Origin: Thermogemmatispora onikobensis
Lineage (GTDB): Bacteria > Chloroflexota > Ktedonobacteria > Ktedonobacterales > Ktedonobacteraceae
Direction: 5' to 3'
Length of the DNA stretch: 64,000 nucleotides
NCBI RefSeq assembly: GCF_001748285.1
Contig: NZ_BDGT01000026.1
Location: 1-64,000, forward strand
Position 1 is the first letter of the stretch. Every line of letters starts with the position of its first letter. Below, piece after piece: positions 1 to 64,000 of this stretch. The position numbers were made by a program, and so were the translations under genes. The notes beneath the pieces are model-generated. The model was not told the DNA's origin. It made no database searches and saw nothing but the letters and a program-made list of their open reading frames with translations.

Positions 1-1745
1 AGCGCTTCGATCAGGCCTGCGAACGCTGGCGGGGCCTCTACCGTGCGGCGCTTGCCCAACGCAATACCCAGGACCGCATTATCACCGATCCTTCGCGCAG
101 TCACCAGGATAAGGAGAGTGCCCAGCGCCTGCGCGCCGAGGCCGAGTCACAACTGCTGCTGCTGACCAGTGGCGATCACGATAGCGATGTCAATGTCGAA
201 CAGTCCGACTTCTATAGCTATCGCTACTTTGCCAGTGAGGGCTTCTTGCCGGGCTACAACTTCCCGCGCCTGCCGCTCTCGGCCTATATCCCGGCACGCC
301 GTACCAGGCAGCGCGATGAATATCTCTCGCGTCCGCGCTTCCTGGCGATTGCCGAATTCGCGCCGCGGGCGATCATCTATCACGAAGGCTCACGCTATGT
401 CATTCATCGCTCGCTGCTGCCGCGGCAGGCTGATGGCTCGGGCGTCATCACCTCCTCGGCGTACCTCTGCTCCCATTGTGGCTACCTGCATCCGCTGACG
501 GCAGAGCGTAGCCTGGAGGTCTGCGATGCCTGTCAGCGTCCGCTGAGCCGGCGCCTGGACCAGCTCTTCCGCCTGCAGAACGTCTCGACGCGGCGCCGTG
601 ACAAAATCACTTCCGACGAAGAGGAGCGTTTGCGCGAGGGCTATGAGATCTACACCGCCCTGCGCTTCTCCGAAAGCCGCGGGCGCTCCTTGCGTGTCGT
701 CGCACGCATAGAGAGCAGGGGCCAGACGCTAGGCTCTCTGATCTACGGGCAGTCGGCAACGCTCTGGCGCATGAACTTCGGGCGGCTGCGACGGCGAAAC
801 GAGGCCAGGCGCGGCTTTGTCCTCAACAAGGAGACGGGCGAGTGGGGCAAGGAGGATGCCATTGCCAGTGACCCAACTGATGCCCTGCCGGCTGGCACCA
901 TTCGCGTCATTCCCTACGTCGAAGATACGCGCAACTGCCTGCTTTTCAAGCCGGAGCAGGAGCTGGATGTGGCACAGATGGCCTCGCTGCAGTCGGCGCT
1001 CAAGAGCGCCATCCAGCTCTGTTACCAGCTTGAAGATAACGAGCTGGCCGCGGAGCCATTGCCACACGCCGATCAGCGTCAGTTACTGCTCTTCTACGAG
1101 GCTGCCGAGGGTGGGGCTGGCGTCTTGCGCCAGTTGATCGATGTGCCGGAGGCGCTGGCGCGAGTCGCATGCGAGGCTCTGCGGCTCTGCCACTATGATC
1201 CCGAGACCCTGGAGGACCGGCGCCGGGCCTCGCGCGCCCGCGAGGACTGTGAGGCGGCCTGCTACTACTGTCTGATGACCTACGCCAATCAGCGCGACCA
1301 TCGCTTGCTGGATCGCGCGCGTATCCGTGATCTGCTGGCCGAACTAAGAGAGTGTCGCGTCGTGCTGGCTGAGGAGACGGGTCCCGCGCTCGCTGCGACT
1401 GCGGCAGAGGAGGTGTCTGCCACGCTGCTGGATGAGGCCCGCGAGGAGATCGAGCGCGAGTGGTTGCGCTGGCTGCAGGAGCAGGGCTATCGCCTGCCGA
1501 CCCGCGCCCATTGGCAGCCGCCGTATTGCTCGGCTACCCCTGACTTCCTCTACGATGGGGATGCTGATGCGGCAGCCATCTATGTCGACGGCGACGGGCC
1601 TGCCGGCGTTGCCCGCGCCGCCCGCGATGTGGAGAGCAGTGAGGAGCTGTACGATCAGGGCTATCTGGTCCTGCGTTTTGGCCCTCGGGAGCAGTGGGGT
1701 GAGCTATGTCGCCGTTATCCACACATTTTCGGGAGGGAGCCATGA
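1..1745 (+). CDS. C-terminal part of a large DUF1998 helicase, DISARM DrmA/DrmB-like (5' end outside window)
   Basis: The frame is open from base 3, so the gene begins upstream and its helicase motor is not seen. The visible part has a first zinc-knuckle pair (CSHCGY then CDAC, bases about 465-535). A long DUF1998-type region follows and ends in the second cysteine cluster, C-x3-C-x2-C with CYYCL (about 1248-1275). DUF1998 proteins accompany helicases in DISARM and in MrfA-type repair enzymes. The last 120 residues carry TPDFLYDG and YVDGDGP, then a hydrophobic strand. This pattern is like the PD-(D/E)XK fold of Vsr/DUF559 nucleases, but the expected E-x-K is not clear. The stop overlaps the next start (ATGA at 1742-1745), so the three defence genes are one operon. 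The DUF1998 assignment is fairly sure; the nuclease tail is inference. Confidence 0.75.
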   Translation, partial: RFDQACERWRGLYRAALAQRNTQDRIITDPSRSHQDKESAQRLRAEAESQLLLLTSGDHDSDVNVEQSDFYSYRYFASEGFLPGYNFPRLPLSAYIPARRTRQRDEYLSRPRFLAIAEFAPRAIIYHEGSRYVIHRSLLPRQADGSGVITSSAYLCSHCGYLHPLTAERSLEVCDACQRPLSRRLDQLFRLQNVSTRRRDKITSDEEERLREGYEIYTALRFSESRGRSLRVVARIESRGQTLGSLIYGQSATLWRMNFGRLRRRNEARRGFVLNKETGEWGKEDAIASDPTDALPAGTIRVIPYVEDTRNCLLFKPEQELDVAQMASLQSALKSAIQLCYQLEDNELAAEPLPHADQRQLLLFYEAAEGGAGVLRQLIDVPEALARVACEALRLCHYDPETLEDRRRASRAREDCEAACYYCLMTYANQRDHRLLDRARIRDLLAELRECRVVLAEETGPALAATAAEEVSATLLDEAREEIEREWLRWLQEQGYRLPTRAHWQPPYCSATPDFLYDGDADAAAIYVDGDGPAGVARAARDVESSEELYDQGYLVLRFGPREQWGELCRRYPHIFGREP

Positions 1746-4645
1746 ATTACGCCGTCGGTTCTCTGGTCAAGGTGCGAGGGCGTGAGTGGGTGGTATTGCC
1801 GGAGTCGAGCGCCGATCTGCTGGTCTTGCGTCCCCTCGGCGGGACCGATGAGGAGGTCACAGGGGTCTACCTGCCGCTGGAGCCGGTTGAGCCGGCGCAG
1901 TTTGCGCTGCCTGATCCGCGTCAGTGGGGTAACCACCCCTCGTGTGCCTTGCTCCGTGATGCCGTGCGCTTCGGCTTCCGTGCCAGTACGGGGCCTTTCC
2001 GCTCGTTTGCCCATCTGGCGTTTGAACCGCGGCCCTATCAGCTCGTACCGCTATTGATGGCCTTGCGCCTCGATCCGGTACGCTTGCTGATCGCTGACGA
2101 CGTGGGGATTGGCAAGACTATCGAGGCGGGTTTAATCGCGCGCGAGCTGCTGGATCGACGCGAAGTCAGGCGCCTGGCGGTGCTCTGTCCGCCGCATCTG
2201 GCCGAGCAGTGGCAGGCTGAGCTGCGCGAGAAGTTTCACATTGAGGCGGAGCTTGTGCTCTCCAGTACGGTGGCTCAGCTAGAGCGCAGGCTGCCTGAGC
2301 GGGACCTCTCGCTCTTCGAGTACTATCCCTTCGTCATTGTGTCGCTGGACTTTATCAAGGCGGACCGGAGGCGCGACGAGTTTTTGCGGACCTGCCCCGA
2401 GCTGGTGATTGTCGATGAGGCCCATACCTGTGCTTTCCCTGGCCACGAGCGGAGCGGGCGCCATCAGCGCTATCAGCTGGTCGCCGGGCTGGCGGCTGAC
2501 CCGCGCCGTCACCTGATCCTGGTCACGGCTACGCCCCATAGCGGCAAAGAGGAGGCTTTTCGCTCGCTGTTGGGCTTCCTGAAGGAGGAGTTCAAGGAGC
2601 TGCCGCAGGACTTGAGCGGGCGGGAGAACGAGCGTCACCGCATCCGTCTGGCGGCGCATTTTGTGCAGCGACGGCGCGCCGATATCCGCTCCTATTTGGA
2701 GCGTGAGACGCCGTTTCCAGAGCGTGATGATCGTCTGGAATCTTATAAGCTTTCCGATAGTTATCGCCGATTGATGCAGAAAGCCCTCAGCTATGCCAGC
2801 GAGGTGGTGCGCGATCCCACTGGCGGGCAGACGCGGCGTCGGGTGCGCTGGTGGTCGGCGCTGGCCCTGCTGCGCTCGCTGGCTTCGAGTCCGGCGGCGG
2901 CAGCGGCCACGCTGCGGAGCCGCGCCCAGGTGGCTGGAGCCGAGAGCGTAGAGGAGGCCGATCAGATTGGACGCCAGACGGTGTTTGATCTGCTGGACAG
3001 CGATGCGACCGAGGGCCTCGATCTGGTCCCGGGCAGCGACTTCGAAGAGGGAGACGAGGAAGGGGCGGACATCAGCGAAGAGCAGCGGGTTCGACGCCGT
3101 CTGCTGGCGATGGCGCGCGAGGCCGAGGCTATTACCTCTGAGCAGGATATGAAGCTGCAAAAGGCGATTGAGCTGATCAAGGGGTTGGTGCAGGGAGGCT
3201 ATCAGCCGATCGTCTTCTGTCGCTTCATCCCGACTGCCGAGTATGTAGCGAAGGCGCTGCGGAAGCGTTTGCCGGAAGAGATTGAGGTCTCGGCCATTAC
3301 GGGTCTCTTGCCGCCGGCGGAGCGCGAGAACCGGGTCCTGCAGCTGGCTCGGCACGAGCGCCGGGTCCTGGTCTGCACCGATTGTCTGAGCGAGGGTATC
3401 AATCTCCAGGAATATTTCAATGCTGTGCTCCATTATGACCTGTCCTGGAATCCGACGCGCCACGAGCAGCGAGAAGGGCGTGTCGATCGCTTTGGGCAGG
3501 CCAGCCCACTGGTGAAAGTCATAACGCTCTTTGGGGAAGATAATCAGATCGATGGGGTGGTGCTGCGGGTCTTGCTTGAGAAGCATCGGGAGATTCGCTC
3601 GAAGCTGGGAATTTCGGTGCCGGTGCCGCTGGATACCGAGCAGGTGATCGAGGCGATCTTTGAGGGCTTGCTCTTGCATGAGAGCCTGACCGGAGCGCAT
3701 GCGGGGCAGCTGCTGCTGCCGGGCTTTGAGGACCTGCTGAAGGGGGAGCAGAGGAATCTCTACCGCGAGTGGGAGGCGGCCTCTGATCGAGAGCGCCGCT
3801 CGCGCACGCTCTTTGCGCAGCATAGTATCAAAGTGGAGGAGGTCGCTCAGGAGCTGCGCGAGGTGCAGGCGGCCATCGGGTCGAGCGAGGATGTGGAGCG
3901 CTTTACGACCGAGGTGCTGCAAGCCTATAAGGCCTCTCTGAAACAGCTTCGCAGCGAGCCAGACGTCTGGGAGGTCGATCTGCGGGAGACGCCTGCACCT
4001 TTGCGTGATGCTGTCAATCTGCCGCGCTATGCTGGTCCCAACGGCCAGCATCTGCGGGTGAGCTTCAGACGCCTGGGCCTGCCGCGCACGCTCTATCTGA
4101 GTCGTACGCATCCATTCGTTGAGGGGCTGGCGACCTATGTGCTGGATACGGCCCTTGATCCGGTCGATGATGTGAATAATCCTCGCGTTGCTCGACGCTG
4201 TGGGGTTTTTCGCACCAGCCATGTCGAGAAGCGCACGACACTGCTGCTGGTGCGTCTGCGCTTTCATCTGCGGACGGCGACGCGCGGCGAGGAGGAGGCG
4301 CTGTTAGCGGAGGAGTGTCAGCTTTATGCCTTCCGTGGGGCACCGGCGCAGGCCGACTGGCTTGAAGATGCTGAGGAGATTGAGGCGCTGGCCCAGGCGC
4401 CTGCCGAGGCCAATCTGGCGCCGGAGCAGATTACGGATTTTCTGCAGCGAGTCATCGATGGGTATCCACAGCATCTATTGCCGTACCTGGAGGAACAGGC
4501 CCGCAGGCGAGCTGAAGCCTTGCGCGAGTCGCATCGGCGCGTGCGTCAGGTGGCGTCGCTGAGCCTGCGGCAGCTGGCGGTCGAGCCGCTGCTGCCGCCG
4601 GATGTGCTGGGTATCTATGTCTATCTTCCTTTGCTGGCCCGTTGA
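1742..4645 (+). CDS. drmD: SNF2/RapA-type helicase, DISARM DrmD-like
   Basis: This is a 967-residue superfamily 2 ATPase. Visible motifs are Walker A DDVGIGKTIEAG (residues about 117-128), DEAH box VDEAHTC (about 224), motif III VTATPHSG, and in the C-terminal helicase domain motif V TDCLSEGINLQ and motif VI QREGRVDRFGQ (about 575-586). The long C-terminal extension is charged and has no motif I recognise. RapA/SNF2 proteins translocate on duplex DNA, and in class 1 DISARM the DrmD protein is of this type. I chose the ATG at 1742 because GGAGGG sits just upstream and the start overlaps the preceding stop; a longer frame from 1706 would lie inside that gene. DrmD is assigned from the neighbours as well as the motifs. 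Outside DISARM this would be called a generic SNF2 helicase. Confidence 0.85.
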   Translation: MNYAVGSLVKVRGREWVVLPESSADLLVLRPLGGTDEEVTGVYLPLEPVEPAQFALPDPRQWGNHPSCALLRDAVRFGFRASTGPFRSFAHLAFEPRPYQLVPLLMALRLDPVRLLIADDVGIGKTIEAGLIARELLDRREVRRLAVLCPPHLAEQWQAELREKFHIEAELVLSSTVAQLERRLPERDLSLFEYYPFVIVSLDFIKADRRRDEFLRTCPELVIVDEAHTCAFPGHERSGRHQRYQLVAGLAADPRRHLILVTATPHSGKEEAFRSLLGFLKEEFKELPQDLSGRENERHRIRLAAHFVQRRRADIRSYLERETPFPERDDRLESYKLSDSYRRLMQKALSYASEVVRDPTGGQTRRRVRWWSALALLRSLASSPAAAAATLRSRAQVAGAESVEEADQIGRQTVFDLLDSDATEGLDLVPGSDFEEGDEEGADISEEQRVRRRLLAMAREAEAITSEQDMKLQKAIELIKGLVQGGYQPIVFCRFIPTAEYVAKALRKRLPEEIEVSAITGLLPPAERENRVLQLARHERRVLVCTDCLSEGINLQEYFNAVLHYDLSWNPTRHEQREGRVDRFGQASPLVKVITLFGEDNQIDGVVLRVLLEKHREIRSKLGISVPVPLDTEQVIEAIFEGLLLHESLTGAHAGQLLLPGFEDLLKGEQRNLYREWEAASDRERRSRTLFAQHSIKVEEVAQELREVQAAIGSSEDVERFTTEVLQAYKASLKQLRSEPDVWEVDLRETPAPLRDAVNLPRYAGPNGQHLRVSFRRLGLPRTLYLSRTHPFVEGLATYVLDTALDPVDDVNNPRVARRCGVFRTSHVEKRTTLLLVRLRFHLRTATRGEEEALLAEECQLYAFRGAPAQADWLEDAEEIEALAQAPAEANLAPEQITDFLQRVIDGYPQHLLPYLEEQARRRAEALRESHRRVRQVASLSLRQLAVEPLLPPDVLGIYVYLPLLAR

Positions 4646-4741
4646 GGTAGGAGGCCCGGGCGAGAAAAAAAGAAGACGAACGAGCAAGTTCTTGCTCTGA
4701 CAGGCGACCATCGATTCTCTCAAGGAAAGGCGGAGGCATCT

Positions 4742-7700
4742 ATGCAGCAACGGCAGGAGATCACTTTCTCGACGATCGAGTCTGAGGGGGCTTTGCTGCC
4801 GCCGGATCTTCTGGCGCGCATCGATCAGGGGGATAAGGCGCTGGGTGGGCTGAGTTCTGCTGAGTATCATTGTCCAGGCGAGCAGTTGAACGAGGTGATC
4901 AGCGATGCCTGGGCGCGCGTCCGCCGGCGCTGGCTGCGCTTTCAGGAGGCGCTGGTGCGCTATCCGCAGATGGATGAGACGCAGCTGACGCATGAGCATT
5001 GGCTCTTGCCGCTTTTCCATGAGTTGGGCTATGGGCGGTTGGTGAAGGCACCTCCGCAGGTGATTGGGGAGAAGAGCTATCCGATCGCTTATTTCTGGGG
5101 GCAGGAGCCTGTACAGGTGCCCGTGCCTATTCATCTGGTCGGCTGGCGTACTGATCTTGATCAGACCCAGCGTCTCGCCAGCGGTGGCCGCAGCAGTCCT
5201 TTTAGCCTGGTGCAGGAGTGGCTCAATCGTTCGTCTGGCCATTTGTGGGGCATTGTCTCGAATGGGCTGCGCTTGCGGCTGCTGCGTCGCAACGTCAGCC
5301 TGACGCGCCAGGCCTATCTGGAGTTCGATCTGGAGGCCATGCTGCGCGGAGAGGTCTACGCCGATTTTGTGCTCTTCTGGCTGCTCTGCCATCAGTCACG
5401 CTTTGAATGTGAAGACAAGAATCCCGCTGAGTGCTGGCTGGAGCGCTGGTCACGGCAGGCGCACGAGGAGGGGGTTCGGGCGCTGGAGCATTTGCGCCAG
5501 GGGGTGACCACAGCTATCGAGGAATTGGGGCGTGGCTTTCTGGCGCATCCGGCCAATCATGCTTTGCGTGATCGCTTGCGCTCCGGTGAGCTGAGTGCGG
5601 ATGATTATTATCAGCAGTTGCTGCGTCTGGTCTATCGTTTGATTGTGCTCTTTGTGGCGGAGGATCGCGATGTGCTGCTGCGGCCCGATGCTGATAAGGA
5701 GGCGCGGAGGCGCTATGTGAACTATTATTCGACGGCGCGGCTGCGTCGTCTGGCGCGCGCGCGGCTGGGGACGCGCCATAGCGATCTCTATCGGGCGCTG
5801 CGTCTGGTGATGGAGCGGCTGGGGAGCGAGCAGGGCTGTCCAGAGCTGGGGCTGCCGGCGCTCAATGGCTTTTTGTTCTCGCGTGAGGCCCTGCCCGATC
5901 TGGCTGACTGCGAGCTGACGAATTATGCGCTGCTGGTGGCGGTGCGGGCCTTGGCGACGGTCCAGGATGAGCAGAAGGTCCTGCGTGTCGTCAACTACAG
6001 AGACCTGGGGTCCGAGGAGCTGGGCAGCGTCTATGAGTCGCTGTTGGAGATGCATCCTTCCATCAATGTGGAGCAGACGAACTTTACGTTGGAGGTGGTC
6101 GCGGGCAGTAAGCGCAAGACGACGGGGACCTACTATACGCCGACCAGCCTGATCGAGTGCCTGCTTGATTCGGCGCTGGAGCCGGTGCTGGAGCGGGCCT
6201 GTGCGCAGCCTGATCCTGAGCAGGCTATTCTGAGTCTGAAGGTCTGCGATCCGGCCTGCGGGAGCGGCCATTTTCTGATTGCTGCAGCCCATCGCATAGC
6301 GCGCCGGCTGGCGGCGGTGCGCACGGGCAGCGAAGAGCCGGGACTGGAGGCCCGGCGGCGAGCCTTGCGCGATGTGGTGGGGCGCTGCCTCTATGGGGTC
6401 GATGTGAATCCGATGGCGGTGGAGTTGTGCAAGGTGAATCTCTGGCTGGAGGCGCTGGAGCCGGGCAAGCCTTTTTCTTTTCTGGATGCGCATATTCAGT
6501 GCGGCAATAGCCTGATCGGGGCGACGCCGGCCCTGCTGCGCGAGGGCATTCCCGATAGCGCTTTTGAGAAGGTTGAGGGCGATGACTCCGCGCTGTGTGG
6601 GGAGTACAAGAAGCTCAATCGGGCCCAGCGGGCGGGCCAGCTCAGTCTGTTTACGCTGGATGCGCAGCTCTGGCAGGACCAGGGCCGGATTGTGGAGAGT
6701 CTGACGCACATGGAGGCGATTGGTGATGATGATGTTGAGCAGTTGCATCGTAAGCAGGAGCGCTATCGTCAGTTGCTGAGATCGCAGGAGTATCAGCGGG
6801 CGCGCTGGCTGGCCGATGCCTGGTGCGCGGCCTTTGTCTGGCGCAAGCGGCGGACGGCTGAGCTGCCGTATCCGATTACGGAGGAGGTCCGGCGCAAGTT
6901 TGAGGAGGCGCCCGAGCAGGTGCCAGGCTGGATGAAGGCCGAGATTGCGCGCCTGCGCGAGCTGTACGGTTTCTTTCACTGGCACCTGGCTTTTCCAGGG
7001 GTCTTCCGTCTGCCGGAGCCGGGCGAGGAGCCGGAGAACCCCGAGACTGGCTGGTCGGGCGGCTTCGATGTGGTGCTGTCTAATCCGCCCTGGGAGCGCA
7101 TCAAGCTGCAAGAGAAGGAGTGGTTTGCCTCGCGTCGGCCTGACATTGCCAATGCGCCTAATGCGGCGCAGCGGCGGAAGATGATCGCGGCTTTGCAGGA
7201 CGAGGACCCTGCCTTGTACGCTGCTTTTGAGGAGGAGCTGCAGCGGGCAGCCTACGAGAGCCATTTCGTGCGCAACAGCGGGCGCTTTCCTCTCTGCGGA
7301 CGGGGCGATATCAATACCTATTCGATCTTTACTGAGACGATGCGCCTGCTGCTCGCCCCGCGCGGGCGCCTGGGCTGCATTGTGCCCTCCGGGATTGCGA
7401 CGGACGATACGACGAAAGCGTTCTTCCAGGATATCATGAGTGCGCGCTCGCTGCTCAGTCTCCATGATTTTGAGAATGCGGCTGGTATTTTCCCTGGAGT
7501 GCATCGGAGCTATAAATTCTGCCTGCTGACGCTGACCGGTTCCGCGGAGCCGGTGTCGCAGGGGGCGACCTTCGCCTTTTTCCTGCGCAAGGTGGAGGAG
7601 CTGCAGGAGCCGGAGCGCTGCTTTACTCTTTCCGCCGAAGATGTGGCTCTGATCAATCCCAATACGCGCACCTGCCCCGTCTTTCGCTCGCGCCGCGATC

Positions 7701-8767
7701 TGCAGTTGACGAAGGCCATCTATGAGCGTGTGCCGGTGCTCGTCAGGGAAGGCTCTGCTGAGGGGAATCCGTGGGGGGTGAAGTTTACTACGATGTTTCA
7801 TATGGCTAACGACTCGCATCTCTTCCGCACGCGCGAGCAGTTGGAGCGCGAGGGCTGGCGGCTGGAGGGAAACATCTTTCGCAAGGGAGAGGAGACCTAT
7901 CTGCCGCTGTATGAGGGAAAGATGATCACTCATTTCGATCATCGCTTTGCCAGCTATGCCGGCGAGCAGGCTGCACGCCAGGATAAGCCGCTGGAGTTGA
8001 GCGAGGAGCAGCATCACGATCCGTTTGCGCTGCCTTTGCCAAGGTATTGGGTTCATCAGACAGATTTTGCGAGCAAAGTAAAGACCAGCAGAACAGCATT
8101 GTTAGCATTTAGAGATGTTGCTAGATCTACGGATATGCGGACAGCTATATTTTCTATGATTCCTTTTGTACCATGTGGGCATAAATTGCCTATTTTCATT
8201 GAACCTGTAGACATTCAGTCTCTGGTTTATCTGGCTACTTGCTGTTCCTCAATGCTATTCGACTATGTTACGCGCCAGAAATTGGGAGGAACTAGCCTCG
8301 GTTTCTTCATCCTCAAACAGCTTCCTGTCCTGCCGCCGGCGCGCTACCAGCAGCCGTGTCCCTGGGAGAGCGACCGCACGCTCGGCGACTGGATCAGGCC
8401 GCGTGCCCTCGAACTCACCTACACCGCCTGGGACCTGGCCGCCTTCGCCCGCGACTGCGGCTACGACGGGCCGCCCTTCCGCTGGGACGAAGAGCGGCGC
8501 TTCCTCCTGCGCTGCGAGCTGGACGCCGCCTACTTCCACCTCTACGGCATCGCCCGCGACGACGTCGACTACATCATGGAAACCTTCCCCATCGTCAGGA
8601 GCGAAGACCTCAAGCGCTACGACGACTATCGCACCAAGCGGGTCATCCTGGAGATCTACGACGAACTGCAGCGTGCCAGCGCAACGGGCCAGCCCTATCG
8701 CACGCGCCTCACACCGCCGCCCGCCGACCCCGCCGTCGCCCATCCGCCGCGGCCCCACCAGTCCTAG
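4742..8767 (+). CDS. drmMI: Large N6-adenine DNA methylase, Eco57I/PglX type, DISARM DrmMI-like
   Basis: This 1341-residue protein has motif I CDPACGSGHFL (residues about 502-512), which binds S-adenosylmethionine, and the catalytic motif NPPWERI (about 781), typical of gamma-class N6-adenine methylases. The C-terminal third (RDVARST, then LGFFILKQLPVLPP) is the conserved tail of Eco57I-like enzymes. No nuclease motif is evident, so its role is probably self-marking of host DNA in the DISARM-like operon. A 96-bp gap separates it from drmD and contains a short palindrome (4682-4697). The start follows GGCGGAGG. Base use is oddly mosaic: bases to about 8040 favour G/T-ending codons, 8040-8290 are clearly A/T-rich, and 8330-8767 use mostly C-ending codons. 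This suggests recombination within the gene. BREX PglX is the main alternative, but no pglZ or brxC is present. Confidence 0.85.
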   Translation: MQQRQEITFSTIESEGALLPPDLLARIDQGDKALGGLSSAEYHCPGEQLNEVISDAWARVRRRWLRFQEALVRYPQMDETQLTHEHWLLPLFHELGYGRLVKAPPQVIGEKSYPIAYFWGQEPVQVPVPIHLVGWRTDLDQTQRLASGGRSSPFSLVQEWLNRSSGHLWGIVSNGLRLRLLRRNVSLTRQAYLEFDLEAMLRGEVYADFVLFWLLCHQSRFECEDKNPAECWLERWSRQAHEEGVRALEHLRQGVTTAIEELGRGFLAHPANHALRDRLRSGELSADDYYQQLLRLVYRLIVLFVAEDRDVLLRPDADKEARRRYVNYYSTARLRRLARARLGTRHSDLYRALRLVMERLGSEQGCPELGLPALNGFLFSREALPDLADCELTNYALLVAVRALATVQDEQKVLRVVNYRDLGSEELGSVYESLLEMHPSINVEQTNFTLEVVAGSKRKTTGTYYTPTSLIECLLDSALEPVLERACAQPDPEQAILSLKVCDPACGSGHFLIAAAHRIARRLAAVRTGSEEPGLEARRRALRDVVGRCLYGVDVNPMAVELCKVNLWLEALEPGKPFSFLDAHIQCGNSLIGATPALLREGIPDSAFEKVEGDDSALCGEYKKLNRAQRAGQLSLFTLDAQLWQDQGRIVESLTHMEAIGDDDVEQLHRKQERYRQLLRSQEYQRARWLADAWCAAFVWRKRRTAELPYPITEEVRRKFEEAPEQVPGWMKAEIARLRELYGFFHWHLAFPGVFRLPEPGEEPENPETGWSGGFDVVLSNPPWERIKLQEKEWFASRRPDIANAPNAAQRRKMIAALQDEDPALYAAFEEELQRAAYESHFVRNSGRFPLCGRGDINTYSIFTETMRLLLAPRGRLGCIVPSGIATDDTTKAFFQDIMSARSLLSLHDFENAAGIFPGVHRSYKFCLLTLTGSAEPVSQGATFAFFLRKVEELQEPERCFTLSAEDVALINPNTRTCPVFRSRRDLQLTKAIYERVPVLVREGSAEGNPWGVKFTTMFHMANDSHLFRTREQLEREGWRLEGNIFRKGEETYLPLYEGKMITHFDHRFASYAGEQAARQDKPLELSEEQHHDPFALPLPRYWVHQTDFASKVKTSRTALLAFRDVARSTDMRTAIFSMIPFVPCGHKLPIFIEPVDIQSLVYLATCCSSMLFDYVTRQKLGGTSLGFFILKQLPVLPPARYQQPCPWESDRTLGDWIRPRALELTYTAWDLAAFARDCGYDGPPFRWDEERRFLLRCELDAAYFHLYGIARDDVDYIMETFPIVRSEDLKRYDDYRTKRVILEIYDELQRASATGQPYRTRLTPPPADPAVAHPPRPHQS

Positions 8768-8780
8768 TTATCCGCCCATC

Positions 8781-8815
8781 GGCCAGGCCCCAGCCCGGAT
8801 CAAAGGGGCCTGGCC
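8781..8815 (+). terminator. Hairpin after the DISARM-like operon
   Basis: A perfect 11-bp inverted repeat (8781-8791 pairs with 8805-8815, 13-nt loop) begins 13 bases after the methylase stop. No T-run follows, so it may be a factor-dependent terminator or an mRNA 3' end rather than a classic intrinsic terminator. Confidence 0.5.
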
Positions 8816-9100
8816 CTGGTGGGCCACCACCACCGCTCTCCCTCCTGCCAGCTCTCCTGGTCTCCTCACCCTGGCACGACAGCCACCAGCGGCGGCTCGC
8901 CCGCCGCACGCCACGCGCCGCCCGCTGTGCCCTTCCCTGCAGAATCCGCCAATCATTGGCGACGATTATTCTATCACCCTGCCTCAAAGCGTCTCTATAA
9001 TACCCAGCGGATAGAGAGAAGCAAAGCAAAGACGCACTCCTCACAAGACAAAAACAGAACACTCCGATAGACGAGCGCACAAGCGAAAGGAGAGATACAC
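8816..9100. other. Intergenic region before the alcohol dehydrogenase
   Basis: No credible gene is present. A TATAAT hexamer at 8996-9001 (+ strand) is a plausible -10 box for the downstream dehydrogenase, with about 95 bases of leader, but I see no good -35 at the right distance. Confidence 0.4.
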
Positions 9101-10141
9101 GTGAAAGCAGCCATCTTCCGTGGCGCTGGCAACGTTGTCGTAGAAGAGCGACCCGATCCAGTCATTCAAGAGCCGACCGACGCCATCGTACGCATCGTCC
9201 GGGCCTGCGTCTGCGGCTCCGACCTCTGGTATTATCGCGGCATTTCGCCCCATCCCGAAGGTCCCATCGGCCACGAATTCATCGGCGTCGTCGAAGAAGT
9301 CGGCCCTGAAGTCAAGACCATCAAGCGCGGAGACTTCGTCATCGCCCCCTTTGCCATCAGCGATGGAACCTGTCCCCACTGCCGCGCTGGCTTCCACACC
9401 GCCTGCATCCGAGGAGGCTTCTTCGGCCAGGGCATTGAAGGAGTCGCCGGACAGGCCGAACGCACCCGCGTCCCCCTGGCCGACGGCACCCTGGTAGCCG
9501 TCCCTGGGGCCCCGTTCTCCGATGAAGTCCTGGCCTCGCTCCTGACCCTCTCCGACGTCATGGGCACCGGCTATCACGCCGCCGTCTCTGCCGCAGTCAA
9601 GGCGGGCGACACCGTTGCCATCGTCGGCGATGGGGCCGTCGGCCTCTGCGCCGTCCTCGCCGCGCGCCTGCTCGGAGCCGGGCGCATCATCATCCTCAGC
9701 CGTCACCCCAGGCGCCAGGAACTGGCCCGCGAATTCGGCGCCACCGACATCGTCGCCGAGCGCGGAGAAGCCGCCGTTCAGGCCATCCTGAAACTGACCG
9801 ATGGCATCGGTGCTGATGCCGTCCTGGAATGCGTTGGCACCAACGAAGCCAACCAGACCGCCTTTGCCAGCGCGCGCCCCGGCGCCATCGTCGGGCGCGT
9901 CGGCGTCCCGCACGAAGTCGAGATCCCAGCCGAAACGACCTTCTACCGCAACATCGGCCTGCGCGGCGGCCCGGCTCCCGTACGGGCCTATCTACCCCAG
10001 CTCGTGGAGGCCGTCCTCGCCGGCCAGATCAACCCAGGCCGTGTCTTCGACTTCACCACTGACCTCGACCACGTCGCCGACGCCTACGCCGCTATGGACC
10101 AGCGCCGGGCCATCAAATCCCTGCTCATCGTCGGGCAATAG
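9101..10141 (+). CDS. Zinc-dependent medium-chain alcohol dehydrogenase
   Basis: This 346-residue enzyme has the usual length and order of zinc MDR dehydrogenases. The N-terminal catalytic domain has the zinc ligands C in CVCGSDLW and H in GHEFIG. A structural cysteine loop CPHCRAGFHTAC follows, then a Rossmann domain with GDGAVGLCAV for NAD(P). It should oxidise an alcohol or reduce an aldehyde with NAD(P); the substrate cannot be read from sequence. The start is GTG at 9101, preceded by AAAGGAG. It stands alone between the DISARM-like operon and a convergent VOC gene. Codon use is rich in C-ending codons, like the last part of the upstream methylase. Confidence 0.9.
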   Translation: MKAAIFRGAGNVVVEERPDPVIQEPTDAIVRIVRACVCGSDLWYYRGISPHPEGPIGHEFIGVVEEVGPEVKTIKRGDFVIAPFAISDGTCPHCRAGFHTACIRGGFFGQGIEGVAGQAERTRVPLADGTLVAVPGAPFSDEVLASLLTLSDVMGTGYHAAVSAAVKAGDTVAIVGDGAVGLCAVLAARLLGAGRIIILSRHPRRQELAREFGATDIVAERGEAAVQAILKLTDGIGADAVLECVGTNEANQTAFASARPGAIVGRVGVPHEVEIPAETTFYRNIGLRGGPAPVRAYLPQLVEAVLAGQINPGRVFDFTTDLDHVADAYAAMDQRRAIKSLLIVGQ

Positions 10142-10289
10142 GCCGGGCGTACCCCTGCTCGTACCACTCGTACCAGGGAGCCGCCTCCTGGTCGCCGGTC
10201 CAGGTCCACAGGTCACGGCCTCGGGCCCACATGACAGCGCCAACAAGGCCGCTGCCAGCAGAGTGAACCATCTTCGTTTCCCCTGCCAA

Positions 10290-10328
10290 AAGGAAGGGGC
10301 AGCGGTATGACGCGGCTGCCCCCTCCTT
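10290..10328. terminator. Bidirectional terminator between convergent genes
   Basis: A 14-bp stem with one mismatch (10290-10303 with 10315-10328, 11-nt loop) lies between the convergent ends of the dehydrogenase and VOC genes. A-rich sequence on one side and C/T-rich sequence on the other fit termination in both directions. Confidence 0.65.
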
Positions 10329-10338
10329 CGTCCTGCGG

Positions 10339-10752
10339 CTAACGACCGACCTGCGGCCAGCCCTCGGCAGGCGCATCGCGATCATAGATCGTAATCGCGT
10401 AGCCATCCGGGTCCAGAAACGTAAACTGCCGACCGAAGCGCCCATCCGTAGGAGGGCGCAGAATAGCCACCCCCGCTGCCACCAGCGCATCGTGAACCGC
10501 CTGGCTATTAGCCGCCTTGAACCAGATTGCCGGCGTATCGATCGGGCGTGGCAGGGCCTCCCAATTCGTATCCGGCGGCGCCTGAATCAGACCGAAAGGA
10601 ACAGGATAGGTCAGAAAAGCGAGTCCGCGGGGAAACACTTCAGGATCGCGACGCAACCCCAGAACAGTTTCATAGAACCGCGCCGAAGCCTCCACATCAC
10701 GGACTTTCAGACCGACAAAAGCAGGGCCTTTCAGATCAAGATTGTTGGCCAT
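10339..10752 (-). CDS. VOC-family (glyoxalase/bleomycin-resistance fold) protein
   Basis: This single-domain protein of 137 residues begins with the beta-alpha-beta-beta-beta unit typical of VOC proteins (VGLKVRDVEASARFYETVLG) and ends with the family signature FLDPDGYAITIYD. The fold usually binds a divalent metal and acts as lyase, dioxygenase or drug-binding protein; no specific role can be given. I chose the ATG at 10752, which has a purine-rich AGAGAAG upstream, over an ORF start at 10788 that would add residues foreign to the fold. It faces the dehydrogenase across a shared terminator. Confidence 0.85.
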   Translation of the reverse strand: MANNLDLKGPAFVGLKVRDVEASARFYETVLGLRRDPEVFPRGLAFLTYPVPFGLIQAPPDTNWEALPRPIDTPAIWFKAANSQAVHDALVAAGVAILRPPTDGRFGRQFTFLDPDGYAITIYDRDAPAEGWPQVGR

Positions 10753-11020
10753 CTCTTCTCTCGCTTTCCTCAATAAGTGTGAGCGCACCGGCAGACAAGC
10801 GCTGAACCCGTCCGCCTGGCGCTATCCACTGCTGCGTGCCCCTCTTGGCGCCGACCAGCCGCCACGACAGGCAAGAACGACGCCCGCCCAGGCTGGGCAG
10901 CATGGGCACCTACCAGTAAGACTGAGGCCAGGCCAAAAACTGTGCGCCCACGTGCCGGCCAAAAAAATATGCGCCGCCACCCCTTGTCACAACAGCAGCA
11001 AATAGACAATCGCGCGCCAG

Positions 11021-11049
11021 TAGCCAGGACAGACCCAATGTGATACAAT
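11021..11049 (+). promoter_or_regulatory. Probable sigma-A promoter of the ECF sigma gene
   Basis: TAGCCA (-35, four of six consensus bases) is separated by 17 bp from TACAAT (-10, 11044-11049), with a TG one base before the -10 (extended -10). It lies about 80 bases before the ATG at 11131. The rest of 10753-11020 shows no gene. Confidence 0.5.
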
Positions 11050-11130
11050 AAAGACAACCGTTTCTTGCTCATCCCGAGCGAGCACCCAGACTGGGCAGTT
11101 GCCTGGTATTCGTGCATATGAGGAGCAGCC

Positions 11131-12273
11131 ATGACGACGCACAAGCATGCGAGAGCGCACGCCCAGCGCACGCCCGGTGGTACCGAGCCATTTCCCGTTT
11201 CCCCGGCAACCGACGCAGACCTGGCCTCTGACGGTAGTCCCCTCCTCGAAGCCTACCGTCAAGAACTGCTCATCTACTGCTACCGCCTGCTCGGATCGCT
11301 CCATGACGCCGAAGACCAGGTTCAAGAGACGCTCCTGCGCGCCTGGCGCCACCTTCAGGGCCTCAAAGACCCAGCCTCCATGCGTCCCTGGCTCTACAAA
11401 ATCGCCACCAACGTCTGCCTTGACGCCCTCAAGAAACGTCCGACCCGCACTCTCCCACTGGCTGCCTTTCCCCCCGCTGATCCGGAGCACCCCATAGCAC
11501 CCCCACTTACCGAAGCAACCTGGCTGGAACCATTCCCCGATCACTGGCTCAGCGAAGCCACTGAAAACCCTGAAGCTCGCTACACGCGCACAGAAAGCAT
11601 CTCGCTCGCCTTCCTCACCGCTCTGCAATTACTGCCTCCTCGGCAGCGGGCTGTCTTGATCCTCGCCGACGTCCTGGACTGGCGCGCCAAAGAGATCGCC
11701 CACCTGCTCGACAGCTCCATCGGCTCCATCAACAGCCTCCTACACCGTGCGCGCCTCACCCTTGAGCAACGCAATCGTGGACAGGAACCTGAGACCGCCC
11801 GCCAGCAGCCAGCGGACGAAGAGACGCGCCGTCTGCTCGCGCGCTACATGTATGCCTGGGAGCATGACGACATAGAAGGACTCATTGCGCTGCTTAAAGA
11901 AGAAGCTACCCTCTCCATGCCCCCTTACGCCGCCTGGTATCAGGGGCTGGCCGCCATCCGGGCCATCCTGGCCACCTGCCCTTTCCAGTCTGGGAGGCCC
12001 CAGCAGTGGCGTCTCTTGCCAACCGCGGCCAACGGGCAGCCCGCCTTTGCGGTCTATCGTCACAATGCCGCCCGAGATGCCTACATGGCCTATGGCATCC
12101 AGATGGTCAGCCTGGAGAAAAGCGCCGCCACAGCCGCCAGAGTCATCACCAGCATCATCATGTTCCACGATGCCGCACTTGTCGCCCGCTTTGGGCTGCC
12201 GGAACAGCTCCCTATCTCTTCGGAGCGGTACCACCCGGCAGGCAGCGCATTCGTAGCGCCACCGCCAACGTAG
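11131..12273 (+). CDS. ECF-type RNA polymerase sigma factor with C-terminal SnoaL-like domain
   Basis: In this 380-residue protein, sigma region 2 is seen at residues about 35-105 (LLGSLHDAEDQVQETLLRAW and RPWLYKIATNVCLDAL). Region 4 is at about 165-215 (LPPRQRAVLILADVLDWRAKEI). From about residue 240 there is a second domain (LLARYMYAWEHDDIEGLIALL) of the SnoaL/NTF2-like type found fused to some ECF factors. In these families the extra domain is thought to control sigma activity in place of a separate anti-sigma factor, and none is adjacent here. The ATG is preceded by GAGGAG. The target promoters are unknown. Confidence 0.9.
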   Translation: MTTHKHARAHAQRTPGGTEPFPVSPATDADLASDGSPLLEAYRQELLIYCYRLLGSLHDAEDQVQETLLRAWRHLQGLKDPASMRPWLYKIATNVCLDALKKRPTRTLPLAAFPPADPEHPIAPPLTEATWLEPFPDHWLSEATENPEARYTRTESISLAFLTALQLLPPRQRAVLILADVLDWRAKEIAHLLDSSIGSINSLLHRARLTLEQRNRGQEPETARQQPADEETRRLLARYMYAWEHDDIEGLIALLKEEATLSMPPYAAWYQGLAAIRAILATCPFQSGRPQQWRLLPTAANGQPAFAVYRHNAARDAYMAYGIQMVSLEKSAATAARVITSIIMFHDAALVARFGLPEQLPISSERYHPAGSAFVAPPPT

Positions 12274-12330
12274 ACATTGGGCTACGCCGGCATCGTCGTC
12301 ACCGACCCCGTGGGAGCGTGCCCCACCTGA

Positions 12331-12726
12331 TACGGCATCGTTCACAATAATGTCACGCCGTTCATCTTCGCGGCCCTGGCCCTGGAAATCTTCACCCTCT
12401 TTGAGCAGCTCAACGCCGCTGGCAAAACCATCATCTGTCTCACCCATGATCGTGGCCTGGCCGCCCATGCCAGCCCAGGACCGGCCTGTCTGAGAAGGGA
12501 GCAAGACAGGCTGAGGTCAACCACCAGAAAAGCCATCCAGGATCTGCTTCGGCGCAGACTACGCACAGCCCTGACCATCCTGGAGATTGCCATTGGCGTC
12601 ATAGGATTCGCCGCCGTCATGCTGGCTGCAATCGCCTGGCTGCTGGCCCTGGTGCTGGGCCTCCCAGCGGGCTACAGTTTTCCCCTGCGCCTGAGAGAAG
12701 CTTTTGCTTGTCACTACACTTCATAA
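12331..12726 (+). pseudogene. Remnant of an ABC exporter: ATPase tail joined to permease start
   Basis: A single open frame lies between two stops and has no usable start. It reads first like the end of an ABC ATPase (EIFTLFEQLNAAGKTIICLTHD, the H-loop region with the switch histidine). About 40 residues later it reads like the N-terminus of a MacB/FtsX-type permease (RRRLRTALTILEIAIGV and a hydrophobic segment), ending at TAA 12724. The Walker A, signature and Walker B motifs and most of the permease are missing. The simplest reading is a decayed lolD/macB-like gene pair fused by deletion. It may be shorter or longer than the limits given. Confidence 0.55.
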
Positions 12727-12881
12727 TCAACTTGCTTATCATGCTGGCCATGCTGGCTCTTGATCCTGCTGCTAGCCAGCCTCGGCCCGGTCTGAAGCGC
12801 TGCCTGCCTCAGTGCAGTGCAGACACAAGGCACAATCGGCCAGCACCCCAGTAGGAGACCGCTCGCTGGCCGCAGGGCAAG

Positions 12882-14921
12882 CTAATCGACCATCCGTAGC
12901 TTGCAAGGGGTGGGATCGATGGCCACCAGGAAAGGCTGTATCATCCCATCCAGAGCAACAATCGCCTGACCTGGGGCCAGATTGGGTAGCCGCGTCCAGA
13001 GTCCCTCATCGATGCCGCCGATGCTCCGCTTCAGACGGCTGATCACGTTGGCATCGGTGATCTTATGGAGAACCACATTGTTAATGAGACCCAACACCTC
13101 GTCGGGCAGATGCTGCGGTAGCTGAGTCACAAAGACCAATCCCAGCCAGCGCTTACGCCCCCGCCGGGCCATGCGAGCCACCTGCTCGAACAGGGTTGGC
13201 ATCTGGCGCACACGCTCCGCCGACAGGAACTCGTGCGCTTCTTCGATGATCACCATGACAGGGACCAATCCCTTGCCCTCTTTGACGGCCTGCGTCTGAT
13301 CGGCTCCTGACGACGGTGTCGCCTGCCGCTCTGGCTGTCGCTCGAGCTGGGCATAGCGCTCATCCTGATGGCGATGCACTCCGCGTAGCAGCTCGGCGAT
13401 CACCAGATTATTGATCTGTGGCGAGTCGGTATCGCTGAGGTCAATAATCGCAACCTGTCCTTGGTGCAGCATCTGGTCATACCGCAGCGGCTGGGCCTTG
13501 CGATTATCGAAAATGCGCAGATTCAGCAAGCGCCTGAGCTTCCCCTGCAGGGCTCGCCAGCTCGAGGGCGCTCCTGGCAGTCCCTTGGCTGCAGACTTAA
13601 TCTTCTGAATGACGGTCTGGGAGGCTCCTTTCAAGTCTGGGCTACTGAACTCGATGTTTCCCTCGACCTTCTCGACGAGGGAAGTGCAGGCGCGGACCAC
13701 ATCATAGATGTGCTCCAGGCGCATGCCTCGATATCCCTCCTCTAGCTCATCCAGCTCCAACAGCCAGCTGGCATCTTCTCCAGCTCTCGGCGAGATTTTT
13801 AATTCATGCAAAATTTGCTTAGTAATATCGTAGGCACGTAGATAGCGCTCTTGCTGGGCCTCTGTCATCTCCAGCAGCTCGCACACAAGATACGGGGAGA
13901 GCTGCTCAAACAGGAGACAGAAGGGCTGGACGGTGGCCTGCTTCGGCTGCGGATTGGCGGTGCGGCGTCCTACCAGATGATAGATAGTGACCTGCCCCAC
14001 GCCAGCAGGCTGCTTTCGGCGCCGCTCCAGAGCGGCGAGCATCGTTGCATCGTCCGTCGGTTCGTCAATAGTGGTATATTCTCCTTCGGTATCGATGAGT
14101 ATCGTGGCGAAGCCCTGGCACTGGAGCTGACTCACCAGTCCGGAAACGGTCGTTGACTTGCCGCCGCCAGTTGTCCCGAGGATGCCGACATGGCGACACC
14201 AGAGCGACTTGCGCCTGGCGGGGACGCGCACGACCAGCTCCTCATGGCCAATGGCCAGGCCCAGCTCGATTTCTCCGTCCAATTTGAGCACACGGGCCAT
14301 TTCTTCGCTGGTGAGCACGTAGACGGGGCTCTTGGGCAATGGGCGGAAGCGCTGCGGAACCAGCTGGCCGCCTTTGCCTCCTAGCTCCTCGCCCAGGAGC
14401 TGGACCTGGACGCGCCCGTGATAGTCTGGCAGGAAAACAGTGCCGTAGACGGAAGTCGTGACCACGATTGGCGAGTCGCCGCGGATGCCATCCGGTTCGG
14501 CAAATGGCCCGCGGACGACGATCCCCAGGTAGGAGCGCCCGTCAGTGCTCTCGATGCGGACCGGTGCCTGCGCAGGCACTTTCCCGATATTGGCCTGCGG
14601 GAGGACAACAGTCACGGTATTATCTTCGCTGGCCGGGGTGTCGAACAGGGTTTGACCCACATAGCCAGGGCCGTAATCTCGCTCCTGCCATTCACCGCCG
14701 GCGTGCTCTGCATCCTCTGCGAGGCGCGCGAAGACCTCGCGAGGGAAGGGCTTGATAGTCTCTTCTCCTCCTCCTCTCCCGTCTTCCTTCTCCTCAATCC
14801 GCTTCGCGGCGCCCTCTGCTGGTGCGCCGTTGCGATGACGCTGCGTCTGCGCGGGTTTTGCCGGGGGCAGCTCCTCAAAGGGCCAGAGGGAATTGTTGGA
14901 ATCATCGTGCTGCTTCTTCAT
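12882..14921 (-). CDS. herA: HerA-type hexameric DNA translocase (DUF87 ATPase)
   Basis: In this 679-residue protein a charged N-terminal tail (1-60) and a beta-rich HAS-barrel-like region (about 100-240) precede the FtsK/HerA ATPase core. Walker A GTTGGGKST is at residues about 249-257, IDTEGEY follows, Walker B VMVIIEEAHEF at about 556-565, and a conserved QLPQHLPDEV segment (sensor) after it. HerA pumps DNA and works with the nuclease NurA in archaeal end resection. Bacterial HerA proteins paired with nucleases or other effectors act in phage defence. Here it is the last gene of a six-gene operon, 11 bases after a NurA-like gene, which supports a HerA-NurA complex. No strong ribosome binding site is seen, so it is probably translationally coupled. 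Confidence 0.85.
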   Translation of the reverse strand: MKKQHDDSNNSLWPFEELPPAKPAQTQRHRNGAPAEGAAKRIEEKEDGRGGGEETIKPFPREVFARLAEDAEHAGGEWQERDYGPGYVGQTLFDTPASEDNTVTVVLPQANIGKVPAQAPVRIESTDGRSYLGIVVRGPFAEPDGIRGDSPIVVTTSVYGTVFLPDYHGRVQVQLLGEELGGKGGQLVPQRFRPLPKSPVYVLTSEEMARVLKLDGEIELGLAIGHEELVVRVPARRKSLWCRHVGILGTTGGGKSTTVSGLVSQLQCQGFATILIDTEGEYTTIDEPTDDATMLAALERRRKQPAGVGQVTIYHLVGRRTANPQPKQATVQPFCLLFEQLSPYLVCELLEMTEAQQERYLRAYDITKQILHELKISPRAGEDASWLLELDELEEGYRGMRLEHIYDVVRACTSLVEKVEGNIEFSSPDLKGASQTVIQKIKSAAKGLPGAPSSWRALQGKLRRLLNLRIFDNRKAQPLRYDQMLHQGQVAIIDLSDTDSPQINNLVIAELLRGVHRHQDERYAQLERQPERQATPSSGADQTQAVKEGKGLVPVMVIIEEAHEFLSAERVRQMPTLFEQVARMARRGRKRWLGLVFVTQLPQHLPDEVLGLINNVVLHKITDANVISRLKRSIGGIDEGLWTRLPNLAPGQAIVALDGMIQPFLVAIDPTPCKLRMVD

Positions 14922-14932
14922 TGTGCGGCCTG

Positions 14933-16219
14933 CTACTTTCTGGCGCGTGTCCGGCGCTCACTCACAAAGCGGAATGGTTCACCTGCATGGACGTAGGCCG
15001 TGTGAATGGCATCTTCAAAGATGTCGTTGCCGAAGACCACGCGGCAGATGGCGTCTGCCAGATCGATGAGCAAGGGAAAGCCCCGGTGCTTGTGCAAGAC
15101 ACTATCTGCCAGAGCGATCAGCGCGGCCTCAAAGATATGGTCGATGTGACTATAGAAGATGTAAGGCTGGGCATAGGCCGAAGCGCGGTAGACACCCATC
15201 ACCACCTGCGAGCCGACTTCGTGGCTGAAGTGCTCTGCCTGCTGTTTGAATTGAGCGGGATAGTGTCCCCTGGTGGCGATCTCAAGCAGCTGGTCCTCGA
15301 TGGTCTCCAGAACGAGAAACTCCAGGGGCTCAAGGGCCTGGCCGATGGTCAGCCAATGGCGCCGCTGAGTGTCGCTCTGGACAAAGACCACCTTGCGATG
15401 ACCAAGGAGCAGCTCCTCCAGCATGGCCAGGCTGCGCGTGAACAACTCCATGCTGCCCGAGCCAGTAAGCAGCTCATAGGGGACGGGAGGGCCGTGGCCC
15501 AGGCGCCAGGGCGCCTGAGCCTTCCAGGTGAGCACCGCCCGTTCAGCATAGCTCATGATGCCGCGGCGGGCCAGCATGCTCAAGCGGCTCTGTTCCTCGA
15601 CCTCGATACTGCCGCGCTGGCTACGCTTTTCCAGCAGCGCCAGCAGATCCTCCAGTGGCTTACCGGTCGTCGCTCGCAGGTCGCGGCGAAAGAGACGCTG
15701 CGACCAGGACCCCTGGTCACCCTGATAGGAGACCAGGCAGACCCCTAACTGCGTGATCGTGATGGGCAGGCTATCGTAGCGCTGGCTCGTGCCATCACAG
15801 GCCTCGACCGCTCCGTTAAAGAGCAGGGCGCGGTGAGCGTAACGCAGGTCATCAAGCGAGACCCGATAGCACCCGGCGCCCCGCGCAGCGCCAGGGCGCC
15901 TGGCAAGGCGCGGAAAGACCTCGCGGCGAATTGGTTCGCGCTGAGCCCGCTCAAAGACCGCCGCCTCCCTGATTTCGGCCTCTAGTTTGCGATAGAGAGC
16001 CTCTAGATCACTACCTCCCTGCCACCTCTCAATGTCCAGCGTTTCCTCAAGCGACTCCCCATATGCCTCCTTATAGGTACGGGCATCCACCAGCGATGGC
16101 TCATCTTCTGGAGGCATCTCATCCACTCCTTCATTGAACAACCAATCCTGCAGCGTTTCTACTACATATTCCCTTCCTCCCGGAAAAGTGCGACAGATTC
16201 TGTAAATAGCCGGCGTCAA
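14933..16219 (-). CDS. nurA: NurA-like nuclease partner of HerA
   Basis: This 428-residue protein has the NurA-type start of the RNase H-like core (VEACDGTSQ at residues about 138-146, the DGS/DGT metal-binding aspartate) and the C-terminal segment GFPLLIDLADA that closes NurA domains. NurA is a Mn-dependent 5'-3' exonuclease and endonuclease activated by HerA. The start is TTG at 16219, overlapping the stop of the ImmA gene (TTGA), which implies tight translational coupling. The family match is by motif and by position next to HerA. Divergence is strong, so loss of activity cannot be excluded. The next in-frame ATG (16117) is an alternative start. Confidence 0.62.
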   Translation of the reverse strand: MTPAIYRICRTFPGGREYVVETLQDWLFNEGVDEMPPEDEPSLVDARTYKEAYGESLEETLDIERWQGGSDLEALYRKLEAEIREAAVFERAQREPIRREVFPRLARRPGAARGAGCYRVSLDDLRYAHRALLFNGAVEACDGTSQRYDSLPITITQLGVCLVSYQGDQGSWSQRLFRRDLRATTGKPLEDLLALLEKRSQRGSIEVEEQSRLSMLARRGIMSYAERAVLTWKAQAPWRLGHGPPVPYELLTGSGSMELFTRSLAMLEELLLGHRKVVFVQSDTQRRHWLTIGQALEPLEFLVLETIEDQLLEIATRGHYPAQFKQQAEHFSHEVGSQVVMGVYRASAYAQPYIFYSHIDHIFEAALIALADSVLHKHRGFPLLIDLADAICRVVFGNDIFEDAIHTAYVHAGEPFRFVSERRTRARK

Positions 16220-16977
16220 TTATAAAAGCCGAGCAGATGAGCGATAGAGCGCTGGGTTGTCGCCGGAAAGAGCAGCGTGGCGTAGCCCTGAGCAATGGCC
16301 GGCGGCAGGCCATAGGTGACAACCAGCAGGCGCCGGGCGATGTGCCTCCTCTCAGCCGAGTCTGCGCCTTTCTGGAGCTGCTGGTCGACCTGCGAGAGCA
16401 GCCGCCTGGCGGGTGCGAGCAGTTCGAGGGCCAGGCGATCGGCCTCTCGCTCAGCGCGCAGCAGGGCACTGACCCGCTCCATATCTGCGGTTGTCCGCGG
16501 TAACAGGTCCAGATAGAAGCCGAGCTTGCAGCTGGCCAGGATGGCATTAAGCCGCTCCTCGAAGGTAGGAGGGCGCTCGCCATCGAGCACAGGAAGAATC
16601 GAAGGTCCCAGGCGCCGGATAGCGCGTTGCCGGGGCCGGAGGTAGTCGTGCAGAAAATGAGCTAGCTCGTGGGCCAGGGTATAGCGCTGCTCTTCGGGCG
16701 GATCGCTGCGATCCACAAAGATCAATCCATGTCCTCGCACTGCGATGAGGCAACCGTGAAGCGGGCGTTCAGCACAGCTGGAGCAGTAAGCGATTCCCCG
16801 CTGCTGCAGCCAGCGCTCAACTCGCTCCACGCTCAAGCGCGTGAGCGAGAAGATCGCGACCGGATAGGCGCGTCCGGCGATCGGAGCCAGATCACAGGGA
16901 TAGGTTGGCGCACAGGCAACGGAGCGCCAGAAAGCGGCGGCCTCCTCCGTTACCCAGGCCGGCAGGGAAATCATCAT
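16216..16977 (-). CDS. ImmA/IrrE-family metallopeptidase
   Basis: This 253-residue protein carries the zinc-binding HELAH motif at residues about 103-107 and a downstream EREADRLALELL helix, which supplies the third ligand in the M78 peptidase family. ImmA (ICEBs1) cleaves the repressor ImmR, and IrrE (Deinococcus) cleaves DdrO after DNA damage, switching on mobile-element or repair genes. Its ATG overlaps the stop of a small upstream gene (ATGA, 16974-16977), and it overlaps the NurA-like gene downstream. In this operon the likely substrate is a regulator encoded beside it, the small protein or the sigma-like factor. That is inference. Confidence 0.85.
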   Translation of the reverse strand: MMISLPAWVTEEAAAFWRSVACAPTYPCDLAPIAGRAYPVAIFSLTRLSVERVERWLQQRGIAYCSSCAERPLHGCLIAVRGHGLIFVDRSDPPEEQRYTLAHELAHFLHDYLRPRQRAIRRLGPSILPVLDGERPPTFEERLNAILASCKLGFYLDLLPRTTADMERVSALLRAEREADRLALELLAPARRLLSQVDQQLQKGADSAERRHIARRLLVVTYGLPPAIAQGYATLLFPATTQRSIAHLLGFYN

Positions 16978-17351
16978 GGCCCTTGCTCCTCCTCGCGATC
17001 GCGCGCTGCCTGCAGCAGGCTATCTCTCTGAGAAGCGCGCGCCATGTGGGTCTGCAAAGCCGCCATCGCCTCGACCTGGCGAAGCAAGGCCAGCAGGCGC
17101 CCATCCTTCAGCTGAAAGTGTCGAGTCAGTTGCTCTACATCGTCCAGGAAAGTCGCTGAGGTCCCCACGGGCCGGCGACACAGGGCAAGACGCGGCAGAT
17201 CCTCTGGCGCACAGCCAAGGTCATGAGCCAGCCCTTGCTCATCAAGCTGATGCAGATCCTGATACTGGCGCAGGGCGCTGGCCAGGAAAAAGCTTCTCTG
17301 AGCCGCCCGCTGGGCCGCATAGACCAGCGCCGGTGAAGGGTTACTTCTCAT
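16974..17351 (-). CDS. Small helical protein, possible XRE-like partner of the ImmA-type peptidase
   Basis: This 125-residue protein is all-helical by composition. A central region (LDEQGLAHDLGCAPEDLPRLALCRRP) resembles a helix-turn-helix that skips to a second recognition helix, as in small XRE-like regulators. The C-terminal part is a charged helix (LLALLRQVEAMAALQTHMARASQ). ImmA/IrrE peptidases are commonly coupled to XRE repressors, which supports a regulator, but the DNA-binding motif is not textbook. The ATG at 17351 lies inside the end of the sigma-like gene (ends overlap by 11 bases), so translation is coupled; a TTG one codon earlier is an alternative. Confidence 0.6.
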   Translation of the reverse strand: MRSNPSPALVYAAQRAAQRSFFLASALRQYQDLHQLDEQGLAHDLGCAPEDLPRLALCRRPVGTSATFLDDVEQLTRHFQLKDGRLLALLRQVEAMAALQTHMARASQRDSLLQAARDREEEQGP

Positions 17352-17991
17352 CAAAGCGTACTCCGTGCCTCTTGAGTCGTAGACGCAAGCGATCCTTCAC
17401 TCGCTTGACTTGCTTGCGCTGCTCCTCAATGGACAAGTATGTCAGTCCCAGTTCCGCCGCGTAGGCACTTGTCCGCCTCTCCCCCTGGAGCATGAGGACG
17501 ACAATGCGCCATTCGATGGGTGTAAATGTCTCGCTGCGCAGGCGCTGAAGCAGCTCCTGCAGCGGTGGGGCACTCAGCGCAAGCCTTGCTTCCGCTTCCT
17601 GCCAGGGCCTCACCTCTTCTATGGAACTATTCCCTGCTGAGAGGGGAAGTGCGACAGAAGAAAGAGGAAGCTGGCGTTGCTGCTCGCGTTGGTAACGGCT
17701 GAGGGCGTTACGAAGATCGCCTTCGGCATTCATCATGAGGTAGTGCCACAGGCTGCCGCGCTCTGGCCGATAACGCTCCGGGTGTTCAAGGAACGTCAGC
17801 ACTGAGTCTGTAACGGCATCCTGAATCAACTGAGGATCTGGAACGGAGGCATAGCGCAGGCGCAGCTGAGCGGTTAATGGATCAAGAACCAGCTCCGCAA
17901 AGTCGTCCGGTGCAGTGGGATCTTGAGCGAGCAAACGCTGATAGACAGCCTCTAGTTCCTGGGTTGATGGGGGTGACACTGGCAGACCCAT
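17341..17991 (-). CDS. Divergent sigma-70-family RNA polymerase sigma factor
   Basis: In this 216-residue protein the segment DPQLIQDAVTDSVLTFLEHPERY followed by RGSLWHYLMMNAEGDLRNAL (residues about 55-100) matches region 2 of ECF-like factors. The C-terminal part (TPIEWRIVVLMLQGERRTSAYAAELGL) matches the region 4 helix-turn-helix. I chose ATG 17991 because AAAGGAGG stands five bases upstream; an ORF start at 18036 lacks this. It is the second gene of the HerA-NurA operon, 115 bases after the methylase, and overlaps the small regulator gene. A dedicated sigma factor inside a defence-like operon is unusual. It may turn on the operon or a linked element after the peptidase acts. Confidence 0.75.
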   Translation of the reverse strand: MGLPVSPPSTQELEAVYQRLLAQDPTAPDDFAELVLDPLTAQLRLRYASVPDPQLIQDAVTDSVLTFLEHPERYRPERGSLWHYLMMNAEGDLRNALSRYQREQQRQLPLSSVALPLSAGNSSIEEVRPWQEAEARLALSAPPLQELLQRLRSETFTPIEWRIVVLMLQGERRTSAYAAELGLTYLSIEEQRKQVKRVKDRLRLRLKRHGVRFDEK

Positions 17992-18106
17992 CGGGGCCTC
18001 CTTTGGTGGGAACAACGCCGGACAAACGAAGCGCACCCGTTCGCCAGGGAGGGCGAAAGAGTGACTTCTGGCCTGTCCTCCTTCCTGCTGCTCTCGGCTA
18101 TCAGCC

Positions 18107-19291
18107 TCAGAGGGAGGAAAGGGTAACGATCGTTTCGGTATGCATGCGCCTCTTCAGCAATGCCTGGTGAGCGGTACGTGGTGGTGGCAGGTAGCGACGG
18201 TTGGGAGGCAGTTCCCGCTCTTCCCAGCGCTCTAGCCGGAACCCCTGCCGCTGCGCCAGCAGCCAGAACAAACGGGCGTTCTGCAGGAAGGCGCCTCGCA
18301 GGCAGGAATTGCCCAGCACCACGATGGCGCGTCCGCCCGGGCGCAGCACGCGCCGCATCTCTGTGAGCAACGCCGCCAGATCCAGCAAGTAGCGCAGCAG
18401 CATCCCCTGCTCGCGGCTGGGCAGCTGCAGGAGCGTCTCCTGGCAAGCGGGGATCTCCTGCAGGGCCGTCAGGTCTGCGCCTGGGAGCGGCCCACGCTCG
18501 GCCCCGATACTGTTCGCCCGGATGGCGCGCAGCTCCCGCAAGCGGTAGCCGAGCCAGACCAGGGCCAGACGGTGCCCGCGCAGATAGTCGATGGCATTGA
18601 GATAGGGCGGAGAGGTCAGCACGACGTCGACGCTGTGATCGGCCAGCGAGGCCAGGTGGCGGGCGTCCTCTAAAGCGATCTCCGCTGCGCCGGCCTGGGG
18701 TGGCTGCGCTTCCAATCGGCTGGCGATCAGTTCCACGGCGCGAAGGAAGCCGTCCCGAACGGAGAAGGGCGTGTTCAGGCGCGTGCGGTGCGGGCGGCTG
18801 TGGGAGACATCGCGAGCCAGGGAGGCGCCCAGATCTTTGGTGATAATGATGCGGCTCAGGGCCAGCCGGAGGGCATCGCCGAGGGGGCCGTCCTCGTCGC
18901 GCAGGGCGGCGCTGAGGAGGCGGAGTGCTCCTTGTTGCGGTTCGGCAAACCAGTAATGGACGAAAGCGGCGGTCTCGGGATCGTCGTCGATCCAGGGCAG
19001 CGGGACCGGCGTCGCAGCGCCGCTGAGGCGCGCCACCAGCTGGTGGGCCCGTTGACGCAGCTGATCTGTATCCAGGGGGGTGGTCCAGACCCGGGCCATC
19101 AGGACGGCCAACGGGTCGATGTCGCGGCCAATGGCGCGCAGGCCGTGGTTGAGGGCCGCTCTCAGGACGGTGCCCGACCCCATCATCGGGTCCAGGACGA
19201 TGCTGCCCGCCGGGAACTGGGCCAGCTCGCTCAGCGCGACCTCGGGGGCCATCCGCGCTGGAAAGGGGTGCACGGGCTTCAGGTCTGTCAT
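18107..19291 (-). CDS. DNA methyltransferase of the TSPPY (beta/N4-N6 amino) class
   Basis: This 394-residue enzyme begins with the substrate/AdoMet region HPFPARMAPE and LDPMMGSGTV (residues about 8-45, motif I). The catalytic motif TSPPYLNAIDYLRGHRLAL is at about 207-225. This motif order, and SPPY rather than NPPY, points to amino-methylases acting on adenine N6 or cytosine N4. No restriction enzyme is adjacent. It is the first gene of the operon leading to HerA, has a good AGGAAGAG ribosome binding site, and is preceded by a promoter at 19450-19458. It probably marks host DNA so that the downstream NurA-HerA machine spares it, but a recognition sequence cannot be read. Confidence 0.85.
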   Translation of the reverse strand: MTDLKPVHPFPARMAPEVALSELAQFPAGSIVLDPMMGSGTVLRAALNHGLRAIGRDIDPLAVLMARVWTTPLDTDQLRQRAHQLVARLSGAATPVPLPWIDDDPETAAFVHYWFAEPQQGALRLLSAALRDEDGPLGDALRLALSRIIITKDLGASLARDVSHSRPHRTRLNTPFSVRDGFLRAVELIASRLEAQPPQAGAAEIALEDARHLASLADHSVDVVLTSPPYLNAIDYLRGHRLALVWLGYRLRELRAIRANSIGAERGPLPGADLTALQEIPACQETLLQLPSREQGMLLRYLLDLAALLTEMRRVLRPGGRAIVVLGNSCLRGAFLQNARLFWLLAQRQGFRLERWEERELPPNRRYLPPPRTAHQALLKRRMHTETIVTLSSL

Positions 19292-19449
19292 CGCTCTTCC
19301 TGACTTTCCTTGCCGTAGGGGCGCTCAATGGTCTTCCGCCGGCTAGAGGCTGTGCCTGACTGCCGTTGTCCCTGCCTTGCCTTGCCATAGCGAAGAACGG
19401 GCGCGCGTCGCTGACGTATTGCAGTGAGATCTATCGATCGCTCAATTGT

Positions 19450-19458
19450 ATTATATCA
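19450..19458 (-). promoter_or_regulatory. Extended -10 promoter of the methylase-sigma-ImmA-NurA-HerA operon
   Basis: On the minus strand TG-A-TATAAT is a perfect extended -10 element. The sequence 17 bp further up (CTAACG) is a poor -35, as is common for extended -10 promoters. The expected transcript start near 19443 leaves an untranslated leader of about 150 bases before the methylase ATG. Confidence 0.6.
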
Positions 19459-19590
19459 CAGGATCTGCTGATCGTTAGGCTGGCTCATCTTCCTCACCTT
19501 GTGGCTGCTGAAAGAGTAGAACAGCATGGCTGCCCTGTCCCATCAGCTCTAGCCAATCTCTGCGACTACAGACTTTCTTATAGCGTGGAA

Positions 19591-19627
19591 GAACTGGCTG
19601 ACCGGCGACCAGCCGGTCAGCCAGTTC
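19591..19627. repeat. Perfect 15-bp inverted repeat between divergent promoters
   Basis: Bases 19591-19605 are exactly complementary to 19613-19627 with a 7-nt spacer. It lies between the minus-strand promoter at 19450 and the plus-strand gntR promoter at 19683, where no gene should end. No T-run follows on either strand. It may be an operator, an insulating hairpin or the relic of a terminator of a lost gene. Confidence 0.7.
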
Positions 19628-19682
19628 GCTGCTCACGCAGGCCACTTTTCCCTTGAGGTGATCATTGTTTTGGTGGCCCCCC

Positions 19683-19731
19683 TTGATTTTTGATGGCCGG
19701 GACAGTAAAATGTCATTATGTTATGACATTT
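19683..19731 (+). promoter_or_regulatory. Promoter and GntR operator of the sugar-uptake operon
   Basis: TTGATT (19683-19688) and TAAAAT (19706-19711) are separated by exactly 17 bp. Overlapping the -10 and the start point is a near-perfect inverted repeat: AAATGTCAT (19708-19716), six bases, ATGACATTT (19723-19731). This placement, just before a GntR gene, is what negative autoregulation requires. Confidence 0.7.
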
Positions 19732-19757
19732 CAGAGAGCGGCGGAGGGAAGAGAGCG

Positions 19758-20519
19758 ATGGCGGAGCCTCGCTATCGAGCGGCATCCAAAAGCAGCCCGG
19801 TGCCCATGCACTTCCAGGTCGAGCGAGACATGCGCGAGCGCATCCTCAATGGCACCTGGAAACCGGGGCAGCAACTTCCAGGAGAGATGGAGCTATGCAA
19901 CCTCTACGGAGTCAGCCGTACCACGGTCCGTCAGGCTCTAGCGGTGCTGGTCGACGAGGGGCTGATCGTACGAGAGCGAGGGCGTGGCTCCTTTGTCCGT
20001 GATCTCACCATTACGGCGGGTGCCCGTGGGCTGACCTCCTTTAGCGATGAAATGGCCGCCCGAGGCATGCACGCTGGCGCTCGTGTGCTGAGCATTGGTC
20101 TGGAGCCTTCCACTCCCGACATGGCCCAGCGCCTGCATCTGGCTGCTGGCGAGAGCGTCGTCGTCATCCGCCGCGTGCGCTACGCCAACGACACCCCGAT
20201 CGGCATTCAGACCGCCTATTTACCGGCTGCGCGCTTTCCCGGGCTAGAGCGGGCCGACCTCAACGAGCGCTCGCTCTACCAGTATCTGGAAGAGCGCTAC
20301 GGTGTTGTGCCAGCTGAGGCCGTCGAAATCTTCGCGATGACCAGCATCAGCGGCCAGCAAGCGCAGCTGCTGCAGGTCAGCGAGGGGGCCTGTGGCTTCC
20401 ACGTCGAGCGTCTGACCTTCGATGAAGCCAAGCAACCCTTTGAATTTGTCGTCTCGATCCTGCGCGGTGACCGCTATCGAGTCCAGCTCTTTCTGCGGGC
20501 TTCGCGCAGGCAGCGCTAG
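19758..20519 (+). CDS. GntR/HutC-family transcriptional regulator with UTRA ligand domain
   Basis: This 253-residue protein has an N-terminal winged helix-turn-helix (residues about 17-85: MRERILNGTWKPGQQLPGE and SRTTVRQALAVLVDEGLI). A UTRA domain (about 100-250) follows, which in HutC-type regulators binds a small sugar phosphate or similar ligand. The ATG at 19758 has GGAGGGAAGAG upstream. An ORF start at 19665 would place the promoter and operator inside the gene, so it is rejected. It heads an operon for a SIS isomerase, a sugar ABC transporter and a ROK kinase. It probably represses them, releasing on a phosphorylated sugar made by that pathway. Confidence 0.9.
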   Translation: MAEPRYRAASKSSPVPMHFQVERDMRERILNGTWKPGQQLPGEMELCNLYGVSRTTVRQALAVLVDEGLIVRERGRGSFVRDLTITAGARGLTSFSDEMAARGMHAGARVLSIGLEPSTPDMAQRLHLAAGESVVVIRRVRYANDTPIGIQTAYLPAARFPGLERADLNERSLYQYLEERYGVVPAEAVEIFAMTSISGQQAQLLQVSEGACGFHVERLTFDEAKQPFEFVVSILRGDRYRVQLFLRASRRQR

Positions 20520-20580
20520 CGGCGTGGTGCCGGCTGGAAGGCGCTCTCGCGCACCATCTCTCCAGACTGAAGGAGTGAGC

Positions 20581-21333
20581 ATGCACCAGGAAGTACCCTA
20601 TCTTTCAGCAGTCGCCCACACCATTGACAAGCTTCAAGAGCAGAGCGAACAGATCCGCCTGGTCGCCGAACGCGCCGCCGACGTGATTGCCGCTCATCAC
20701 TGGGTGCGCCTCTTTGGCAGCGGGCATTCTGTGCTGCCTGTACAGGACTGCTTCCCGCGCTATGGCGGCTATGTCGGTTTCTACCCGATGATGGACCCGC
20801 GGCTGATGTGGACCGCTGTCAGCGGGCCAGGTGGGGCAGAAGAGCTGCTCTGGCTGGAGCGTCAGGAAGACTACATACGCATCTTCTTGCGTCACACACG
20901 CTGGGACCCTGCCGACATGCTGATCGTCATCTCGCACGGCGGGCAGAATGCAGCGCCGGTAGAGATGGCCCTGGCGGCCAAGGCGGCGGGCCTCTACGTA
21001 GTAGCGATCACTTCCGAGGAGAACCATCGCTATCGGCCTGCCACTCACTCTAGCGGGAAGAAGCTCGGGGACATAGCCGATGTCGTGCTCTTCAACGGGG
21101 TCCCCTCAGAGGATGCCGTTGTCGCGGTCCCGGGGGTAGCGGGCAAAGTAGGCGGCCTCTCGACGCTGGCCGCGATCGCCCTGGTGCAGGCCATCGTCTC
21201 CGAAACGGCCCTGGCCCTCGCCCGCCGCGGCTACCTGGTCCGGCCCTTCGCCTCTCCCAACACCGAGGGCATCAGTCCCCGCAACAACGAGGAGGTCTAC
21301 GAAGAATTTCGTCGTCGTTTGTACGGCGCTTGA
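20581..21333 (+). CDS. SIS-domain sugar isomerase-like protein (UPF0309 type)
   Basis: This 250-residue protein is one SIS (sugar isomerase) domain. The phosphosugar-binding loops are seen in LFGSGHSVLPVQD (residues about 44-56) and in DMLIVISHGGQNAAPVEMA (about 113-131). SIS proteins bind phosphosugars or act as isomerases, deaminases or etherases. The length and motifs fit the UPF0309 group, often beside sugar transporters and ROK kinases, as here. ATG 20581 is preceded by AAGGAG. The exact sugar is unknown; amino sugars are a reasonable guess. Confidence 0.82.
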   Translation: MHQEVPYLSAVAHTIDKLQEQSEQIRLVAERAADVIAAHHWVRLFGSGHSVLPVQDCFPRYGGYVGFYPMMDPRLMWTAVSGPGGAEELLWLERQEDYIRIFLRHTRWDPADMLIVISHGGQNAAPVEMALAAKAAGLYVVAITSEENHRYRPATHSSGKKLGDIADVVLFNGVPSEDAVVAVPGVAGKVGGLSTLAAIALVQAIVSETALALARRGYLVRPFASPNTEGISPRNNEEVYEEFRRRLYGA

Positions 21334-21515
21334 CTGAGAAGCGCTGTCCTGTCCACCATCGCTGTTGCGAGCTTCTTTCTGGCTGATCGATCTCCAACAG
21401 CGCCCACTCATGCGATCGGCGGCAGAGGCCAGCGCTCTTCTGGCCGACCCGGCCTGTGAAGCTGTCCCCCGGCCCCGGCCCAGCTCGTGCATGAGATACT
21501 TCTCTGGAGGTAGCT

Positions 21516-22862
21516 ATGCTACGCTTTTCACTTACGCGCCCGACGCTGCGAGCCACGCTCGTGCTGGTCCTCTTCTCCCTCCTGCTGGCTGCCTGCGGCG
21601 GCACCAGCACAGGCTCATCCTCCGGTAAAGTGACGATTACCTACCTGACGCACTGGTCGGGTCCCCAGGTTGACCAGCTCAACCAGGCTATCAGCACCTA
21701 TGAAAAGTTGCATCCCGAAGTGACGGTCCAGGTGCGCACCGTGCCGTTCGGCAACCTTTTGACGACGATCACCACCCAGGGGAGCAGTGCCAGCGGGCCG
21801 ACGATCATGGGGATCTACAATCTCTGGCTGCCTCAGCTCGTGCAGGACGGCCTGGTAGCCCAGGCCCCGACCACCTTTGTCCAGGATATCCAGCGGGCCT
21901 ATCCGCAGAACGTCGTTTCCGCCGTTCAGGTCGACGGCAAGACCTATGGCTATCCCAACGAAGTTGATCTCTACGCTCTCAATTACAACCAAGCCCTCTT
22001 CCGCGAAGCCGGTATAGCCAACCCTCCGGCCACCTGGGACGAACTGGTCAGCGATGCTGTGAAACTGACCAAGCGCGACAGTTCCGGCAAGATTCTCCAG
22101 CAGGGCTTTGGCGTCATCATCAGCTGGAATAGCGGCGTCGTCCACCCGTGGCTCTCGCTCGTGGATTCGGACGGCGGCCAGCTCCTGTCTGCCGATCACA
22201 AGCCCCTCCTGACCAGCCAGGCGGCCCTTGATGCAGCGAACCTCTACTATCAGCTGATTTTCCAGAAGAAGGTCACCGATCCGGCGATGGGCCAGGCCAA
22301 CGCCTCGACAACCGGACCCTATCTTGAGAACTTCGTCGCGGGCAAGACGGCGATGATTATTATGGCCAACTGGTGGGAGAGCAACCTCAAGGCCGGCATG
22401 GGAGCGCGCTTTAGCGATGTCGGCACGGCTCCTATTCCGGTGGGACCGCACGGCAGCGGCTCCCATAGCGTGTCGTATTCCTGGAGCACGGTCGTCAACG
22501 CCAATGCTGACCCGGCCCAGCAAGAGGCGGCCTGGCAGTTCTTGCAGTGGCTCAACGGCCCTCAGAGTGGCAAAAATGGCTCCTCGGCAATGGGTGATAT
22601 CCTGATGGGGATGGGGATTCTGCCAAGTCGTACCTCGGATCTGGCGGCCCATCAGGCCGACTTGAGCGAGCCGTTCATCAGCACCTATGTCCAGCAGCTC
22701 AAGAACAGCGTTCCGTTCCCGACGGTGCTGGGTGGCGATGAACTCACGACCAGCCTGCAGAAGTCGCTGGAGGCGCTCATGTACGGCCAGAGTTCGCCTC
22801 AGCAGGCGATGACTCAGGCGCAGAACAACCTCAGCCAGATTCTTAGTCGCTACTATGCCTGA
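21516..22862 (+). CDS. ABC sugar transporter substrate-binding lipoprotein (CUT1 type)
   Basis: This 448-residue protein has a signal peptide with lipobox LLAAC and lipid-modified cysteine at residue 27, followed by a GTSTGSSSG linker. The mature part has the family-1 solute-binding pattern (ITYLTHWSGPQVDQLNQAI; YGYPNEVDLYALNYN; WDELVSDAVKLT). It binds a sugar outside the membrane and hands it to the two permeases encoded next. SD: GGAGGT. A 255-bp gap with a stem-loop separates it from the permeases, a usual arrangement that makes the binding protein in excess. No ATPase gene is present, so an MsmK-like shared ATPase elsewhere is expected. Confidence 0.92.
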   Translation: MLRFSLTRPTLRATLVLVLFSLLLAACGGTSTGSSSGKVTITYLTHWSGPQVDQLNQAISTYEKLHPEVTVQVRTVPFGNLLTTITTQGSSASGPTIMGIYNLWLPQLVQDGLVAQAPTTFVQDIQRAYPQNVVSAVQVDGKTYGYPNEVDLYALNYNQALFREAGIANPPATWDELVSDAVKLTKRDSSGKILQQGFGVIISWNSGVVHPWLSLVDSDGGQLLSADHKPLLTSQAALDAANLYYQLIFQKKVTDPAMGQANASTTGPYLENFVAGKTAMIIMANWWESNLKAGMGARFSDVGTAPIPVGPHGSGSHSVSYSWSTVVNANADPAQQEAAWQFLQWLNGPQSGKNGSSAMGDILMGMGILPSRTSDLAAHQADLSEPFISTYVQQLKNSVPFPTVLGGDELTTSLQKSLEALMYGQSSPQQAMTQAQNNLSQILSRYYA

Positions 22863-22999
22863 TATGGTGTAGGTGGGACGGAACAGGATTCCTGATACTG
22901 GGGGCAGGAGAGCCGGAGAAAGGAGGTCCTGCGGGGCCGCTGGCAGACGCTTCGATCTGAGCAGCGCTGGCCTCGTGCAGGCCGCCCAGGCGGCGCATA

Positions 23000-23035
23000 C
23001 CCGGGAGAGAGTGAGAACGCTCCATCTCTCCCGGG
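23000..23035 (+). promoter_or_regulatory. Stem-loop between binding-protein and permease genes
   Basis: An 11-bp perfect inverted repeat (23000-23010 with 23025-23035, 14-nt loop) is followed by a C/T-rich tract. Its place after the lipoprotein gene suggests partial termination or protection of the upstream mRNA end. Confidence 0.5.
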
Positions 23036-23117
23036 AGGGCTGTACCTCCTTTCTCTTCCCTTCTCCAGGGTTGCCCATGAGGGAGCTGAAAGCTTCCTGT
23101 GAAGGGAGGGTCTGCAA

Positions 23118-24008
23118 TTGATACAGCGGCAGCGCTCGCTGATCCGCTCCAGGTCGCTGGCCACGCTCGGTTTTCTCAGCCCGGGCCTGGGCTTACTGAT
23201 CGTCTTTGTCGCAGTGCCGATTCTCTTAACGGCCTGGATCAGCTTGCATCAAGGCTCGATGGCCATTCCTTACTCGCGCATGCGCTGGGTCGGCTTCAGT
23301 AACTACGCGACCATCTTTGAACAGCCAATTTTTCGCACGGCTCTGCTCAATGTCTTTCTCTATTCGCTGGCCAATCTCGTGATCATTCTGCCGCTCTCTA
23401 TTCTGCTCGGCCTTTTTCTGTACCAGGCCCAGGTTTACGGGCGCAATGTCTTGCGCACGGTCCTCTTCCTGCCCTATATGATACCGACGGTGGCGGTAGC
23501 CATTGTTTGGGGCTATCTCTATGAGCCTCAGTATGGCCCCCTCAATGAGATCCTGAGCTGGCTGCATTTGCCTGCGCAGGGCTGGCTAGGCTCCGTCTAT
23601 GAAGCCATGCTCTCGCTGGTCATTTTGAATGTCTGGCAGACGCTGGGCTACTATGTGGTCATGGTGGTGGCGGGCCTGACAGAGATTCCCCAGGAGTATT
23701 ACGAGGCCGCTGCTCTTGATGGGGCCGGCTGGTGGCGCCGTCACTGGTCTATTACCCTTCCCCTGCTACGGCGCACGCTGGCCTTTGTCTTTGTGATTCT
23801 GACCATCAATACGCTGCAGGTCTTCGATCCTGTCTATGTGCTGACGCAAGGCTCGCCGGTCAATTCAACCGATGTCGCTGCCTATGAGATGTACATCACA
23901 GCCTTTAACTATGGGCAGGCGGGACTGGCGAGCGCGATGGCGATGGTCATGCTGGCCATTGTGCTGGTGCTCTCCCTGCTCCAGCTGCGTCTCTTCCGCT
24001 CCCTGTGA
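23118..24008 (+). CDS. ABC sugar transporter permease (MalF-like)
   Basis: In this 296-residue membrane protein six hydrophobic segments are visible (for example GLGLLIVFVAVPILLTAWI and IILPLSILLGLFL). The cytoplasmic EAA loop, EYYEAAALDGAGWWRRHWSITLPLL (residues about 194-218), contacts the ATPase. The start is TTG at 23118 with GGAGGG upstream; no ATG is suitably placed. It forms the transmembrane pore together with the next gene. Confidence 0.92.
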   Translation: MIQRQRSLIRSRSLATLGFLSPGLGLLIVFVAVPILLTAWISLHQGSMAIPYSRMRWVGFSNYATIFEQPIFRTALLNVFLYSLANLVIILPLSILLGLFLYQAQVYGRNVLRTVLFLPYMIPTVAVAIVWGYLYEPQYGPLNEILSWLHLPAQGWLGSVYEAMLSLVILNVWQTLGYYVVMVVAGLTEIPQEYYEAAALDGAGWWRRHWSITLPLLRRTLAFVFVILTINTLQVFDPVYVLTQGSPVNSTDVAAYEMYITAFNYGQAGLASAMAMVMLAIVLVLSLLQLRLFRSL

Positions 24009-24117
24009 TGACCAGCAAGGAAGGGATGGGGAGCAAGCCGCGCGAGGGCGGGAGCAATCTGACGCGCAGGTCCCCTCCAGGGGCTTGAATGAATCCAGAC
24101 GACGAAGGAGAGCAAAG

Positions 24118-24984
24118 ATGTCGGTCTATGTCAAGAGCTATCGGCGCCACAGTCGGGGACGGCGCTGGCTCTCGCTGGCGCTGCAGTATCTCTGTGTGGC
24201 GCTCATCCTGGCGGTGATGCTGTTCCCCTTCTTCTGGTTGCTTGCTTCCAGTTTGAAGTCACCAGAGGACCTGGAGGCGCTGCCGCCGGTCTGGTGGCCT
24301 GCGCACCCGGCTTTTTCTTCGTATCGGACCGTCTTCGAGGTCACGCCTTTTGCGCGCGCTATTCTTAATTCGCTGATCGTGACTGTCTGCTCAACGACGG
24401 GCATTCTGCTCACCAGTATCATGGCCGGCTATGTCTTTGCCAAACATCAGTTTCGAGGGAAAAATACGCTCTTCGTCGGCGTTCTGGCAACCATGATGGT
24501 TCCTCAATTTGTCATGTTGATCCCCCTCTATCGCATGATGGCGGCCCTGCATCTCGATAATACCTATCCGGGCCTGATTCTGCCCAATCTGGCCAACGGC
24601 TTCGGCATCTTCTTGATGCGTCAGTTTATTGCCGGGATTCCCGATGAGCTGCTGGAGGCCGCCCGTCTGGATGGAGCCTCGGAGTGGACGCTTCTCTGGC
24701 GCGTAGTGGTGCCTTTGCTGCGTCCGGCGGCGGCGGCGCTGGTCTTATTCGCCTTCGTCTTCCAGTGGAACAATTTCCTCTGGCCTCTCTCGATGGTCTA
24801 CTCGCCGGAGATGAGCACGGTGGTCCTCTCGCTGAATGGACTGCGGACCTATACATCGAGCGTCACCTTCACCAATATTGTCATGGCCGGCACGGCGATC
24901 GGCATTCTGCCCAGTGTGCTGCTGACGCTGTGGGCGCAGCGCTACTTTATCGAAGGGATCTCACTGACCGGCATTAAAGGCTAA
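24118..24984 (+). CDS. ABC sugar transporter permease (MalG-like)
   Basis: This 288-residue protein shows six transmembrane stretches, the first at residues about 21-43 (LQYLCVALILAVMLFPFFWLL without the last residues). The EAA motif ELLEAARLDGASEWTLLWRVV is at about 180-200. The ATG at 24118 has AAGGAG before it; an upstream frame from 23872 overlaps the previous gene and is not used. It pairs with the MalF-like permease in the CUT1 importer. Confidence 0.92.
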   Translation: MSVYVKSYRRHSRGRRWLSLALQYLCVALILAVMLFPFFWLLASSLKSPEDLEALPPVWWPAHPAFSSYRTVFEVTPFARAILNSLIVTVCSTTGILLTSIMAGYVFAKHQFRGKNTLFVGVLATMMVPQFVMLIPLYRMMAALHLDNTYPGLILPNLANGFGIFLMRQFIAGIPDELLEAARLDGASEWTLLWRVVVPLLRPAAAALVLFAFVFQWNNFLWPLSMVYSPEMSTVVLSLNGLRTYTSSVTFTNIVMAGTAIGILPSVLLTLWAQRYFIEGISLTGIKG

Positions 24985-25034
24985 GCTGGTCTGGCGTTGA
25001 GCATCACAATGGCAGCAGGAGGTCTGCAGAGACA

Positions 25035-25919
25035 ATGGAGCTGGGCATCGATGTCGGCGGTACGAAGATCCAGGGTGCCTACCTCACCGGGACCGACGAG
25101 GTGATTCTGACGCCCCGTATGAGAACCCCGGCGAGCTATGAGGAGTTTCTGAGCACGCTGGTAGAGCTGGTTGAAACGGTGGCTCAGCAGCAGGGAGAGC
25201 CGGTGATGCGCATTGGTCTGGGGCTGCCAGGTACCTGCACCCGGCGCCGCTCCCTCTGGGTGCCGAATCTCCCCTTTTTGCATGAGCGCGAGCTGGCTGC
25301 GGAGTTGGAGCAGCGCCTGGGGGCGGCGGTGGTCTTGAGCAATGATGCGCAGCTGGCGCTCCTGGGTGAAGCCTGGCGGGGAGCGGCGCGCGGACGCCAG
25401 CAGGTCGCCCTGGTGAGTGTCGGCACGGGGGTCGGCGGGGCCTTGATGCTGGGGGGGCGGCTGGTCAGGGGGGCACATGGGAGCGCCGGCGCCTTTGGCT
25501 GGCTCACTCTCGATCGCACTCATCTCCCTGATCCCGATCATGGCTTTCTGGAGTTAGTGGCTTCGGGCAGCGCCCTGGCTGCTCGCGGCCAGCAGCTTGA
25601 CCCGCCTCTGACCTCGTATGAAGTAATTGCTCAGGCCCGGCAAGGGCAGCCAGCCTGTCTGGCCCTTGTCAAAGAGATGGGCCACCTGCTAGGGCTGGCC
25701 CTGGCAAGCATTGCGAGCCTGTTTGATCCTGAGCTGATTATCATCACAGGTGGCCTTTGTGAGGCGTTTGATCTCTTCTCCCCCTGGTGGCGCGAGGATC
25801 TCGCGCGCTATGGGGCGCCAGCGGTGCGCGAGACGCCGATTGTCCCTGCGCTTCTTGGGGACAAGGCCGCCGCCTACGGTGCCCTGCGCGCCGCTCTCTC
25901 AGGCGCTGATTTCCTCTGA
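25035..25919 (+). CDS. ROK-family sugar kinase-like protein lacking the zinc motif
   Basis: This 294-residue protein has the N-terminal phosphate loop LGIDVGGTKIQGA and the catalytic-aspartate segment LSNDAQLALLGE. The glycine-rich VGTGVGGALMLGG and HGSAGAFGW segments and a C-terminal IITGGLCEAFD complete the fold. ROK kinases phosphorylate sugars such as glucose or N-acetylamino sugars. The usual zinc site, GEIGH histidine plus CxCGxxGCxE, is absent: the region reads GAFGW and then PDPDHGFLELVASGSA. It closes the sugar operon, so kinase activity on the imported sugar remains the best guess, with uncertain zinc dependence. SD: GCAGGAGG. Confidence 0.85.
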   Translation: MELGIDVGGTKIQGAYLTGTDEVILTPRMRTPASYEEFLSTLVELVETVAQQQGEPVMRIGLGLPGTCTRRRSLWVPNLPFLHERELAAELEQRLGAAVVLSNDAQLALLGEAWRGAARGRQQVALVSVGTGVGGALMLGGRLVRGAHGSAGAFGWLTLDRTHLPDPDHGFLELVASGSALAARGQQLDPPLTSYEVIAQARQGQPACLALVKEMGHLLGLALASIASLFDPELIIITGGLCEAFDLFSPWWREDLARYGAPAVRETPIVPALLGDKAAAYGALRAALSGADFL

Positions 25920-26060
25920 TGGCCTGGCCTTTCTTTGCCTGCTTGACTGCTGGAAGGGCGGGCGCAGCTCTGCAGCTCTTTCCCTACTACAAGGGAGCCT
26001 GGTCCCAGCGGAAGCGGCCAGCTCACCTGCCAGGCCAGGACCAGGCCCTCGCTGACTGAC

Positions 26061-27002
26061 CTAGCTGCTGGCGGGCTTCTGACCGTAGGTGACTACGAAG
26101 GGACAGCGGGTCTGCAGCGTGTTCCATTCCTGGCTCGCACGCTCAATCAGATCCAGCACCTCCTGCTCCGGGACGTGGGAGAGGGTGGCGATCGGCCCGC
26201 TTACGGCTTTAGAGGCCTCGCGGAGATCAAGCGCCAATAGGGAGCCAAGCCGTCCCCCCCAGTCACCGACGGGAGCCTCAACCAGCTGGCGCTGAATATT
26301 GATGAGGCCAGCCTCCACCAGATAGCGCTCCAGTGAGCGCAGTACAACCCCTTCGACGTCCAGTCCACGTAGAGCAGCCAGGGGCCTCCCCAGCTGATAG
26401 AATGCGCGCGTAGCTGGCCCCGCCGGTACGAAATCGTGCATAGTGCTGGTCTCAACCAGCTCAACCCAGCCACCAGGAGCAGTGACGCGCGCCAGCTCCT
26501 GCACCAGCCCTGGCCACGAGGGCAGAGGCACAGCCAGAATCAGCAGTCGCTGGTGAACAAAATCGAACGAGCCACTTTCGAAGGGCAGCCCCTGCAGGGC
26601 ATCGCCTTGCACGAAGCGAAAGTTCGCTGGAGGCGTGCTGGTGACCTTGACCTGCTCCAGATCGAAGCCGATGACTTCAGCGTGAGGAAATTGCTGGGCC
26701 AGCTCAAAGGCCCACTGACCTGTGCCGCACCCCACGTCGAGGATACGGCGCGGCTGACCAATCGGGGCCAAATAGTTGCCGCGTAGCAGGCTGCGCAGGA
26801 CATAATGCTGGAAGTCGAGCCGGTTCACCTCGCCGAGGTCTTTAGGCAGCAAGTAGGGCTGCTCTTGGAGATAACGACGGTTGCCCTGCAGGCGCGGTAG
26901 AGCACCCTCGCCAGTTTGCCGATCAGGCGCGGACGGAGTCGAACCTGTTGGACCAGCGGCAGTGGCTGGAACGCGGCGGCGACGGAAGAACCACCAGGGC
27001 AT
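26061..27002 (-). CDS. Class I SAM-dependent methyltransferase
   Basis: In this 313-residue protein motif I ILDVGCGTGQWAFELA is at residues about 88-103. The acidic loop of motif II is VIGFDLEQV, motif IV SFDFVHQRLL, and post-motif LARVTAPGGWVELVE. Length and motif order are those of small-molecule methyltransferases of the UbiE/Methyltransf_25 group. The first 40 residues are basic and low in structure. It is isolated, convergent with the ROK gene, so neither substrate nor pathway can be inferred. Confidence 0.85.
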   Translation of the reverse strand: MPWWFFRRRRVPATAAGPTGSTPSAPDRQTGEGALPRLQGNRRYLQEQPYLLPKDLGEVNRLDFQHYVLRSLLRGNYLAPIGQPRRILDVGCGTGQWAFELAQQFPHAEVIGFDLEQVKVTSTPPANFRFVQGDALQGLPFESGSFDFVHQRLLILAVPLPSWPGLVQELARVTAPGGWVELVETSTMHDFVPAGPATRAFYQLGRPLAALRGLDVEGVVLRSLERYLVEAGLINIQRQLVEAPVGDWGGRLGSLLALDLREASKAVSGPIATLSHVPEQEVLDLIERASQEWNTLQTRCPFVVTYGQKPASS

Positions 27003-27547
27003 CGGCAGCTCCTTTCCCCTCTTCGGGTGTCAGATCTCCTGTGAGGACGTTCCTGCCTCTGCTCAGTACCCTCCCTCTTATGATACCTTCCACCTGCCAA
27101 TCAGCTGCCTGCTTACTCGCCAGCCAGGAGCACGGCCCAAAAGAAAAAGCAGCAGGCCACAACCACAGAACGAAAGCCAGGCCGGGCCTCTGGAGAAGTC
27201 AGGATCGTTTCCCTCTCAGGCCAGAGGCATCTCCTACTAGCTGGCAGGAGACGCTTCTCTGCCAGGAGTCTAGAGAAGTAGACTGGTCTCTGTCAATGTG
27301 TAGCAGAGGGAAAAAGGCGCTCCCCTTTATTTTTATGGTTTCTTAATGCGTTGTCTGTCTCCTGCCTGCCCGTCCGTTTAGCTGAGCCGTTCCTCAATAG
27401 GGCCTCATAAGAGGCGCTACGACCAGGCCGGGCGCCGAGACTGCCTTAGAGCGCTGATACTGAGAGGAGGCGTTGTCAGCTCTTCTGGCTCACCAGCCAC
27501 CACGGCCACCAGATAGGCATCAATCAAGGGGCTTTCTGTAGATCAGA
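27003..27547. other. Non-coding stretch of about 545 bp
   Basis: I see no gene. Two short inverted repeats occur: 27241-27264 (7 bp plus bulged extension) and 27267-27284 (6 bp). They could form the 3' end of the Imm5-like transcript on the minus strand. Confidence 0.4.
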
Positions 27548-28060
27548 TCAAGAGAAGACGAACCAGCAAAGAGCGTTGCGGGCCTGCTGATCGTCAAGAA
27601 CCAGCTCACGAATGGCGTCGGGCAGTTGATCGCGCTGCCATTGGCACTCACGCAGCCGAACGCGCTCGCGCTCGCCCGCCGGTGCGGCAGCCTGAGCGGC
27701 CTTGATCGCATAGGCGGCGGCGCCCAGTGCATGGGCGGCGACATGGGCAACAACGGCAGCCTGACCAGCGGCATAGGCGGCGTAGCGAGCGGCCCCGCGC
27801 AGGTCTCTGGCTGCTGCCATTGCATGCCCACCTGCCGCGCGGGCCTCCATCATCTTGATCTCGCCAAGGACCCAGGCGCGGACAGAGGCGATGGCCTGAC
27901 GCGGTCGAAGATCTTCCGCGCGCACCGACTCGAAGAGCGGCAGCACGTGCTCAGCGCAGGTCGCTGCCCAAAGGGCGAGCAAGTGGTGATGCTCATCGGT
28001 GAGCGTCCCCCCGCGGCGGATGGTCACCAGGCGCGGATCGCGCTCCTTCGGTAAAATCAT
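27548..28060 (-). CDS. Imm5-like putative immunity protein
   Basis: This 170-residue alanine- and histidine-rich helical protein starts MILPKERDPRLVTIRRGGTL and continues LLALWAATCAEHVLPLFE. The repeated helices AARDLRGAARYAAYAAGQAA and AHVAAHALGAAAYAIKAA follow. This matches the pattern of the Imm5 family of predicted polymorphic-toxin immunity proteins. I chose the ATG at 28060 (GAGGG upstream), since family members start with this sequence; an ORF start at 28120 adds 20 unrelated residues. No toxin gene is adjacent. The family is widespread and may have another role. Confidence 0.7.
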   Translation of the reverse strand: MILPKERDPRLVTIRRGGTLTDEHHHLLALWAATCAEHVLPLFESVRAEDLRPRQAIASVRAWVLGEIKMMEARAAGGHAMAAARDLRGAARYAAYAAGQAAVVAHVAAHALGAAAYAIKAAQAAAPAGERERVRLRECQWQRDQLPDAIRELVLDDQQARNALCWFVFS

Positions 28061-28224
28061 ATCCCTCGTTCCTTTCCAGCCAAATGTGTGCAGGAATCTA
28101 CTGAGGTGAGCCAGATCCATGTGGGCCGTCTCGCCAGCGGTCTTTGCCCGGCCCGACGGAAACCTGACCGCGAGTTGGCGAGGAGGCTGATGATTTGTTT
28201 GTCTCCTCGTGATGTGCCCGAGAC

Positions 28225-29850
28225 TTAACCTGGGCGCGCGTCGCTCTCCGATCCACTCAGGTTGGAATCAGCCTCGTCAAGCCTGGCTGGCGAAGCCTTG
28301 CTCTCCTGAAAGCCCGGCAAGGAGCGGACCATGCCCTGAATCTCGCGCCATTGCTGGTGCGCCGAGCGCAGACGGCAGCGCATAAAATCGATACTCATGC
28401 TCAGGTCCTGCTGGGTGCGTCGCTGGGCGGCATCGCGGATCACCAGCGTTCCCACAACCGAGGCAGTCTCTCCCACCAGAGTGCCAGCGACCTGCCCGAT
28501 CAGCGAGTAGAGCAGGCCGTTGTTGGTCAGCGTGACCTCAAGGAGGGCTCCGGCAATATTAAAGACGATCACTACTATGGGGGACCAAACCCTCAGCCGG
28601 ATATGCTGTCTTCTCTCTTGCATCAGATGGGCAATTTTTCTTGTCAAGCGCATGTAGCTCTCATACACATGAGCGGCGCCACCGTCGGCGAACGTCTGAG
28701 GTTGGGCGAGCAGGGTCCGCAGCTGCTGCATGTAGTGCTGCCATTCATCCATGCGGCGGATCTCGGCCACATCCTGCAGACTGAGCAGATGCAGAGACGG
28801 AAGGTTCAGTCCTTGTTGGACGAGATCAAAGGCCAGGCGCTTCAGGTGCTGCACGATCTCCTCGCCGGTGATCAACGGCAACCGTTGGGGGGCAGTCAGC
28901 TCCTGCAAGGAGATACGTGGCAGGCTATCGGCGGGCGTCAACAGATAACTGCCCAGAGCATCAGGCAGATTCGCATTATAGCGCAGATCGAAGAGCTGCT
29001 TCAACTCGGCAGCGAAAGGCTTGCGGCGATCGTAGCGCCGCTCTGCCGTATTTGGCCCGGTGACCACAAACTCCTTATAGAGAGCATCGCGCGTCACCTC
29101 CTTGCCGGCGGCGGTCAGATCGAGACAAAAGCGTTCGACCTCGACCAGGCGCTGGCGAAAAGGCTCCCTGGCGCTTTCTGGCAGGCCGAGGTCCTGCAGC
29201 CAGAGATCGAGATCATGCTGGGTAATGGACTTGGCGAAACTGGCAAAGGGATGCACCAGCAGCCGCCTGGCCCGGCGTGCATTCTCCTGATCATCCCAGG
29301 AAAGGCGGAGACAGCGAGGGCGTACCTCCTGGCAGATCTCCCGCCACTGCTCGAAGGCAGCCGTGACGCCAAAAGCTTCTCCCTGGCCTGCTGGCAAGGA
29401 CTGCGGCGGGTCTGCCGGACTGCGCTCGTGGAGCAGGAAAGGGACAATGACCGCCTTTTCGAGCAACTCCTCGAAGATCAGGCGCGCCGGATTACGTCGA
29501 CCGACGTAATCCTGGGTCACTGCTGACGAGTTATAAAGGTAAGCGCGATTAAGAATAAGCTGTTCGCTGTGGATCAGGAAGCGGATATACTCCGAGCGCA
29601 CGTGATGTCTTAAAATTTGCTTGTGGTCCGATGTCATTTCCCCCGCCTGAAACGCTGGCTCAAGCAAGCTGCGCGGAAGCCACTGATTATCGAGGGCCTG
29701 AGCTACAACTGGAATATTCTCCAACTCATCGATGTTCAGACGCTCAAATTCAACGTTGCCTTCGCGTCCAATCCTGTCCGCTGGCTGGGGCTGCGTTGGC
29801 TGGGCCTGGTCCCGGCTCGGTGGTAAAGATGATTCGGGAGACTGATTCAA
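28225..29850 (-). CDS. Uncharacterised protein with C-terminal membrane segments
   Basis: I do not recognise the family of this 541-residue protein. The first 30 residues are a proline/glutamine-rich tail. Residues about 30-410 are mixed helical and charged with no known motif, and contain an FDLRYNANLPDALG segment. At about 430-475 are two adjoining hydrophobic stretches (VVIVFNIAGALLEVTL and LLYSLIGQVAGTLVGETASVVG), so it is probably membrane-anchored with a large cytoplasmic domain. The C-terminal tail is again polar. The start is TTG at 29850 with AAAGGAG seven bases upstream. It lies upstream of, and on the same strand as, the Imm5-like gene, but 164 bases away. Confidence 0.75.
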   Translation of the reverse strand: MNQSPESSLPPSRDQAQPTQPQPADRIGREGNVEFERLNIDELENIPVVAQALDNQWLPRSLLEPAFQAGEMTSDHKQILRHHVRSEYIRFLIHSEQLILNRAYLYNSSAVTQDYVGRRNPARLIFEELLEKAVIVPFLLHERSPADPPQSLPAGQGEAFGVTAAFEQWREICQEVRPRCLRLSWDDQENARRARRLLVHPFASFAKSITQHDLDLWLQDLGLPESAREPFRQRLVEVERFCLDLTAAGKEVTRDALYKEFVVTGPNTAERRYDRRKPFAAELKQLFDLRYNANLPDALGSYLLTPADSLPRISLQELTAPQRLPLITGEEIVQHLKRLAFDLVQQGLNLPSLHLLSLQDVAEIRRMDEWQHYMQQLRTLLAQPQTFADGGAAHVYESYMRLTRKIAHLMQERRQHIRLRVWSPIVVIVFNIAGALLEVTLTNNGLLYSLIGQVAGTLVGETASVVGTLVIRDAAQRRTQQDLSMSIDFMRCRLRSAHQQWREIQGMVRSLPGFQESKASPARLDEADSNLSGSESDARPG

Positions 29851-30670
29851 GGCCAGACTCCTTTCGCTCAGAGAAGTAGCGTTCTGCTCTACTGTCCTAT
29901 GCGTCGCTCCTTGGATGAAGGATAAGGCTGAGTTCCCTCTGATTACTCCTAAACGCTACTGCTTGCTCCATCCTCCAATGGAGAGGTCAGGCTGTCTGCT
30001 ACCAGGGTTATAACGCAGGTCAGGAGAAGGGATTGCCGGTCCGGCCACTCTCCAGGGGACCGACTGCCATGCTGGCTGAAGACCTGGAGCCTGGAACGGG
30101 AAAGCCTGGAGCGGTTGCCTGGCTTGCAGTAGGAGACCGGACGGAGAGAGGTCGAAAGCTTGTCTCCGGGAGGGGTGTCCTGGTGGAAAGGAACCGGGCC
30201 GTTGGTGGAGGAGAGACGAGGTCGGCGAGTGACCCAGGACCCTGGCGTGAGTCAGCGTGCTGCGCAACTGGCTGAAGGCCCGCCGAGGAGGCTGCGAGTC
30301 AGAGAGGAGCCCGTGCGCTGCCTGGCAATCATGGGCCTTTGCTCCGTAGCGAATCAAGGAATTGGCTCCTGTGGCCACGAGTACATGCCCAAAGAGAGAT
30401 ACGGGAATTGTATCATACTTCCTTCTTCTGCGTCAAGCTATGATCAGCCAGGGTGATAGAGGCGGAGCCGGCTGAGAGAGGGTCTGGCCGGAGGCGCACC
30501 TTGACAGCGACGAAAAGGCTGGACTACTCTGGAACGTGTTGGGCATCGTGGATCTGCTGAAGGCGCGGCCAAGCCTGCTTGCTCATGAACCGAGCTCCTG
30601 CGTGCGGCCTGGCGCCTTCCCTGACGTAGTGACTGAGGATCTTACCAGGTTTTGCAGGAGCAAGAACGAG
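29851..30670. other. Intergenic stretch of about 820 bp
   Basis: This lies between divergent genes. Open frames here are short, arginine/proline-rich or low-complexity, and none has a convincing ribosome binding site. I see no RNA gene. Confidence 0.4.
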
Positions 30671-31369
30671 ATGAAGAATCCAGAGCAGTACTTCGAACTG
30701 GTTCAGGAGCGCCCCCAGCTCTTCAGCAATCCCGAGGGGACTGCCATTACAATCCTGCTTGATCAGGAAGCGATTGCTCAGGCCGAGGCCGTCATGCAAG
30801 CGGCACTCATCGAGCAAGGAATAGACCCGGCCAGGGCCAGGGAATGGTCGCAGGCAGGCCTCGCCTATCGTGATCAATACCTGCTTGTGCTGCGCGATGC
30901 GGTACGTTTCCCAGATGGCGCGCTCGGTACCTATCTCCGCCTGGTGGAGCCGAGAGAGCATACGCCCGGTGTCGCGATCCTCCCGATGTATCAGGGAAAA
31001 GTCCTGCTGCTACGTCATTTTCGTCATGCCACGCGCACCTGGCATCTAGAGATTCCACGAGGATTTGGTTGGCAAGGATGCACCAGAGAAGAAAGCGCCT
31101 ATAGAGAGCTGGAAGAAGAGCTAGGGGCAAGACCTTTACGTCTCGTCCCTCTGGGACAGATCCATCCCAATACCGGCATGACGGCGGAGTGCGACGAACT
31201 CTTTTACGCTGAAGTCGCGGCCTACGGCGAGACAGACAGGCGGGAGGCCATTCAAGAGATTCTGCCGACGCCGCTCCCCCTATTTGAGCGTCTGCTCCGT
31301 GAAAACGAGATCACCGATAGCTTCACACTAGCGGCCTATGCGCAAGCCAAAGCCCGGGGACTCCTCTAG
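30671..31369 (+). CDS. NUDIX hydrolase
   Basis: In this 232-residue protein the Nudix box is seen as GCTREESAYRELEEELG (residues about 140-156), close to the consensus Gx5Ex7REUXEEXGU and containing the metal-binding glutamates. The preceding segment (HTPGVAILPMYQGKVLLLRHFRHATR) and IPRGFG match ADP-ribose/nucleoside-sugar pyrophosphatases. The N-terminal 80 residues are not part of the fold. The ATG at 30671 follows AGGAG; a longer frame from 30536 has no such site. Likely substrates are ADP-ribose-like nucleotides, but this is not certain. Confidence 0.85.
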   Translation: MKNPEQYFELVQERPQLFSNPEGTAITILLDQEAIAQAEAVMQAALIEQGIDPARAREWSQAGLAYRDQYLLVLRDAVRFPDGALGTYLRLVEPREHTPGVAILPMYQGKVLLLRHFRHATRTWHLEIPRGFGWQGCTREESAYRELEEELGARPLRLVPLGQIHPNTGMTAECDELFYAEVAAYGETDRREAIQEILPTPLPLFERLLRENEITDSFTLAAYAQAKARGLL

Positions 31370-31456
31370 CCATCCTGGGCAAGATGCTGTGTCCGGCGGA
31401 GGCACCGCTCGAAGCGAAGGTGGGGGCGGGGACTCCGTTCGCTGCGCTGCTGGGTA

Positions 31457-31465
31457 TGGTATACT
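31457..31465 (+). promoter_or_regulatory. Extended -10 promoter of the two-component operon
   Basis: TGGTATACT (TG-N-TATACT) lies about 58 bases before the response-regulator start. No good -35 is visible, as expected for this class. Confidence 0.5.
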
Positions 31466-31523
31466 CTGCTTCGGAATGCTGCCTGTAAAGAGGTCGCCGC
31501 TGATCGATCAAGGAGGCTGCGCA

Positions 31524-32153
31524 ATGATTCGCGTCCTGATAGCAGACGATCACAAAGTAGTGCGTCAAGGATTGCGCCTCTTTCTCCGTATGGACCCAGA
31601 GATCGAAATTGTAGGTGAGGCAGCGAACGGCGCCGAGGCCGTCGAACTGGCGCGCCAGCTGATGCCCGATGTCGTCCTGATGGACATTCTGATGCCTGTC
31701 ATGGACGGCATCGCCGCCACAGCAGCCATTCGCAAAGAGCTGCCCGAGATCGAAGTGCTCGGGCTGACCAGCGTGCTCGATGAGAAAACCATTGTCGAAA
31801 TTATGCGAGCTGGCGCCATTGGCTATCTGCTCAAAGACCTCGACGGCGAAGAACTGTGTCGCTCCCTGCACGCAGCAGCCGCTGGCCAGGTGCAGCTTGC
31901 CCCCTCGGCCCTCACTCATCTGATGCACGAGCTGCGCGGGCAGGACCAGGTTGAGAAGCTTACTGAGCGCGAAAAGCAGGTGCTTCAGCTTGTCGGCCAG
32001 GGCCAGTCGAACAAAGAGATTGCGCGCTCACTCCGTCTGCGCGAAGAGACAGTCAAGACCCACGTCAGCAACATTCTCCACAAGCTCGGCGTACAGAGTC
32101 GCACCCAGGCCGTCCTGTATGCCATGCGCAATGGCTTAATGCCCGCGCCCTAG
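31524..32153 (+). CDS. NarL/FixJ-family response regulator
   Basis: This 209-residue protein has a receiver domain with acidic pocket ADDH (residues 7-10), phospho-acceptor Asp54 (LMDILMP) and the conserved lysine in LLKDLDG. The LuxR-type helix-turn-helix is at about 145-205 (LTEREKQVLQLVGQGQSNKEIA, then TVKTHVSNILHKLGVQSR). ATG 31524 has AAGGAGG upstream; an earlier ORF start at 31338 is rejected. The partner kinase is encoded next, 52 bases downstream. Confidence 0.93.
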   Translation: MIRVLIADDHKVVRQGLRLFLRMDPEIEIVGEAANGAEAVELARQLMPDVVLMDILMPVMDGIAATAAIRKELPEIEVLGLTSVLDEKTIVEIMRAGAIGYLLKDLDGEELCRSLHAAAAGQVQLAPSALTHLMHELRGQDQVEKLTEREKQVLQLVGQGQSNKEIARSLRLREETVKTHVSNILHKLGVQSRTQAVLYAMRNGLMPAP

Positions 32154-32205
32154 CACCTTCCTCGTCTATCCCACCGGGGAGGTGCGCCTCAAGGGAGGTA
32201 CCACC

Positions 32206-33768
32206 ATGTTAAGCAGCTCGCGACCCGCCCTGACCTCTCGCAGAGCAGGGGGCAACCACCTGCCCCTTCAGCACCTTTTGCATCTCAGTCGGTTAGACCC
32301 GACCATCGTCGCGCCTTTGCTGGATCTGTCTCCAGACGGTTACCTGATCAGCAATGCCGAGCAGATCTGTCTCTATGGGAATCGGGCTGCCGCCGAGATC
32401 TTCGGACGTGAAGCCAGCAGCCTGCAGGGCCAGCCTCTGAGCGTCCTCTTCCCCCAGCAGCAAAGCGATAGCGCCCAGCTCTTCAGCCTGCGGGCCGGGC
32501 GCTGGTCTGCGGTCATTCTGCGTTCCAGTGGAGAGAAACGGGAAGTAGAATGCCAGCAGAGCGTCATCGAGAGTCAGGGAGAGTGGTTCACCATCATCGT
32601 CATGCGTGACCTCACCTTCCAGCGCCAGCTTGAACGCAAAGCTGAAGTGCTGGCTCAGTTTGCCAGCACGCTGGTTGGAGCCGGCTCGCTGGAAGCCACG
32701 CTCAACGCCCTAGCCCGGAGCGTGGTCCAGGCAACAGGGGTCATGGCCTGCCTCGTACCGCTTATCAACGGTGATCCTCCTCTCTTCCGCGTGGTCGGCA
32801 GCTACGGTCTCCCGCCAGGCTATGCCCCCGGCCTGGTGCGACTGGTGCAGCAGGGCATCTGCCTCCCTACCATGCAGGCTTACGCGGAGCGGCGGACGGT
32901 CGTGGCGACCGGTCTGCGTCAGGCATTACTGGCCGACCCCCATTACGAGCCTGTTCACCCTTTCCTGCGCGCATCCTGCTGGGAGACCATCGTCTGCATT
33001 CCCTTGATCTATGGCAGCGAATGCCGGGGCGTCTTTACCGTGTATTGTCCGCCGGGGCCGCCGCCCGATGAGAGCGAGATCGCCTTCTTCTCGGCCATTG
33101 CCGATCAAGCAGCCGTTGCTGTCGAGAACGCGCGGCTGCTCCTGACCGCTCAGGAAAAAGCCGCCCTGGAAGAGCGTCAACGCCTGGCGCGTGAACTGCA
33201 CGATTCAGTTGCTCAGGGTCTCTATGGCATCATCTTGGGGGCGCAGGCGGCCCGGGCTGCTCTGGAGGCTGATCAGGCGCACGCGCGCGAATCCCTTGAT
33301 TACGTGCTTTCCCTGGCCAGAGCTACCCATGCAGAGATGCGCTCGCTAATCTTCGCCCTCCATCCCGAAGCCCTGGAGAGCAACGGCATCGTCGAGGCGC
33401 TCGCCCGGCGCGCCGCGGCCATTACAGCCCTGCACCAGCTAAACGTAGAGACACGGCTTGACGCTGAGCCAGCGCTCCCCCTGGAAACCAAAGAAGCGCT
33501 CTATCGCATTGCTCAAGAGGCTCTCTACAACGTGGTCAAGCATGCGCGTGCTCATCGCTGTCAGCTGGCTCTTTACAGAGAGACACGGGCGATAGTTCTG
33601 GAAGTAGGCGATGATGGCCAGGGCTTCGATACCTCTGCCGCCTTTCCCGGCCATCTGGGGCTGCACTCCATGCGCGAGCGCGCCAGTCAGATTGGGGGCA
33701 TCCTGGAGATCATCAGCGTGCCGGCCCAGGGCACACTGGTCCGCGTCACACTCCCACTGGCCACTTAA
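32206..33768 (+). CDS. PAS-GAF sensor histidine kinase (HisKA_3 type)
   Basis: This 520-residue protein has no transmembrane segment, so it is a soluble sensor. A PAS domain (residues about 35-140) is followed by a GAF domain (about 155-320; it contains WETIVCIPLIYG and EIAFFSAIADQAAVAVENA). The dimerisation helix with the phospho-accepting histidine is in RLARELHDSVAQGLYG (about 322-337). The HATPase_c domain has ALYRIAQEALYNVVKHA and GDDGQGFD and GLHSMRERA. ATG 32206 has AAGGGAGG before it. It should phosphorylate the NarL-type regulator upstream. The ligand of the PAS/GAF domains is unknown. Confidence 0.93.
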   Translation: MLSSSRPALTSRRAGGNHLPLQHLLHLSRLDPTIVAPLLDLSPDGYLISNAEQICLYGNRAAAEIFGREASSLQGQPLSVLFPQQQSDSAQLFSLRAGRWSAVILRSSGEKREVECQQSVIESQGEWFTIIVMRDLTFQRQLERKAEVLAQFASTLVGAGSLEATLNALARSVVQATGVMACLVPLINGDPPLFRVVGSYGLPPGYAPGLVRLVQQGICLPTMQAYAERRTVVATGLRQALLADPHYEPVHPFLRASCWETIVCIPLIYGSECRGVFTVYCPPGPPPDESEIAFFSAIADQAAVAVENARLLLTAQEKAALEERQRLARELHDSVAQGLYGIILGAQAARAALEADQAHARESLDYVLSLARATHAEMRSLIFALHPEALESNGIVEALARRAAAITALHQLNVETRLDAEPALPLETKEALYRIAQEALYNVVKHARAHRCQLALYRETRAIVLEVGDDGQGFDTSAAFPGHLGLHSMRERASQIGGILEIISVPAQGTLVRVTLPLAT

Positions 33769-33772
33769 GGAC

Positions 33773-33803
33773 GGCCTCCTTCCCCTTTTTGGGGGAGGAA
33801 GCC
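33773..33803 (+). terminator. Hairpin after the histidine kinase gene
   Basis: A 13-bp stem with one mismatch and one wobble (33773-33785 with 33791-33803) has a TTTTT loop and starts four bases after the stop. It is followed by a C/T-rich tract, not a run of T. Confidence 0.5.
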
Positions 33804-33938
33804 CTCCCTCGAAAGTCTCTCCCTCCGACCATCCTTTGTCCGATGTATTCCACCCTGCCGGGATGCTACGCTAGGAAAGGAAGCGACAGCGGCGCGGAGT
33901 GACCTTATAGCTGTCCCCTGGCAGGAGTGTGCACTGTG

Positions 33939-34352
33939 ATGGACATCCGTCGAGCCGATCATGTAGCTCTGCTGGTAAAAGAGGTAGACCGTTCGCGCCA
34001 GTTCTATAGCCAGGTACTGGGTATGCAGGAGATTCCTCGTCCTCCCAACTTTGACTTCCCCGGGGCCTGGTTGACCAGAGGAGATTTTCAGATCCACCTA
34101 ATTGGCGAAGAAGTTGCCGGGCGTGCCTTGGAAACGCATCCTGGCTATCTGCCCGAGGAGCTGGCCCTCGGGCGTGTCACCCACCTGGCCTTTGAGGTCG
34201 CGAACCTGGAGGTGGCCAGACAGCACCTGCAGGCTCTGGGAGTGCCCATTGTTGGAGGACCGCGACCACGCGGTGATGGCGTCATGCAGCTTTACATCTG
34301 TGATCCCGATGGCCATGTCATCGAACTCTTCACCTGGACATCGCCCTCTTGA
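33939..34352 (+). CDS. VOC-family dioxygenase/lyase-like protein
   Basis: This 137-residue single VOC module carries RADHVALLVKEVDRSRQFYSQ at the N-terminus, THLAFEVANLEVARQHLQ in the middle and the metal-ligand end IYICDPDGHVIELF-like segment (sequence LYICDPDGHVIELF). The pattern fits type I extradiol dioxygenase, fosfomycin-resistance or glyoxalase relatives. It precedes the molybdenum-hydroxylase operon by 145 bases and could serve the same pathway. The ATG at 33939 is preferred to a GTG one codon earlier and a GTG at 33927. Confidence 0.82.
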   Translation: MDIRRADHVALLVKEVDRSRQFYSQVLGMQEIPRPPNFDFPGAWLTRGDFQIHLIGEEVAGRALETHPGYLPEELALGRVTHLAFEVANLEVARQHLQALGVPIVGGPRPRGDGVMQLYICDPDGHVIELFTWTSPS

Positions 34353-34497
34353 GCAAGCAATGGAAGAAGCGATGATCAGAACAGACAGCAAGGATAGTCG
34401 CCCTTGCTCCGAACGAGATCGCAGGGCTACCGCCTGCTCTCTGGCTGACGGCCCCTGACCTGAAGGACTCCGAGACGAGAAAGGAAGGAAACTGCTC

Positions 34498-35379
34498 ATG
34501 AAGCCAGCGCGTTTCCGCTATTTTGCCCCACATACCATCACTGAGGCCGCGCAATTGCTCGACGAGCAGGGTGATGAGGCGCGTCTTCTGGCTGGTGGCC
34601 AGAGCCTGCTTCCCTTGCTCAATCTCCGTCTGGCGCGGCCCTCGGCCCTCATTGACCTCAACGAGATCCAGGCACTGGCCTTCATTCATCCGCGGAATGG
34701 TGGCCTGGTCCTGGGCGCCCTGACACGCGATGCTACCCTGGAGCGCGAGCCACTGGTAGCAGCCCGGCAGCCCCTCCTGGCCGAAGCCGCCCACTACGTC
34801 GGGCACCCCGCCATTCGCCACCGGAGCACGCTGGGTGGTAGCCTCGCCCATGCCGACCCGGCGGCGGAGCTACCCGCCGTGATGCTGGCCCTGGACGCTG
34901 CCTTCACCCTGCAGAGCAGCACTGGCAGCCGCACCGTCGCGGCTGCGGCCTTTTTCAAGGGACCATTTCAGACGGCTCTGCAGCATGGGGAAATTCTGAC
35001 CGAAGTGCACCTTCCTGGCTTGCCGCCCCGCAGTGGTAGCGCCTTCCTCGAATTCGCGCGTCGTGAGGGCGATTACGCCCTGGCCGGTGTTGCCGCTGTC
35101 ATCTGCCTGGCCGAAGATGGCACTATCGCCCAGGCTCGCCTGGCTCTCTGTAGCGTTGCCCCTACCCCCCTACAGGCTATCGCCGCTGAAACCGTCCTCC
35201 GGGGCCGCCATCCCGACAATGCGGCCTGGCAGGCCGCCGCGGAAGCCGTTGTCGATGAACTCAAGGAGCCGCCCGCGGATATCCACGGCTCTGCCGAATA
35301 TCGCCGTCACCTGGCTGGCGTCTTGACCCGGCGTGCCTTGGCGCTGGCCGCCCAGCGCGCAGAAAGGAGTCACTCATGA
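34498..35379 (+). CDS. FAD-binding subunit of a molybdenum hydroxylase (CoxM/XdhB-like)
   Basis: This 293-residue protein contains the two FAD pyrophosphate-binding loops of the family, AGGQSLLPLLNLRLA (residues about 32-46) and STLGGSLAHADPAAELPAV (about 110-128). The C-terminal CODH_flav_C domain follows. It passes electrons from the iron-sulfur subunit to an acceptor. Its stop overlaps the start of the iron-sulfur gene (ATGA), and the order medium-small-large is the cox order. SD: AAGGAAGGAAA. Confidence 0.92.
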   Translation: MKPARFRYFAPHTITEAAQLLDEQGDEARLLAGGQSLLPLLNLRLARPSALIDLNEIQALAFIHPRNGGLVLGALTRDATLEREPLVAARQPLLAEAAHYVGHPAIRHRSTLGGSLAHADPAAELPAVMLALDAAFTLQSSTGSRTVAAAAFFKGPFQTALQHGEILTEVHLPGLPPRSGSAFLEFARREGDYALAGVAAVICLAEDGTIAQARLALCSVAPTPLQAIAAETVLRGRHPDNAAWQAAAEAVVDELKEPPADIHGSAEYRRHLAGVLTRRALALAAQRAERSHS

Positions 35380-35894
35380 TGGAAGACGACTTTATCCCAG
35401 TGCGCGTCTCTGTCAACGGAGTTCCCCATCGCCTCTTCGTCGAGCCACGTCGCACCTTGCTGGACATGCTACGAGAGGACCTGGAACTGACAGGTACCAA
35501 CGCCGGCTGCGAGCACGGCAGCTGTGGCGCCTGCACCGTCCTGCTCGACGGCCAGAGCGTGCGGGCCTGCCTGTTGCTGGCTGTCCAGGCCAATGGCCAT
35601 GAGGTGATGACCGTCGAGGGCCTGGCCCTTCACGGACGTATGCATCCCCTACAAGAAGCCTTTTGGGAAAAACAGGGGCTGCAGTGCGGCTTTTGCACGC
35701 CGGGTATGCTCATGACGGCCTATGAGCTACTTCAGCAGAATCCCGATCCTGGCGAAGAGGAAATCCGTTCCGCCCTCTCCGGCAATCTCTGCCGTTGCAC
35801 GGGCTATCAGCACATCGTCGAGGCCATCCGCCTGGCGGCCCAGCGCCTGCGTGAGGAGGCGGAGGCGGCCACCCCCTCGGGGACGACAGCTTGA
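35376..35894 (+). CDS. [2Fe-2S] subunit of a molybdenum hydroxylase (CoxS/XdhC-like)
   Basis: This 172-residue protein has a plant-type ferredoxin domain with cysteines in CEHGSCGACTVLLDGQSVRAC. A second helical [2Fe-2S] domain follows with CGFCTPGML and NLCRCTGYQ. This is the standard two-cluster small subunit that links molybdopterin to FAD. The ATG at 35376 overlaps the preceding stop; a second ATG follows directly. Confidence 0.95.
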   Translation: MMEDDFIPVRVSVNGVPHRLFVEPRRTLLDMLREDLELTGTNAGCEHGSCGACTVLLDGQSVRACLLLAVQANGHEVMTVEGLALHGRMHPLQEAFWEKQGLQCGFCTPGMLMTAYELLQQNPDPGEEEIRSALSGNLCRCTGYQHIVEAIRLAAQRLREEAEAATPSGTTA

Positions 35895-35916
35895 CCTCAC
35901 GAAAGGAGCGTGCCCC

Positions 35917-38340
35917 ATGACCACCACCGTCAGCGAACGAGCCTGGATCGGCAAGGACCTCAAGCGGCGAGAAGATCCTGCCCTGCTCATGGGAACGGTC
36001 ACCTATATCAACGATTTCAAGATCGCAGGCATGCTGCACGCCGCCGTTCTGCGCAGCCCCTATGCTCATGCCCGCATTCGGGCCATCGACACCAGTGCGG
36101 CGCGCGCTCTGCCGGGAGTGCAGGCTGTGCTCACGGGCAAGGAGGCCGCCGAAGTCATTGGTCCTGTACCGGCTTTCTGCGCTGAGCCTGTAGTCGAACA
36201 CGCCATCGCCGTCGAGAAAGTGCGCTATGCCGGCGAAGCAGTGGTCGCTGTCGCTGCCGAGAGCCGCGCCATCGCTGAGGACGCCCTTGACCTGGTTGAA
36301 ATTGACTGGGAGCCGCTTCCAGCGGTGACCGACGCCCTCAGCGCCATGCAGCCCGGCGCGCCGCTCGTCCACGAGAACCTTGGGACCAACGTCGTCTATG
36401 ACCATGTTTTTACCTTCGGTGATGTTGATGGCGACTTCGCCCAGGCCGATCATGTCATTCGGCGCCGCTTGCGCTGGCCGCGGGCCACAGCAGCCCCACT
36501 GGAGCCGAACGGGGCCGTCTGCGCTTACGACCCGGCCAGAGACACGATGGAGATCTGGTCGAATACCAACATGCTCAACTCGGCCTCCTGGGTCATGTCC
36601 AGCATGCTCAAGATCCCCCCTCACAAGCTCAACTTCTACCCGATGTACACCGGGGGCAGCTTTGGCAGCAAGCATTTCCTGGCCAAGGTCATCGGCATCG
36701 CCGGCGCCCTCACCAAAGTTACAGGCCGCCCGGTCAAGTTCATGGAAGATCGCCTGGACAACCTGATGGCCAACGATTCTCAGGGGCCGGAACGCATCTA
36801 CGATGCCGAGCTGGCGGTGACCAAAGATGGCCAGTTCCTCAGTCTGCGCCTGCGGACCATCGACGACTATGGCGCCTACTTCATCTTTGCCATTACCGGC
36901 AATACCAACATGATGGCGCAGATTACCGGCCCCTATACCATTCGCAGCGTAGAAACGGGCATCAAGGCCGTCTTGACCAACAAAAATCAGCAGACCGTCT
37001 TTCGGGGAGCTGGCTCCGACGTTGGCAACTGGGTGCTTGAGCGCCTGGTCGATGCTGCCGCCGAGCAGCTGGGGATCGATCGCGTCGAGATCCGGCGGCG
37101 CAACTTCATTCAGCCCGACCAGTTCCCCTACAAGATCCCGACCGGCAACGTCTACGACAGCGGTAACTATCCTGGCGTCCTCAACCTGGCCCTGGAGCAC
37201 TTCGACCTTGACGCCTGGCGCCAGGAGCAGGCGCGGGCGCGCCAGGAGGGGCGCTATCTGGGCATTGGGCTGGCGACAGCTCAGCAGCGCAGCACCTACA
37301 GCTCGACTGAGTTCTGGTTTCACAACCCCGCGCCAGCCACGGGCCTCAACTCAACCCCGGAAAGCGTGCGCATCAGCGTTGGCCCAACCGGAGGAGTGAC
37401 GGTCACCATGTTCTCGCCGTTCTGGGGCAACAGTCCCGAGACCGTGGCGGCGCAGGTCGTGGCCGAAGAGCTGGGCATTGATCCCCGCGACGTCAACGTC
37501 ACCTACGATAGCACCGCTCACGCCCTGCCAAGCGCCGGCCCGGGTGGCAGTCGCATGACCGTCATGCTGGCCGGCGCTGTACATGGTGCTGCCGCCCGCC
37601 TCAAAGAAAAAATCTTCAAAATTGCCGCTCATATGCTCGAGGCCAGCGTCTCCGATCTGGAACTCGTTGGCGGCCAGGTGCGCGTCAAGGGCGTTCCCTC
37701 CTCCTCTGTCAGCCTGGCTGATATCGGCATGCGCGCCTACTGGTTCAAGCTTGACCTGCCGCCCGAGCTGGAGAGCGGCCTTGAAGGCACCTTTACCTAC
37801 GATCATCCCTATACCACGAAGCCGCACGACGACCGCAAGGATCTGGGGGTCTTCTATCCGATCATGGGGCACGCCGCCCATCTGGTGGCCGTCGAGGTGG
37901 ATATCGAGACGGGCGCGGTGCTCTTCAAGAAGTATGTGGCCGTGCACGACGTTGGCACCGTGCTCAATCCGCGTTCGCTGCAGGGCCAGATCCGCGGCGG
38001 CATCGCCCAGGGCATCGGGCTGGCGCTCTTAGAAGAGGTGCGTTACGGGCCGGATGGGCAGAATCTCACGTCGACCTTTGTCGACTATCTCTTGCCCTCG
38101 GCCAGCGATGTGCCTGCCATCGAGGTCTACCATCAAGAGACACCCTCGCCCTTCACTGCCTATGGAGTCAAAGGTGGTGGAGAGGGCGGGCGCATGGTGG
38201 CGCCGCCAGCGGTCACGAGCGCCATCGAAGATGCCCTCAGACCCTTCGGGGTCAGCATTGACGAGATGCCGATCACTCCCGAGAAGATTGTCCGCTGGGT
38301 CAAGGAGGCCCAGAGCCGCCGCCAGGGGCAGAGCAACTGA
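35917..38340 (+). CDS. Molybdopterin-binding large subunit of an aerobic-type hydroxylase (CoxL/XdhA superfamily)
   Basis: In this 807-residue protein the N-terminal domain (RREDPALLMGTVTYIND) and GGSFGSKHF and FRGAGSDVGNWVLERLVDAA contact the cofactor. Near the C-terminus GVKGGGEGGRM carries the catalytic glutamate found in all members. True form I CO dehydrogenase has a cysteine in the active-site loop (AYxCSFR). Here the loop reads VFRGAGSDV, so CO oxidation is unlikely and another heterocycle or aldehyde is the probable substrate. ATG 35917 follows GAAAGGAG. A long upstream ORF start at 35722 overlaps the small subunit and is rejected. Confidence 0.92.
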   Translation: MTTTVSERAWIGKDLKRREDPALLMGTVTYINDFKIAGMLHAAVLRSPYAHARIRAIDTSAARALPGVQAVLTGKEAAEVIGPVPAFCAEPVVEHAIAVEKVRYAGEAVVAVAAESRAIAEDALDLVEIDWEPLPAVTDALSAMQPGAPLVHENLGTNVVYDHVFTFGDVDGDFAQADHVIRRRLRWPRATAAPLEPNGAVCAYDPARDTMEIWSNTNMLNSASWVMSSMLKIPPHKLNFYPMYTGGSFGSKHFLAKVIGIAGALTKVTGRPVKFMEDRLDNLMANDSQGPERIYDAELAVTKDGQFLSLRLRTIDDYGAYFIFAITGNTNMMAQITGPYTIRSVETGIKAVLTNKNQQTVFRGAGSDVGNWVLERLVDAAAEQLGIDRVEIRRRNFIQPDQFPYKIPTGNVYDSGNYPGVLNLALEHFDLDAWRQEQARARQEGRYLGIGLATAQQRSTYSSTEFWFHNPAPATGLNSTPESVRISVGPTGGVTVTMFSPFWGNSPETVAAQVVAEELGIDPRDVNVTYDSTAHALPSAGPGGSRMTVMLAGAVHGAAARLKEKIFKIAAHMLEASVSDLELVGGQVRVKGVPSSSVSLADIGMRAYWFKLDLPPELESGLEGTFTYDHPYTTKPHDDRKDLGVFYPIMGHAAHLVAVEVDIETGAVLFKKYVAVHDVGTVLNPRSLQGQIRGGIAQGIGLALLEEVRYGPDGQNLTSTFVDYLLPSASDVPAIEVYHQETPSPFTAYGVKGGGEGGRMVAPPAVTSAIEDALRPFGVSIDEMPITPEKIVRWVKEAQSRRQGQSN

Positions 38341-38361
38341 GGCGACGACCCTACCACCGCA

Positions 38362-38390
38362 GGCAGCCCGCTCCAAAACGAGCGGCTGCC
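38362..38390 (+). terminator. Hairpin after the molybdenum-hydroxylase genes
   Basis: The inverted repeat GGCAGCCCGCTC...GAGCGGCTGCC (one bulged base, short A-rich loop) starts 22 bases after the stop and is followed by TCCTCTTTC. It may be a partial terminator within the operon. Confidence 0.5.
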
Positions 38391-38439
38391 TCCTCTTTCG
38401 TCTGGCTCTGCACAGCGTTCCGCTGAGGAGGCATTGCAT

Positions 38440-39219
38440 ATGCTCTTGCAGGAGAAAGTGGCCGTCATCACCGGTGGCGGACGTGGCATTGGTCGCGCGA
38501 TCGCCCTGGCCTACGCCCGAGCCGGCGCTCGGTTGGCGCTGGCCGCTCGCTCTGTGGCCGCCCTTGAAGAAACGCGCCGGATGGTCAGCGACCTCGGTGG
38601 CGAGGCCGTGGTCATTCCGACCGACGTCAGCGAGGCGACGGCGGTCGCCGGACTTGCTCAGGCCGTGCGCGAGCATTTTGGACGGGTAGATATCCTGGTC
38701 AATAACAGCGGCACCGCTGGACCAACCACCCCCCTCTGGGAGGTCACCCCTGACGCCTGGGAAGAGACCTTTGCTGTCAATGTCCGCGGCCCCTTTCTCT
38801 GCTGCCGGGCCTTGCTCCCGCTGATGATCGCTCAGGCTTCCGGCTGCATTCTCTTCATTGGCTCGATGACCGGTAAACGGCCCCTGTTCGGACGCACACC
38901 CTATGCAGCCAGCAAACTGGCGCTGGTGGGGCTGGCGCGTACCTTGGCCTGGGAGGTTGGCCCCTATGGCATCCGCGTCAATGTGATCTCTCCTGGTCCC
39001 GTCGAGGGCGAGCGCATCGAACAGGTCATCCGCAAGCAAGCTGAGATCAAGGGTATCAGTCTGGAGGAGGCGCGCGCAACCTTCCTGCGCGATGCCCCTC
39101 TCGGGCGGCTGGTTGCGGCGGAAGAGGTCGCTGCCGCGGCGGTCTTCCTGGCCTCGGAGCAGGCGGCTTCCATCACAGGGGAGGACCTCAATGTCTCAGC
39201 GGGCATCGTCATGTATTAA
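38440..39219 (+). CDS. Short-chain dehydrogenase/reductase
   Basis: This 259-residue classical SDR has cofactor loop TGGGRGIGRAIA (residues about 13-24), NNSG motif (VNNSGTAGP), catalytic serine (GSMTG) and tyrosine/lysine in YAASK, then SPGPVEGERI. It should oxidise or reduce a hydroxyl/keto substrate with NAD(P). ATG 38440 follows GAGGAGG. It sits between the molybdenum hydroxylase and the cyclase gene, implying a shared catabolic route. Confidence 0.9.
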   Translation: MLLQEKVAVITGGGRGIGRAIALAYARAGARLALAARSVAALEETRRMVSDLGGEAVVIPTDVSEATAVAGLAQAVREHFGRVDILVNNSGTAGPTTPLWEVTPDAWEETFAVNVRGPFLCCRALLPLMIAQASGCILFIGSMTGKRPLFGRTPYAASKLALVGLARTLAWEVGPYGIRVNVISPGPVEGERIEQVIRKQAEIKGISLEEARATFLRDAPLGRLVAAEEVAAAAVFLASEQAASITGEDLNVSAGIVMY

Positions 39220-39271
39220 GAGCAAGAGGCCCATCAGGTCAGCTATTCTACACGCGGAGGGATTGCGAACA

Positions 39272-39982
39272 ATGACACGCCTGATCGACCTATCCCAGGA
39301 AATCTACCAGGGCATGTACGTCTATCCGGGTCACCTGAAGACCGTGATCTGGGAGCACCATTCGCATGAAGAGACGCGCAAGAACTTCGAAGGTGGTTTC
39401 TCCTACCAGTCGCGCGGGCTGCTCATGAGCGACCACGGTCCCACTCACGTTGACGCTCTCAGCCACCTTGATCCGCGTCCCGAGGCTCCCTCGATCGACC
39501 AGATGGCGCTCGATCTCTTCTATGGTCCAGCGCTCTGCCTTGATGTCTCCTTTAAGGAGCCGCAGAGCTACATCGGAGCGCGCGATCTCGATCTGGCCCT
39601 GGAAGGCTCCAGAAGCGAGCTGCGGCGCGGCGATATCCTGTTGCTCTACACTGGCACCTACAACCGTTACCACGGTACCGCTGCCTATCTGAGCCAGTAC
39701 CCCGGCCTCGATGAGGCTGGAAGCAGCTGGCTGGTTGAGCATGGGGTCAAAACCTTCGGCGTGGATGCGCCCAGCCCAGATAATCCCATCAGCCGAACCT
39801 ATCCCTGTCATATGATGTGCCGTGCCCACGGAATCACCCATTACGAGAACCTGGCCAACCTTGAGCAACTGGTGGGGCGACGCTTCATCTTTGCCGGCTT
39901 CCCCCTGCGCATTCGCCAGGGCACCGGCTCGCCGGTGCGCGCTGTCGCCATTCTCGAAGACGAGATCGATGACAAGCGGTGA
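39272..39982 (+). CDS. Metal-dependent cyclase/kynurenine-formamidase-like hydrolase
   Basis: This 236-residue protein has the family motif HGPTHVDALSH (residues about 49-59), with histidines and aspartate that bind metal, and later the HMMCRAHGITHYE segment. The cyclase family hydrolyses amides or opens and closes rings (kynurenine formamidase, isatin hydrolase). In this operon ring or amide opening after hydroxylation is likely. ATG 39272 follows GCGGAGGG. An ORF start at 39092 overlaps the SDR gene and is rejected. Confidence 0.87.
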   Translation: MTRLIDLSQEIYQGMYVYPGHLKTVIWEHHSHEETRKNFEGGFSYQSRGLLMSDHGPTHVDALSHLDPRPEAPSIDQMALDLFYGPALCLDVSFKEPQSYIGARDLDLALEGSRSELRRGDILLLYTGTYNRYHGTAAYLSQYPGLDEAGSSWLVEHGVKTFGVDAPSPDNPISRTYPCHMMCRAHGITHYENLANLEQLVGRRFIFAGFPLRIRQGTGSPVRAVAILEDEIDDKR

Positions 39983-40057
39983 AATGCCGCCCGGGGCGAG
40001 GCCCAGGGCCAGGGAGAAGAAATGACTGAATCACTCAGGAAAGGAGGAGGAGGAAAG

Positions 40058-41677
40058 ATGAGGCCGGAGCCGTCAGTTACGTCTGGGCCTCTTCCAGAGC
40101 GCACGCGCGAGACCCATTACGGCAGAACGGTCCTGACCTATGCTCGTCGCCCACGGCATTTCAACGAGGTACTGCGCCGCTCGGTGGAGACCTTCCCAGA
40201 GAAAACCGCGCTGGTCTTCGAAGGCCAGCGCTGGAGCTATCGTCACCTCTGGGAGGAGGCCTGTTCGCTGGCAGCAGTTCTGCAAGAGGATTACGCTTTC
40301 GGCGTTGGCGAGCGCCTGGCGGTTCTTACTGGCAACCTCCCGGAGTTCGTCATTGCCGCAGTTGGCTGCTCGTTGCTGGGGGCGGTGCTGGTACCACTCA
40401 ATACGCGCCTGCGTGGGCCGGAGCTGGGGGCTTTGCTGGCGCATTCTGGCAGCCGGGTGCTGATTACAACAACAGAGCACTGGGAGCAACTGGCCCCAGA
40501 GCAGGCAGCCTTGAAGGAACTCCGGGGCGTCTTTGTGATTGGCGACGAGCACGCCCAGGGGCAGGCGGGAACTCGTCCCTGGCGCGACCTGCTGCGCGGC
40601 GGCCACCCCAGGCCGGTCGAGATCAACGAAGACAGCCCGGTCTACCTCTGCTATACCTCGGGGACCACCGGCCTGCCCAAGGGAGTCATCTGCACCCACT
40701 TTAACCTCATCCACACCCTCCTCAACTACGAGCTGGTCAAGGGACTGAGCGCTGACGACGTCACTCTGCTCGGCGTTCCCATCTTTCATATTACCGGGCT
40801 GGCGGCCCAGTTCGCCCAGTTTCTCTATCAGGGCGGCACGCTTGTCCTGCAGCGCCTGCCTTTCCGGCCCGGCCCGGCACTAGAGCTGATCGAACGCGAG
40901 CGCGTGACACACTTCTTCGGCGTGCCCACGATGTACATCATGCTCATGAATCACAGCGATTTTCGGCAGCGCGACAGCTCATCGCTGCGCCTGGCGGCCT
41001 CGGGTGGGGCCCCTTTGCCACCAGATGTCGTGCGGAGCTGGACGCAGCAAGCCCCGCAGGTGCGGTTTTTCAACTTCTACGGCCTGACCGAGACCACCTC
41101 GCCTGCGACCTGCCTGCCGGACCGCTACAAGCTAGAGCGACCCGGCTCGGCGGGGTTGCCCCTGCCGGTCAGCGAGCTGCTGGTTGTAGGCGATCATCAT
41201 GAGCCGGTGCCTCCAGGGGAGGTCGGCGAGCTGGCTATTCGCGGCCCTATGGTCTTCAAAGAGTACTGGCGCAATCCAGAGGCGACGCAGGCGGCCTTTC
41301 TCGACGGCGGCTGGTTCCTGACAGGTGACATGGCCCGCCTTGACGAGGATGGTTTCGTGCACATTGTGGATCGCAAAAAGGATATGATTAATAGAGCAGG
41401 AGAAAAAATCTACTGCGCCGAAGTCGAAAATGTTCTGTATGGCCATCCCGCTGTGCTGGAAGTGGCCGTCGTTGGACAGGCGGACCCGTTCTACGGAGAA
41501 ATCGTGAAGGCGGTAGTGGTGCCGCGTCCGGGTCAGGTGCTGGATAGCGAAGCGCTGCGGACCTTCGCGGCGCAGCACCTGGCCTCGTTTAAAGTGCCAG
41601 CGCTGATCGAAGTGCGGGACGAGCTGCCGCGCAACCCTGGCGGGAAGGTCATGAAGCAGCTACTGCGAGGGAGATGA
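40058..41677 (+). CDS. AMP-dependent acyl-CoA synthetase
   Basis: This 539-residue ANL-superfamily ligase has the P-loop-like A3 motif YTSGTTGLPKG (residues about 198-208), A5 FYGLTETTS, A8 GWFLTGDMARLDEDG and the C-terminal lysine loop NPGGKVMKQ. It activates a carboxylic acid as an acyl-AMP and then a CoA ester. I prefer ATG 40058, which has AGGAGGAGGAGG just upstream; ATG 40022 with a weaker site adds 12 residues. It follows the cyclase gene, fitting CoA activation of an acid formed by ring opening. Confidence 0.92.
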   Translation: MRPEPSVTSGPLPERTRETHYGRTVLTYARRPRHFNEVLRRSVETFPEKTALVFEGQRWSYRHLWEEACSLAAVLQEDYAFGVGERLAVLTGNLPEFVIAAVGCSLLGAVLVPLNTRLRGPELGALLAHSGSRVLITTTEHWEQLAPEQAALKELRGVFVIGDEHAQGQAGTRPWRDLLRGGHPRPVEINEDSPVYLCYTSGTTGLPKGVICTHFNLIHTLLNYELVKGLSADDVTLLGVPIFHITGLAAQFAQFLYQGGTLVLQRLPFRPGPALELIERERVTHFFGVPTMYIMLMNHSDFRQRDSSSLRLAASGGAPLPPDVVRSWTQQAPQVRFFNFYGLTETTSPATCLPDRYKLERPGSAGLPLPVSELLVVGDHHEPVPPGEVGELAIRGPMVFKEYWRNPEATQAAFLDGGWFLTGDMARLDEDGFVHIVDRKKDMINRAGEKIYCAEVENVLYGHPAVLEVAVVGQADPFYGEIVKAVVVPRPGQVLDSEALRTFAAQHLASFKVPALIEVRDELPRNPGGKVMKQLLRGR

Positions 41678-41683
41678 ACCATC

Positions 41684-42982
41684 ATGGGGTGCCTCGACAT
41701 TCCGAACGAAACCGTCTTTGTCATGGAGATGACCCCCATCAAGTTTGGCGTAGGAGCAACTGCCGAAGTGGCCTATGATGCCAAACGGCTGGGTATCCAG
41801 CGCGCCTTGATCGTCACCGATCGCGGCCTCATGCAGCTCGGCCTGCCCGAGCGCGTGCGCCGTCTGCTCACCGAGGCGGGCCTCCAGGCAGACATCTACG
41901 ATGACGTTCACGTCGAACCGACGGATCGCTCGTTTGAAGAGATCGCCCGCTTCATCGAGGGCCGCAACTACGATGGGATGATCGCCATTGGCGGAGGCAG
42001 CAGCATCGATACTGCCAAGTGGGCGCGCCTCTATGCCACCTACCCGGCGCCGCTCATGGACTACGTCAATAAGCCCATCGGCAAGGGGCAGCCCGTCCCC
42101 GGACCGCTCAAGCCGCTCATCGCCATACCGACAACCGCCGGCACAGGCAGCGAAACAACGGCGGTGGCCATTCTAGATATCCTCGCTCTCAAAGTCAAAA
42201 CTGGCATCTCGCACCCCTTTCTCCGTCCCACATTCGCTATTATCGACCCCCTCAACACAGTCACCCTGCCACCGATGGCGACGGCCTATCCTGGCTTCGA
42301 TGTCCTCACCCACGCGCTGGAGTCCTATACCAGCCGGCCTTACCAAGCTCGCCCGCGCCACAAGCCGGAGGAGCGTCCGGTCTATGTAGGGAGCAACCCC
42401 ATCAGCGATCTCTGGTGCGAGAAGGCGCTGGAATATCTCGGGCGCTACCTGCGCAGGGCCGTCCTCAACGGCATGGATGTCGAGGCCCGCACCTATCTGG
42501 CGCTGGCAGCCACCTATGCCGGCATCGGCTTCGGCAACGCCGGCGTCCATATTCCGCATGCCCTCGCCTATCCCATCGCCGGCATGGTCAAGCGCTTCTC
42601 GCCGCCTGACTATCCGCGCGAAGAGCCGCTCATCCCGCATGGCCTCTCAGTGATCGTCACCGCGCCAGCAACCTTTCGCTGGACCTATCCCGCTGACCCG
42701 GAGCGTCATCTGCGGGCAGCCCAGTTGCTCGGGGCCCAGGTCAGCGGCTTGAATGAGGCGCAGCGACGCGAGATCCTGCCACAGACCTTGCTGACCCTCA
42801 TGCGCGATACGGGGGTGCCCAGCGACCTGGGGGCGCTCGGCTATACAGGTGAGGAGATACCAGCCCTCGTCGAGGGAGCGCTCAAACAGCAGCGCCTCCT
42901 CGTCAACAGTCCACGCGCTGTAGGTGCCGAAGAGCTGCGCCTGCTGATCGAGCAGAGCTTTGAGGCTGCTCCCAGGACCTGA
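41684..42982 (+). CDS. Hydroxyacid-oxoacid transhydrogenase (iron-containing alcohol dehydrogenase)
   Basis: This 432-residue group III Fe-ADH has cofactor loop GGGSSIDTAKW (residues about 103-113) and TTAGTGSETT. Metal ligands are seen in GFDVLTHALESY and later histidines in GVHIPHALAYPIAG and PLIPHGLSVIVT. These, together with SRPYQARP and YVGSNPISDLW, match the ADHFE1/HOT subgroup. That enzyme oxidises 4-hydroxybutyrate or similar hydroxy acids by reducing 2-oxoglutarate, using tightly bound NAD. It begins 7 bases after the synthetase stop, so they act together. Confidence 0.88.
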   Translation: MGCLDIPNETVFVMEMTPIKFGVGATAEVAYDAKRLGIQRALIVTDRGLMQLGLPERVRRLLTEAGLQADIYDDVHVEPTDRSFEEIARFIEGRNYDGMIAIGGGSSIDTAKWARLYATYPAPLMDYVNKPIGKGQPVPGPLKPLIAIPTTAGTGSETTAVAILDILALKVKTGISHPFLRPTFAIIDPLNTVTLPPMATAYPGFDVLTHALESYTSRPYQARPRHKPEERPVYVGSNPISDLWCEKALEYLGRYLRRAVLNGMDVEARTYLALAATYAGIGFGNAGVHIPHALAYPIAGMVKRFSPPDYPREEPLIPHGLSVIVTAPATFRWTYPADPERHLRAAQLLGAQVSGLNEAQRREILPQTLLTLMRDTGVPSDLGALGYTGEEIPALVEGALKQQRLLVNSPRAVGAEELRLLIEQSFEAAPRT

Positions 42983-43120
42983 GATTGCACAGGGCCTGAT
43001 GCCCCGGTGCCTTGGCGCTCAAAGATCCCTCTGGTGGGCTGCCGCTCTCGCCCACTGTTCCACCCTGGCCTGCGCTCGCGACCAGCAGCGGACGACAGGG
43101 CGGCAGCCAGGCCCTGCCCC

Positions 43121-43178
43121 TTGACAATCAAAACGTTTTCCCTTATACTTCCCCTATCGAAATCAAAACGTTTTGATT
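43121..43178 (+). promoter_or_regulatory. Consensus promoter with two LacI-type operators
   Basis: TTGACA (43121-43126) and TATACT (43144-43149) are exactly 17 bp apart. The spacer holds AATCAAAACGTTTTC (43126-43140). Just downstream is a perfect 18-bp palindrome AATCAAAACGTTTTGATT (43161-43178) with the AACGTT core of LacI-family operators. This is an autoregulated promoter for the LacI gene at 43209. Confidence 0.85.
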
Positions 43179-43208
43179 ACCTGGTGAAAGGTCCTAAGCG
43201 GAGCAGGG

Positions 43209-44300
43209 ATGACCACCATCAAAGATGTTGCGCGGGCGGCGGGTGTCTCGGTAAGCACGGTCTCGCATGTGCTCTCGGGGCGGAGACCGATCAGCGAGCC
43301 TACGCGCCTGCGGGTTCTGGAAGCCATCGAGCGTCTGGGCTATCGCCCGAATCGGCTGGCCCAGGGCCTGGTGAGCAAAAGCAGCCGTTCGCTAGGGCTG
43401 CTGGTGCCGGACCTGGCCAACCCGTTCTTTGGCAGCATGGCTGAGGCGATGGAGATCGCCGCGCACGACCGGGGCTATAGCGTCATTCTCTGTAACACGA
43501 ATCTTGATCCGAAGCGGGAGGCCGACTATCTTTCGATGCTGCTCAGTCGTCAGGTTGACGGCCTGCTCTATTTCCCCGGGACGCGCGTTCCCAATCGAGC
43601 GCTGCTGGAGGCGGTGGCTGCCGGGGTGCCTGTGGTAGTCGTTGACGAGCGTATCGATAATCTGCCAGGCGTCTTCGTGGACAACTTTGATGGGGGGCGC
43701 CAGCTTGGGCGGCTGCTTGCGCAGTTGGGGCACCGCTCGCTGCTCTTTATCGGCGGGCCGGAGGGTCTGCCCACTGTCACCGATCGCCTGAATGGTCTCC
43801 GCGCCGGCCTGGCCGAAGGCGGGAGTGCGTCCGCCACCGTAAACCTGCTCCTGCGCTTTGGCGAGTATCGCGCCAGTCACGGTTACGAGACCATCCATGC
43901 CTGTGCGCGTGAGGGAGTCTTTGCTGCTGTGGGGGACGAGCGTCCGACCGCGGTCGTGGCGGCCAACGATATGATTGCTCTTGGGGCGCTGCGCGCCTTG
44001 CGTGAGCTGCAGCTACAGGTGCCGCGCGACTGCTCGCTCACTGGCTTCGATGGCGTTGAGTTCACGGCCATGATCACGCCATCGCTAACGACGGTCCAAC
44101 AGCCATCGACGCGGGTAGCCACTGCCGCCGTGGAGCTGCTGCTCCAGCGCATCGAGGCCCACGAGCACCACCGTGACCGCGAGCGCGCCAATCATGAGCA
44201 TCAGCCCTCTGCGGAGGCCACGCCTGTGATCCCGCACGTCGTTCTACCGGTCACGCTCGTGGTACGCGAGTCGGTGGCGCCACCGCCGCAGCGGCGCTAG
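43209..44300 (+). CDS. LacI-family transcriptional regulator
   Basis: This 363-residue protein has the N-terminal headpiece TIKDVARAAGVSVSTVSHVLSG (residues 3-24) with the hinge helix RPNRLAQGLVS. The periplasmic-binding-like effector domain begins LGLLVPDLANPFF. A basic, histidine-rich insertion (about 318-340: HEHHRDRERANHEHQP) near the end is not usual for the family. The palindromes just upstream imply it represses its own promoter. The downstream permease-kinase genes are its likely targets, and the effector their substrate. Confidence 0.93.
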   Translation: MTTIKDVARAAGVSVSTVSHVLSGRRPISEPTRLRVLEAIERLGYRPNRLAQGLVSKSSRSLGLLVPDLANPFFGSMAEAMEIAAHDRGYSVILCNTNLDPKREADYLSMLLSRQVDGLLYFPGTRVPNRALLEAVAAGVPVVVVDERIDNLPGVFVDNFDGGRQLGRLLAQLGHRSLLFIGGPEGLPTVTDRLNGLRAGLAEGGSASATVNLLLRFGEYRASHGYETIHACAREGVFAAVGDERPTAVVAANDMIALGALRALRELQLQVPRDCSLTGFDGVEFTAMITPSLTTVQQPSTRVATAAVELLLQRIEAHEHHRDRERANHEHQPSAEATPVIPHVVLPVTLVVRESVAPPPQRR

Positions 44301-44530
44301 TGACTTTCATCCATCGCCGCTTGTCCATACGATCGGTTTCGTCTCAGGAGGTGGGAGCAGCGCTACAATCTTTTTTCCTCTTTTCCTTGCCTGTCAGGCC
44401 AGTCGTATGTCCTGATCTCTGGACATCATCGCCACCTGGTTCTCTCTCACGGTGAGCTGCTTTTACCGGGAGGGACAGCTATCGCTGTTGTCCGCTGTTT
44501 GCATTCCCCTGCATCTGGAGGGAGGATCTG

Positions 44531-46108
44531 ATGTCTACCGTCAGCAAGGGAACAGCCGGCACCACGACGCACTTTGTGCGCAATGCCACCGGTCTGGTGC
44601 GCGAGCTGTCGCCGTTTGACGCCTTCAACCTGGTGTTTTCCGCTGTCCTCATTCCGGTGGGGATCACCCAGGTCTTCTCATTTGCGCCCACCTTCTGGCC
44701 TGGTGCGAATGTCCTGATCTCCTTCTTGCTCTCCCTGCCGCTGGTCTTCTGCTTTGGCATGGTCTACCTCTATTTCACGGTAGCGATGCCGCGCTCCGGC
44801 GGTGACTATGTCTGGGTCAGCCGGGTACTGGGGCCGGGGATTGGCTTCTTGACCAATCTGACGCTGACCTTTGTCTTCACGACCTGGATCTCCTTTAATT
44901 TCACGACCATGCTCACGCTGCTGGGTCCCAGCCTGGGCTTTGTGGCCGGTTTCACCTGGGCCCCCGACCAGCTCACGCAGTTTCTGATCGCGACTGTCCT
45001 CACCGTGGTCTTCGCTGGCCTGATGGTGCTGGGGGCCCGGCGAGTAGCGCGCTACATGTTGGTGATGTTTGTCGTGGTCTGGCTGGGCATGCTGGTCTGG
45101 CTGATTGGTCTGGCGATGACCGATCACAGCGCATTTGTCAGCAATTTTAACGCGCATAGCGGGACCACCCTGGCCACAGTTGTCAGCACGGCGGCGAAGG
45201 CTGGTTTCTCGTCGGGTGCGGGTCTGGACTGGGCTGGGACGATCTTTGCCATGATCTACGCCTTCCAGGTCTTCACGGGTTTCCAGTGGACCGGCTACTT
45301 TGCGGGTGAGATCAAGAATGTGCGGCGGACCGCGACCTTCTCGATTCTGGGGGCTTTGCTTATCAGTGCTCTGCTCTACATCTTGGGGAGCGCCCTGATC
45401 TATCGCACCTATGGCTCGGAATTTGGCTCGCTGGTCTATCTGGGCTTCAACGTCTCGCCTTCGCCCTTGTCATTTGCTCCGTACTTACCGTCGCTGGTCA
45501 AATTCCTCTCGCTGCCCACTTTCCTACAGGTGTTTGTAACCGCCTGCTTTGTGCTCTCGGTGCTCTGGTGGACGCCGACCGGCTTTATGATCGCCACGCG
45601 CAACCTCTTCGCCTGGTCCTTTGATCGTCTGGCGCCGGCGGGGGTGGCGGAAGTGAGCGAGCGCCTGCACACGCCGGTGATCGCCACAGTGGTCATTGCC
45701 CTCTGGATCGAGTTGCTCAATTACCTCAACATCTATCAGGGCCTGAGTGCCCTCCTGATCAACGTGATTGCGGTCATGGCGCTGGCCTTTATCGCTGTGG
45801 CCCTGGCGGCGATCTTGATGCCCTTCACGCGCCCATCGCTCTTTGAAGAGGCGCCGGCGATGGTGCGCGCACGCCTGCTCGGCATCCCTGTACTGACGCT
45901 GGTCGGCATCGTCATGCTCTTGAGCTGGGCCTTTGTCCTCTATGTCACCTTTGCGACGACCGCCTTTGGAAAGGTCTCGCTGCTCTCAATGGCGGAGGCC
46001 TTCGCCGTGCCCATCTTGGGCCTGATCTACTATCTGATCGTACGCTTGATCCGCCAGCGCCAGGGCATCCAGCTCAGCGCGGCCTTCCGGGAGATTCCTC
46101 CTGAATAG
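44531..46108 (+). CDS. APC-superfamily permease
   Basis: This 525-residue protein has about 12 hydrophobic segments, starting at residue about 35 (FSAVLIPVGITQVF), with the helix-1 break and the PRSGGDYVWVSRVLG loop typical of amino acid-polyamine-organocation transporters. It takes up an amino acid or other small solute with protons or sodium. The neighbouring kinase and BtpA genes suggest a sugar-like or nucleoside-like substrate, which is unusual for APC. SD: GGAGGGAGGA. It lies 231 bases after lacI. Confidence 0.88.
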   Translation: MSTVSKGTAGTTTHFVRNATGLVRELSPFDAFNLVFSAVLIPVGITQVFSFAPTFWPGANVLISFLLSLPLVFCFGMVYLYFTVAMPRSGGDYVWVSRVLGPGIGFLTNLTLTFVFTTWISFNFTTMLTLLGPSLGFVAGFTWAPDQLTQFLIATVLTVVFAGLMVLGARRVARYMLVMFVVVWLGMLVWLIGLAMTDHSAFVSNFNAHSGTTLATVVSTAAKAGFSSGAGLDWAGTIFAMIYAFQVFTGFQWTGYFAGEIKNVRRTATFSILGALLISALLYILGSALIYRTYGSEFGSLVYLGFNVSPSPLSFAPYLPSLVKFLSLPTFLQVFVTACFVLSVLWWTPTGFMIATRNLFAWSFDRLAPAGVAEVSERLHTPVIATVVIALWIELLNYLNIYQGLSALLINVIAVMALAFIAVALAAILMPFTRPSLFEEAPAMVRARLLGIPVLTLVGIVMLLSWAFVLYVTFATTAFGKVSLLSMAEAFAVPILGLIYYLIVRLIRQRQGIQLSAAFREIPPE

Positions 46109-46422
46109 GGCAGGAGAACAGGAGAAGAAGAGGGGGGCGCCTGGGGACAGATAGACAGACAGACAGCCAGACAGACAGCAGCCTCGGCCTGCCAGCCAAT
46201 CAGCCAGGCTGAGGGCGAGAGAGACCTGTCCCAAGGCCGCTTCTGGTCCTGGTCTGGGAACGAGGGAAGGCATGGGCGAGAGCCGTGCCGTCTCCTCTCT
46301 ACCTGGACCAGGACCAACAGACGATCAGGTGAGACCGGTCGCGAGGACAGTGCAGCCACTTGTCTGTCACCTAGACCGATGTGCTTGTGCGCTAAGTCGC
46401 TCACAGGAGAGAAAGAGAGAAG
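46109..46422. other. Intergenic region with GACA microsatellite
   Basis: An imperfect GACA tandem tract occupies about 46149-46180 on the plus strand (AGACAGACAGACAGCCAGACAG). No gene is visible. It could cause length variation but is too irregular for a phase-variable promoter claim. Confidence 0.5.
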
Positions 46423-47259
46423 ATGTCAGAGAGAGCAGCAGGGCCAGGCTCCGTGCTTGAGCAGCTCTTCGGACGCCCGCGCCCGGTGATCGCCATGATG
46501 CATTTGCCGCCCTTACCGGGGCGACCGCTCTATGACAGTCGCGGCGGGATGGCCGCCATCGTCGACGCCCTGCGGCGCGATCTGGAAGTCCTTCAGGAGG
46601 GGGGAGTAGACGGGTTGCTCTTCTGCAATGAAGGCGATCGTCCCTATGCCCTCAAGATCGATCGCGCTCAGGTAGCGGCGATGGCCGCTGCCATTGGCGA
46701 GCTGCGTCCCTATCTGAGCTTGCCTTATGGGGTTGACCTGCTCTGGGACCCACTGGCGGCGCTGGCGGTCGCCCAGGCGGTACGAGCCAGTTTCGTGCGC
46801 GAGGTCTTCACTGGTGTCTACGACAGTGACATGGGCCTCTGGCAGCCTGATGCCGCTGCGGCCCTGGACTATCGCCGGCAGATCGGGGCCGACAACATTC
46901 GGCTCTTCTTCAACATCGAGCCGGAGTTTGCCCGTCCACTTAGCCCGCGCCCCATTGGAGCGCTGGCGCGGAGCGTCGTTGTTTCCTCACTGGCCGATGC
47001 CATTCTGATTTCCGGTCCAATGGCTGGAGCTGAGGCCGATCTCAGTCACATTCGCGAGGCCAAGGCGGCAGTTCCTTCCACACCAGTGCTGGCCAACACC
47101 GGGGTACGTATTGAGACCGTGCGCGCCACCCTGGCGGTGGCGGATGGCGTGATCGTCGGCACTGGTCTCAAGCGCGACGGCTATACCTGGAACCCGGTCG
47201 ACCCGGAGCGTGTGCGGCGCTTTATGGATGAGGTGCGGGCTGCGCGCGAGGAGGCCTGA
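46423..47259 (+). CDS. BtpA/SgcQ-family protein
   Basis: This 278-residue TIM-barrel-like protein has the family start IAMMHLPPLPG (residues about 23-33), the loop DGLLFCNEGDRPY and the end VIVGTGLKRDG. BtpA was named for an effect on photosystem I and SgcQ for a sugar gene cluster; the enzymatic role is not settled. It is followed 2 bases later by an FGGY kinase, so the pair act in one path. SD is a weak purine tract. Confidence 0.85.
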   Translation: MSERAAGPGSVLEQLFGRPRPVIAMMHLPPLPGRPLYDSRGGMAAIVDALRRDLEVLQEGGVDGLLFCNEGDRPYALKIDRAQVAAMAAAIGELRPYLSLPYGVDLLWDPLAALAVAQAVRASFVREVFTGVYDSDMGLWQPDAAAALDYRRQIGADNIRLFFNIEPEFARPLSPRPIGALARSVVVSSLADAILISGPMAGAEADLSHIREAKAAVPSTPVLANTGVRIETVRATLAVADGVIVGTGLKRDGYTWNPVDPERVRRFMDEVRAAREEA

Positions 47260-47261
47260 CG

Positions 47262-48854
47262 ATGCCCACACAGAAGCGTTATGCGCTGGGGCTGGACGTG
47301 GGCACGACCGCCTTGAAGGCCGTCGCCCTTGAGCGTGAGCGCGGGCTGGTGGCGCAGGTTGAGCGCCCGCATGAGCTGCGCTCACCTCAACCCGGCTGGG
47401 CCGAAGAAGATGCCGAGCAATGGTGGCAGACCTGTCAGGAGGCGCTGCGCGAGCTGTTGAGGCAGATCCCTGCTGACGAGGTGGCGGCGATCGGCGTCTC
47501 GGGCATGGTGCCAGCGATGGTGCTGCTCGATAGCAGCGGGCGCCCGCTGCGCCCGGCCATTCTGCAAAACGATGCCCGCTCAGCTCTGGAGGTCGAGGAG
47601 TTGCGGGCCGCCGTCAATGCGGACGAGTTTTTCCAGGTGACCGGAGGTGTCGTCAACCAGCAAAATATCGATCCGCGCTGGCGTTGGCTGCTCAAGCACG
47701 AGCCCCAGGTGGTGGCGCGTACCGTCTCTCTGTGTGGCTCCTATGACTTCATTGTCTGGCGCCTGACCGGCCAGCTGTCGCTCGAAGAGAACTGGGCCGT
47801 GGAGAGCGCGCTCTATGACGTGCGGCGGCGGCAGTGGCATCAGCCCTATCTGGATCAGGCTGGTATCGCCCGCAGCCTGTTGCCGCCGGTGCATGCCCCA
47901 ACCGAGATTGTGGGGGGAGTCAGCGCAGCGGTGGCGGAAGCAACCGGTCTGCAGGCTGGGACTCCAGTAGTGGCCGGGAGCGCTGACCATGTGGCGGCGG
48001 CCCTGGCTGCTGGCCTGACGCAGCAGGGCGATATCTTGTTGAAGTTTGGCGGGGCCGGCGACATTCTCTATTGCTCTGATCAGCCAGAGCCTGATCCCCA
48101 TTTCTACTTTGATTACCACGATATCCCTGGCCTGACGCTCATCAATGGCTGCATGGCCGCCAGCGGCTCGCTGGTGAAGTGGTTCATGACCCAACTGGCC
48201 CCCGGCTGCTCGCTGGCTCAATTGGATGAGGAGGCGGCTGCCGTGCCCGCCGGTGCTGATGGCGTGTTGGCGCTGCCCTATTTTCTGGGAGAGAAAACTC
48301 CCATTTTCGACCCGATGGCGCGTGGCATCTTTGCCGGCCTCATGCTTCATCACCGGCGCGCTCATCTCTATCGGGCCGTGCTGGAAGCCGTCTGCTATGG
48401 CTTTGCCCATCATCTGGAGCTCCTGCGCGAGGCGGGACGGCCTATCCGGCGCATCTGTGCCGCCGATGGGGGCAGCCGGAGCGCCCTCTGGATGCAGATC
48501 GCAGCGGATGTCGTCGGTCAGCCAGTGACGGTGGTAGCGGGTGAGGCGGCCTCGGCCCTGGGCGTAGCCTACGTAGCCGGGATGGGGGCCGGCCTCTTTG
48601 ATCGCTGGGAAGAGATCACGCGCTTCATCGTTCAAGGACCGACCTACTGGCCGCGTGCCGAGCAGATGGCGCTCTATCAGCGGGGTTTTTTCCTCTACCG
48701 CGATCTCTACCGTCGTCTGCAGCCCCTCTTTCCCGAGCTGGCTCAGCTTGCGGATGTGGCGCGCCTGATTCAGGCCCAGGCAGAGGAAGACCTATCTGTC
48801 CGGTCCAGTCTCAACTCAGCTCAGACTGAATTGAACCGAGAGAGAAAGCCGTAA
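47262..48854 (+). CDS. FGGY-family carbohydrate kinase (xylulokinase-like)
   Basis: This 530-residue protein has the N-terminal ATPase loop GLDVGTTALKAVAL and GVSGMVPAMVLLD, the second-domain phosphate loop FGGAGDI, and the adenosine motif ADGGSRSALWMQIAADVVGQPV. Xylulokinase is the closest general match, but FGGY enzymes also use glycerol, erythritol, autoinducer-2 and others. It should phosphorylate the compound taken up by the APC permease. It is tightly coupled to the BtpA gene. Confidence 0.9.
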   Translation: MPTQKRYALGLDVGTTALKAVALERERGLVAQVERPHELRSPQPGWAEEDAEQWWQTCQEALRELLRQIPADEVAAIGVSGMVPAMVLLDSSGRPLRPAILQNDARSALEVEELRAAVNADEFFQVTGGVVNQQNIDPRWRWLLKHEPQVVARTVSLCGSYDFIVWRLTGQLSLEENWAVESALYDVRRRQWHQPYLDQAGIARSLLPPVHAPTEIVGGVSAAVAEATGLQAGTPVVAGSADHVAAALAAGLTQQGDILLKFGGAGDILYCSDQPEPDPHFYFDYHDIPGLTLINGCMAASGSLVKWFMTQLAPGCSLAQLDEEAAAVPAGADGVLALPYFLGEKTPIFDPMARGIFAGLMLHHRRAHLYRAVLEAVCYGFAHHLELLREAGRPIRRICAADGGSRSALWMQIAADVVGQPVTVVAGEAASALGVAYVAGMGAGLFDRWEEITRFIVQGPTYWPRAEQMALYQRGFFLYRDLYRRLQPLFPELAQLADVARLIQAQAEEDLSVRSSLNSAQTELNRERKP

Positions 48855-48869
48855 GGAGGACCAAGGGAG

Positions 48870-49655
48870 ATGCTCTTAGCTGGTTTGCGAGGTTTCATCA
48901 CTGGTGCAGGTACCGGGATTGGGCGCGCCATTGCTCTGGAGATGGTGCGTGAGGGGGCCGATCTCTATATTACCGATCTGGATGGAGAGGCCGCTCAGCG
49001 CACCGCGGCTGAAGCCAGGGCGCTCCGGCCAGAGGCTCGTCTCTACGCTGCGGCCCTTGACGTGCGACAGGGCGCGGCGGTGGCCGCCTGCATTGAAGAG
49101 GCCCAGGCTCGTCTGGGGGGCCTGGAACTGGCGGTCAACAATGCCGGTGTTTCTTCGATGGCCCGCGTCGTTGACCTGACCGAGGATGACTGGAACTTTA
49201 ACATGGACGTCAATGCCAAGGGGGTCTTTCTCTGCTGCCAGGCCGAGGTACGCGCCATGTTGCGTCGTGGAGGGGGTGGTAGCATCGTCAATATTGCCTC
49301 GATGGCTGGCAAGAAGGCGGCGCCCTTCCTGGCCCACTATTCCGCCTCCAAGTTCGCCGTCGTTGGCTTCACCCAGGCTCTGGCGCTTGAGACTGCCGAG
49401 GCCGGCATTCGGGTCAATGCTGTCTGCCCAGGCTATGTGCGGACCTCGATGCAAGAGCGTGAAGTGGTTTGGGAGGCTCAACTACGGGGCATCACGCCCG
49501 ATGAGGTCATCGCCGACTACCTGCGGGCGATCCCTCTAGGCCGCCTGGAAGAGCCGGAGGATGTAGCGCGGGTGGTGGCCTTTCTGTTGAGTGAACGTGC
49601 AGCCTACATGACCGGTCTGGCGGTCGATGTGAATGGTGGGGCGTTCATGTCCTGA
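48870..49655 (+). CDS. Short-chain dehydrogenase/reductase
   Basis: This 261-residue classical SDR has cofactor loop TGAGTGIGRAIA, VNNAGVSS, catalytic serine in IASMAGKKA and YSASK, then CPGYVRTSM. It begins 15 bases after the kinase stop and has AAGGAGG and GGGAGA upstream. It probably oxidises a polyol or sugar in the same path. Confidence 0.9.
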   Translation: MLLAGLRGFITGAGTGIGRAIALEMVREGADLYITDLDGEAAQRTAAEARALRPEARLYAAALDVRQGAAVAACIEEAQARLGGLELAVNNAGVSSMARVVDLTEDDWNFNMDVNAKGVFLCCQAEVRAMLRRGGGGSIVNIASMAGKKAAPFLAHYSASKFAVVGFTQALALETAEAGIRVNAVCPGYVRTSMQEREVVWEAQLRGITPDEVIADYLRAIPLGRLEEPEDVARVVAFLLSERAAYMTGLAVDVNGGAFMS

Positions 49656-49836
49656 CCGACCGCCGGGCTGGCCAGGCGCGGGTGGTAGGTAGGTAGGTTA
49701 TCCGGTCTGGCGCGCCTCGCCTGCCGATGGCCTTGGGGCGTGTAGTCGCTGGGCGTAGTCGAGCTGGCTGGCCCTGGGGCGGGACGCTGGAGAGAGCGGG
49801 CCGGGCCGCCGCTCTGGAAAGGGAGTTGTCTCGCTG

Positions 49837-50802
49837 ATGTTTGGCACTCGTCGAACCACGATCTTCTTTGCTACCGATATTCACGGCTCCGAGCGCTGTT
49901 TTATGAAGTTCATTAACAGCGCCAAGTTTTATGGCGCCAATGTCCTGATCCTGGGGGGCGATATTACTGGCAAAGCACTGATCCCCATTGTGCGCGATGG
50001 CCATCATAGTCGCTATCGAGCCACCTTTCTGGGGGAGCGAGTGACGCTCGAGTCTGAGGAGGCCGTCGCTGCCTTCGAGCGTCAGGTGCGCCATGCGGGC
50101 GCCTATCCGTTTCGAACCACGGCGGAGGAGCTGGCCACCCTGGAAAGCGACCGGACGCTGGTCGATCGTCTGTTTACGCGCCTGATGGTCGAGAGCGTGC
50201 AGCGTTGGTGTGAGCTGGCGGAGGAGCGCCTCCGCGGAAGCGGTGTGCGCTGCTTTATCGACGCGGGAAACGATGACGAGCCGGAGATCGTGGAGGTTTT
50301 GAAGCAGGCCAGTTACGTGGAGATGCCCGAGGGCCGGGTGGTACTGATCGATGATGAGCACGAGATGGTCAGCGCAGGCTTCGCGAACCTGACGCCCTGG
50401 CAGGCCCCGCGCGACATTCCTGATGAGGAGTTAGGTCGCTTTATCGAATCAATGGCCTGTCAGGTTGAGCATCCCGAGCGAGCGATCTTCAACGTCCATG
50501 TCCCGCCGTATGGCTCCGGTCTGGATACCGCGCCGCAGCTGGATGAGCAGCTCAAGCCGGTCGTCGTCGGTGGCGAGATTGCCACCGGGCCGGTGGGCAG
50601 CAAAGCCGTGCGCACGATGATCGAGCGATTCCAGCCCCTGGTCTCGCTGCATGGTCACGTTCATGAGTCGCGAGCGGTGAGCAAAATCGGGCGCACGACC
50701 TGTATCAATCCGGGCAGCGAGTATGGCGACGGGCATCTGCGCGCTGCGCTGGTCACGCTCAAGGGGCCGAAGCTGCTCAGTTATCAACTGATCACTGGAT
50801 GA
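49837..50802 (+). CDS. Metallophosphoesterase
   Basis: This 321-residue calcineurin-like phosphoesterase has the metal-binding blocks in order: TDIHGSE (residues about 13-19), GGDITG, DAGNDDEPE (variant of GNHD/E), NVHVPPYG and HGHVHES. The target could be a nucleotide or phosphodiester. It is a separate unit, on the same strand as the following nucleotidyltransferase-like gene, which begins 51 bases after its stop. Confidence 0.88.
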   Translation: MFGTRRTTIFFATDIHGSERCFMKFINSAKFYGANVLILGGDITGKALIPIVRDGHHSRYRATFLGERVTLESEEAVAAFERQVRHAGAYPFRTTAEELATLESDRTLVDRLFTRLMVESVQRWCELAEERLRGSGVRCFIDAGNDDEPEIVEVLKQASYVEMPEGRVVLIDDEHEMVSAGFANLTPWQAPRDIPDEELGRFIESMACQVEHPERAIFNVHVPPYGSGLDTAPQLDEQLKPVVVGGEIATGPVGSKAVRTMIERFQPLVSLHGHVHESRAVSKIGRTTCINPGSEYGDGHLRAALVTLKGPKLLSYQLITG

Positions 50803-50853
50803 AGCCCACTCACTCGATCCGTCAGTCAAGACGACCAAGGAAAGGCGGTGGCC

Positions 50854-51678
50854 ATGACAAGGCCGGGAGACTTTGAGGCTGGCTTGCCCGCATCGGCAGA
50901 GGCGGGGAGCGCCAACGGGCCGGGGCCGACTCTGGCCGACGGCGTGGCGGAGGCCCAGCGTCTGGTGACAGCGCTGCAGCAAGAGGGCCTGACGCTGCGC
51001 CTCCTGGGCGGCCTGGCGGTGAGGCTGCGCTGTCCCAGCGCCCGTCATCGCTCTCTCGCGCGCTCCTATGCCGATCTGGACTTTGTGGCGCCCAAGAAGC
51101 AGGCTCGTCCGTTACGGGTTGCTCTGGAGGCCAACGGCTATGTTGCTGACCGACGCTTTAACGCCCTGCACGGCGAGCGGCGTCTGCTCTTCTACGATCA
51201 GGTCCACCAGCGCCAGATCGATATTTTTCTCAGCGTCTTTGAGATGTGTCATAAGCTCGTGCTGGAGCCACGTCTCCAGTTGCATCCGTTGACGCTATCG
51301 CCAGCCGATCTCTTGCTGACGAAGCTGCAGATTGTGGAGCTGAATGCCAAAGATATTCAGGATCTGCTGGCGCTGCTGCTGGACTTCCCTCCCCAGGAGA
51401 CGGCAGCCAATCCTGGCGAGCAGCTTGATATGCGCATCGTGACGCAGGTCTGCGCTCACGATTGGGGCTGGTACACGACCGTCACTGATAATCTGCAGCG
51501 CGTGGCCCAAGAGGCGGATCAGCTTTTGCAGGCCGAAGAAGCAGCCCGTGTCAGGCGGCACATTGAAGAGATGCTGCGCCTGCTGGATCAGGCCCCGAAG
51601 TCCAGCGCCTGGAAACTGCGGGCCCTGGTCGGGCGGCGTCTGCAGTGGTATGAGTTGCCGGAGGAGGTGCATCGCTAG
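50854..51678 (+). CDS. Nucleotidyltransferase-fold protein (AbiEii-like fold, function unknown)
   Basis: This 274-residue protein begins with a low-complexity, alanine/glycine-rich tail (residues 1-35). The core shows LLGGLAVRL (GG loop) and then SYADLDFVAPK (D-x-D metal pair) and LLTKLQIVE, which match the nucleotidyltransferase fold used by AbiEii and MNT-type toxins and by tRNA-modifying enzymes. No antitoxin is adjacent, so toxin status is not supported. It may share a transcript with the phosphoesterase. ATG 50854 is preferred over GTG 50848. Confidence 0.65.
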   Translation: MTRPGDFEAGLPASAEAGSANGPGPTLADGVAEAQRLVTALQQEGLTLRLLGGLAVRLRCPSARHRSLARSYADLDFVAPKKQARPLRVALEANGYVADRRFNALHGERRLLFYDQVHQRQIDIFLSVFEMCHKLVLEPRLQLHPLTLSPADLLLTKLQIVELNAKDIQDLLALLLDFPPQETAANPGEQLDMRIVTQVCAHDWGWYTTVTDNLQRVAQEADQLLQAEEAARVRRHIEEMLRLLDQAPKSSAWKLRALVGRRLQWYELPEEVHR

Positions 51679-51760
51679 TCTCCTCGCTTCTCTCTGGCGG
51701 TCTGCCTCCGCCTCGAACTGAGAAAAACACGTTCCTGTCAGCCCTGCACCTCAACCGATT

Positions 51761-51805
51761 GGAGGCAATAGGGGCTTCGAAGCCTCTATTGCCTCCTTGC
51801 TTTTT
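51761..51805 (+). terminator. Rho-independent terminator
   Basis: A 17-bp stem with one mismatch (51761-51777 with 51780-51796, minimal loop) is followed by TTGCTTTTT. It ends the phosphoesterase-nucleotidyltransferase unit. Confidence 0.85.
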
Positions 51806-52191
51806 GGGGCTCCGAGCTGGAGGCCGATGCGCTGTCTCTCTTCAGAGATGAGCCGGGGCGGTGTTCTGCGAACCATGACCCTTCCGCAGCCGGGCTGCTG
51901 TCTGCTACACTTGAAGAAGCAGCGTGAGAAACAGGTGCCATCACTCTGGACAGGTGTCAAAGCCCTGCCTTTCCTGAGCCAGGCCAGAGCTGCGCTGAGG
52001 GCAGGACAGGATCAGGGGACCGGGCCGGTTCTCTGCTCTGTTCGGGGAGAAGGACGAGCGGCTGCTTTTGGGCAGGCGCCCGGCGCCTCTTCCTCTGGCC
52101 GTGGCGTCGGGCCTTGAACACCTGGTAACGCAGCGGCCCGTGTTGGCCTGACCGGGGGCGCCATCAATCTAACAAGCGAGGAGCAAGAAGC
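51806..52191. other. Non-coding stretch before a methyltransferase
   Basis: No gene or RNA is visible. Short open frames here are not supported by a ribosome binding site. AGGAG before 52192 belongs to the next gene. Confidence 0.4.
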
Positions 52192-53064
52192 ATGGAAGAA
52201 GCCACCAAGCATACCTATATCATCGACCCAGAGAATGCGGGCGAGTTAGCGCGCTTAATGCAACAGGACCGGCTGCTGACCGAGGGCATGGGGGGACTCT
52301 TTCCCGAGGGGCAGCAGTTGCCGGAAGGGGGGAGAGTGCTCGATCTGGCCTGTGGTCCTGGTGGCTGGGATCTGGAAGTGGCCTTTCACTATCCGCACGT
52401 CGAAGTCATCGGCATCGATATTAGCCAGCAAGTGATCGAGTATGCCCGGGCCCAGGCGCAATCGCGTGGACTGGAGAACGCCCACTTTCAGGTGATGAAT
52501 GTGATGGAGCCATTAGCGTTCCCCGATAGCTCCTTTGACCTGATCAACGGACGCTTGCTATGTGGCTTCATGCTGCCGGAGGCCTGGCCCCGCTTGCTGA
52601 AAGAGTGCTTCCGCCTGCTCAAGCCTGGAGGGATCGTGCGCCTGACCGAAATGGAGTCCCCTTTGACCACCAGTCCGTCCTATGAGCACTTCTTCCATCT
52701 TGGCACCCAGGCCCTCAAGCTGGCCGGACAGAGCTTTTCGCCCGATGGGGGGCATGTCGGCATCACGCCGGTGTTGCCGCGGCTGGTGCGGCAGGCGGGC
52801 TTTGAGGAGGTGCGACTGCGAGCGAGCGTGATCGAGTGGTCGATGGGGACCGAGGGGCACTATCCCGTTTTCAAGGATGCCTTGCTCTTCCTGGAACTGG
52901 TGCAGCCGTTTCTGATCAAGATGGGGATGGGGACAAAGGAAGAGCTAGAGCGTCTCTATCAGCAGGCTGTAGCAGAGATGCAACAAGAGGACTTTTGTGC
53001 GCTCTGGAACCTGCTGACGGTCCGGGGACGCAAGCCCGGCACGACAGACGAAGCCGCGTTATAA
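52192..53064 (+). CDS. Class I SAM-dependent methyltransferase
   Basis: In this 290-residue protein motif I VLDLACGPGGWDLEVA is at residues about 50-65. VIGIDISQQVIEYARA follows, and motif IV SFDLINGRLLCGFM and post-I FRLLKPGGIVRLTE come after. It is a small-molecule methylase of the UbiE/Methyltransf_11 type and shares the general pattern of the methyltransferase at 26061-27002. The substrate is unknown. Confidence 0.86.
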   Translation: MEEATKHTYIIDPENAGELARLMQQDRLLTEGMGGLFPEGQQLPEGGRVLDLACGPGGWDLEVAFHYPHVEVIGIDISQQVIEYARAQAQSRGLENAHFQVMNVMEPLAFPDSSFDLINGRLLCGFMLPEAWPRLLKECFRLLKPGGIVRLTEMESPLTTSPSYEHFFHLGTQALKLAGQSFSPDGGHVGITPVLPRLVRQAGFEEVRLRASVIEWSMGTEGHYPVFKDALLFLELVQPFLIKMGMGTKEELERLYQQAVAEMQQEDFCALWNLLTVRGRKPGTTDEAAL

Positions 53065-53574
53065 GCATGAGTTCCGAAGCTGGCGGGGCGTGGTTGGCTC
53101 GGGCCAGGCTGGCTGCTTTGCTCTACTGATCAACCTGGCCCAGACTTGCTTAACCAGTTCTTTGGCAGCATGGCCGGGGCAATACCTCCGCAATAGGCAG
53201 CGAAGTGGTTTGTACTAGCCTCCTCCCTCTCTGTCCAAGAGCGAGCCGCCTGTGAAACAGGCCCATAGGAGGTCAAGCCTGATGGTATTTGATTGTTCTC
53301 CAAATGCCGAGTGGCATGCGAAACATCGACTGCCTCACCATCCAACTTTGGAGCAACGCATACAGTGACACATGGAGCATGCCTGCAGATGCCCCTGTCC
53401 TGCTCAGGATGAGGATCTCCTGGAGCTTCTTAATACGAATGCAATTAGACTGAGATACGTTTGTAAGTAAGGCGAAAAGGTAGCATCGTCGGCAAGGCAA
53501 ATCAGAGGTAAGCTAACCTGGCAGCTGATGATACCGATGAGGCCAGTCTGCCAGGTTGCCCCTGATTGGTTCGC
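53065..53574. other. Low-coding stretch beside the CRISPR locus
   Basis: Bases are more A/T-rich at 53400-53500 than in the surroundings. A 10-bp perfect inverted repeat (53515-53524 with 53548-53557) just after the cas6 stop, on the minus strand, may terminate the cas operon. No gene is supported, and no CRISPR repeats are seen. Confidence 0.45.
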
Positions 53575-54630
53575 TTACTCTCGCTTATGAACTGAGAGAG
53601 AGGGGATATGTACATCCGCTTCCTGCGAATGACAGGCGCGATACCAACCATTGCCCTTTACCACGTCCTTCCCTACGTGGATCAGCTCCCCCCACACAAG
53701 CAGCTCCCGCAACTCTGCCAGGTCGCCGACGAAAGTCGCCTGCCCCACCAGACCGCCAATGGGAGTAGCGCGTCGCAAGCGACGTGAATAACTGGGCATA
53801 TCCTGCCAGCGCATTGTATGCCCCTCACAGCGCACCGCCGCCGCCAGCGCTAGCAGGTGTTCTCGCTGCTCTGCCAGGGCGCGCGCCTCTTCGGCAGCGC
53901 CGTAGGCCAGTCCCAGTTGCTCCAGGCGCTCAAGCAGTCGCTGCACGAGGGTAGCGAAATCCGGCTCCTTGCAGAGCGCGCCATGCCGTACCAGGCGCAG
54001 GGGGGTCAAGAAAGTCAGCGTCACCCGTTGCTCCGGCAGCGTCAGCGCGCGCTGGCGCACATCCTCCGCCTGCACTGCCAGCGTCGGCGTTCTGACCTGC
54101 TGGGCCCCAGCCCGATAGAGTTGCTGCCGCTCCCCGCTAAAAGGATGATAGGCCTCGATCCTCTCGATGCGTAGCTCGCCGCGCCGGGGAGGCGAGCCGT
54201 TCTCTGGCAAAGGGCGCCCCAGGCCCTGGCGCTCCAGTTCCTGGCTGCTGAGCATAACATAGGGCAGCAGCTCCACGCGTCGGCCAATGAGCGTCATTCC
54301 AAACACGAGTCGCTCGCCTGGCTCGTAGCGCCGCCCGCCCTCTAACGGCGGCTCCAGCACATAGGGGCGAGGAATATCACGCCCCCAGGGCTGCCCGTTC
54401 AGGCGCTGCAGCGTTGGCGCTTGCGGGTCATCCGCTGGCGCTAACAGCGCACTGACAGGGCAGACCTGCAACAGAGGACATTCCAGGCAGGTGCGCGCCT
54501 GCTTGTTCGTACAAAAGCGATGCCAGATCGCTGAAAAAAGCGCGCCGCGCAGCGCCGTTCCTGGAGAAGCGTCCAGCTCTAAAGGCGTCTCAACGCGCAT
54601 GGTCCACAGCAAGTGATAGGTTGTTAGCAT
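53575..54630 (-). CDS. cas6: CRISPR Cas6 endoribonuclease (RAMP)
   Basis: This 351-residue protein has the RAMP fold. The N-terminal GTALRGALFSAIWH and C-terminal RATPIGGLVGQATFVGD (glycine-rich loop) match Cas6 of type I/III systems that cut the pre-crRNA repeat. Four cysteines (TCLECPLLQVC) in the N-terminal half are an extra. ATG 54630 has GAAGGGAGG upstream; longer starts at 54645 and 54750 are rejected. It is the last gene of the cas8-cas7-cas5-cas6 group. The catalytic histidine cannot be fixed by eye. Confidence 0.82.
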   Translation of the reverse strand: MLTTYHLLWTMRVETPLELDASPGTALRGALFSAIWHRFCTNKQARTCLECPLLQVCPVSALLAPADDPQAPTLQRLNGQPWGRDIPRPYVLEPPLEGGRRYEPGERLVFGMTLIGRRVELLPYVMLSSQELERQGLGRPLPENGSPPRRGELRIERIEAYHPFSGERQQLYRAGAQQVRTPTLAVQAEDVRQRALTLPEQRVTLTFLTPLRLVRHGALCKEPDFATLVQRLLERLEQLGLAYGAAEEARALAEQREHLLALAAAVRCEGHTMRWQDMPSYSRRLRRATPIGGLVGQATFVGDLAELRELLVWGELIHVGKDVVKGNGWYRACHSQEADVHIPSLSVHKRE

Positions 54631-54746
54631 AAGCCTCCCTTCCATGTGAGTAAGGTCATGTCCATAAGTGGAGCCTCTTCCCTTCCCTGGCCAGGACGGG
54701 GGACGGCGCGGCACGCAAGCTGCGTGGCTGGTCATCTCCCCTCGTA

Positions 54747-55484
54747 TCACGGAGGTGGCAAGCGCCGGTACCAGCTATAGGAGTGGGAAGAACGCCAGCG
54801 CTGATAAGGGAGCACTACATGACGGAGCACGCGGTCCCGGTTCAGCACAATACGCTCGTTCGTATAGATGTTGGCCTGAGCGAAGGTCAGCTTCGGCCCG
54901 CAGTCATCGAGCACCTGCAGCGTCCCCTGCATAGGAAACGCCTCCTGCCGTGAGGCGGTCAGCAGCAGAAAGCTGCCAGCGGGCAGCTCCGCACTTTGCG
55001 CAGGAGGCTGCAGGATCTGGATGAAGCCGCCGCGCTTGCCCAGGTAGTTGAGACCGACCAGCAGCTCCGGCAGCACTGCCGCCAGAGGACTCCCTTCAGC
55101 TACCTCGCAGGCCAGACGCAGGCTTCCATAGTAGCTAATGTACTCACGATAAGCGATTGTCGGCTGAAAAGGATACTCTTTTTCTAGACGTGCGCGAGCG
55201 GCCTTTTCGGGATTGCTCTTGTCCTTCAGCTCGCGGCGGATCTTGCTGAAGCCCTTGATGACGACCGCCTGTTCCGGTGGTTCCAGGGCGATAGGCAGGT
55301 CGCGCAGAGCGGGGAAGAGGCGTTCCCCCTCTGCCAGACCGCGAGTGCGGATCAGGGTGCTAAGCAAGGCCATCTTGATAGCGAAAGGGGTCGGCACCAG
55401 CAGCGTCTGACCACCCGAGGATGTAGCGCTGGCCGGTCGCAGCGAGAAGAAAGAGACCGGCAAGTAGTGCGCGACGATCCACAT
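54747..55484 (-). CDS. cas5: CRISPR Cas5 protein
   Basis: This 245-residue RAMP protein starts MWIVAHYLPVSFFSLRP and carries VPTPFAIKMALLSTLI, the Cas5 N-terminal motif in which a proline-rich turn is followed by a small helix. A central tract (residues about 95-125) is charged. Cas5 binds the 5' handle of the crRNA in Cascade. ATG 55484 has AAAGGAGG upstream; an ORF start at 55526 is rejected. It follows cas7 by 49 bases. Confidence 0.78.
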   Translation of the reverse strand: MWIVAHYLPVSFFSLRPASATSSGGQTLLVPTPFAIKMALLSTLIRTRGLAEGERLFPALRDLPIALEPPEQAVVIKGFSKIRRELKDKSNPEKAARARLEKEYPFQPTIAYREYISYYGSLRLACEVAEGSPLAAVLPELLVGLNYLGKRGGFIQILQPPAQSAELPAGSFLLLTASRQEAFPMQGTLQVLDDCGPKLTFAQANIYTNERIVLNRDRVLRHVVLPYQRWRSSHSYSWYRRLPPP

Positions 55485-55533
55485 TGGTCGTCTGCCTCCT
55501 TTCTGTGTGATCTGCCAACCGACCAATCGACCC

Positions 55534-56526
55534 CTAGGCCGACGCCGCCTCGGGGGTAATGCTATCGATCAGCGAGCGCATCTGCTGCGAGAACTCGGCC
55601 AGCGTATCGAAGGTCTGCAGGCGCACGTGCTGGGGACCAGTGCCGTTCAGGGCACGAACAATGGCCTCTGCCTGCTCGCGGTAGGCCTGCGGCTCATCGC
55701 TGCCACCCAGCAGCGGACTGACCAGCGGCGCCGGCGTCGCGGTGTCGCTGGTGCTGATGAAGCCTTCCAGGGCCAGCAGGTGAGGGAGCTGGGTCGAGCG
55801 CATGGCGCCGTTGAACTCCAGGAAGCTGTAGAGCAGGCTTTCAAGCAGGACGCGGGTGCGGCGCTGGCGCTCTTCGGCACTGATGGCGTATCTCTGCGCG
55901 ATATCGTTGTAGCCTACCCGGCTCAGCTCGACGTGGCAGACCACGGCGTAGACGCCGCTGGAAGCCGGGCGATGGAAAATGCTTTGTCCAAGGTTGGCCC
56001 CTTTGTGTTCGTTGCTCTCCTCCTTGCGCGCCGCGCCCGGACCGCGCTCCAGGGCGTACTTGACGTGGAAGTAGCTATCGGTCCGTACGCGCTCAGGCAG
56101 GGCCACAACCCAGCCGAATTCACAGACCGACTTGCGCGGGACCGAACGCCCGCCTTCAGTCACCAGAATCCCACCAACGTCGTCCATGGCGCAGCGCTGC
56201 AGCAGGCCATCGATGAGGGCTGCGCCGGTATCGCCAGCTCCCTTAATAAAGTCGCTGTCGGCATTGATGCGGTTGGCATCGAACTGCTGACAGCCAGCGC
56301 AGAGGCTCAGGCCCTCCTCACGTGCGCGGCGATAGAAGTGCTCCATAAGGACATGCTTGAGCATGTCGCCAGAGATGGCATTGACGGTGTGCAGCAGACC
56401 GTCGTCGCCGACGATATCGACCATGCGCGTCTGAATCTGGTTCCCCTCGCCGCCTTCGTTGTTGAGGCTGTGCATGTTCAGGGTCATGCGCGCAGCGATG
56501 GACAGAGAGACCGCTGTGTTTGCCAT
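55534..56526 (-). CDS. cas7: CRISPR Cas7 backbone protein (DevR/Cst2-like)
   Basis: This 330-residue protein begins AVSLSIAARMTLNMHSLNNEG and has MVDIVGDDGLLHTVNAISGDMLKHVLMEHF, GLLQRCAMDDVGGILVTEGG and a later YAVVCHVELSRVGYND. These are hallmarks of the DevR/Cst2 Cas7 family, which lines the crRNA in type I-A/I-B Cascade. AAAGAAAGG lies upstream. It lies 72 bases after cas8. Confidence 0.85.
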   Translation of the reverse strand: MANTAVSLSIAARMTLNMHSLNNEGGEGNQIQTRMVDIVGDDGLLHTVNAISGDMLKHVLMEHFYRRAREEGLSLCAGCQQFDANRINADSDFIKGAGDTGAALIDGLLQRCAMDDVGGILVTEGGRSVPRKSVCEFGWVVALPERVRTDSYFHVKYALERGPGAARKEESNEHKGANLGQSIFHRPASSGVYAVVCHVELSRVGYNDIAQRYAISAEERQRRTRVLLESLLYSFLEFNGAMRSTQLPHLLALEGFISTSDTATPAPLVSPLLGGSDEPQAYREQAEAIVRALNGTGPQHVRLQTFDTLAEFSQQMRSLIDSITPEAASA

Positions 56527-56598
56527 AGTGCGATTACCTGCCTTTCTTTATGATGATCGTTATGGGTGCGATTATTCTTGTTGGAAGTGAACGATGAA

Positions 56599-58509
56599 TC
56601 AGACCTGTGCGCTTTGAGCGGCAGCCGCCTCTGTATCCTCCTCGCTCTGGCTGCTTTCCGCGGCCTTGCCCCAGCGGGCGTAGCCATAAGAGAGCAGCAT
56701 CGAGGCCACCAGCTCGCAGGGATACTGGTCGAAGAGGGTCGTAAACTCGTCGATGTCGCTGGTCGTGACGGGGTAGCGCAGATGATGCTGGCTGTAGTCC
56801 TCTGAACGCAAGGCGCGTCCCAGCTTCTGCGCCACCTTCTCCTCTTCGCGCGCGGTCTCGGCGTTGTAATGCAGCAGAAACTCGCTGAGGGCTTGCATGA
56901 ATTCGTCGCGACGATGGATCTTGCGCAGCAGCTCCTGCCCCAGTCCGTAGCGCACCTCGTAGGGATAGTTGTTATCCTGGAAGCGGCGGCGCTGGGCGTT
57001 GACCGTTGCCTCGCGGATGGCCGAGGCGATGCGCTGGAAGCCTTTGTTCTGAAGGATGGGGGTCAGTTTCAGGTCCTGGGTTCCTTTTTTCGTTTCCATT
57101 GCAGCACTCTCCAGTAATACAAGTTTGTCCAAGCCCTGGCTGGCAAACTGCTTGAGCCAGCGCTTCTCGTTTTTCTCGCGTTCCCGCTGACGGAAGAGGT
57201 AAGGGCCATAGCTGGCGGCGAAGCGCCAGAAGCGGCGCAGATCGTGACTGGAGAGAAAGTCGCGGTAGATGCGCAGCAGCTCTAGCTCTTCGCTGCCTTC
57301 TTTCCCCTGTGGTCCCTCGATGCGGTTGATGATGGCGATGTGCTCCTCCAGCAGCTCATCGATCTGCGTGGCCTCGGCGACGGAGCGCGGTCGCGGCGGC
57401 AGCCACGAAGGCAGATTGATAGTCGAGACGTTCATCACCGCGTGGGCGCTGCCCATGTCCTTGTAGAAAGCCACGTCAAGCCCGTGGGTGATACTGACCA
57501 GGGGAGGAAGCTCGTCCGGGTCAAGGTTCTGGCTGCTCGCCAGCTCGTTGCGCCGGTGGTTCACAAGAACCTGTGCCAGGCGCAGGGCGGCCAGGATATC
57601 CTGTTTGATGGCCGTGCTGGACCAGCAGATCTCGCGAAACTTCTGCATAATGGTCCTGAGCGTCTCCAGCTCGACCTTTTCGGGCAGCACCACGAAGGTC
57701 TTGCGGTCCTTGCTGCCGCTGAGCATATAGGGTGCGGCGCCCAGCATGAAGCCGCGGAACTTGACCAGCTCCAGCAGCCAGAAGCTTTCCAGGCCGCCGA
57801 CCGCCAGACGGTTGCTTTTGGGAGCATTAGCCCCCTTACCGCTGGTGGGGTTGAGCAGTTGCACGGCAGTGGCCTGTGTCTTGCCACTGAGGCCCTGCTC
57901 CTTGGCCCACTTCTCCCAGGTGCGTTGCGCCTGCTCGACCTCGTTGAGCGGCTCGGAGAAAAGGCGGAAGAGCAGACGCATGGCAAACCATTGCTGCTCG
58001 GCGCTCAGGCTCTCCCAACGCAGCACCAGCTCATTGAAGGTGTCGGCGACCTTCATAACGTTGATGGCCTTGTAGTGCTCCAGCTCAGGGCTGGGGCCGT
58101 TGCTCAGGAGCTGCTGCAGCTCTGGAGAAGGGTTGAGGCGCGCTTTTGGCGACCGCTTCTCGGGCGGCAGTTTGGCGAGCTGTGCCTGTAGCTGACGCTG
58201 TTTCTCTTGCTCGGCCTCGTAGTCGAAGATTTCGACCTCGCTGAATGTGCGCCCCTTTTTCGCCTGCCGCTCCTGCTGTTTGGCGGTGCTTAGGGGGCGC
58301 AGCAGGGGGAGGCGGTTACCGCTCGCCAGGTCGCTTTCTTCCACGGGAGGGAGCTGGATCAGAAAGCTCTGGCCGGCGTCGTAGATCTCCGCAGACTGCT
58401 CCGGACGGCCCAGGCGCGCCAGGCCGAGCCGCATGAGATCGGCTACGCCCAGGGCGAGCAGGGTATCGGCGAATGTCCCGCTCGCTTTGTTGACATAGAG
58501 CGTTGTCAT
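56599..58509 (-). CDS. Divergent large-subunit candidate (Cas8)
   Basis: This 636-residue protein sits directly upstream of cas7, where type I loci keep cas8. It starts with TLYVNKASGTFADTLLALGVADL, a small alpha/beta segment seen at the start of several Cas8a/Csx proteins. Otherwise it has no motif I recognise. A charged low-complexity part lies at residues about 75-140, with a further helical region at about 415-560. By position it should bind the PAM and recruit Cas3. Its subtype cannot be set from the sequence alone. Confidence 0.6.
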   Translation of the reverse strand: MTTLYVNKASGTFADTLLALGVADLMRLGLARLGRPEQSAEIYDAGQSFLIQLPPVEESDLASGNRLPLLRPLSTAKQQERQAKKGRTFSEVEIFDYEAEQEKQRQLQAQLAKLPPEKRSPKARLNPSPELQQLLSNGPSPELEHYKAINVMKVADTFNELVLRWESLSAEQQWFAMRLLFRLFSEPLNEVEQAQRTWEKWAKEQGLSGKTQATAVQLLNPTSGKGANAPKSNRLAVGGLESFWLLELVKFRGFMLGAAPYMLSGSKDRKTFVVLPEKVELETLRTIMQKFREICWSSTAIKQDILAALRLAQVLVNHRRNELASSQNLDPDELPPLVSITHGLDVAFYKDMGSAHAVMNVSTINLPSWLPPRPRSVAEATQIDELLEEHIAIINRIEGPQGKEGSEELELLRIYRDFLSSHDLRRFWRFAASYGPYLFRQREREKNEKRWLKQFASQGLDKLVLLESAAMETKKGTQDLKLTPILQNKGFQRIASAIREATVNAQRRRFQDNNYPYEVRYGLGQELLRKIHRRDEFMQALSEFLLHYNAETAREEEKVAQKLGRALRSEDYSQHHLRYPVTTSDIDEFTTLFDQYPCELVASMLLSYGYARWGKAAESSQSEEDTEAAAAQSAQV

Positions 58510-58540
58510 ACTCTGTCCTCTGTGAGGAGATTTTGCTCTA

Positions 58541-58570
58541 TTTATAAAACGAACAAATCATAAATGATAA
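58541..58570 (-). promoter_or_regulatory. Promoter of cas8-cas7-cas5-cas6
   Basis: On the minus strand TTATCA (58570-58565) and TATAAA (58546-58541) are 18 bp apart, in an A/T-rich stretch between cas3 and cas8. The transcript would start about 25 bases before the cas8 ATG. This separates the effector genes from the cas1-cas2-cas4-WYL-cas3 group. Confidence 0.55.
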
Positions 58571-58681
58571 CTTGCCAGGCATTTGGTACATTATCTGGCG
58601 CATGACCTGGACCTCTCCTCTCGTCTCCTCTTTCTGGAGCGAGTATCGCGAACCTGTCAGGAAACTGGCAAGCTTGCCTTG

Positions 58682-61303
58682 CTAACGATAAGCGTCGGCG
58701 CGCTGGTCGGCCAGACGCAAAGCCCGTGTCATGACAAAGGCCAGCCAGGTTTCGTACTGGGGTGTCTGCAGGTCCAGTGCGGGCTGACTGAACTTCCCCG
58801 ACCTGACATTCTCGGGGAAGAGATCTCCTTGCTGGCACTCTGGCAGGATCAACTGCAGGTTCGTGGGCCGGGGCGAGGTCTCGCGCTGTACCAGGGCTAA
58901 GGCTCGCCGCACCGCCTCTAAGGCTCCTGGCGCCAGCCTGCTCGCACCATATTCGTGAGCCCCTGTGGTATGATGACGGGCAATGGCGTAGCAGGTAGCC
59001 CGCACCACGGGCGCCGTGGGACTTGCCGGCGTTGTTGCGCCCAGGCAGTCCACGATGAAGCGGCGCGCCAGGGCCACGCTCTCACAGGCGTGGTTAGGAC
59101 GGCGTTCTGCTAGCTCTTGCTCCCACTGTCGCTCTTCGCGGGCCCGCACGTCATAGGTCGTCTTGGCAAAGAGATAATCGGCTGCCGGTTCCTGATAGTG
59201 CAGGCCCTTCTTCTCGTGATAGAGGCGCTCCCAGGCGCGGGCCCAACGCTGCCAGCCCTCAGCGAGCTTACCCAGATCGTGCAGGGCCAGCGCTAACTGA
59301 ATGGCCTGATCAATTGTGCCCGCTGCCAATCCCATCCGTTCCTCCAGGCGACGCAGCGCATAGGTCAGCTCATGGTAGAGGCCGTAGTGATAGGCGTCGG
59401 CCAGTCCCCCAATGTGCTCCTCGTAGCGCTGGCGTGAGACCGTCTGGCTGACTGCACCCAAGCGCCGCCGTTCCAGCGGACGGCTCTGGTAGCGCGTACC
59501 CTCAAGACGCTGCTGCCAGCGCGCGGTCAGCGGCAGACGTCCGTCGCGGAAGACCAGGCCCAGATCGCGATCGTAGGTCACCAGGGCCTGCGGCAAAGCC
59601 AGCACCAGGGCACTACTGATCTGGGCCGGGTTGGTCACCGGCTCCCACGTATACAGTGGCTCGCGCCGGCTATCGTCCTCGCCCTGGGCCGCTCTCCCGC
59701 TCCCGGTATCCATGAGCACCGCTTGTTTGCACACCCAATCGAGGCCCAGCGCCGCGGCCCGCTCCTGTAGGGCCTGCCAGTGCCGTCCCTGCAGCAGACT
59801 GGGACGCAGTGTGAAAAGCTGCCATTGCCAGGGCGCTGTGACGATCTCCTCTTCGGGCGCATCGTGCACCAGCAGCGCCACTTGCAGATCATCGCGAATC
59901 AGCGTAGAGCGCACACTTGGATCGGGCTTCCTCAAGCTGGTCACCATCTTCTCAAGCAGATGGGGCCGTTGCTCCTCATAGCGTGCCAGCAACTGGAGAT
60001 CGCTCTCACAATGGACCGTATCAAGCAGGCGACGCTCCTCCTGAAACCGCACTACCTGGCCATCGTACTCGGCCAGGGCCTCCCACGTGCGTTGACAGGG
60101 TTCCGGCTCGTAGGGCAGTGTCTGCGCCTGGCCCTGATCATCGACGGGAAGCGAGTAGACAAAGACCTGCCCCTGCTGGTGAGGGAAGCGCGCGCAGCGT
60201 CCAGCGCGCTGGATCAGGCTATTGGCCGGCGACAGCTCGCTGTGCAGTGTCTCAACCGAGATATCAAGGCCCACCTCGACCACCTGCGTCGCCACCACAA
60301 TCACATTCTCGCCCTGATAGCGCCCGCTCTTCTGATCCCAGGCGGCGGGACCAAGCCAGCCCTGCAGTTTCTCGCTTTGACGACGCCGATCCTCGTCACT
60401 AAAGCGGCTATGCAGCAGTTGCAGACGGATCTCAAGGCCGCGCGCTTGAATCAGCTCATCGAGCTGCAGATACAGCTCCTGGGCGCGCTCAACACGGTTA
60501 CAGACCACCAGAGAGCAGCGCTGGTGACGCTCAAGTACCTGCTCAGCGCTCAACGGCTCCGCCACGCGCCGAAAGACGCGCTGACGTCCCCTGGCCAGGG
60601 CGGCCAGCTCCTCATCGCTCGCCTCAATCACCTCAGCGTCGATCATCTGCGCCAGTTGCTCCACCAGCGGTCTGGAGAGCGTCGCGCTCATGAAGATAAA
60701 GCGCGTCAGATCCTTGAGCTGGCGCAGCAACTCGATCGTCGTGGTCAAGGCGCCAAAGCAGCTCTGGCCTTGCCGATTCAGCGGATACAGATGCGGCTCA
60801 TCCAGAATCAGGTAGGCGCTGGCGAGCAGGCCAACATTGATATTGGCGCGTGCCCCATCGACGCTATAGGGCACACCGAGAGCGCTGGCCAGCAACTGAT
60901 CGATGGTGCAGGCCGTGATCAAAGACTCGAACTGGGGATCATCTGGCGACTCGCCTGTTTGCAGGCTGAGCAGTGGGCGCCCGAACTGAGCGTAGCGCTG
61001 GCGCAGCGGCTCGATCAAAGGCGGATTCAGCTCCTCCAGCAATTGGTGACAGGTCCTGGTGAACTGAGTTGCCAGCACCCGCATTGGCGTGACGTACACG
61101 GCCTTCCCGGGCAGCGTCCCATCGTTGAAGGCGCAGCTTTGCAGGAAGGGCAGCAGTGCAGCCAGCGTCTTCCCGCCGCCCGTCGGAATGACCAGAATCA
61201 CATTGCGGCCCTGGGCCAGCACCTGTAGCACGCGCTCCTGATAGGGATAGAGAGTCTTCATAAGGGAAACCGTCACCCCTTTCTTTCCTTTCCTTTCCTT
61301 CAC
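58682..61303 (-). CDS. cas3: CRISPR Cas3 helicase with C-terminal HD nuclease domain
   Basis: This 873-residue protein has a helicase core first: Walker A IPTGGGKT (residues about 39-46), DEPH box LILDEPHLYP (about 170), motif III SATLS, and motif VI SLIQRAGRCARF. The HD domain is at the end: LHDLGKLAEGWQRW (about 678), NHACESVALA (about 737) and IARHHTT (about 776). Most Cas3 proteins have HD first, so the order is reversed. It degrades DNA after Cascade binding. The start taken is GTG 61303, touching the WYL stop (TAGGTG) and preceded by AGAGG; ATG 61261 or a GTG in between are options. Confidence 0.9.
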   Translation of the reverse strand: MKERKGKKGVTVSLMKTLYPYQERVLQVLAQGRNVILVIPTGGGKTLAALLPFLQSCAFNDGTLPGKAVYVTPMRVLATQFTRTCHQLLEELNPPLIEPLRQRYAQFGRPLLSLQTGESPDDPQFESLITACTIDQLLASALGVPYSVDGARANINVGLLASAYLILDEPHLYPLNRQGQSCFGALTTTIELLRQLKDLTRFIFMSATLSRPLVEQLAQMIDAEVIEASDEELAALARGRQRVFRRVAEPLSAEQVLERHQRCSLVVCNRVERAQELYLQLDELIQARGLEIRLQLLHSRFSDEDRRRQSEKLQGWLGPAAWDQKSGRYQGENVIVVATQVVEVGLDISVETLHSELSPANSLIQRAGRCARFPHQQGQVFVYSLPVDDQGQAQTLPYEPEPCQRTWEALAEYDGQVVRFQEERRLLDTVHCESDLQLLARYEEQRPHLLEKMVTSLRKPDPSVRSTLIRDDLQVALLVHDAPEEEIVTAPWQWQLFTLRPSLLQGRHWQALQERAAALGLDWVCKQAVLMDTGSGRAAQGEDDSRREPLYTWEPVTNPAQISSALVLALPQALVTYDRDLGLVFRDGRLPLTARWQQRLEGTRYQSRPLERRRLGAVSQTVSRQRYEEHIGGLADAYHYGLYHELTYALRRLEERMGLAAGTIDQAIQLALALHDLGKLAEGWQRWARAWERLYHEKKGLHYQEPAADYLFAKTTYDVRAREERQWEQELAERRPNHACESVALARRFIVDCLGATTPASPTAPVVRATCYAIARHHTTGAHEYGASRLAPGALEAVRRALALVQRETSPRPTNLQLILPECQQGDLFPENVRSGKFSQPALDLQTPQYETWLAFVMTRALRLADQRADAYR

Positions 61304-62362
61304 CTAAGCCTCTTCTGTTTGGACGCGATGGCGAAACAGATCCGGGTTGAGCCTGCCTGGCTCATGAGTGGAGAGAGGACCAGGCTGCAAACCATAGTTC
61401 TGACTGGCCCGTTGGACGTGGCTGATGACCCGCCGGCGCAGCTCTTCCGGCTCCAACACCACACAGTCGGCTCCCCAACCGCGAACCCAGGGTTCAATCT
61501 CGACCAGATCACCGATCAGGGCCGTCCACTCGCAGCCGTCGCGCGTCAGGCGAATCTCCTGCGACGGATGCCAGCGCGTCTCACGCACCCGCTTCACAAC
61601 CTGGCTGCTGAAGTGCAGACGCACCCTGACCGGTTCCTCATCGCCATACATCACGCCCCAGGCCCGTTGTAGCAATTCCTCGGCCTTAAAGGAGGGATCA
61701 GGGACAAATGACTCATTAATCAGCTCCGCATGCTGGATGCGCTCCAGCTTCAAAGTACGCAAGGCCAGCACAGCGTGACTGTAGCCGAGCACATAGATGG
61801 TCCGCCCAATAGCCGATGGTTCCAGCAGATAGGGATCGAAAAGCGTCTCAAAACGGCTCTTGCGCGGCGGCTCGTAGATCAGGCGAACGCGCCGGTGCTG
61901 GACCCAGCCACAGGCCAGCGCTAGAAAAATGGCCGAAAAATCCTCCCTTTCGCTATCTTCCGTGAGCAGCAGCGCTGCAATCGTCTCCTGCTGCTCGCGC
62001 ACGGGAGTGGGTAGCGCCTCCACCAACTTATGCAGGGCCATCGTCAGATGCCAGTTACGCTCATCGCGCGTCTGGGCCAGGAGGCGGCCAGCCAGATAGA
62101 GGCCCACCGCCTCGGGATAGCTCAGGGAGAGCTGCAACCTGGGGATGACCGCCCCTTCTGGCAAAAACCAGTAGAGGCCCTCTTTCGTAAGAGGCAGCAG
62201 GCCAGTCACCTGCAGCTCATTCAGGTACTTGTTTGCCGTATCCTCATTGATGCCCAGCCGCTCAGCGATCTCGCGGGTGCGCCAACGCCGCTGCACCTGA
62301 CTCTCGAACAGGTGAATGATCGTCTGCAGGCGATGGACCCGCTTCATAGTCTCGATATTCAA
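61304..62362 (-). CDS. WYL-domain transcriptional regulator in the cas operon
   Basis: This 352-residue protein has an N-terminal winged helix (residues about 5-65: HRLQTIIHLFESQ and RWRTREIAERLGINEDTANKYLNEL) and a WYL domain (about 150-230: VRLIYEPPR and RTIYVLGYS). A C-terminal WCX-like domain follows. WYL proteins sense nucleic acid or nucleotides and regulate several CRISPR loci. TTG 62362 is the start, with AAAGGAG eight bases away. It immediately precedes cas3 with no gap, so it is probably coregulated with it. Confidence 0.9.
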   Translation of the reverse strand: MNIETMKRVHRLQTIIHLFESQVQRRWRTREIAERLGINEDTANKYLNELQVTGLLPLTKEGLYWFLPEGAVIPRLQLSLSYPEAVGLYLAGRLLAQTRDERNWHLTMALHKLVEALPTPVREQQETIAALLLTEDSEREDFSAIFLALACGWVQHRRVRLIYEPPRKSRFETLFDPYLLEPSAIGRTIYVLGYSHAVLALRTLKLERIQHAELINESFVPDPSFKAEELLQRAWGVMYGDEEPVRVRLHFSSQVVKRVRETRWHPSQEIRLTRDGCEWTALIGDLVEIEPWVRGWGADCVVLEPEELRRRVISHVQRASQNYGLQPGPLSTHEPGRLNPDLFRHRVQTEEA

Positions 62363-62490
62363 GGCGGCATCTCCTTTCCCTTGGTGCTCTTGCTTGTTTT
62401 GGCCTAGCCTGGAAGAGGAGCTGGGCCAGGGGCCTGCCGCTGCGCTGGGATAGCAGTCGGCCTGCTGCTCTGGGGAGAGTATAGCCAGGC

Positions 62491-62513
62491 GATTCCGCTA
62501 AATCGTCGGAATC
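62491..62513. promoter_or_regulatory. Inverted repeat upstream of the WYL gene
   Basis: GATTCCG (62491-62497) and CGGAATC (62507-62513) are exact inverse complements with a 9-base spacer, in the 219-bp gap between cas4 and the WYL regulator. It is a fair operator candidate for the WYL protein, but no second copy is seen before cas8. Confidence 0.45.
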
Positions 62514-62581
62514 CCGGTCTCTTCTCTCGGACGGGCCCCCTTGCCTTAGCTTTCTACTCTCCTGTTCCCCTCCCCCTTCAC

Positions 62582-63220
62582 TCACACCACGTCGTTGCAG
62601 AAGCGTCGGAACTCGCACAGCGGGCAGCGCCGCTGCTGAGCCGTAGGCCCTGGCAGGCTCTCTGTCTGCAGGCTCTGACGGATCGCCGCCACTGTTGTCT
62701 CAACACGGCGACGCAGCGCGCGTGTCAGCGGCACCGGTTCGGCCTGGCGCAGAGGGAGGCTATATAAGAACGCTCCCCTGATAGGGAGACCTAGCTCTTC
62801 CTCGACCATCAAGGCATAGGCGGCTAGCTGGAGCATAAAGTGGGCCTGGCTCTGGCGCTCCGAATCCTTATACTCGACAATGGTCGCCTCGCGCAGCGGG
62901 GCAGCCAGCGATGGTGACACAATCAACAGATCAACACGCCCCTTGAGACCCAGCCGTCTGGAGATCAGCGGCTGATGAAAGAGCCGCTCACCTTCAGCGA
63001 GGCCGTAGCGGCGCAGGCTACGGCGAACCTCGTGGAGCGGGGCCTCTGCGCGATGACTCTCCTTGCCGGCCTGCATAGCCAGGGTCAAGGGGCGAATGGT
63101 TGGCCAGGTATAGCGATAGTAAATCAGGCGAGGACAGCAGGCATACTGTTTCAGATCGGTCACATCCAGCCACCACGTTTCTATCTCTTCCTCAAGAAGA
63201 TGCAGACTCCTCTCTTCCAT
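62582..63220 (-). CDS. cas4: CRISPR Cas4 nuclease
   Basis: This 212-residue RecB-like nuclease has an N-terminal YACCPRLIYY cysteine, GRVDLL aspartate and VEYKDS (E-x-K), and the C-terminal CPLCEFRRFC that completes the iron-sulfur cluster. Cas4 trims prespacers with Cas1-Cas2. ATG 63220 has AAGGAGG before it and overlaps the end of cas2 by 29 bases; a GTG one codon earlier is the alternative. Confidence 0.93.
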   Translation of the reverse strand: MEERSLHLLEEEIETWWLDVTDLKQYACCPRLIYYRYTWPTIRPLTLAMQAGKESHRAEAPLHEVRRSLRRYGLAEGERLFHQPLISRRLGLKGRVDLLIVSPSLAAPLREATIVEYKDSERQSQAHFMLQLAAYALMVEEELGLPIRGAFLYSLPLRQAEPVPLTRALRRRVETTVAAIRQSLQTESLPGPTAQQRRCPLCEFRRFCNDVV

Positions 63221-63515
63221 CACTTACCTCCTTCTGCACTCGTTGTGACCCGTCTTCCACTGGCGTCGGCTCAGCGCGGATAATCACCCGGCGGCTGGCC
63301 CAGGCTCGTTCATCAAGAGCAAAGAGCTGGATATTCGCCCCATGCCGTCCCAGGCGCTGGCGCATCTTGAGAAACAGCTCACGTTGCTGGCTGGGAGATA
63401 GCTCCCCGATAAAAGCGCTCTGCTGCAGACGCTCCAGGCCATAGTCGAGGCAGGCATCGGCGATCTTCGTGCGCGTGCCATCGTGAGAAATGTCGTAAAT
63501 GACCAGTGTGCGCAT
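63192..63515 (-). CDS. cas2: CRISPR Cas2
   Basis: This 107-residue protein starts MRTLVIYDISHDGTRTKIADAC with the ferredoxin-like fold and the conserved Asp near the N-terminus, followed by LERLQQSAFIGEL. ATG 63515 has AAGGGGAG upstream; a start at 63542 is rejected as foreign to the family. The C-terminal tail (about 15 residues) is acidic and longer than usual. It acts in spacer insertion with Cas1. Confidence 0.9.
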   Translation of the reverse strand: MRTLVIYDISHDGTRTKIADACLDYGLERLQQSAFIGELSPSQQRELFLKMRQRLGRHGANIQLFALDERAWASRRVIIRAEPTPVEDGSQRVQKEVSDGREESASS

Positions 63516-63545
63516 GAAAGAATCTCCCCTTCTCTTCTCCACTGA

Positions 63546-64000
63546 CTACCAACCGGCGACAAAGGGCGTATAGGTCTCGCGATCGCCGCGCAAAAAGGAG
63601 GCCAAATGACGGGCCTGCTGCTGTAGAATCAAGCGAAGAGCCTGGCGCTTCCCTTCATACAGCTCGCTGCTCCCGCTCAGGCGCTCCAATACCTTCTCGG
63701 CCACCTTACGACGTGTCTCTGCAGTCAGCAACCCCTCGCTATCCTGCTCCAGCGGCACGCGCCGATTAAGCAAACCGACCAGCGTTCGATCAACTGTACA
63801 CTGACGGAACTCCTCGATCAAATCAAGAACCAGGCTGGGTTTGCCGGGACGGTCGGCATGGAGAAAGCCCGCGTAGGGATCAAGCCCCGCCAAGAGGATG
63901 GCCTGTTCAACTTGAGCATAAAGCACGCCGTAGCCGTAGTTGAGGAGGGCATTGAAAAGATCAGTGGCTCCCCGTGTCTGACGCCCGGGCCAATCGATCT
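63546..64000 (-). CDS. cas1: CRISPR Cas1, 5' end beyond window
   Basis: Only the C-terminal 150 residues are present. The frame stays open to base 64000 and reads ATDLFNALLNYGYGVLYA, the Cas1 signature before the second metal-binding part. AGLDPYAGFLHADRPGKPSLVLDL, cut here into AGLDPYAGFLHADRPG and PSLVLDLIEEF, carries the catalytic histidine and the metal-binding Asp/Glu. It ends 30 bases before the cas2 start. The system is therefore equipped for adaptation. Confidence 0.93.
   Translation of the reverse strand, partial: IDWPGRQTRGATDLFNALLNYGYGVLYAQVEQAILLAGLDPYAGFLHADRPGKPSLVLDLIEEFRQCTVDRTLVGLLNRRVPLEQDSEGLLTAETRRKVAEKVLERLSGSSELYEGKRQALRLILQQQARHLASFLRGDRETYTPFVAGW

Follow-up and report, generated by a model that had tools for sequence, protein, structure and literature searches.

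ARMADA Type I operons are described, in the accessible text of their report, as a YprA-like helicase gene, a BrxHII/RapA-like helicase gene and a PglX-like methylase gene, in that order (PMC12458937). PglX, as known from BREX, is described in the accessible part of another report (PMC11341690) as having a single specificity domain (TRD) that follows the methyltransferase domain, at residues 662-849 in the Salmonella protein. Genes of R-M systems differ from the host core genome in base composition, as far as the available text of PMC12707154 goes. The available text of two papers on TRD exchange and domain movement in R-M specificity genes (PMC3077401, PMC3983042) contains nothing on GC content or base composition in such exchange, and no statement on the base composition of TRDs was found in the literature searched, outside which most subscription papers lie. 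Here we analyzed a locus related to these systems in the window, by which we mean the whole stretch of 64,000 nucleotides of Thermogemmatispora onikobensis DNA (contig NZ_BDGT01000026.1, positions 1 to 64,000), which is the start of a contig in a draft genome of 112 contigs. The following genes make up the operon:

1..1745, + strand: YprA/DruE-like helicase, 3' part of the gene, with a C-terminal MrfA Zn-binding (DUF1998) domain (profile matches)
1706..4645, + strand: SNF2/RapA-like (DrmD/DpdE/BrxHII-like) helicase, ArmA-like (profile matches)
4742..8767, + strand: Eco57I/PglX-like adenine DNA methylase, ArmB-like, 1341 aa, intact (profile matches and motifs)

The 5' part of the first helicase gene lies beyond the contig end. 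By the methylase gene, the nearest named relatives are T. aurantia (locus L002, genome G038) and T. carboxidivorans (L003, G039), and the full helicase homologue in T. aurantia, of 1628 aa, combines DEAD, Helicase_C and MZB in one protein, with MZB/DUF1998 at 1377-1472 (Pfam). The L002 genes stand in the order helicase (118-5004), second helicase (4965-7904) and methylase (8001-12014). The window methylase matches Eco57I and N6_Mtase at 63.8 and 46.0 bits, both above cut-off, and contains the DPACGSG (GxG) and NPPW motifs. Of 80 orthologous loci, 59 contain both partner helicase genes, and several of the remainder are short contigs; clustering of neighbors across the 80 loci gave, besides the two helicases, no family present in more than 10.

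The first-pass annotation had called this methylase DISARM-like and, as expected for DISARM class 1, the PADLOC models for DrmMI (235.8 bits) and DrmD (284.6 bits) do match. In other respects the locus is unlike DISARM class 1: DUF1998 is fused to the helicase here, whereas DISARM has a separate drmB gene; the T. aurantia helicase is matched far better by PADLOC DruE models (up to 243.4 bits) than by DrmA (34.7 bits); and the SNF2 helicase is matched better by PADLOC DpdE (867.2 bits) than by DrmD, with the NCBIfam DrmD model scoring below its cut-off (328.9 of 610). No drmC (PLD) was found among the four L002 proteins scanned. Since DISARM's separate DUF1998 gene is absent, we suggest that the DISARM-like label be given up; judged by gene order, the operon would be ARMADA Type I, which is the better fit.

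We noted additional features in the related genomes. In T. aurantia, ~23 kb separate the methylase gene from the dehydrogenase gene, and proteins encoded 3' of the methylase (L002:14509-17605) match MADS mad3 (115.8 bits) and a CARF model (50.6 bits). Another Thermogemmatispora (G042) has only operon fragments in the sequence searched (G042:C2:500066-502274): one fragment (L139:2067-2302) resembles window positions 551-790 with 79% identity, and another (G042:C2:502176-502274) encodes 33 residues of the methylase tail with 76% identity and lies ~13 kb from the alcohol dehydrogenase gene. These fragments look like a decayed ARMADA locus.

Our analysis centers on the following parts of the methylase gene:

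7860..8400, + strand: exchanged cassette, probable TRD (29-47% DNA identity to T. aurantia and T. carboxidivorans in 100-column steps from 7941)
8041..8310, + strand: AT-rich core of the cassette (GC scan; synonymous GC in orthologues)
8403..8767, + strand: conserved C-terminal tail, beginning near LELTYTAWDL, with C-ending codons; right flank of the cassette

The first-pass annotation had reported that codon endings change within one open frame from G/T to A/T and then to C, with edges at about 8040 and 8330, and had suggested recombination, perhaps a specificity swap. The composition break itself was confirmed. At 41.1% GC, 8041-8310 is the lowest of all 270-bp stretches in the window (mean 61.8%), and the next-lowest minimum more than 300 bp distant is 48.5%. 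By 100-codon block, GC3 goes from 0.66-0.81 up to 8041, to 0.41 at 8042-8341 (A3 0.23) and then to 0.93 at 8342-8641 (C3 0.69). The predicted series of endings was likewise found at four-fold sites, with G 0.52 and C 0.31 upstream, A 0.33 and T 0.40 in the core, and C 0.69 and G 0.26 in the tail; C-ending codons do continue into the alcohol dehydrogenase gene, as had been claimed (C 0.69 at four-fold sites). Thus, 8040 and 8330 are roughly right as edges of composition. The C excess of the tail relative to the upstream part goes beyond local fluctuation (Fisher p 7.7e-8), and upstream windows of 54 sites never rise above C 0.46. All three Thermogemmatispora copies have this C-ending tail, unlike the upstream part of the gene, but among the 68 orthologues of the family only 43 have a higher C minus G in the tail; tail C-richness is not a family trait. 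We also note a minus-strand open frame of 868 aa at 5450-8056, antisense to the part of the gene that precedes the AT-rich patch, which is most likely a by-product of codon composition.

To place the patch within the protein, we used an AlphaFold2 model of the methylase built from 57 sequences (pLDDT 90.1), in which the patch corresponds to model residues 661-750. Model residues 24-762 align with residues 21-413 of M.TaqI (Z 19.0, 375 aligned, 5.5 A). The C-terminal domain of M.TaqI is its recognition domain. The aligned ranges of CamA (Z 24.3, 495 aligned, 6.2 A) and BrxX (Z 23.0, 547 aligned, 7.0 A) span the patch, as does that of MmeI. Residues 221-958 of 8c45_A align with model residues 12-854. 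A PDB sequence search with the alignment gave no match at E 0.001. Since these structural ranges give the first and last aligned residue only, the TRD is assigned by position, and on this basis 7860-8400 is likely to be the TRD with the patch as its core.

We found that the DNA of this region differs as a block from that of both congeners. In 30-column steps, identity of the window to L002 and L003 is 0.93-1.00 at 7800-7859, falls from ~7860, is 0.20-0.57 between 7920 and 8400, and is at least 0.93 from 8406 to the end of the table at ~8585. The edges of the swap are resolved to ~100 bp: identity drops from 0.97-1.00 to 0.20 in ~120 bp on the left and rises from 0.30 to 0.93 in ~50 bp on the right. 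Within the block, even the residues that have remained the same have a codon identity of 0.12-0.50, and at 33% protein identity the two cassette types are remotely homologous. By comparison, the operon at 1-7925 is 98.4% identical to T. aurantia and 92.9% identical to T. carboxidivorans, and the core region at 20000-26000 is 96% and 91% identical, respectively. Near-identical flanks enclosing strongly different TRD alleles are the pattern sought for TRD exchange, and such a block difference between conserved flanks would be best read as allele replacement; the DNA alignments thus support a specificity-cassette swap in the probable TRD.

The suggestion of a specificity swap therefore held in part: a cassette appears to have been exchanged, but the composition steps are not its breakpoints. 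The swapped block (~7860-8400) is about twice the length of the AT-rich patch, and the T. aurantia and T. carboxidivorans orthologues have the same composition steps as the window, an AT dip that recurs in many phyla (see below), and we rejected 8040 and 8330 as recombination breakpoints on these grounds. Thus, the relatives share the composition steps, and yet identity to them breaks strongly.

We considered that the TRD might have diverged in place by very rapid evolution, with no swap at all. This would be compatible with the 33% protein identity that the alleles retain and with an AU test in which the three congeners as one TRD clade were not rejected (p 0.319; 110 TRD columns), but it does not account for the abruptness of the identity edges, the scrambling of synonymous positions, or the greater similarity of the window cassette to other family members (56-58%) than to its congeners (33%). 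We consider divergence in place extremely unlikely, and the case for the swap is based on the DNA identity profile, not on the AU test. An assembly chimera, for which the draft state of the genome (112 contigs) might speak, is hardly conceivable, given a single open frame with family motifs and the same arrangement, with the other allele, in the separate genomes of L002 and L003.

The cassette swap may itself have had more than one step. L002 and L003 have one cassette type, with shoulders (7920-8073 and from 8327) that are 0.97-1.00 alike, and differ mainly at 8074-8326 (0.67-0.90 in 30-column steps), which is the AT-rich core and with which the 8040-8330 interval roughly coincides; a further difference between the two, at 7740-7799 (0.80), lies outside the cassette. 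Because L002 and L003 share a cassette type but differ in its core, two nested exchanges are likely.

Other parts of the locus also depart from a uniform relationship. At window 7441-7540, outside the cassette, identity is 0.77-0.78 to both congeners, which are 93% alike there; thus, divergence is not confined to the TRD. Within the methylase gene, the window and T. aurantia have the same sequence through much of 4742-6200, T. carboxidivorans goes down to 76-84% DNA identity at 4787-4967, and at 6812-7172 the window matches T. carboxidivorans equally or better, so that by these alignments the methylase is evidently a mosaic outside the TRD as well (4742-7172). On the right side, the dehydrogenase gene (8937-10136) is closer to G041 (93% identity) and T. 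carboxidivorans (91%) than to T. aurantia (81%), while 12833-19485 is 98% identical to T. aurantia; the locus is apparently a mosaic on this side too.

We examined the relationships of the cassettes with quick trees of 34 of the 68 sequences described below. The flank tree (588 columns) unites the three Thermogemmatispora congeners in one clade (support 100). In the free TRD tree (110 columns), the window groups with L005 and L085 (support 90), and L002 plus L003 lie elsewhere on a long branch. The nearest cassettes to that of the window are from other family members, at 56-58% protein identity compared to 33% for the congeners, and the best-scoring matches to the L002 cassette from outside the genus, among 22 matches listed, are at most 35% identical. 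Since the window cassette is closer to the family and that of L002 is remote, the window cassette may be the older type. No donor was found for the window cassette, the closest match being at this 56-58% level. Phage donors are unsupported: of 22 pattern-matched stretches in viral contigs, only 2 encode a relative, at 32% identity. Across all pairs of the 68 orthologues, TRD identity barely follows flank identity (r 0.15).

To find out how general the AT-rich core is, we used a codon alignment of 68 orthologues (the window and 67 loci selected by coverage and identity >41%, with partial, distant or known duplicate copies removed from the loci listed) and corrected GC3 for amino-acid content by each gene's own non-TRD codon usage. 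Adjusted GC3 at aa 1101-1190 is below expectation in all 68 (mean -0.235; z < -2 in 61), with a trough of synonymous GC at aa 1136-1165 that is seen across many phyla. One pair, L010 and L075, is 99% identical and was kept in this set; in a non-redundant set of 52 sequences (<70% flank identity), from which it was removed, the shift is negative in 51. The gene-wide GC3 minimum falls within aa 1060-1230 in 55 of the 68, where ~14% would be expected by length, and elsewhere in 13. In contrast, the partner helicase gene (48 sequences) stays within 0.03 of zero and has no trough. Upstream of the cassette core, at aa 781-1080 (window 7082-7981), synonymous GC is also lowered across the family, but less so (0.04-0.11). 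From these alignments, AT-richness appears to be a recurring property of the TRD position, and not the scar of one event.

If the dip reflected relaxed constraint, with fast-evolving sites drifting toward AT-biased mutation, it should have depended upon conservation. The region is indeed among the less conserved ones, and the least conserved codons elsewhere (<0.1) are shifted slightly (-0.07). However, patch codons of conservation 0.6-0.8 are shifted by -0.238, codons of conservation 0.1-0.3 elsewhere by only -0.01 to -0.03, and aa 631-660, the least conserved 30-aa block tabulated, has no dip (+0.001). When the codons of aa 1091-1210 are binned by conservation, almost every bin is shifted by -0.22 to -0.24, the exception being the nine most conserved positions, at -0.14; comparably conserved codons in the rest of the gene range from -0.07 (least conserved, <0.1) to +0.01. 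Conserved and variable codons thus show much the same dip, which indicates that the segment is shifted as a block. These conservation-binned shifts led us to reject relaxed constraint as the cause, and we regard it as very unlikely.

We propose instead that the ARMADA Type I PglX-like methylase draws its TRDs from an AT-richer pool and that this en bloc exchange outpaces amelioration, a reading to which we assign a probability of roughly 70%. The patch would be the core of the probable TRD, and homologous recombination in the conserved flanks (around YEGKM...FDHR to the left and LELTYTAWDL to the right) would exchange TRD cassettes as blocks; the methylase would then mark, and the system spare, a different DNA motif. 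Such cassettes would form a circulating pool of higher AT content than the hosts and, being replaced before they ameliorate, would keep the dip in place. TRD GC3 tracks that of the host (linear slope 0.80, r 0.77), and the logit shift deepens from -0.5 in hosts of the highest AT content to -1.2 in GC-rich ones; since the dip tracks host GC, no single pool of fixed GC explains it.

The main rival is that selection at the nucleotide level keeps the segment AT-rich, for example for weak mRNA structure during co-translational folding or for easy strand opening in recombination. The occurrence of the dip at one position over a wide range of host GC, AT-rich hosts included, and in conserved codons would fit such selection. 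A related reading in terms of slow codons is opposed by the AT-rich hosts, in which the shift probably goes to common codons. Evidence against nucleotide selection comes from a relative of the methylase within the genus, whose TRD motifs, compared visually, resemble those of the window methylase: its TRD is conserved in four genomes (0.81-0.90 over the TRD) and has no dip. This control is one gene in four genomes, with the shorter copy in the window genome (L183) left out, and it is our best evidence that the fold itself does not require AT-rich DNA. Another same-genus methylase, found like the first as a match to the window methylase, has a 45-codon dip of 0.13-0.24, with identity of 0.71 there and 0.51-0.79 around it; it shows no obvious swap and is ambiguous. 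On balance we consider nucleotide-level selection unlikely.

We also asked if the proposed exchange from an AT-richer pool extends to other specificity domains. HsdS TRDs were taken from Chloroflexota by Pfam matches, at 30 loci from a longer match list, of which 26 were usable (three were cut by contig ends and one lacked flanking codons). In 22 of the 26, GC3 of the TRD is lower than the flanking genes would predict (z < -2 in 18; mean -0.14), and four shift in the opposite way, two of them strongly. At several loci the whole hsdS gene is low in GC3, not the TRD alone. PglX, intended as a second general test, gave no match at E 1e-40 in 301 genomes or in 14 control genomes and was uninformative. 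We thus hold only tentatively, at somewhat less than even odds, the broader idea that specificity domains of defense methylases belong to a gene pool of their own that stays AT-rich, its members being exchanged en bloc too often to ameliorate, and that the specificity determinant is marked by a local trough of GC3 at any genome GC. If it is true, the trough could be used to find specificity determinants, with AT-shifted synonymous TRD sites as a possible signature from sequence only; moreover, the reason that TRDs stay AT-rich becomes testable, as continual import versus selection on DNA.

Compared to ARMADA Type I, the gene order here matches (with the first gene cut by the contig end in the window) as far as that order is given in the accessible text of PMC12458937, and by profile scores the helicase is closest to Druantia DruE models with DUF1998/MZB fused to it. 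The Vsr nuclease domain expected at the C-terminus of the YprA homologue in ARMADA Type I gave no Pfam match at E 0.05, and neither exchange of the methylase TRD nor TRD composition is mentioned in the accessible text of that description (PMC12458937). The methylase resembles BREX PglX/BrxX in that the structural alignment range covers both the methyltransferase domain and the patch; it differs in that NCBIfam PglX models score far under their cut-offs, and the surroundings would be unlike BREX, with no neighbor family beyond the two helicases in more than 10 of 80 loci. As in TRD exchange and domain movement in R-M specificity genes, to judge from the accessible text of PMC3077401 and PMC3983042, a specificity domain is swapped as a block while the flanks are conserved; unlike the cases in that text, a single probable TRD within a long methylase is exchanged at the same position in the gene. 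TRD exchange itself is already known, and it is seen here between sister species in a newly described defense system.

What the first reader, a model, noticed from the sequence alone, without database searches (positions are those of the whole stretch)
16974..17991. A sigma-like factor and a small regulator translated as a unit with an ImmA/IrrE protease
The sigma gene, the small helical gene and the HELAH peptidase gene overlap head to tail (17341-17351 and 16974-16977). ImmA and IrrE act by cleaving a repressor. Here the only candidates are the small protein or the sigma factor, so proteolysis may free a dedicated sigma to drive the operon. A private sigma in a phage-defence-like operon is uncommon.
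Basis: inference. Interest (0 to 1): 0.6.

Follow-up and report, generated by a model that had tools for sequence, protein, structure and literature searches.

The report
Defence-like gene cluster with private sigma
A mobile bacterial gene cluster that looks like an anti-invader DNA-cutting system carries its own RNA-polymerase sigma factor together with two matching promoter sequences, one of them hidden inside the sigma gene, so it could switch itself on in any host; this has been worked out from sequence only and still needs a bench test.

Summary
Confirmed: the sigma (17341-17991), small HTH (16974-17351) and ImmA/IrrE (16216-16977) genes overlap head to tail. They form the regulatory half of a six-gene cluster: DNA methylase, sigma, small HTH, ImmA, NurA-like protein, HerA. 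Related loci came from 48 species (about ten phyla). All but contig fragments keep the order sigma-small-ImmA-NurA-HerA. The cluster is absent from the same site in a sister genome and has no PADLOC match as a system.

The new result is a conserved ECF-type promoter motif, TGTCG[A/C]ACTT-N13/14-GGAATA. It sits between ImmA and NurA (window 16167-16195) and again inside the sigma gene (17628-17656), where selection is on the DNA: 31 of 37 sigma genes keep it, against 3 expected after synonymous shuffling. In the whole genome the core pattern occurs three times, twice here.

The small protein is a predicted XRE-like HTH with an invariant Ala-Ala-Arg near its C-terminus, the likeliest ImmA cleavage region. 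Best model: DNA damage or invasion activates ImmA, the small protein is cut, sigma is freed, and its own promoters raise small protein, ImmA and the NurA-HerA nuclease. Promoter step well supported; proteolysis and defence inferred.

The parts
18107..19291 (-). DNA methyltransferase, 394 aa, SPPY type
   Evidence: PF01555 1.3e-8; PADLOC MTase_II 1e-25; present in 25 of 30 loci with long enough flanks
17341..17991 (-). ECF-like sigma factor, 216 aa
   Evidence: PF04542 above cut-off; model pLDDT 88.6 whose nearest PDB folds are ECF sigma factors, E. coli sigma-E first, prob 1.00
16974..17351 (-). Small helix-turn-helix (XRE-like) protein, 125 aa; candidate anti-sigma and ImmA substrate
   Evidence: Alignment A5; model pLDDT 94; weak Foldseek hits, mostly XRE/HTH regulators
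16998..17015 (-). Conserved L-x-A-A-R-D motif, residues 113-118 of the small protein; candidate cleavage region
   Evidence: A115, A116 and R117 invariant in 35 divergent sequences
16216..16977 (-). ImmA/IrrE (M78) metallopeptidase, 253 aa
   Evidence: PF06114 3.2e-9; PADLOC CapP 4e-11; HExxH and E176 invariant
16657..16671 (-). HELAH zinc-binding motif of ImmA
14933..16219 (-). NurA-like protein, 428 aa from TTG 16219; more likely start ATG 16117, after GAAGGAG
   Evidence: Alignment A4, DGT and G-F-P-L-L-I-D-L-A-D motifs; no significant match to PF09376
12882..14921 (-). HerA ATPase/translocase, 679 aa
   Evidence: PF01935 5.5e-19, PF05872 1.6e-9; PADLOC HerA 6e-27
16167..16195 (-). Predicted sigma-dependent promoter 2 (TGTCGCACTT-N13-GGAATA), upstream of NurA-HerA; predicted start of transcription about 16159
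17628..17656 (-). Predicted sigma-dependent promoter 1 (TGTCGCACTT-N13-GGAATA), inside the sigma gene between the parts coding for regions 2 and 4; predicted start of transcription about 17620
19450..19458 (-). Housekeeping-type extended -10 element (TGaTATAAT) upstream of the methylase
   Evidence: sequence; conserved in L012 and L014; no -35 match in the consensus scan

Best explanation
This is a mobile, restriction-like anti-invader cluster with a self-contained regulatory switch. A housekeeping promoter (19450-19458) keeps the methylase and the sigma factor made at a low level. The small HTH protein holds the sigma inactive. When DNA damage or invading DNA activates the ImmA/IrrE peptidase (single-stranded DNA is the known trigger of its relatives), ImmA cuts the small protein at its conserved Ala-Ala-Arg motif. 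The freed sigma then reads two private promoters with the motif TGTCG[A/C]ACTT-N13/14-GGAATA. One lies inside the sigma gene and drives the small protein and ImmA; the other lies between ImmA and NurA and drives the NurA-like nuclease and HerA translocase. The sigma thus raises its inhibitor, its activating protease and the effectors, but in this genome not itself. Shown from sequence: the cluster, its conservation and mobility, the two promoter-like elements and selection on them at DNA level. Inferred: that this sigma is the factor that reads them, sequestration by the small protein, the cleavage site, the trigger, and the anti-invader role.
For: Conserved gene order in loci from about ten phyla and correlated divergence of the five core proteins, r 0.61-0.81. 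Motif at both places far above shuffled controls: 36 of 46 and 34 of 45 against 3 of 940 at the same score. Promoter-like geometry, with a purine-only position 13 bases after the start of GGAATA. Selection on DNA inside the sigma gene: 34 of 34 valines at the site are GTC against 26% elsewhere; 31 of 37 genes against 3.0 expected from synonymous shuffles. The A/C variant co-varies between the two copies, p about 1e-4. Loci not used to build the matrix: 8 of 9 expected sites found. Two loci that lost the internal copy have one upstream of sigma. Only three matches to the core pattern in 5.56 Mb, two of them here. Sigma model has an ECF fold. PprI cleaves DdrO in an E-L-R-G loop whose Arg is essential with ssDNA (PMC10904395); CapP cleaves CapH and derepresses immune operons (PMC13373217).
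Against: No transcript, binding or cleavage data. Association of the A/C variant with residues of sigma is no stronger than with control proteins, so which protein reads the motif is not proven by co-variation. Nothing here shows that the small protein binds sigma. The internal site would give a leader of about 270 nt before the small gene. The NurA assignment rests on motifs and context only. No phage assay exists for this cluster, and it was not found in the plasmid or phage collections.
Confidence: 0.58

Rival explanations
1. The small HTH protein is itself the DNA-binding repressor (CapH/DdrO-like). It binds the two motif copies as operators, ImmA cleaves it, and the sigma is an ordinary co-activator or minor player.
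For: XRE-like helix-turn-helix model; HTH hits in several members; known parallels CapP-CapH and PprI-DdrO.
Against: XRE repressors usually bind palindromes; this motif is not palindromic, has -35/-10 spacing with a GAACTT element typical of ECF promoters, and a purine-only position where transcription would start. A sigma gene is in every locus that reaches that far.
Confidence: 0.2
2. The switch is a timing device, like the C proteins of restriction-modification systems: methylase first, nuclease later through sigma after transfer to a new host. ImmA only resets it; there is no damage response.
For: A methylase is usually upstream with its own promoter and the nuclease genes lie behind a sigma promoter.
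Against: The methylase is missing from 5 of 30 loci with adequate flanks and co-diverges least with the rest (r 0.40-0.46), while ImmA is never missing.
Confidence: 0.2
3. The cluster is an accessory DNA-repair operon (HerA-NurA end resection induced by damage), not defence.
For: HerA-NurA is a known end-resection pair; IrrE-type proteases control repair genes in Deinococcus (established knowledge).
Against: A housekeeping NurA family member is already present elsewhere in this genome and in nearly all relatives. The cluster is patchy and lost in a sister genome, carries a DNA methylase, and has defence genes beside it in several loci.
Confidence: 0.12
4. One reading: the sigma acts at the 19450-19458 promoter.
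For: The element is conserved in two congeners.
Against: It is a textbook extended -10 without the motif shared by the two sigma-type sites.
Confidence: 0.03

Closest known systems
CapH-CapP regulators of CBASS and other immune operons
   Same: HTH protein plus ImmA/IrrE-type peptidase encoded with an immune-like operon; the ImmA protein matches the CapP profile (4e-11)
   Different: Adds an ECF-like sigma with its own promoters; the small protein has no PADLOC match; output would be activation by sigma, not derepression only
PprI(IrrE)-DdrO of Deinococcus and ImmA-ImmR of ICEBs1
   Same: M78 peptidase next to an XRE-like protein with a conserved Arg-containing motif near the C-terminus
   Different: Those targets are repressors of ordinary promoters; no dedicated sigma
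ECF sigma / anti-sigma pairs released by proteolysis (sigma-E/RseA)
   Same: Two-domain sigma, neighbouring candidate inhibitor, protease, GAACTT-type -35
   Different: Soluble HTH candidate and cytoplasmic M78 protease; promoter inside the sigma gene; local regulon; mobile across phyla
HerA-NurA end-resection pair and HerA-based defence systems
   Same: HerA-class translocase next to a NurA-like protein
   Different: The NurA-like protein is not recognised by the NurA profile; coupled to methylase, sigma and ImmA
C-protein controlled restriction-modification
   Same: Methylase and nuclease genes under a self-encoded transcription regulator
   Different: Regulator is a sigma factor with a protease-controlled candidate partner

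Membership tests
ECF (group IV) sigma factors | Sigma region 2 and region 4 domains joined by a linker, no region 1.1 or 3 | tested here: met
   PF04542 24.9 bits against cut-off 24; two-domain model, top PDB folds ECF sigma; no Pfam hit for region 4 by sequence
ECF (group IV) sigma factors | Promoters with GAAC-type -35 in its own operon | tested here: met
   Motif found and validated on loci outside the matrix; recognition by this protein not shown
ECF (group IV) sigma factors | Bound by an anti-sigma factor encoded next to it | not testable with these tools
   No complex prediction available; small protein is a candidate only
ImmA/IrrE (M78) peptidases | HExxH plus a downstream acidic ligand | tested here: met
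   H103, E104, H107, E176 invariant in 33 sequences; PF06114 3.2e-9
CapH-CapP | Peptidase matches CapP | tested here: met
   PDLC04141 4e-11
CapH-CapP | Partner is a CapH-type HTH repressor | tested here: inconclusive
   XRE-like model but no PADLOC match
CapH-CapP | ssDNA-stimulated cleavage of the partner | not testable with these tools
   bench assay needed
NurA nucleases | Match to NurA profile PF09376 | tested here: not met
   No hit in any of 9 members; profile-profile E 0.15; only motifs and HerA linkage agree
HerA ATPases | HerA central and C-terminal domains, P-loop | tested here: met
   PF01935, PF05872; GTTGGGKS
Any system in PADLOC 2.0.0 | Matches to a named system's set of core proteins | tested here: not met
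   Only generic HerA, MTase and CapP/RmrA hits; none for sigma, small or NurA-like

The most novel reading that the evidence does not exclude
A portable immune regulon: an ECF-like sigma whose gene carries, in its interdomain linker, a promoter for that same sigma, so that it turns on its inhibitor, the protease that frees it and the DNA-degrading effectors but not itself. Carrying its own sigma and promoters would let the cluster work with RNA polymerases of about ten phyla, Bacteroidota included. It would be the first sigma-based controller of a bacterial defence system that I could find.
Probability: 0.5. Interest if true: 0.85.

Novelty: new variant of a known kind. Interest (0 to 1): 0.74.

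Why it matters
Known damage-responsive controllers of immune operons (CapW/BrxR, CapH+CapP, CapK+CapS) act through repressors (PMC13373217). A sigma-based one would be a new control logic. It would also suggest how a defence cluster stays regulated after jumping between phyla: it brings its own sigma and promoters. A promoter conserved inside a coding sequence across many phyla is rare and gives a precise, cheap bench test: two 29-bp elements and one 216-aa protein. In related genomes the same motif stands before a multiubiquitin/E1 module and before cas4-cas1, so the sigma may be recruited by other defence genes.

Tried and rejected
Conserved VEL residues as a protein motif: rejected, codon choice and synonymous shuffling show constraint on DNA. 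19450-19458 as sigma target: rejected, different element. Co-variation test for which protein reads the A/C variant: inconclusive, control proteins score as well. NurA by profile-profile: not significant. Small protein against Pfam, NCBIfam, PHROGs: no family. Foldseek of the small protein: only weak HTH-type hits. Plasmid and phage collections: no relative of the NurA-like protein, and none of sigma in plasmids. Motif scan of viral contigs: 53 matches, which I judge near chance for the collection's size, apart from the contig that carries the cluster. Searching viral contigs with the small-protein alignment was not possible. Literature: no described system with this gene set found; the library is open-access only.

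Full report
Observation. Sigma ends at 17341 and the small gene starts at ATG 17351; the small gene ends at 16974 and ImmA starts at ATG 16977. The same overlapping or near-overlapping order is seen in distant relatives, for example ATGA overlaps of sigma and small gene in L015, L016 and L018.

The unit. Flanking the trio on the same strand are a DNA methylase (18107-19291), a NurA-like protein (14933-16219, probably starting at ATG 16117) and a HerA ATPase (12882-14921). The genome is a Thermogemmatispora-type Ktedonobacterium: its closest cluster relatives are T. aurantia and T. tikiterensis. A scan of one genome per species with the NurA-like alignment found 48 loci in Chloroflexota, Planctomycetota, Acidobacteriota, Bacteroidota, Deinococcota, Actinomycetota, Proteobacteria, Syntrophobacteraceae/Syntrophaceae and candidate phyla KSB1 and Lindowbacteria (several are metagenome bins, so individual labels may err). 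In 46 of 48 sigma, small, ImmA and NurA-like genes lie in this order; the two exceptions are contig fragments. HerA follows wherever the contig continues. The methylase is upstream on the same strand in 21 of 30 loci with long enough flanks, divergent, downstream or inverted in 4, and absent in 5. Pairwise divergence of the five core proteins is correlated (r 0.61-0.81), weaker for the methylase (0.40-0.46). So the regulatory trio is an integral part of the system.

Mobility. A complete congener, G003, has both flanks at the same place but lacks window 12220-19678, with about 460 bp in its stead. One viral-collection contig carries the whole cluster between a Type I restriction-modification system and a gene that by eye looks like a serine recombinase. 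No relative of the NurA-like protein was found in the plasmid or phage collections.

The promoter motif. Reading the ImmA-NurA gaps side by side showed a shared element, TGTCG[A/C]ACTT, 13-14 bases, GGAATA. A regular-expression scan then found a second copy inside the sigma gene in most loci, sense strand, in the linker between the parts coding for regions 2 and 4. With a 16-position consensus score, 36 of 46 ImmA-NurA regions and 34 of 45 sigma linkers score 13 or more; 3 of 940 shuffled windows do. Thirteen bases after the start of GGAATA is a position that is A or G in 95% and 100% of the two classes. This puts GGAATA at -13 to -8 and TGTCGAACTT at about -36 to -27 if that purine is +1. The -35 core GAACTT is the classical ECF type (established knowledge).

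Selection acts on DNA. In the sigma gene the site falls in codons. All 34 valines at its start use GTC, against 26% GTC among 421 other valines; the following residues vary (VEL, VAL, VEH, VAH, VAQ, VED) while the DNA stays GTCGMA or GTCGAG. Shuffling synonymous codons within each gene keeps a site of score 15 in 3.0 genes on average; 31 of 37 real genes have one. In L089 and L080 the spacer is 14, so GGAATA falls in another reading frame, yet it is kept. The base A or C at position 6 agrees between the two copies more often than expected (p about 1e-4). In L072 and L096, where the internal copy is gone, a copy lies just upstream of sigma. In L078 and L083 the second copy lies between NurA and HerA. 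Loci not used for the matrix (L052, L055, L059, L060, L152) show 8 of 8 expected sites; a ninth, in partial contig L062, was not found.

Private regulon. In the whole genome the core pattern GTCGMACTT-N10-16-GGAA occurs three times: the two cluster sites and one with a longer spacer on contig 17, of which a near-identical copy also occurs in the congener that lacks the cluster. In the three other carriers of the genus the only two matches are the cluster sites.

The proteins. The sigma model has two helical domains and a disordered linker (pLDDT 88.6); its best PDB matches are ECF sigma factors, E. coli sigma-E first at probability 1.00 (the E-value is only 0.012 and the TM-scores are low, which I put down to the flexible linker). 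The small protein is modelled with high confidence (pLDDT 94) as five short helices plus a long C-terminal helix; matches are weak but mostly XRE/HTH proteins. Across 35 sequences only C58 and A115-A116-R117 are invariant. The AAR motif stands near the C-terminus, followed by a variable acidic tail. PprI cuts DdrO in an E-L-R-G loop near its C-terminus whose Arg is essential when ssDNA is present (PMC10904395). The AAR motif is therefore my candidate cleavage region; this is an analogy, not a test. ImmA keeps HExxH and a downstream Glu and matches the CapP profile.

Effectors. HerA is clear by Pfam. The NurA-like protein keeps a DGT motif and a GFPLLIDLAD motif like NurA's DGS and GYPYxIExAD, but sequence and profile comparisons are not significant. 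The genome's recognised NurA is elsewhere, on contig 21. Neighbouring genes in several loci are defence genes: Type I R-M (L152), Cas4 and a 22-repeat CRISPR array (G015), Cas4-Cas1 (L095), Thoeris-type TIR (L082), multiubiquitin/E1 (L100), and in the window itself a DpdE-like helicase and a DrmMI-like methylase.

Mechanism. See Best explanation. Steps shown by sequence: conserved unit, mobility, two promoter-like elements under selection. Steps inferred: recognition of these elements by this sigma (I give about 0.85), release of sigma by ImmA cleavage of the small protein (about 0.6), DNA damage or invasion as trigger (about 0.6), anti-invader function (about 0.7).

Novelty. Reported damage-responsive controllers of immune operons are CapW/BrxR, CapH+CapP and CapK+CapS (PMC13373217). 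The surveys of HerA/FtsK and BREX-related systems that I could read describe nothing with this gene set. PADLOC 2023 has no matching system. The kind (protease-controlled immune operon) is known; the sigma, its private promoters and their position inside the sigma gene are new as far as I could check. Limits: open-access literature only, one genome per species, no expression data.

Noticed in passing
window 246-8767 (+): Another defence-like set: MZB-domain protein with DruE-like match, DpdE-like SNF2 helicase (3.8e-261) and DrmMI-like/Type IIG methylase; the largest part of it is gone from T. tikiterensis (L014) but present in G003.
   Followed up: partly
L100:11101-11129: A third copy of the sigma-type promoter motif lies 140 bp upstream of a multiubiquitin/ThiF (E1) module downstream of HerA.
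   Followed up: partly
L095:11736-11764: A motif copy lies about 45 bp upstream of a cas4-cas1 fusion gene (Zavarzinella), so CRISPR adaptation may be under this sigma.
   Followed up: partly
L206:20-1645 (G015:C24), L015:5517-6134, L016:5495-6328: A 22-repeat CRISPR array about 14 kb from the cluster in one genome, and a Cas4 gene directly after HerA in two related genomes.
   Followed up: partly
window 17178-17180 (C58 codon of the small protein): A cysteine is invariant in all 35 aligned small proteins (LALCRRP), where an XRE recognition helix would end; role unknown (core, redox or metal contact).
   Followed up: no
L152:6017-12304: A viral-collection contig carries the complete cluster beside Type I R-M genes and a gene that looks like a serine recombinase.
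   Followed up: partly
window 11131-12273 (+): A second, unrelated sigma factor fused to a SnoaL-like domain (ECF41-like) next to the cluster.
   Followed up: no
L070:6733-6859, L107:7787-7894: Two tandem copies of the promoter motif in the ImmA-NurA gap of the Chloroploca-type loci.
   Followed up: no
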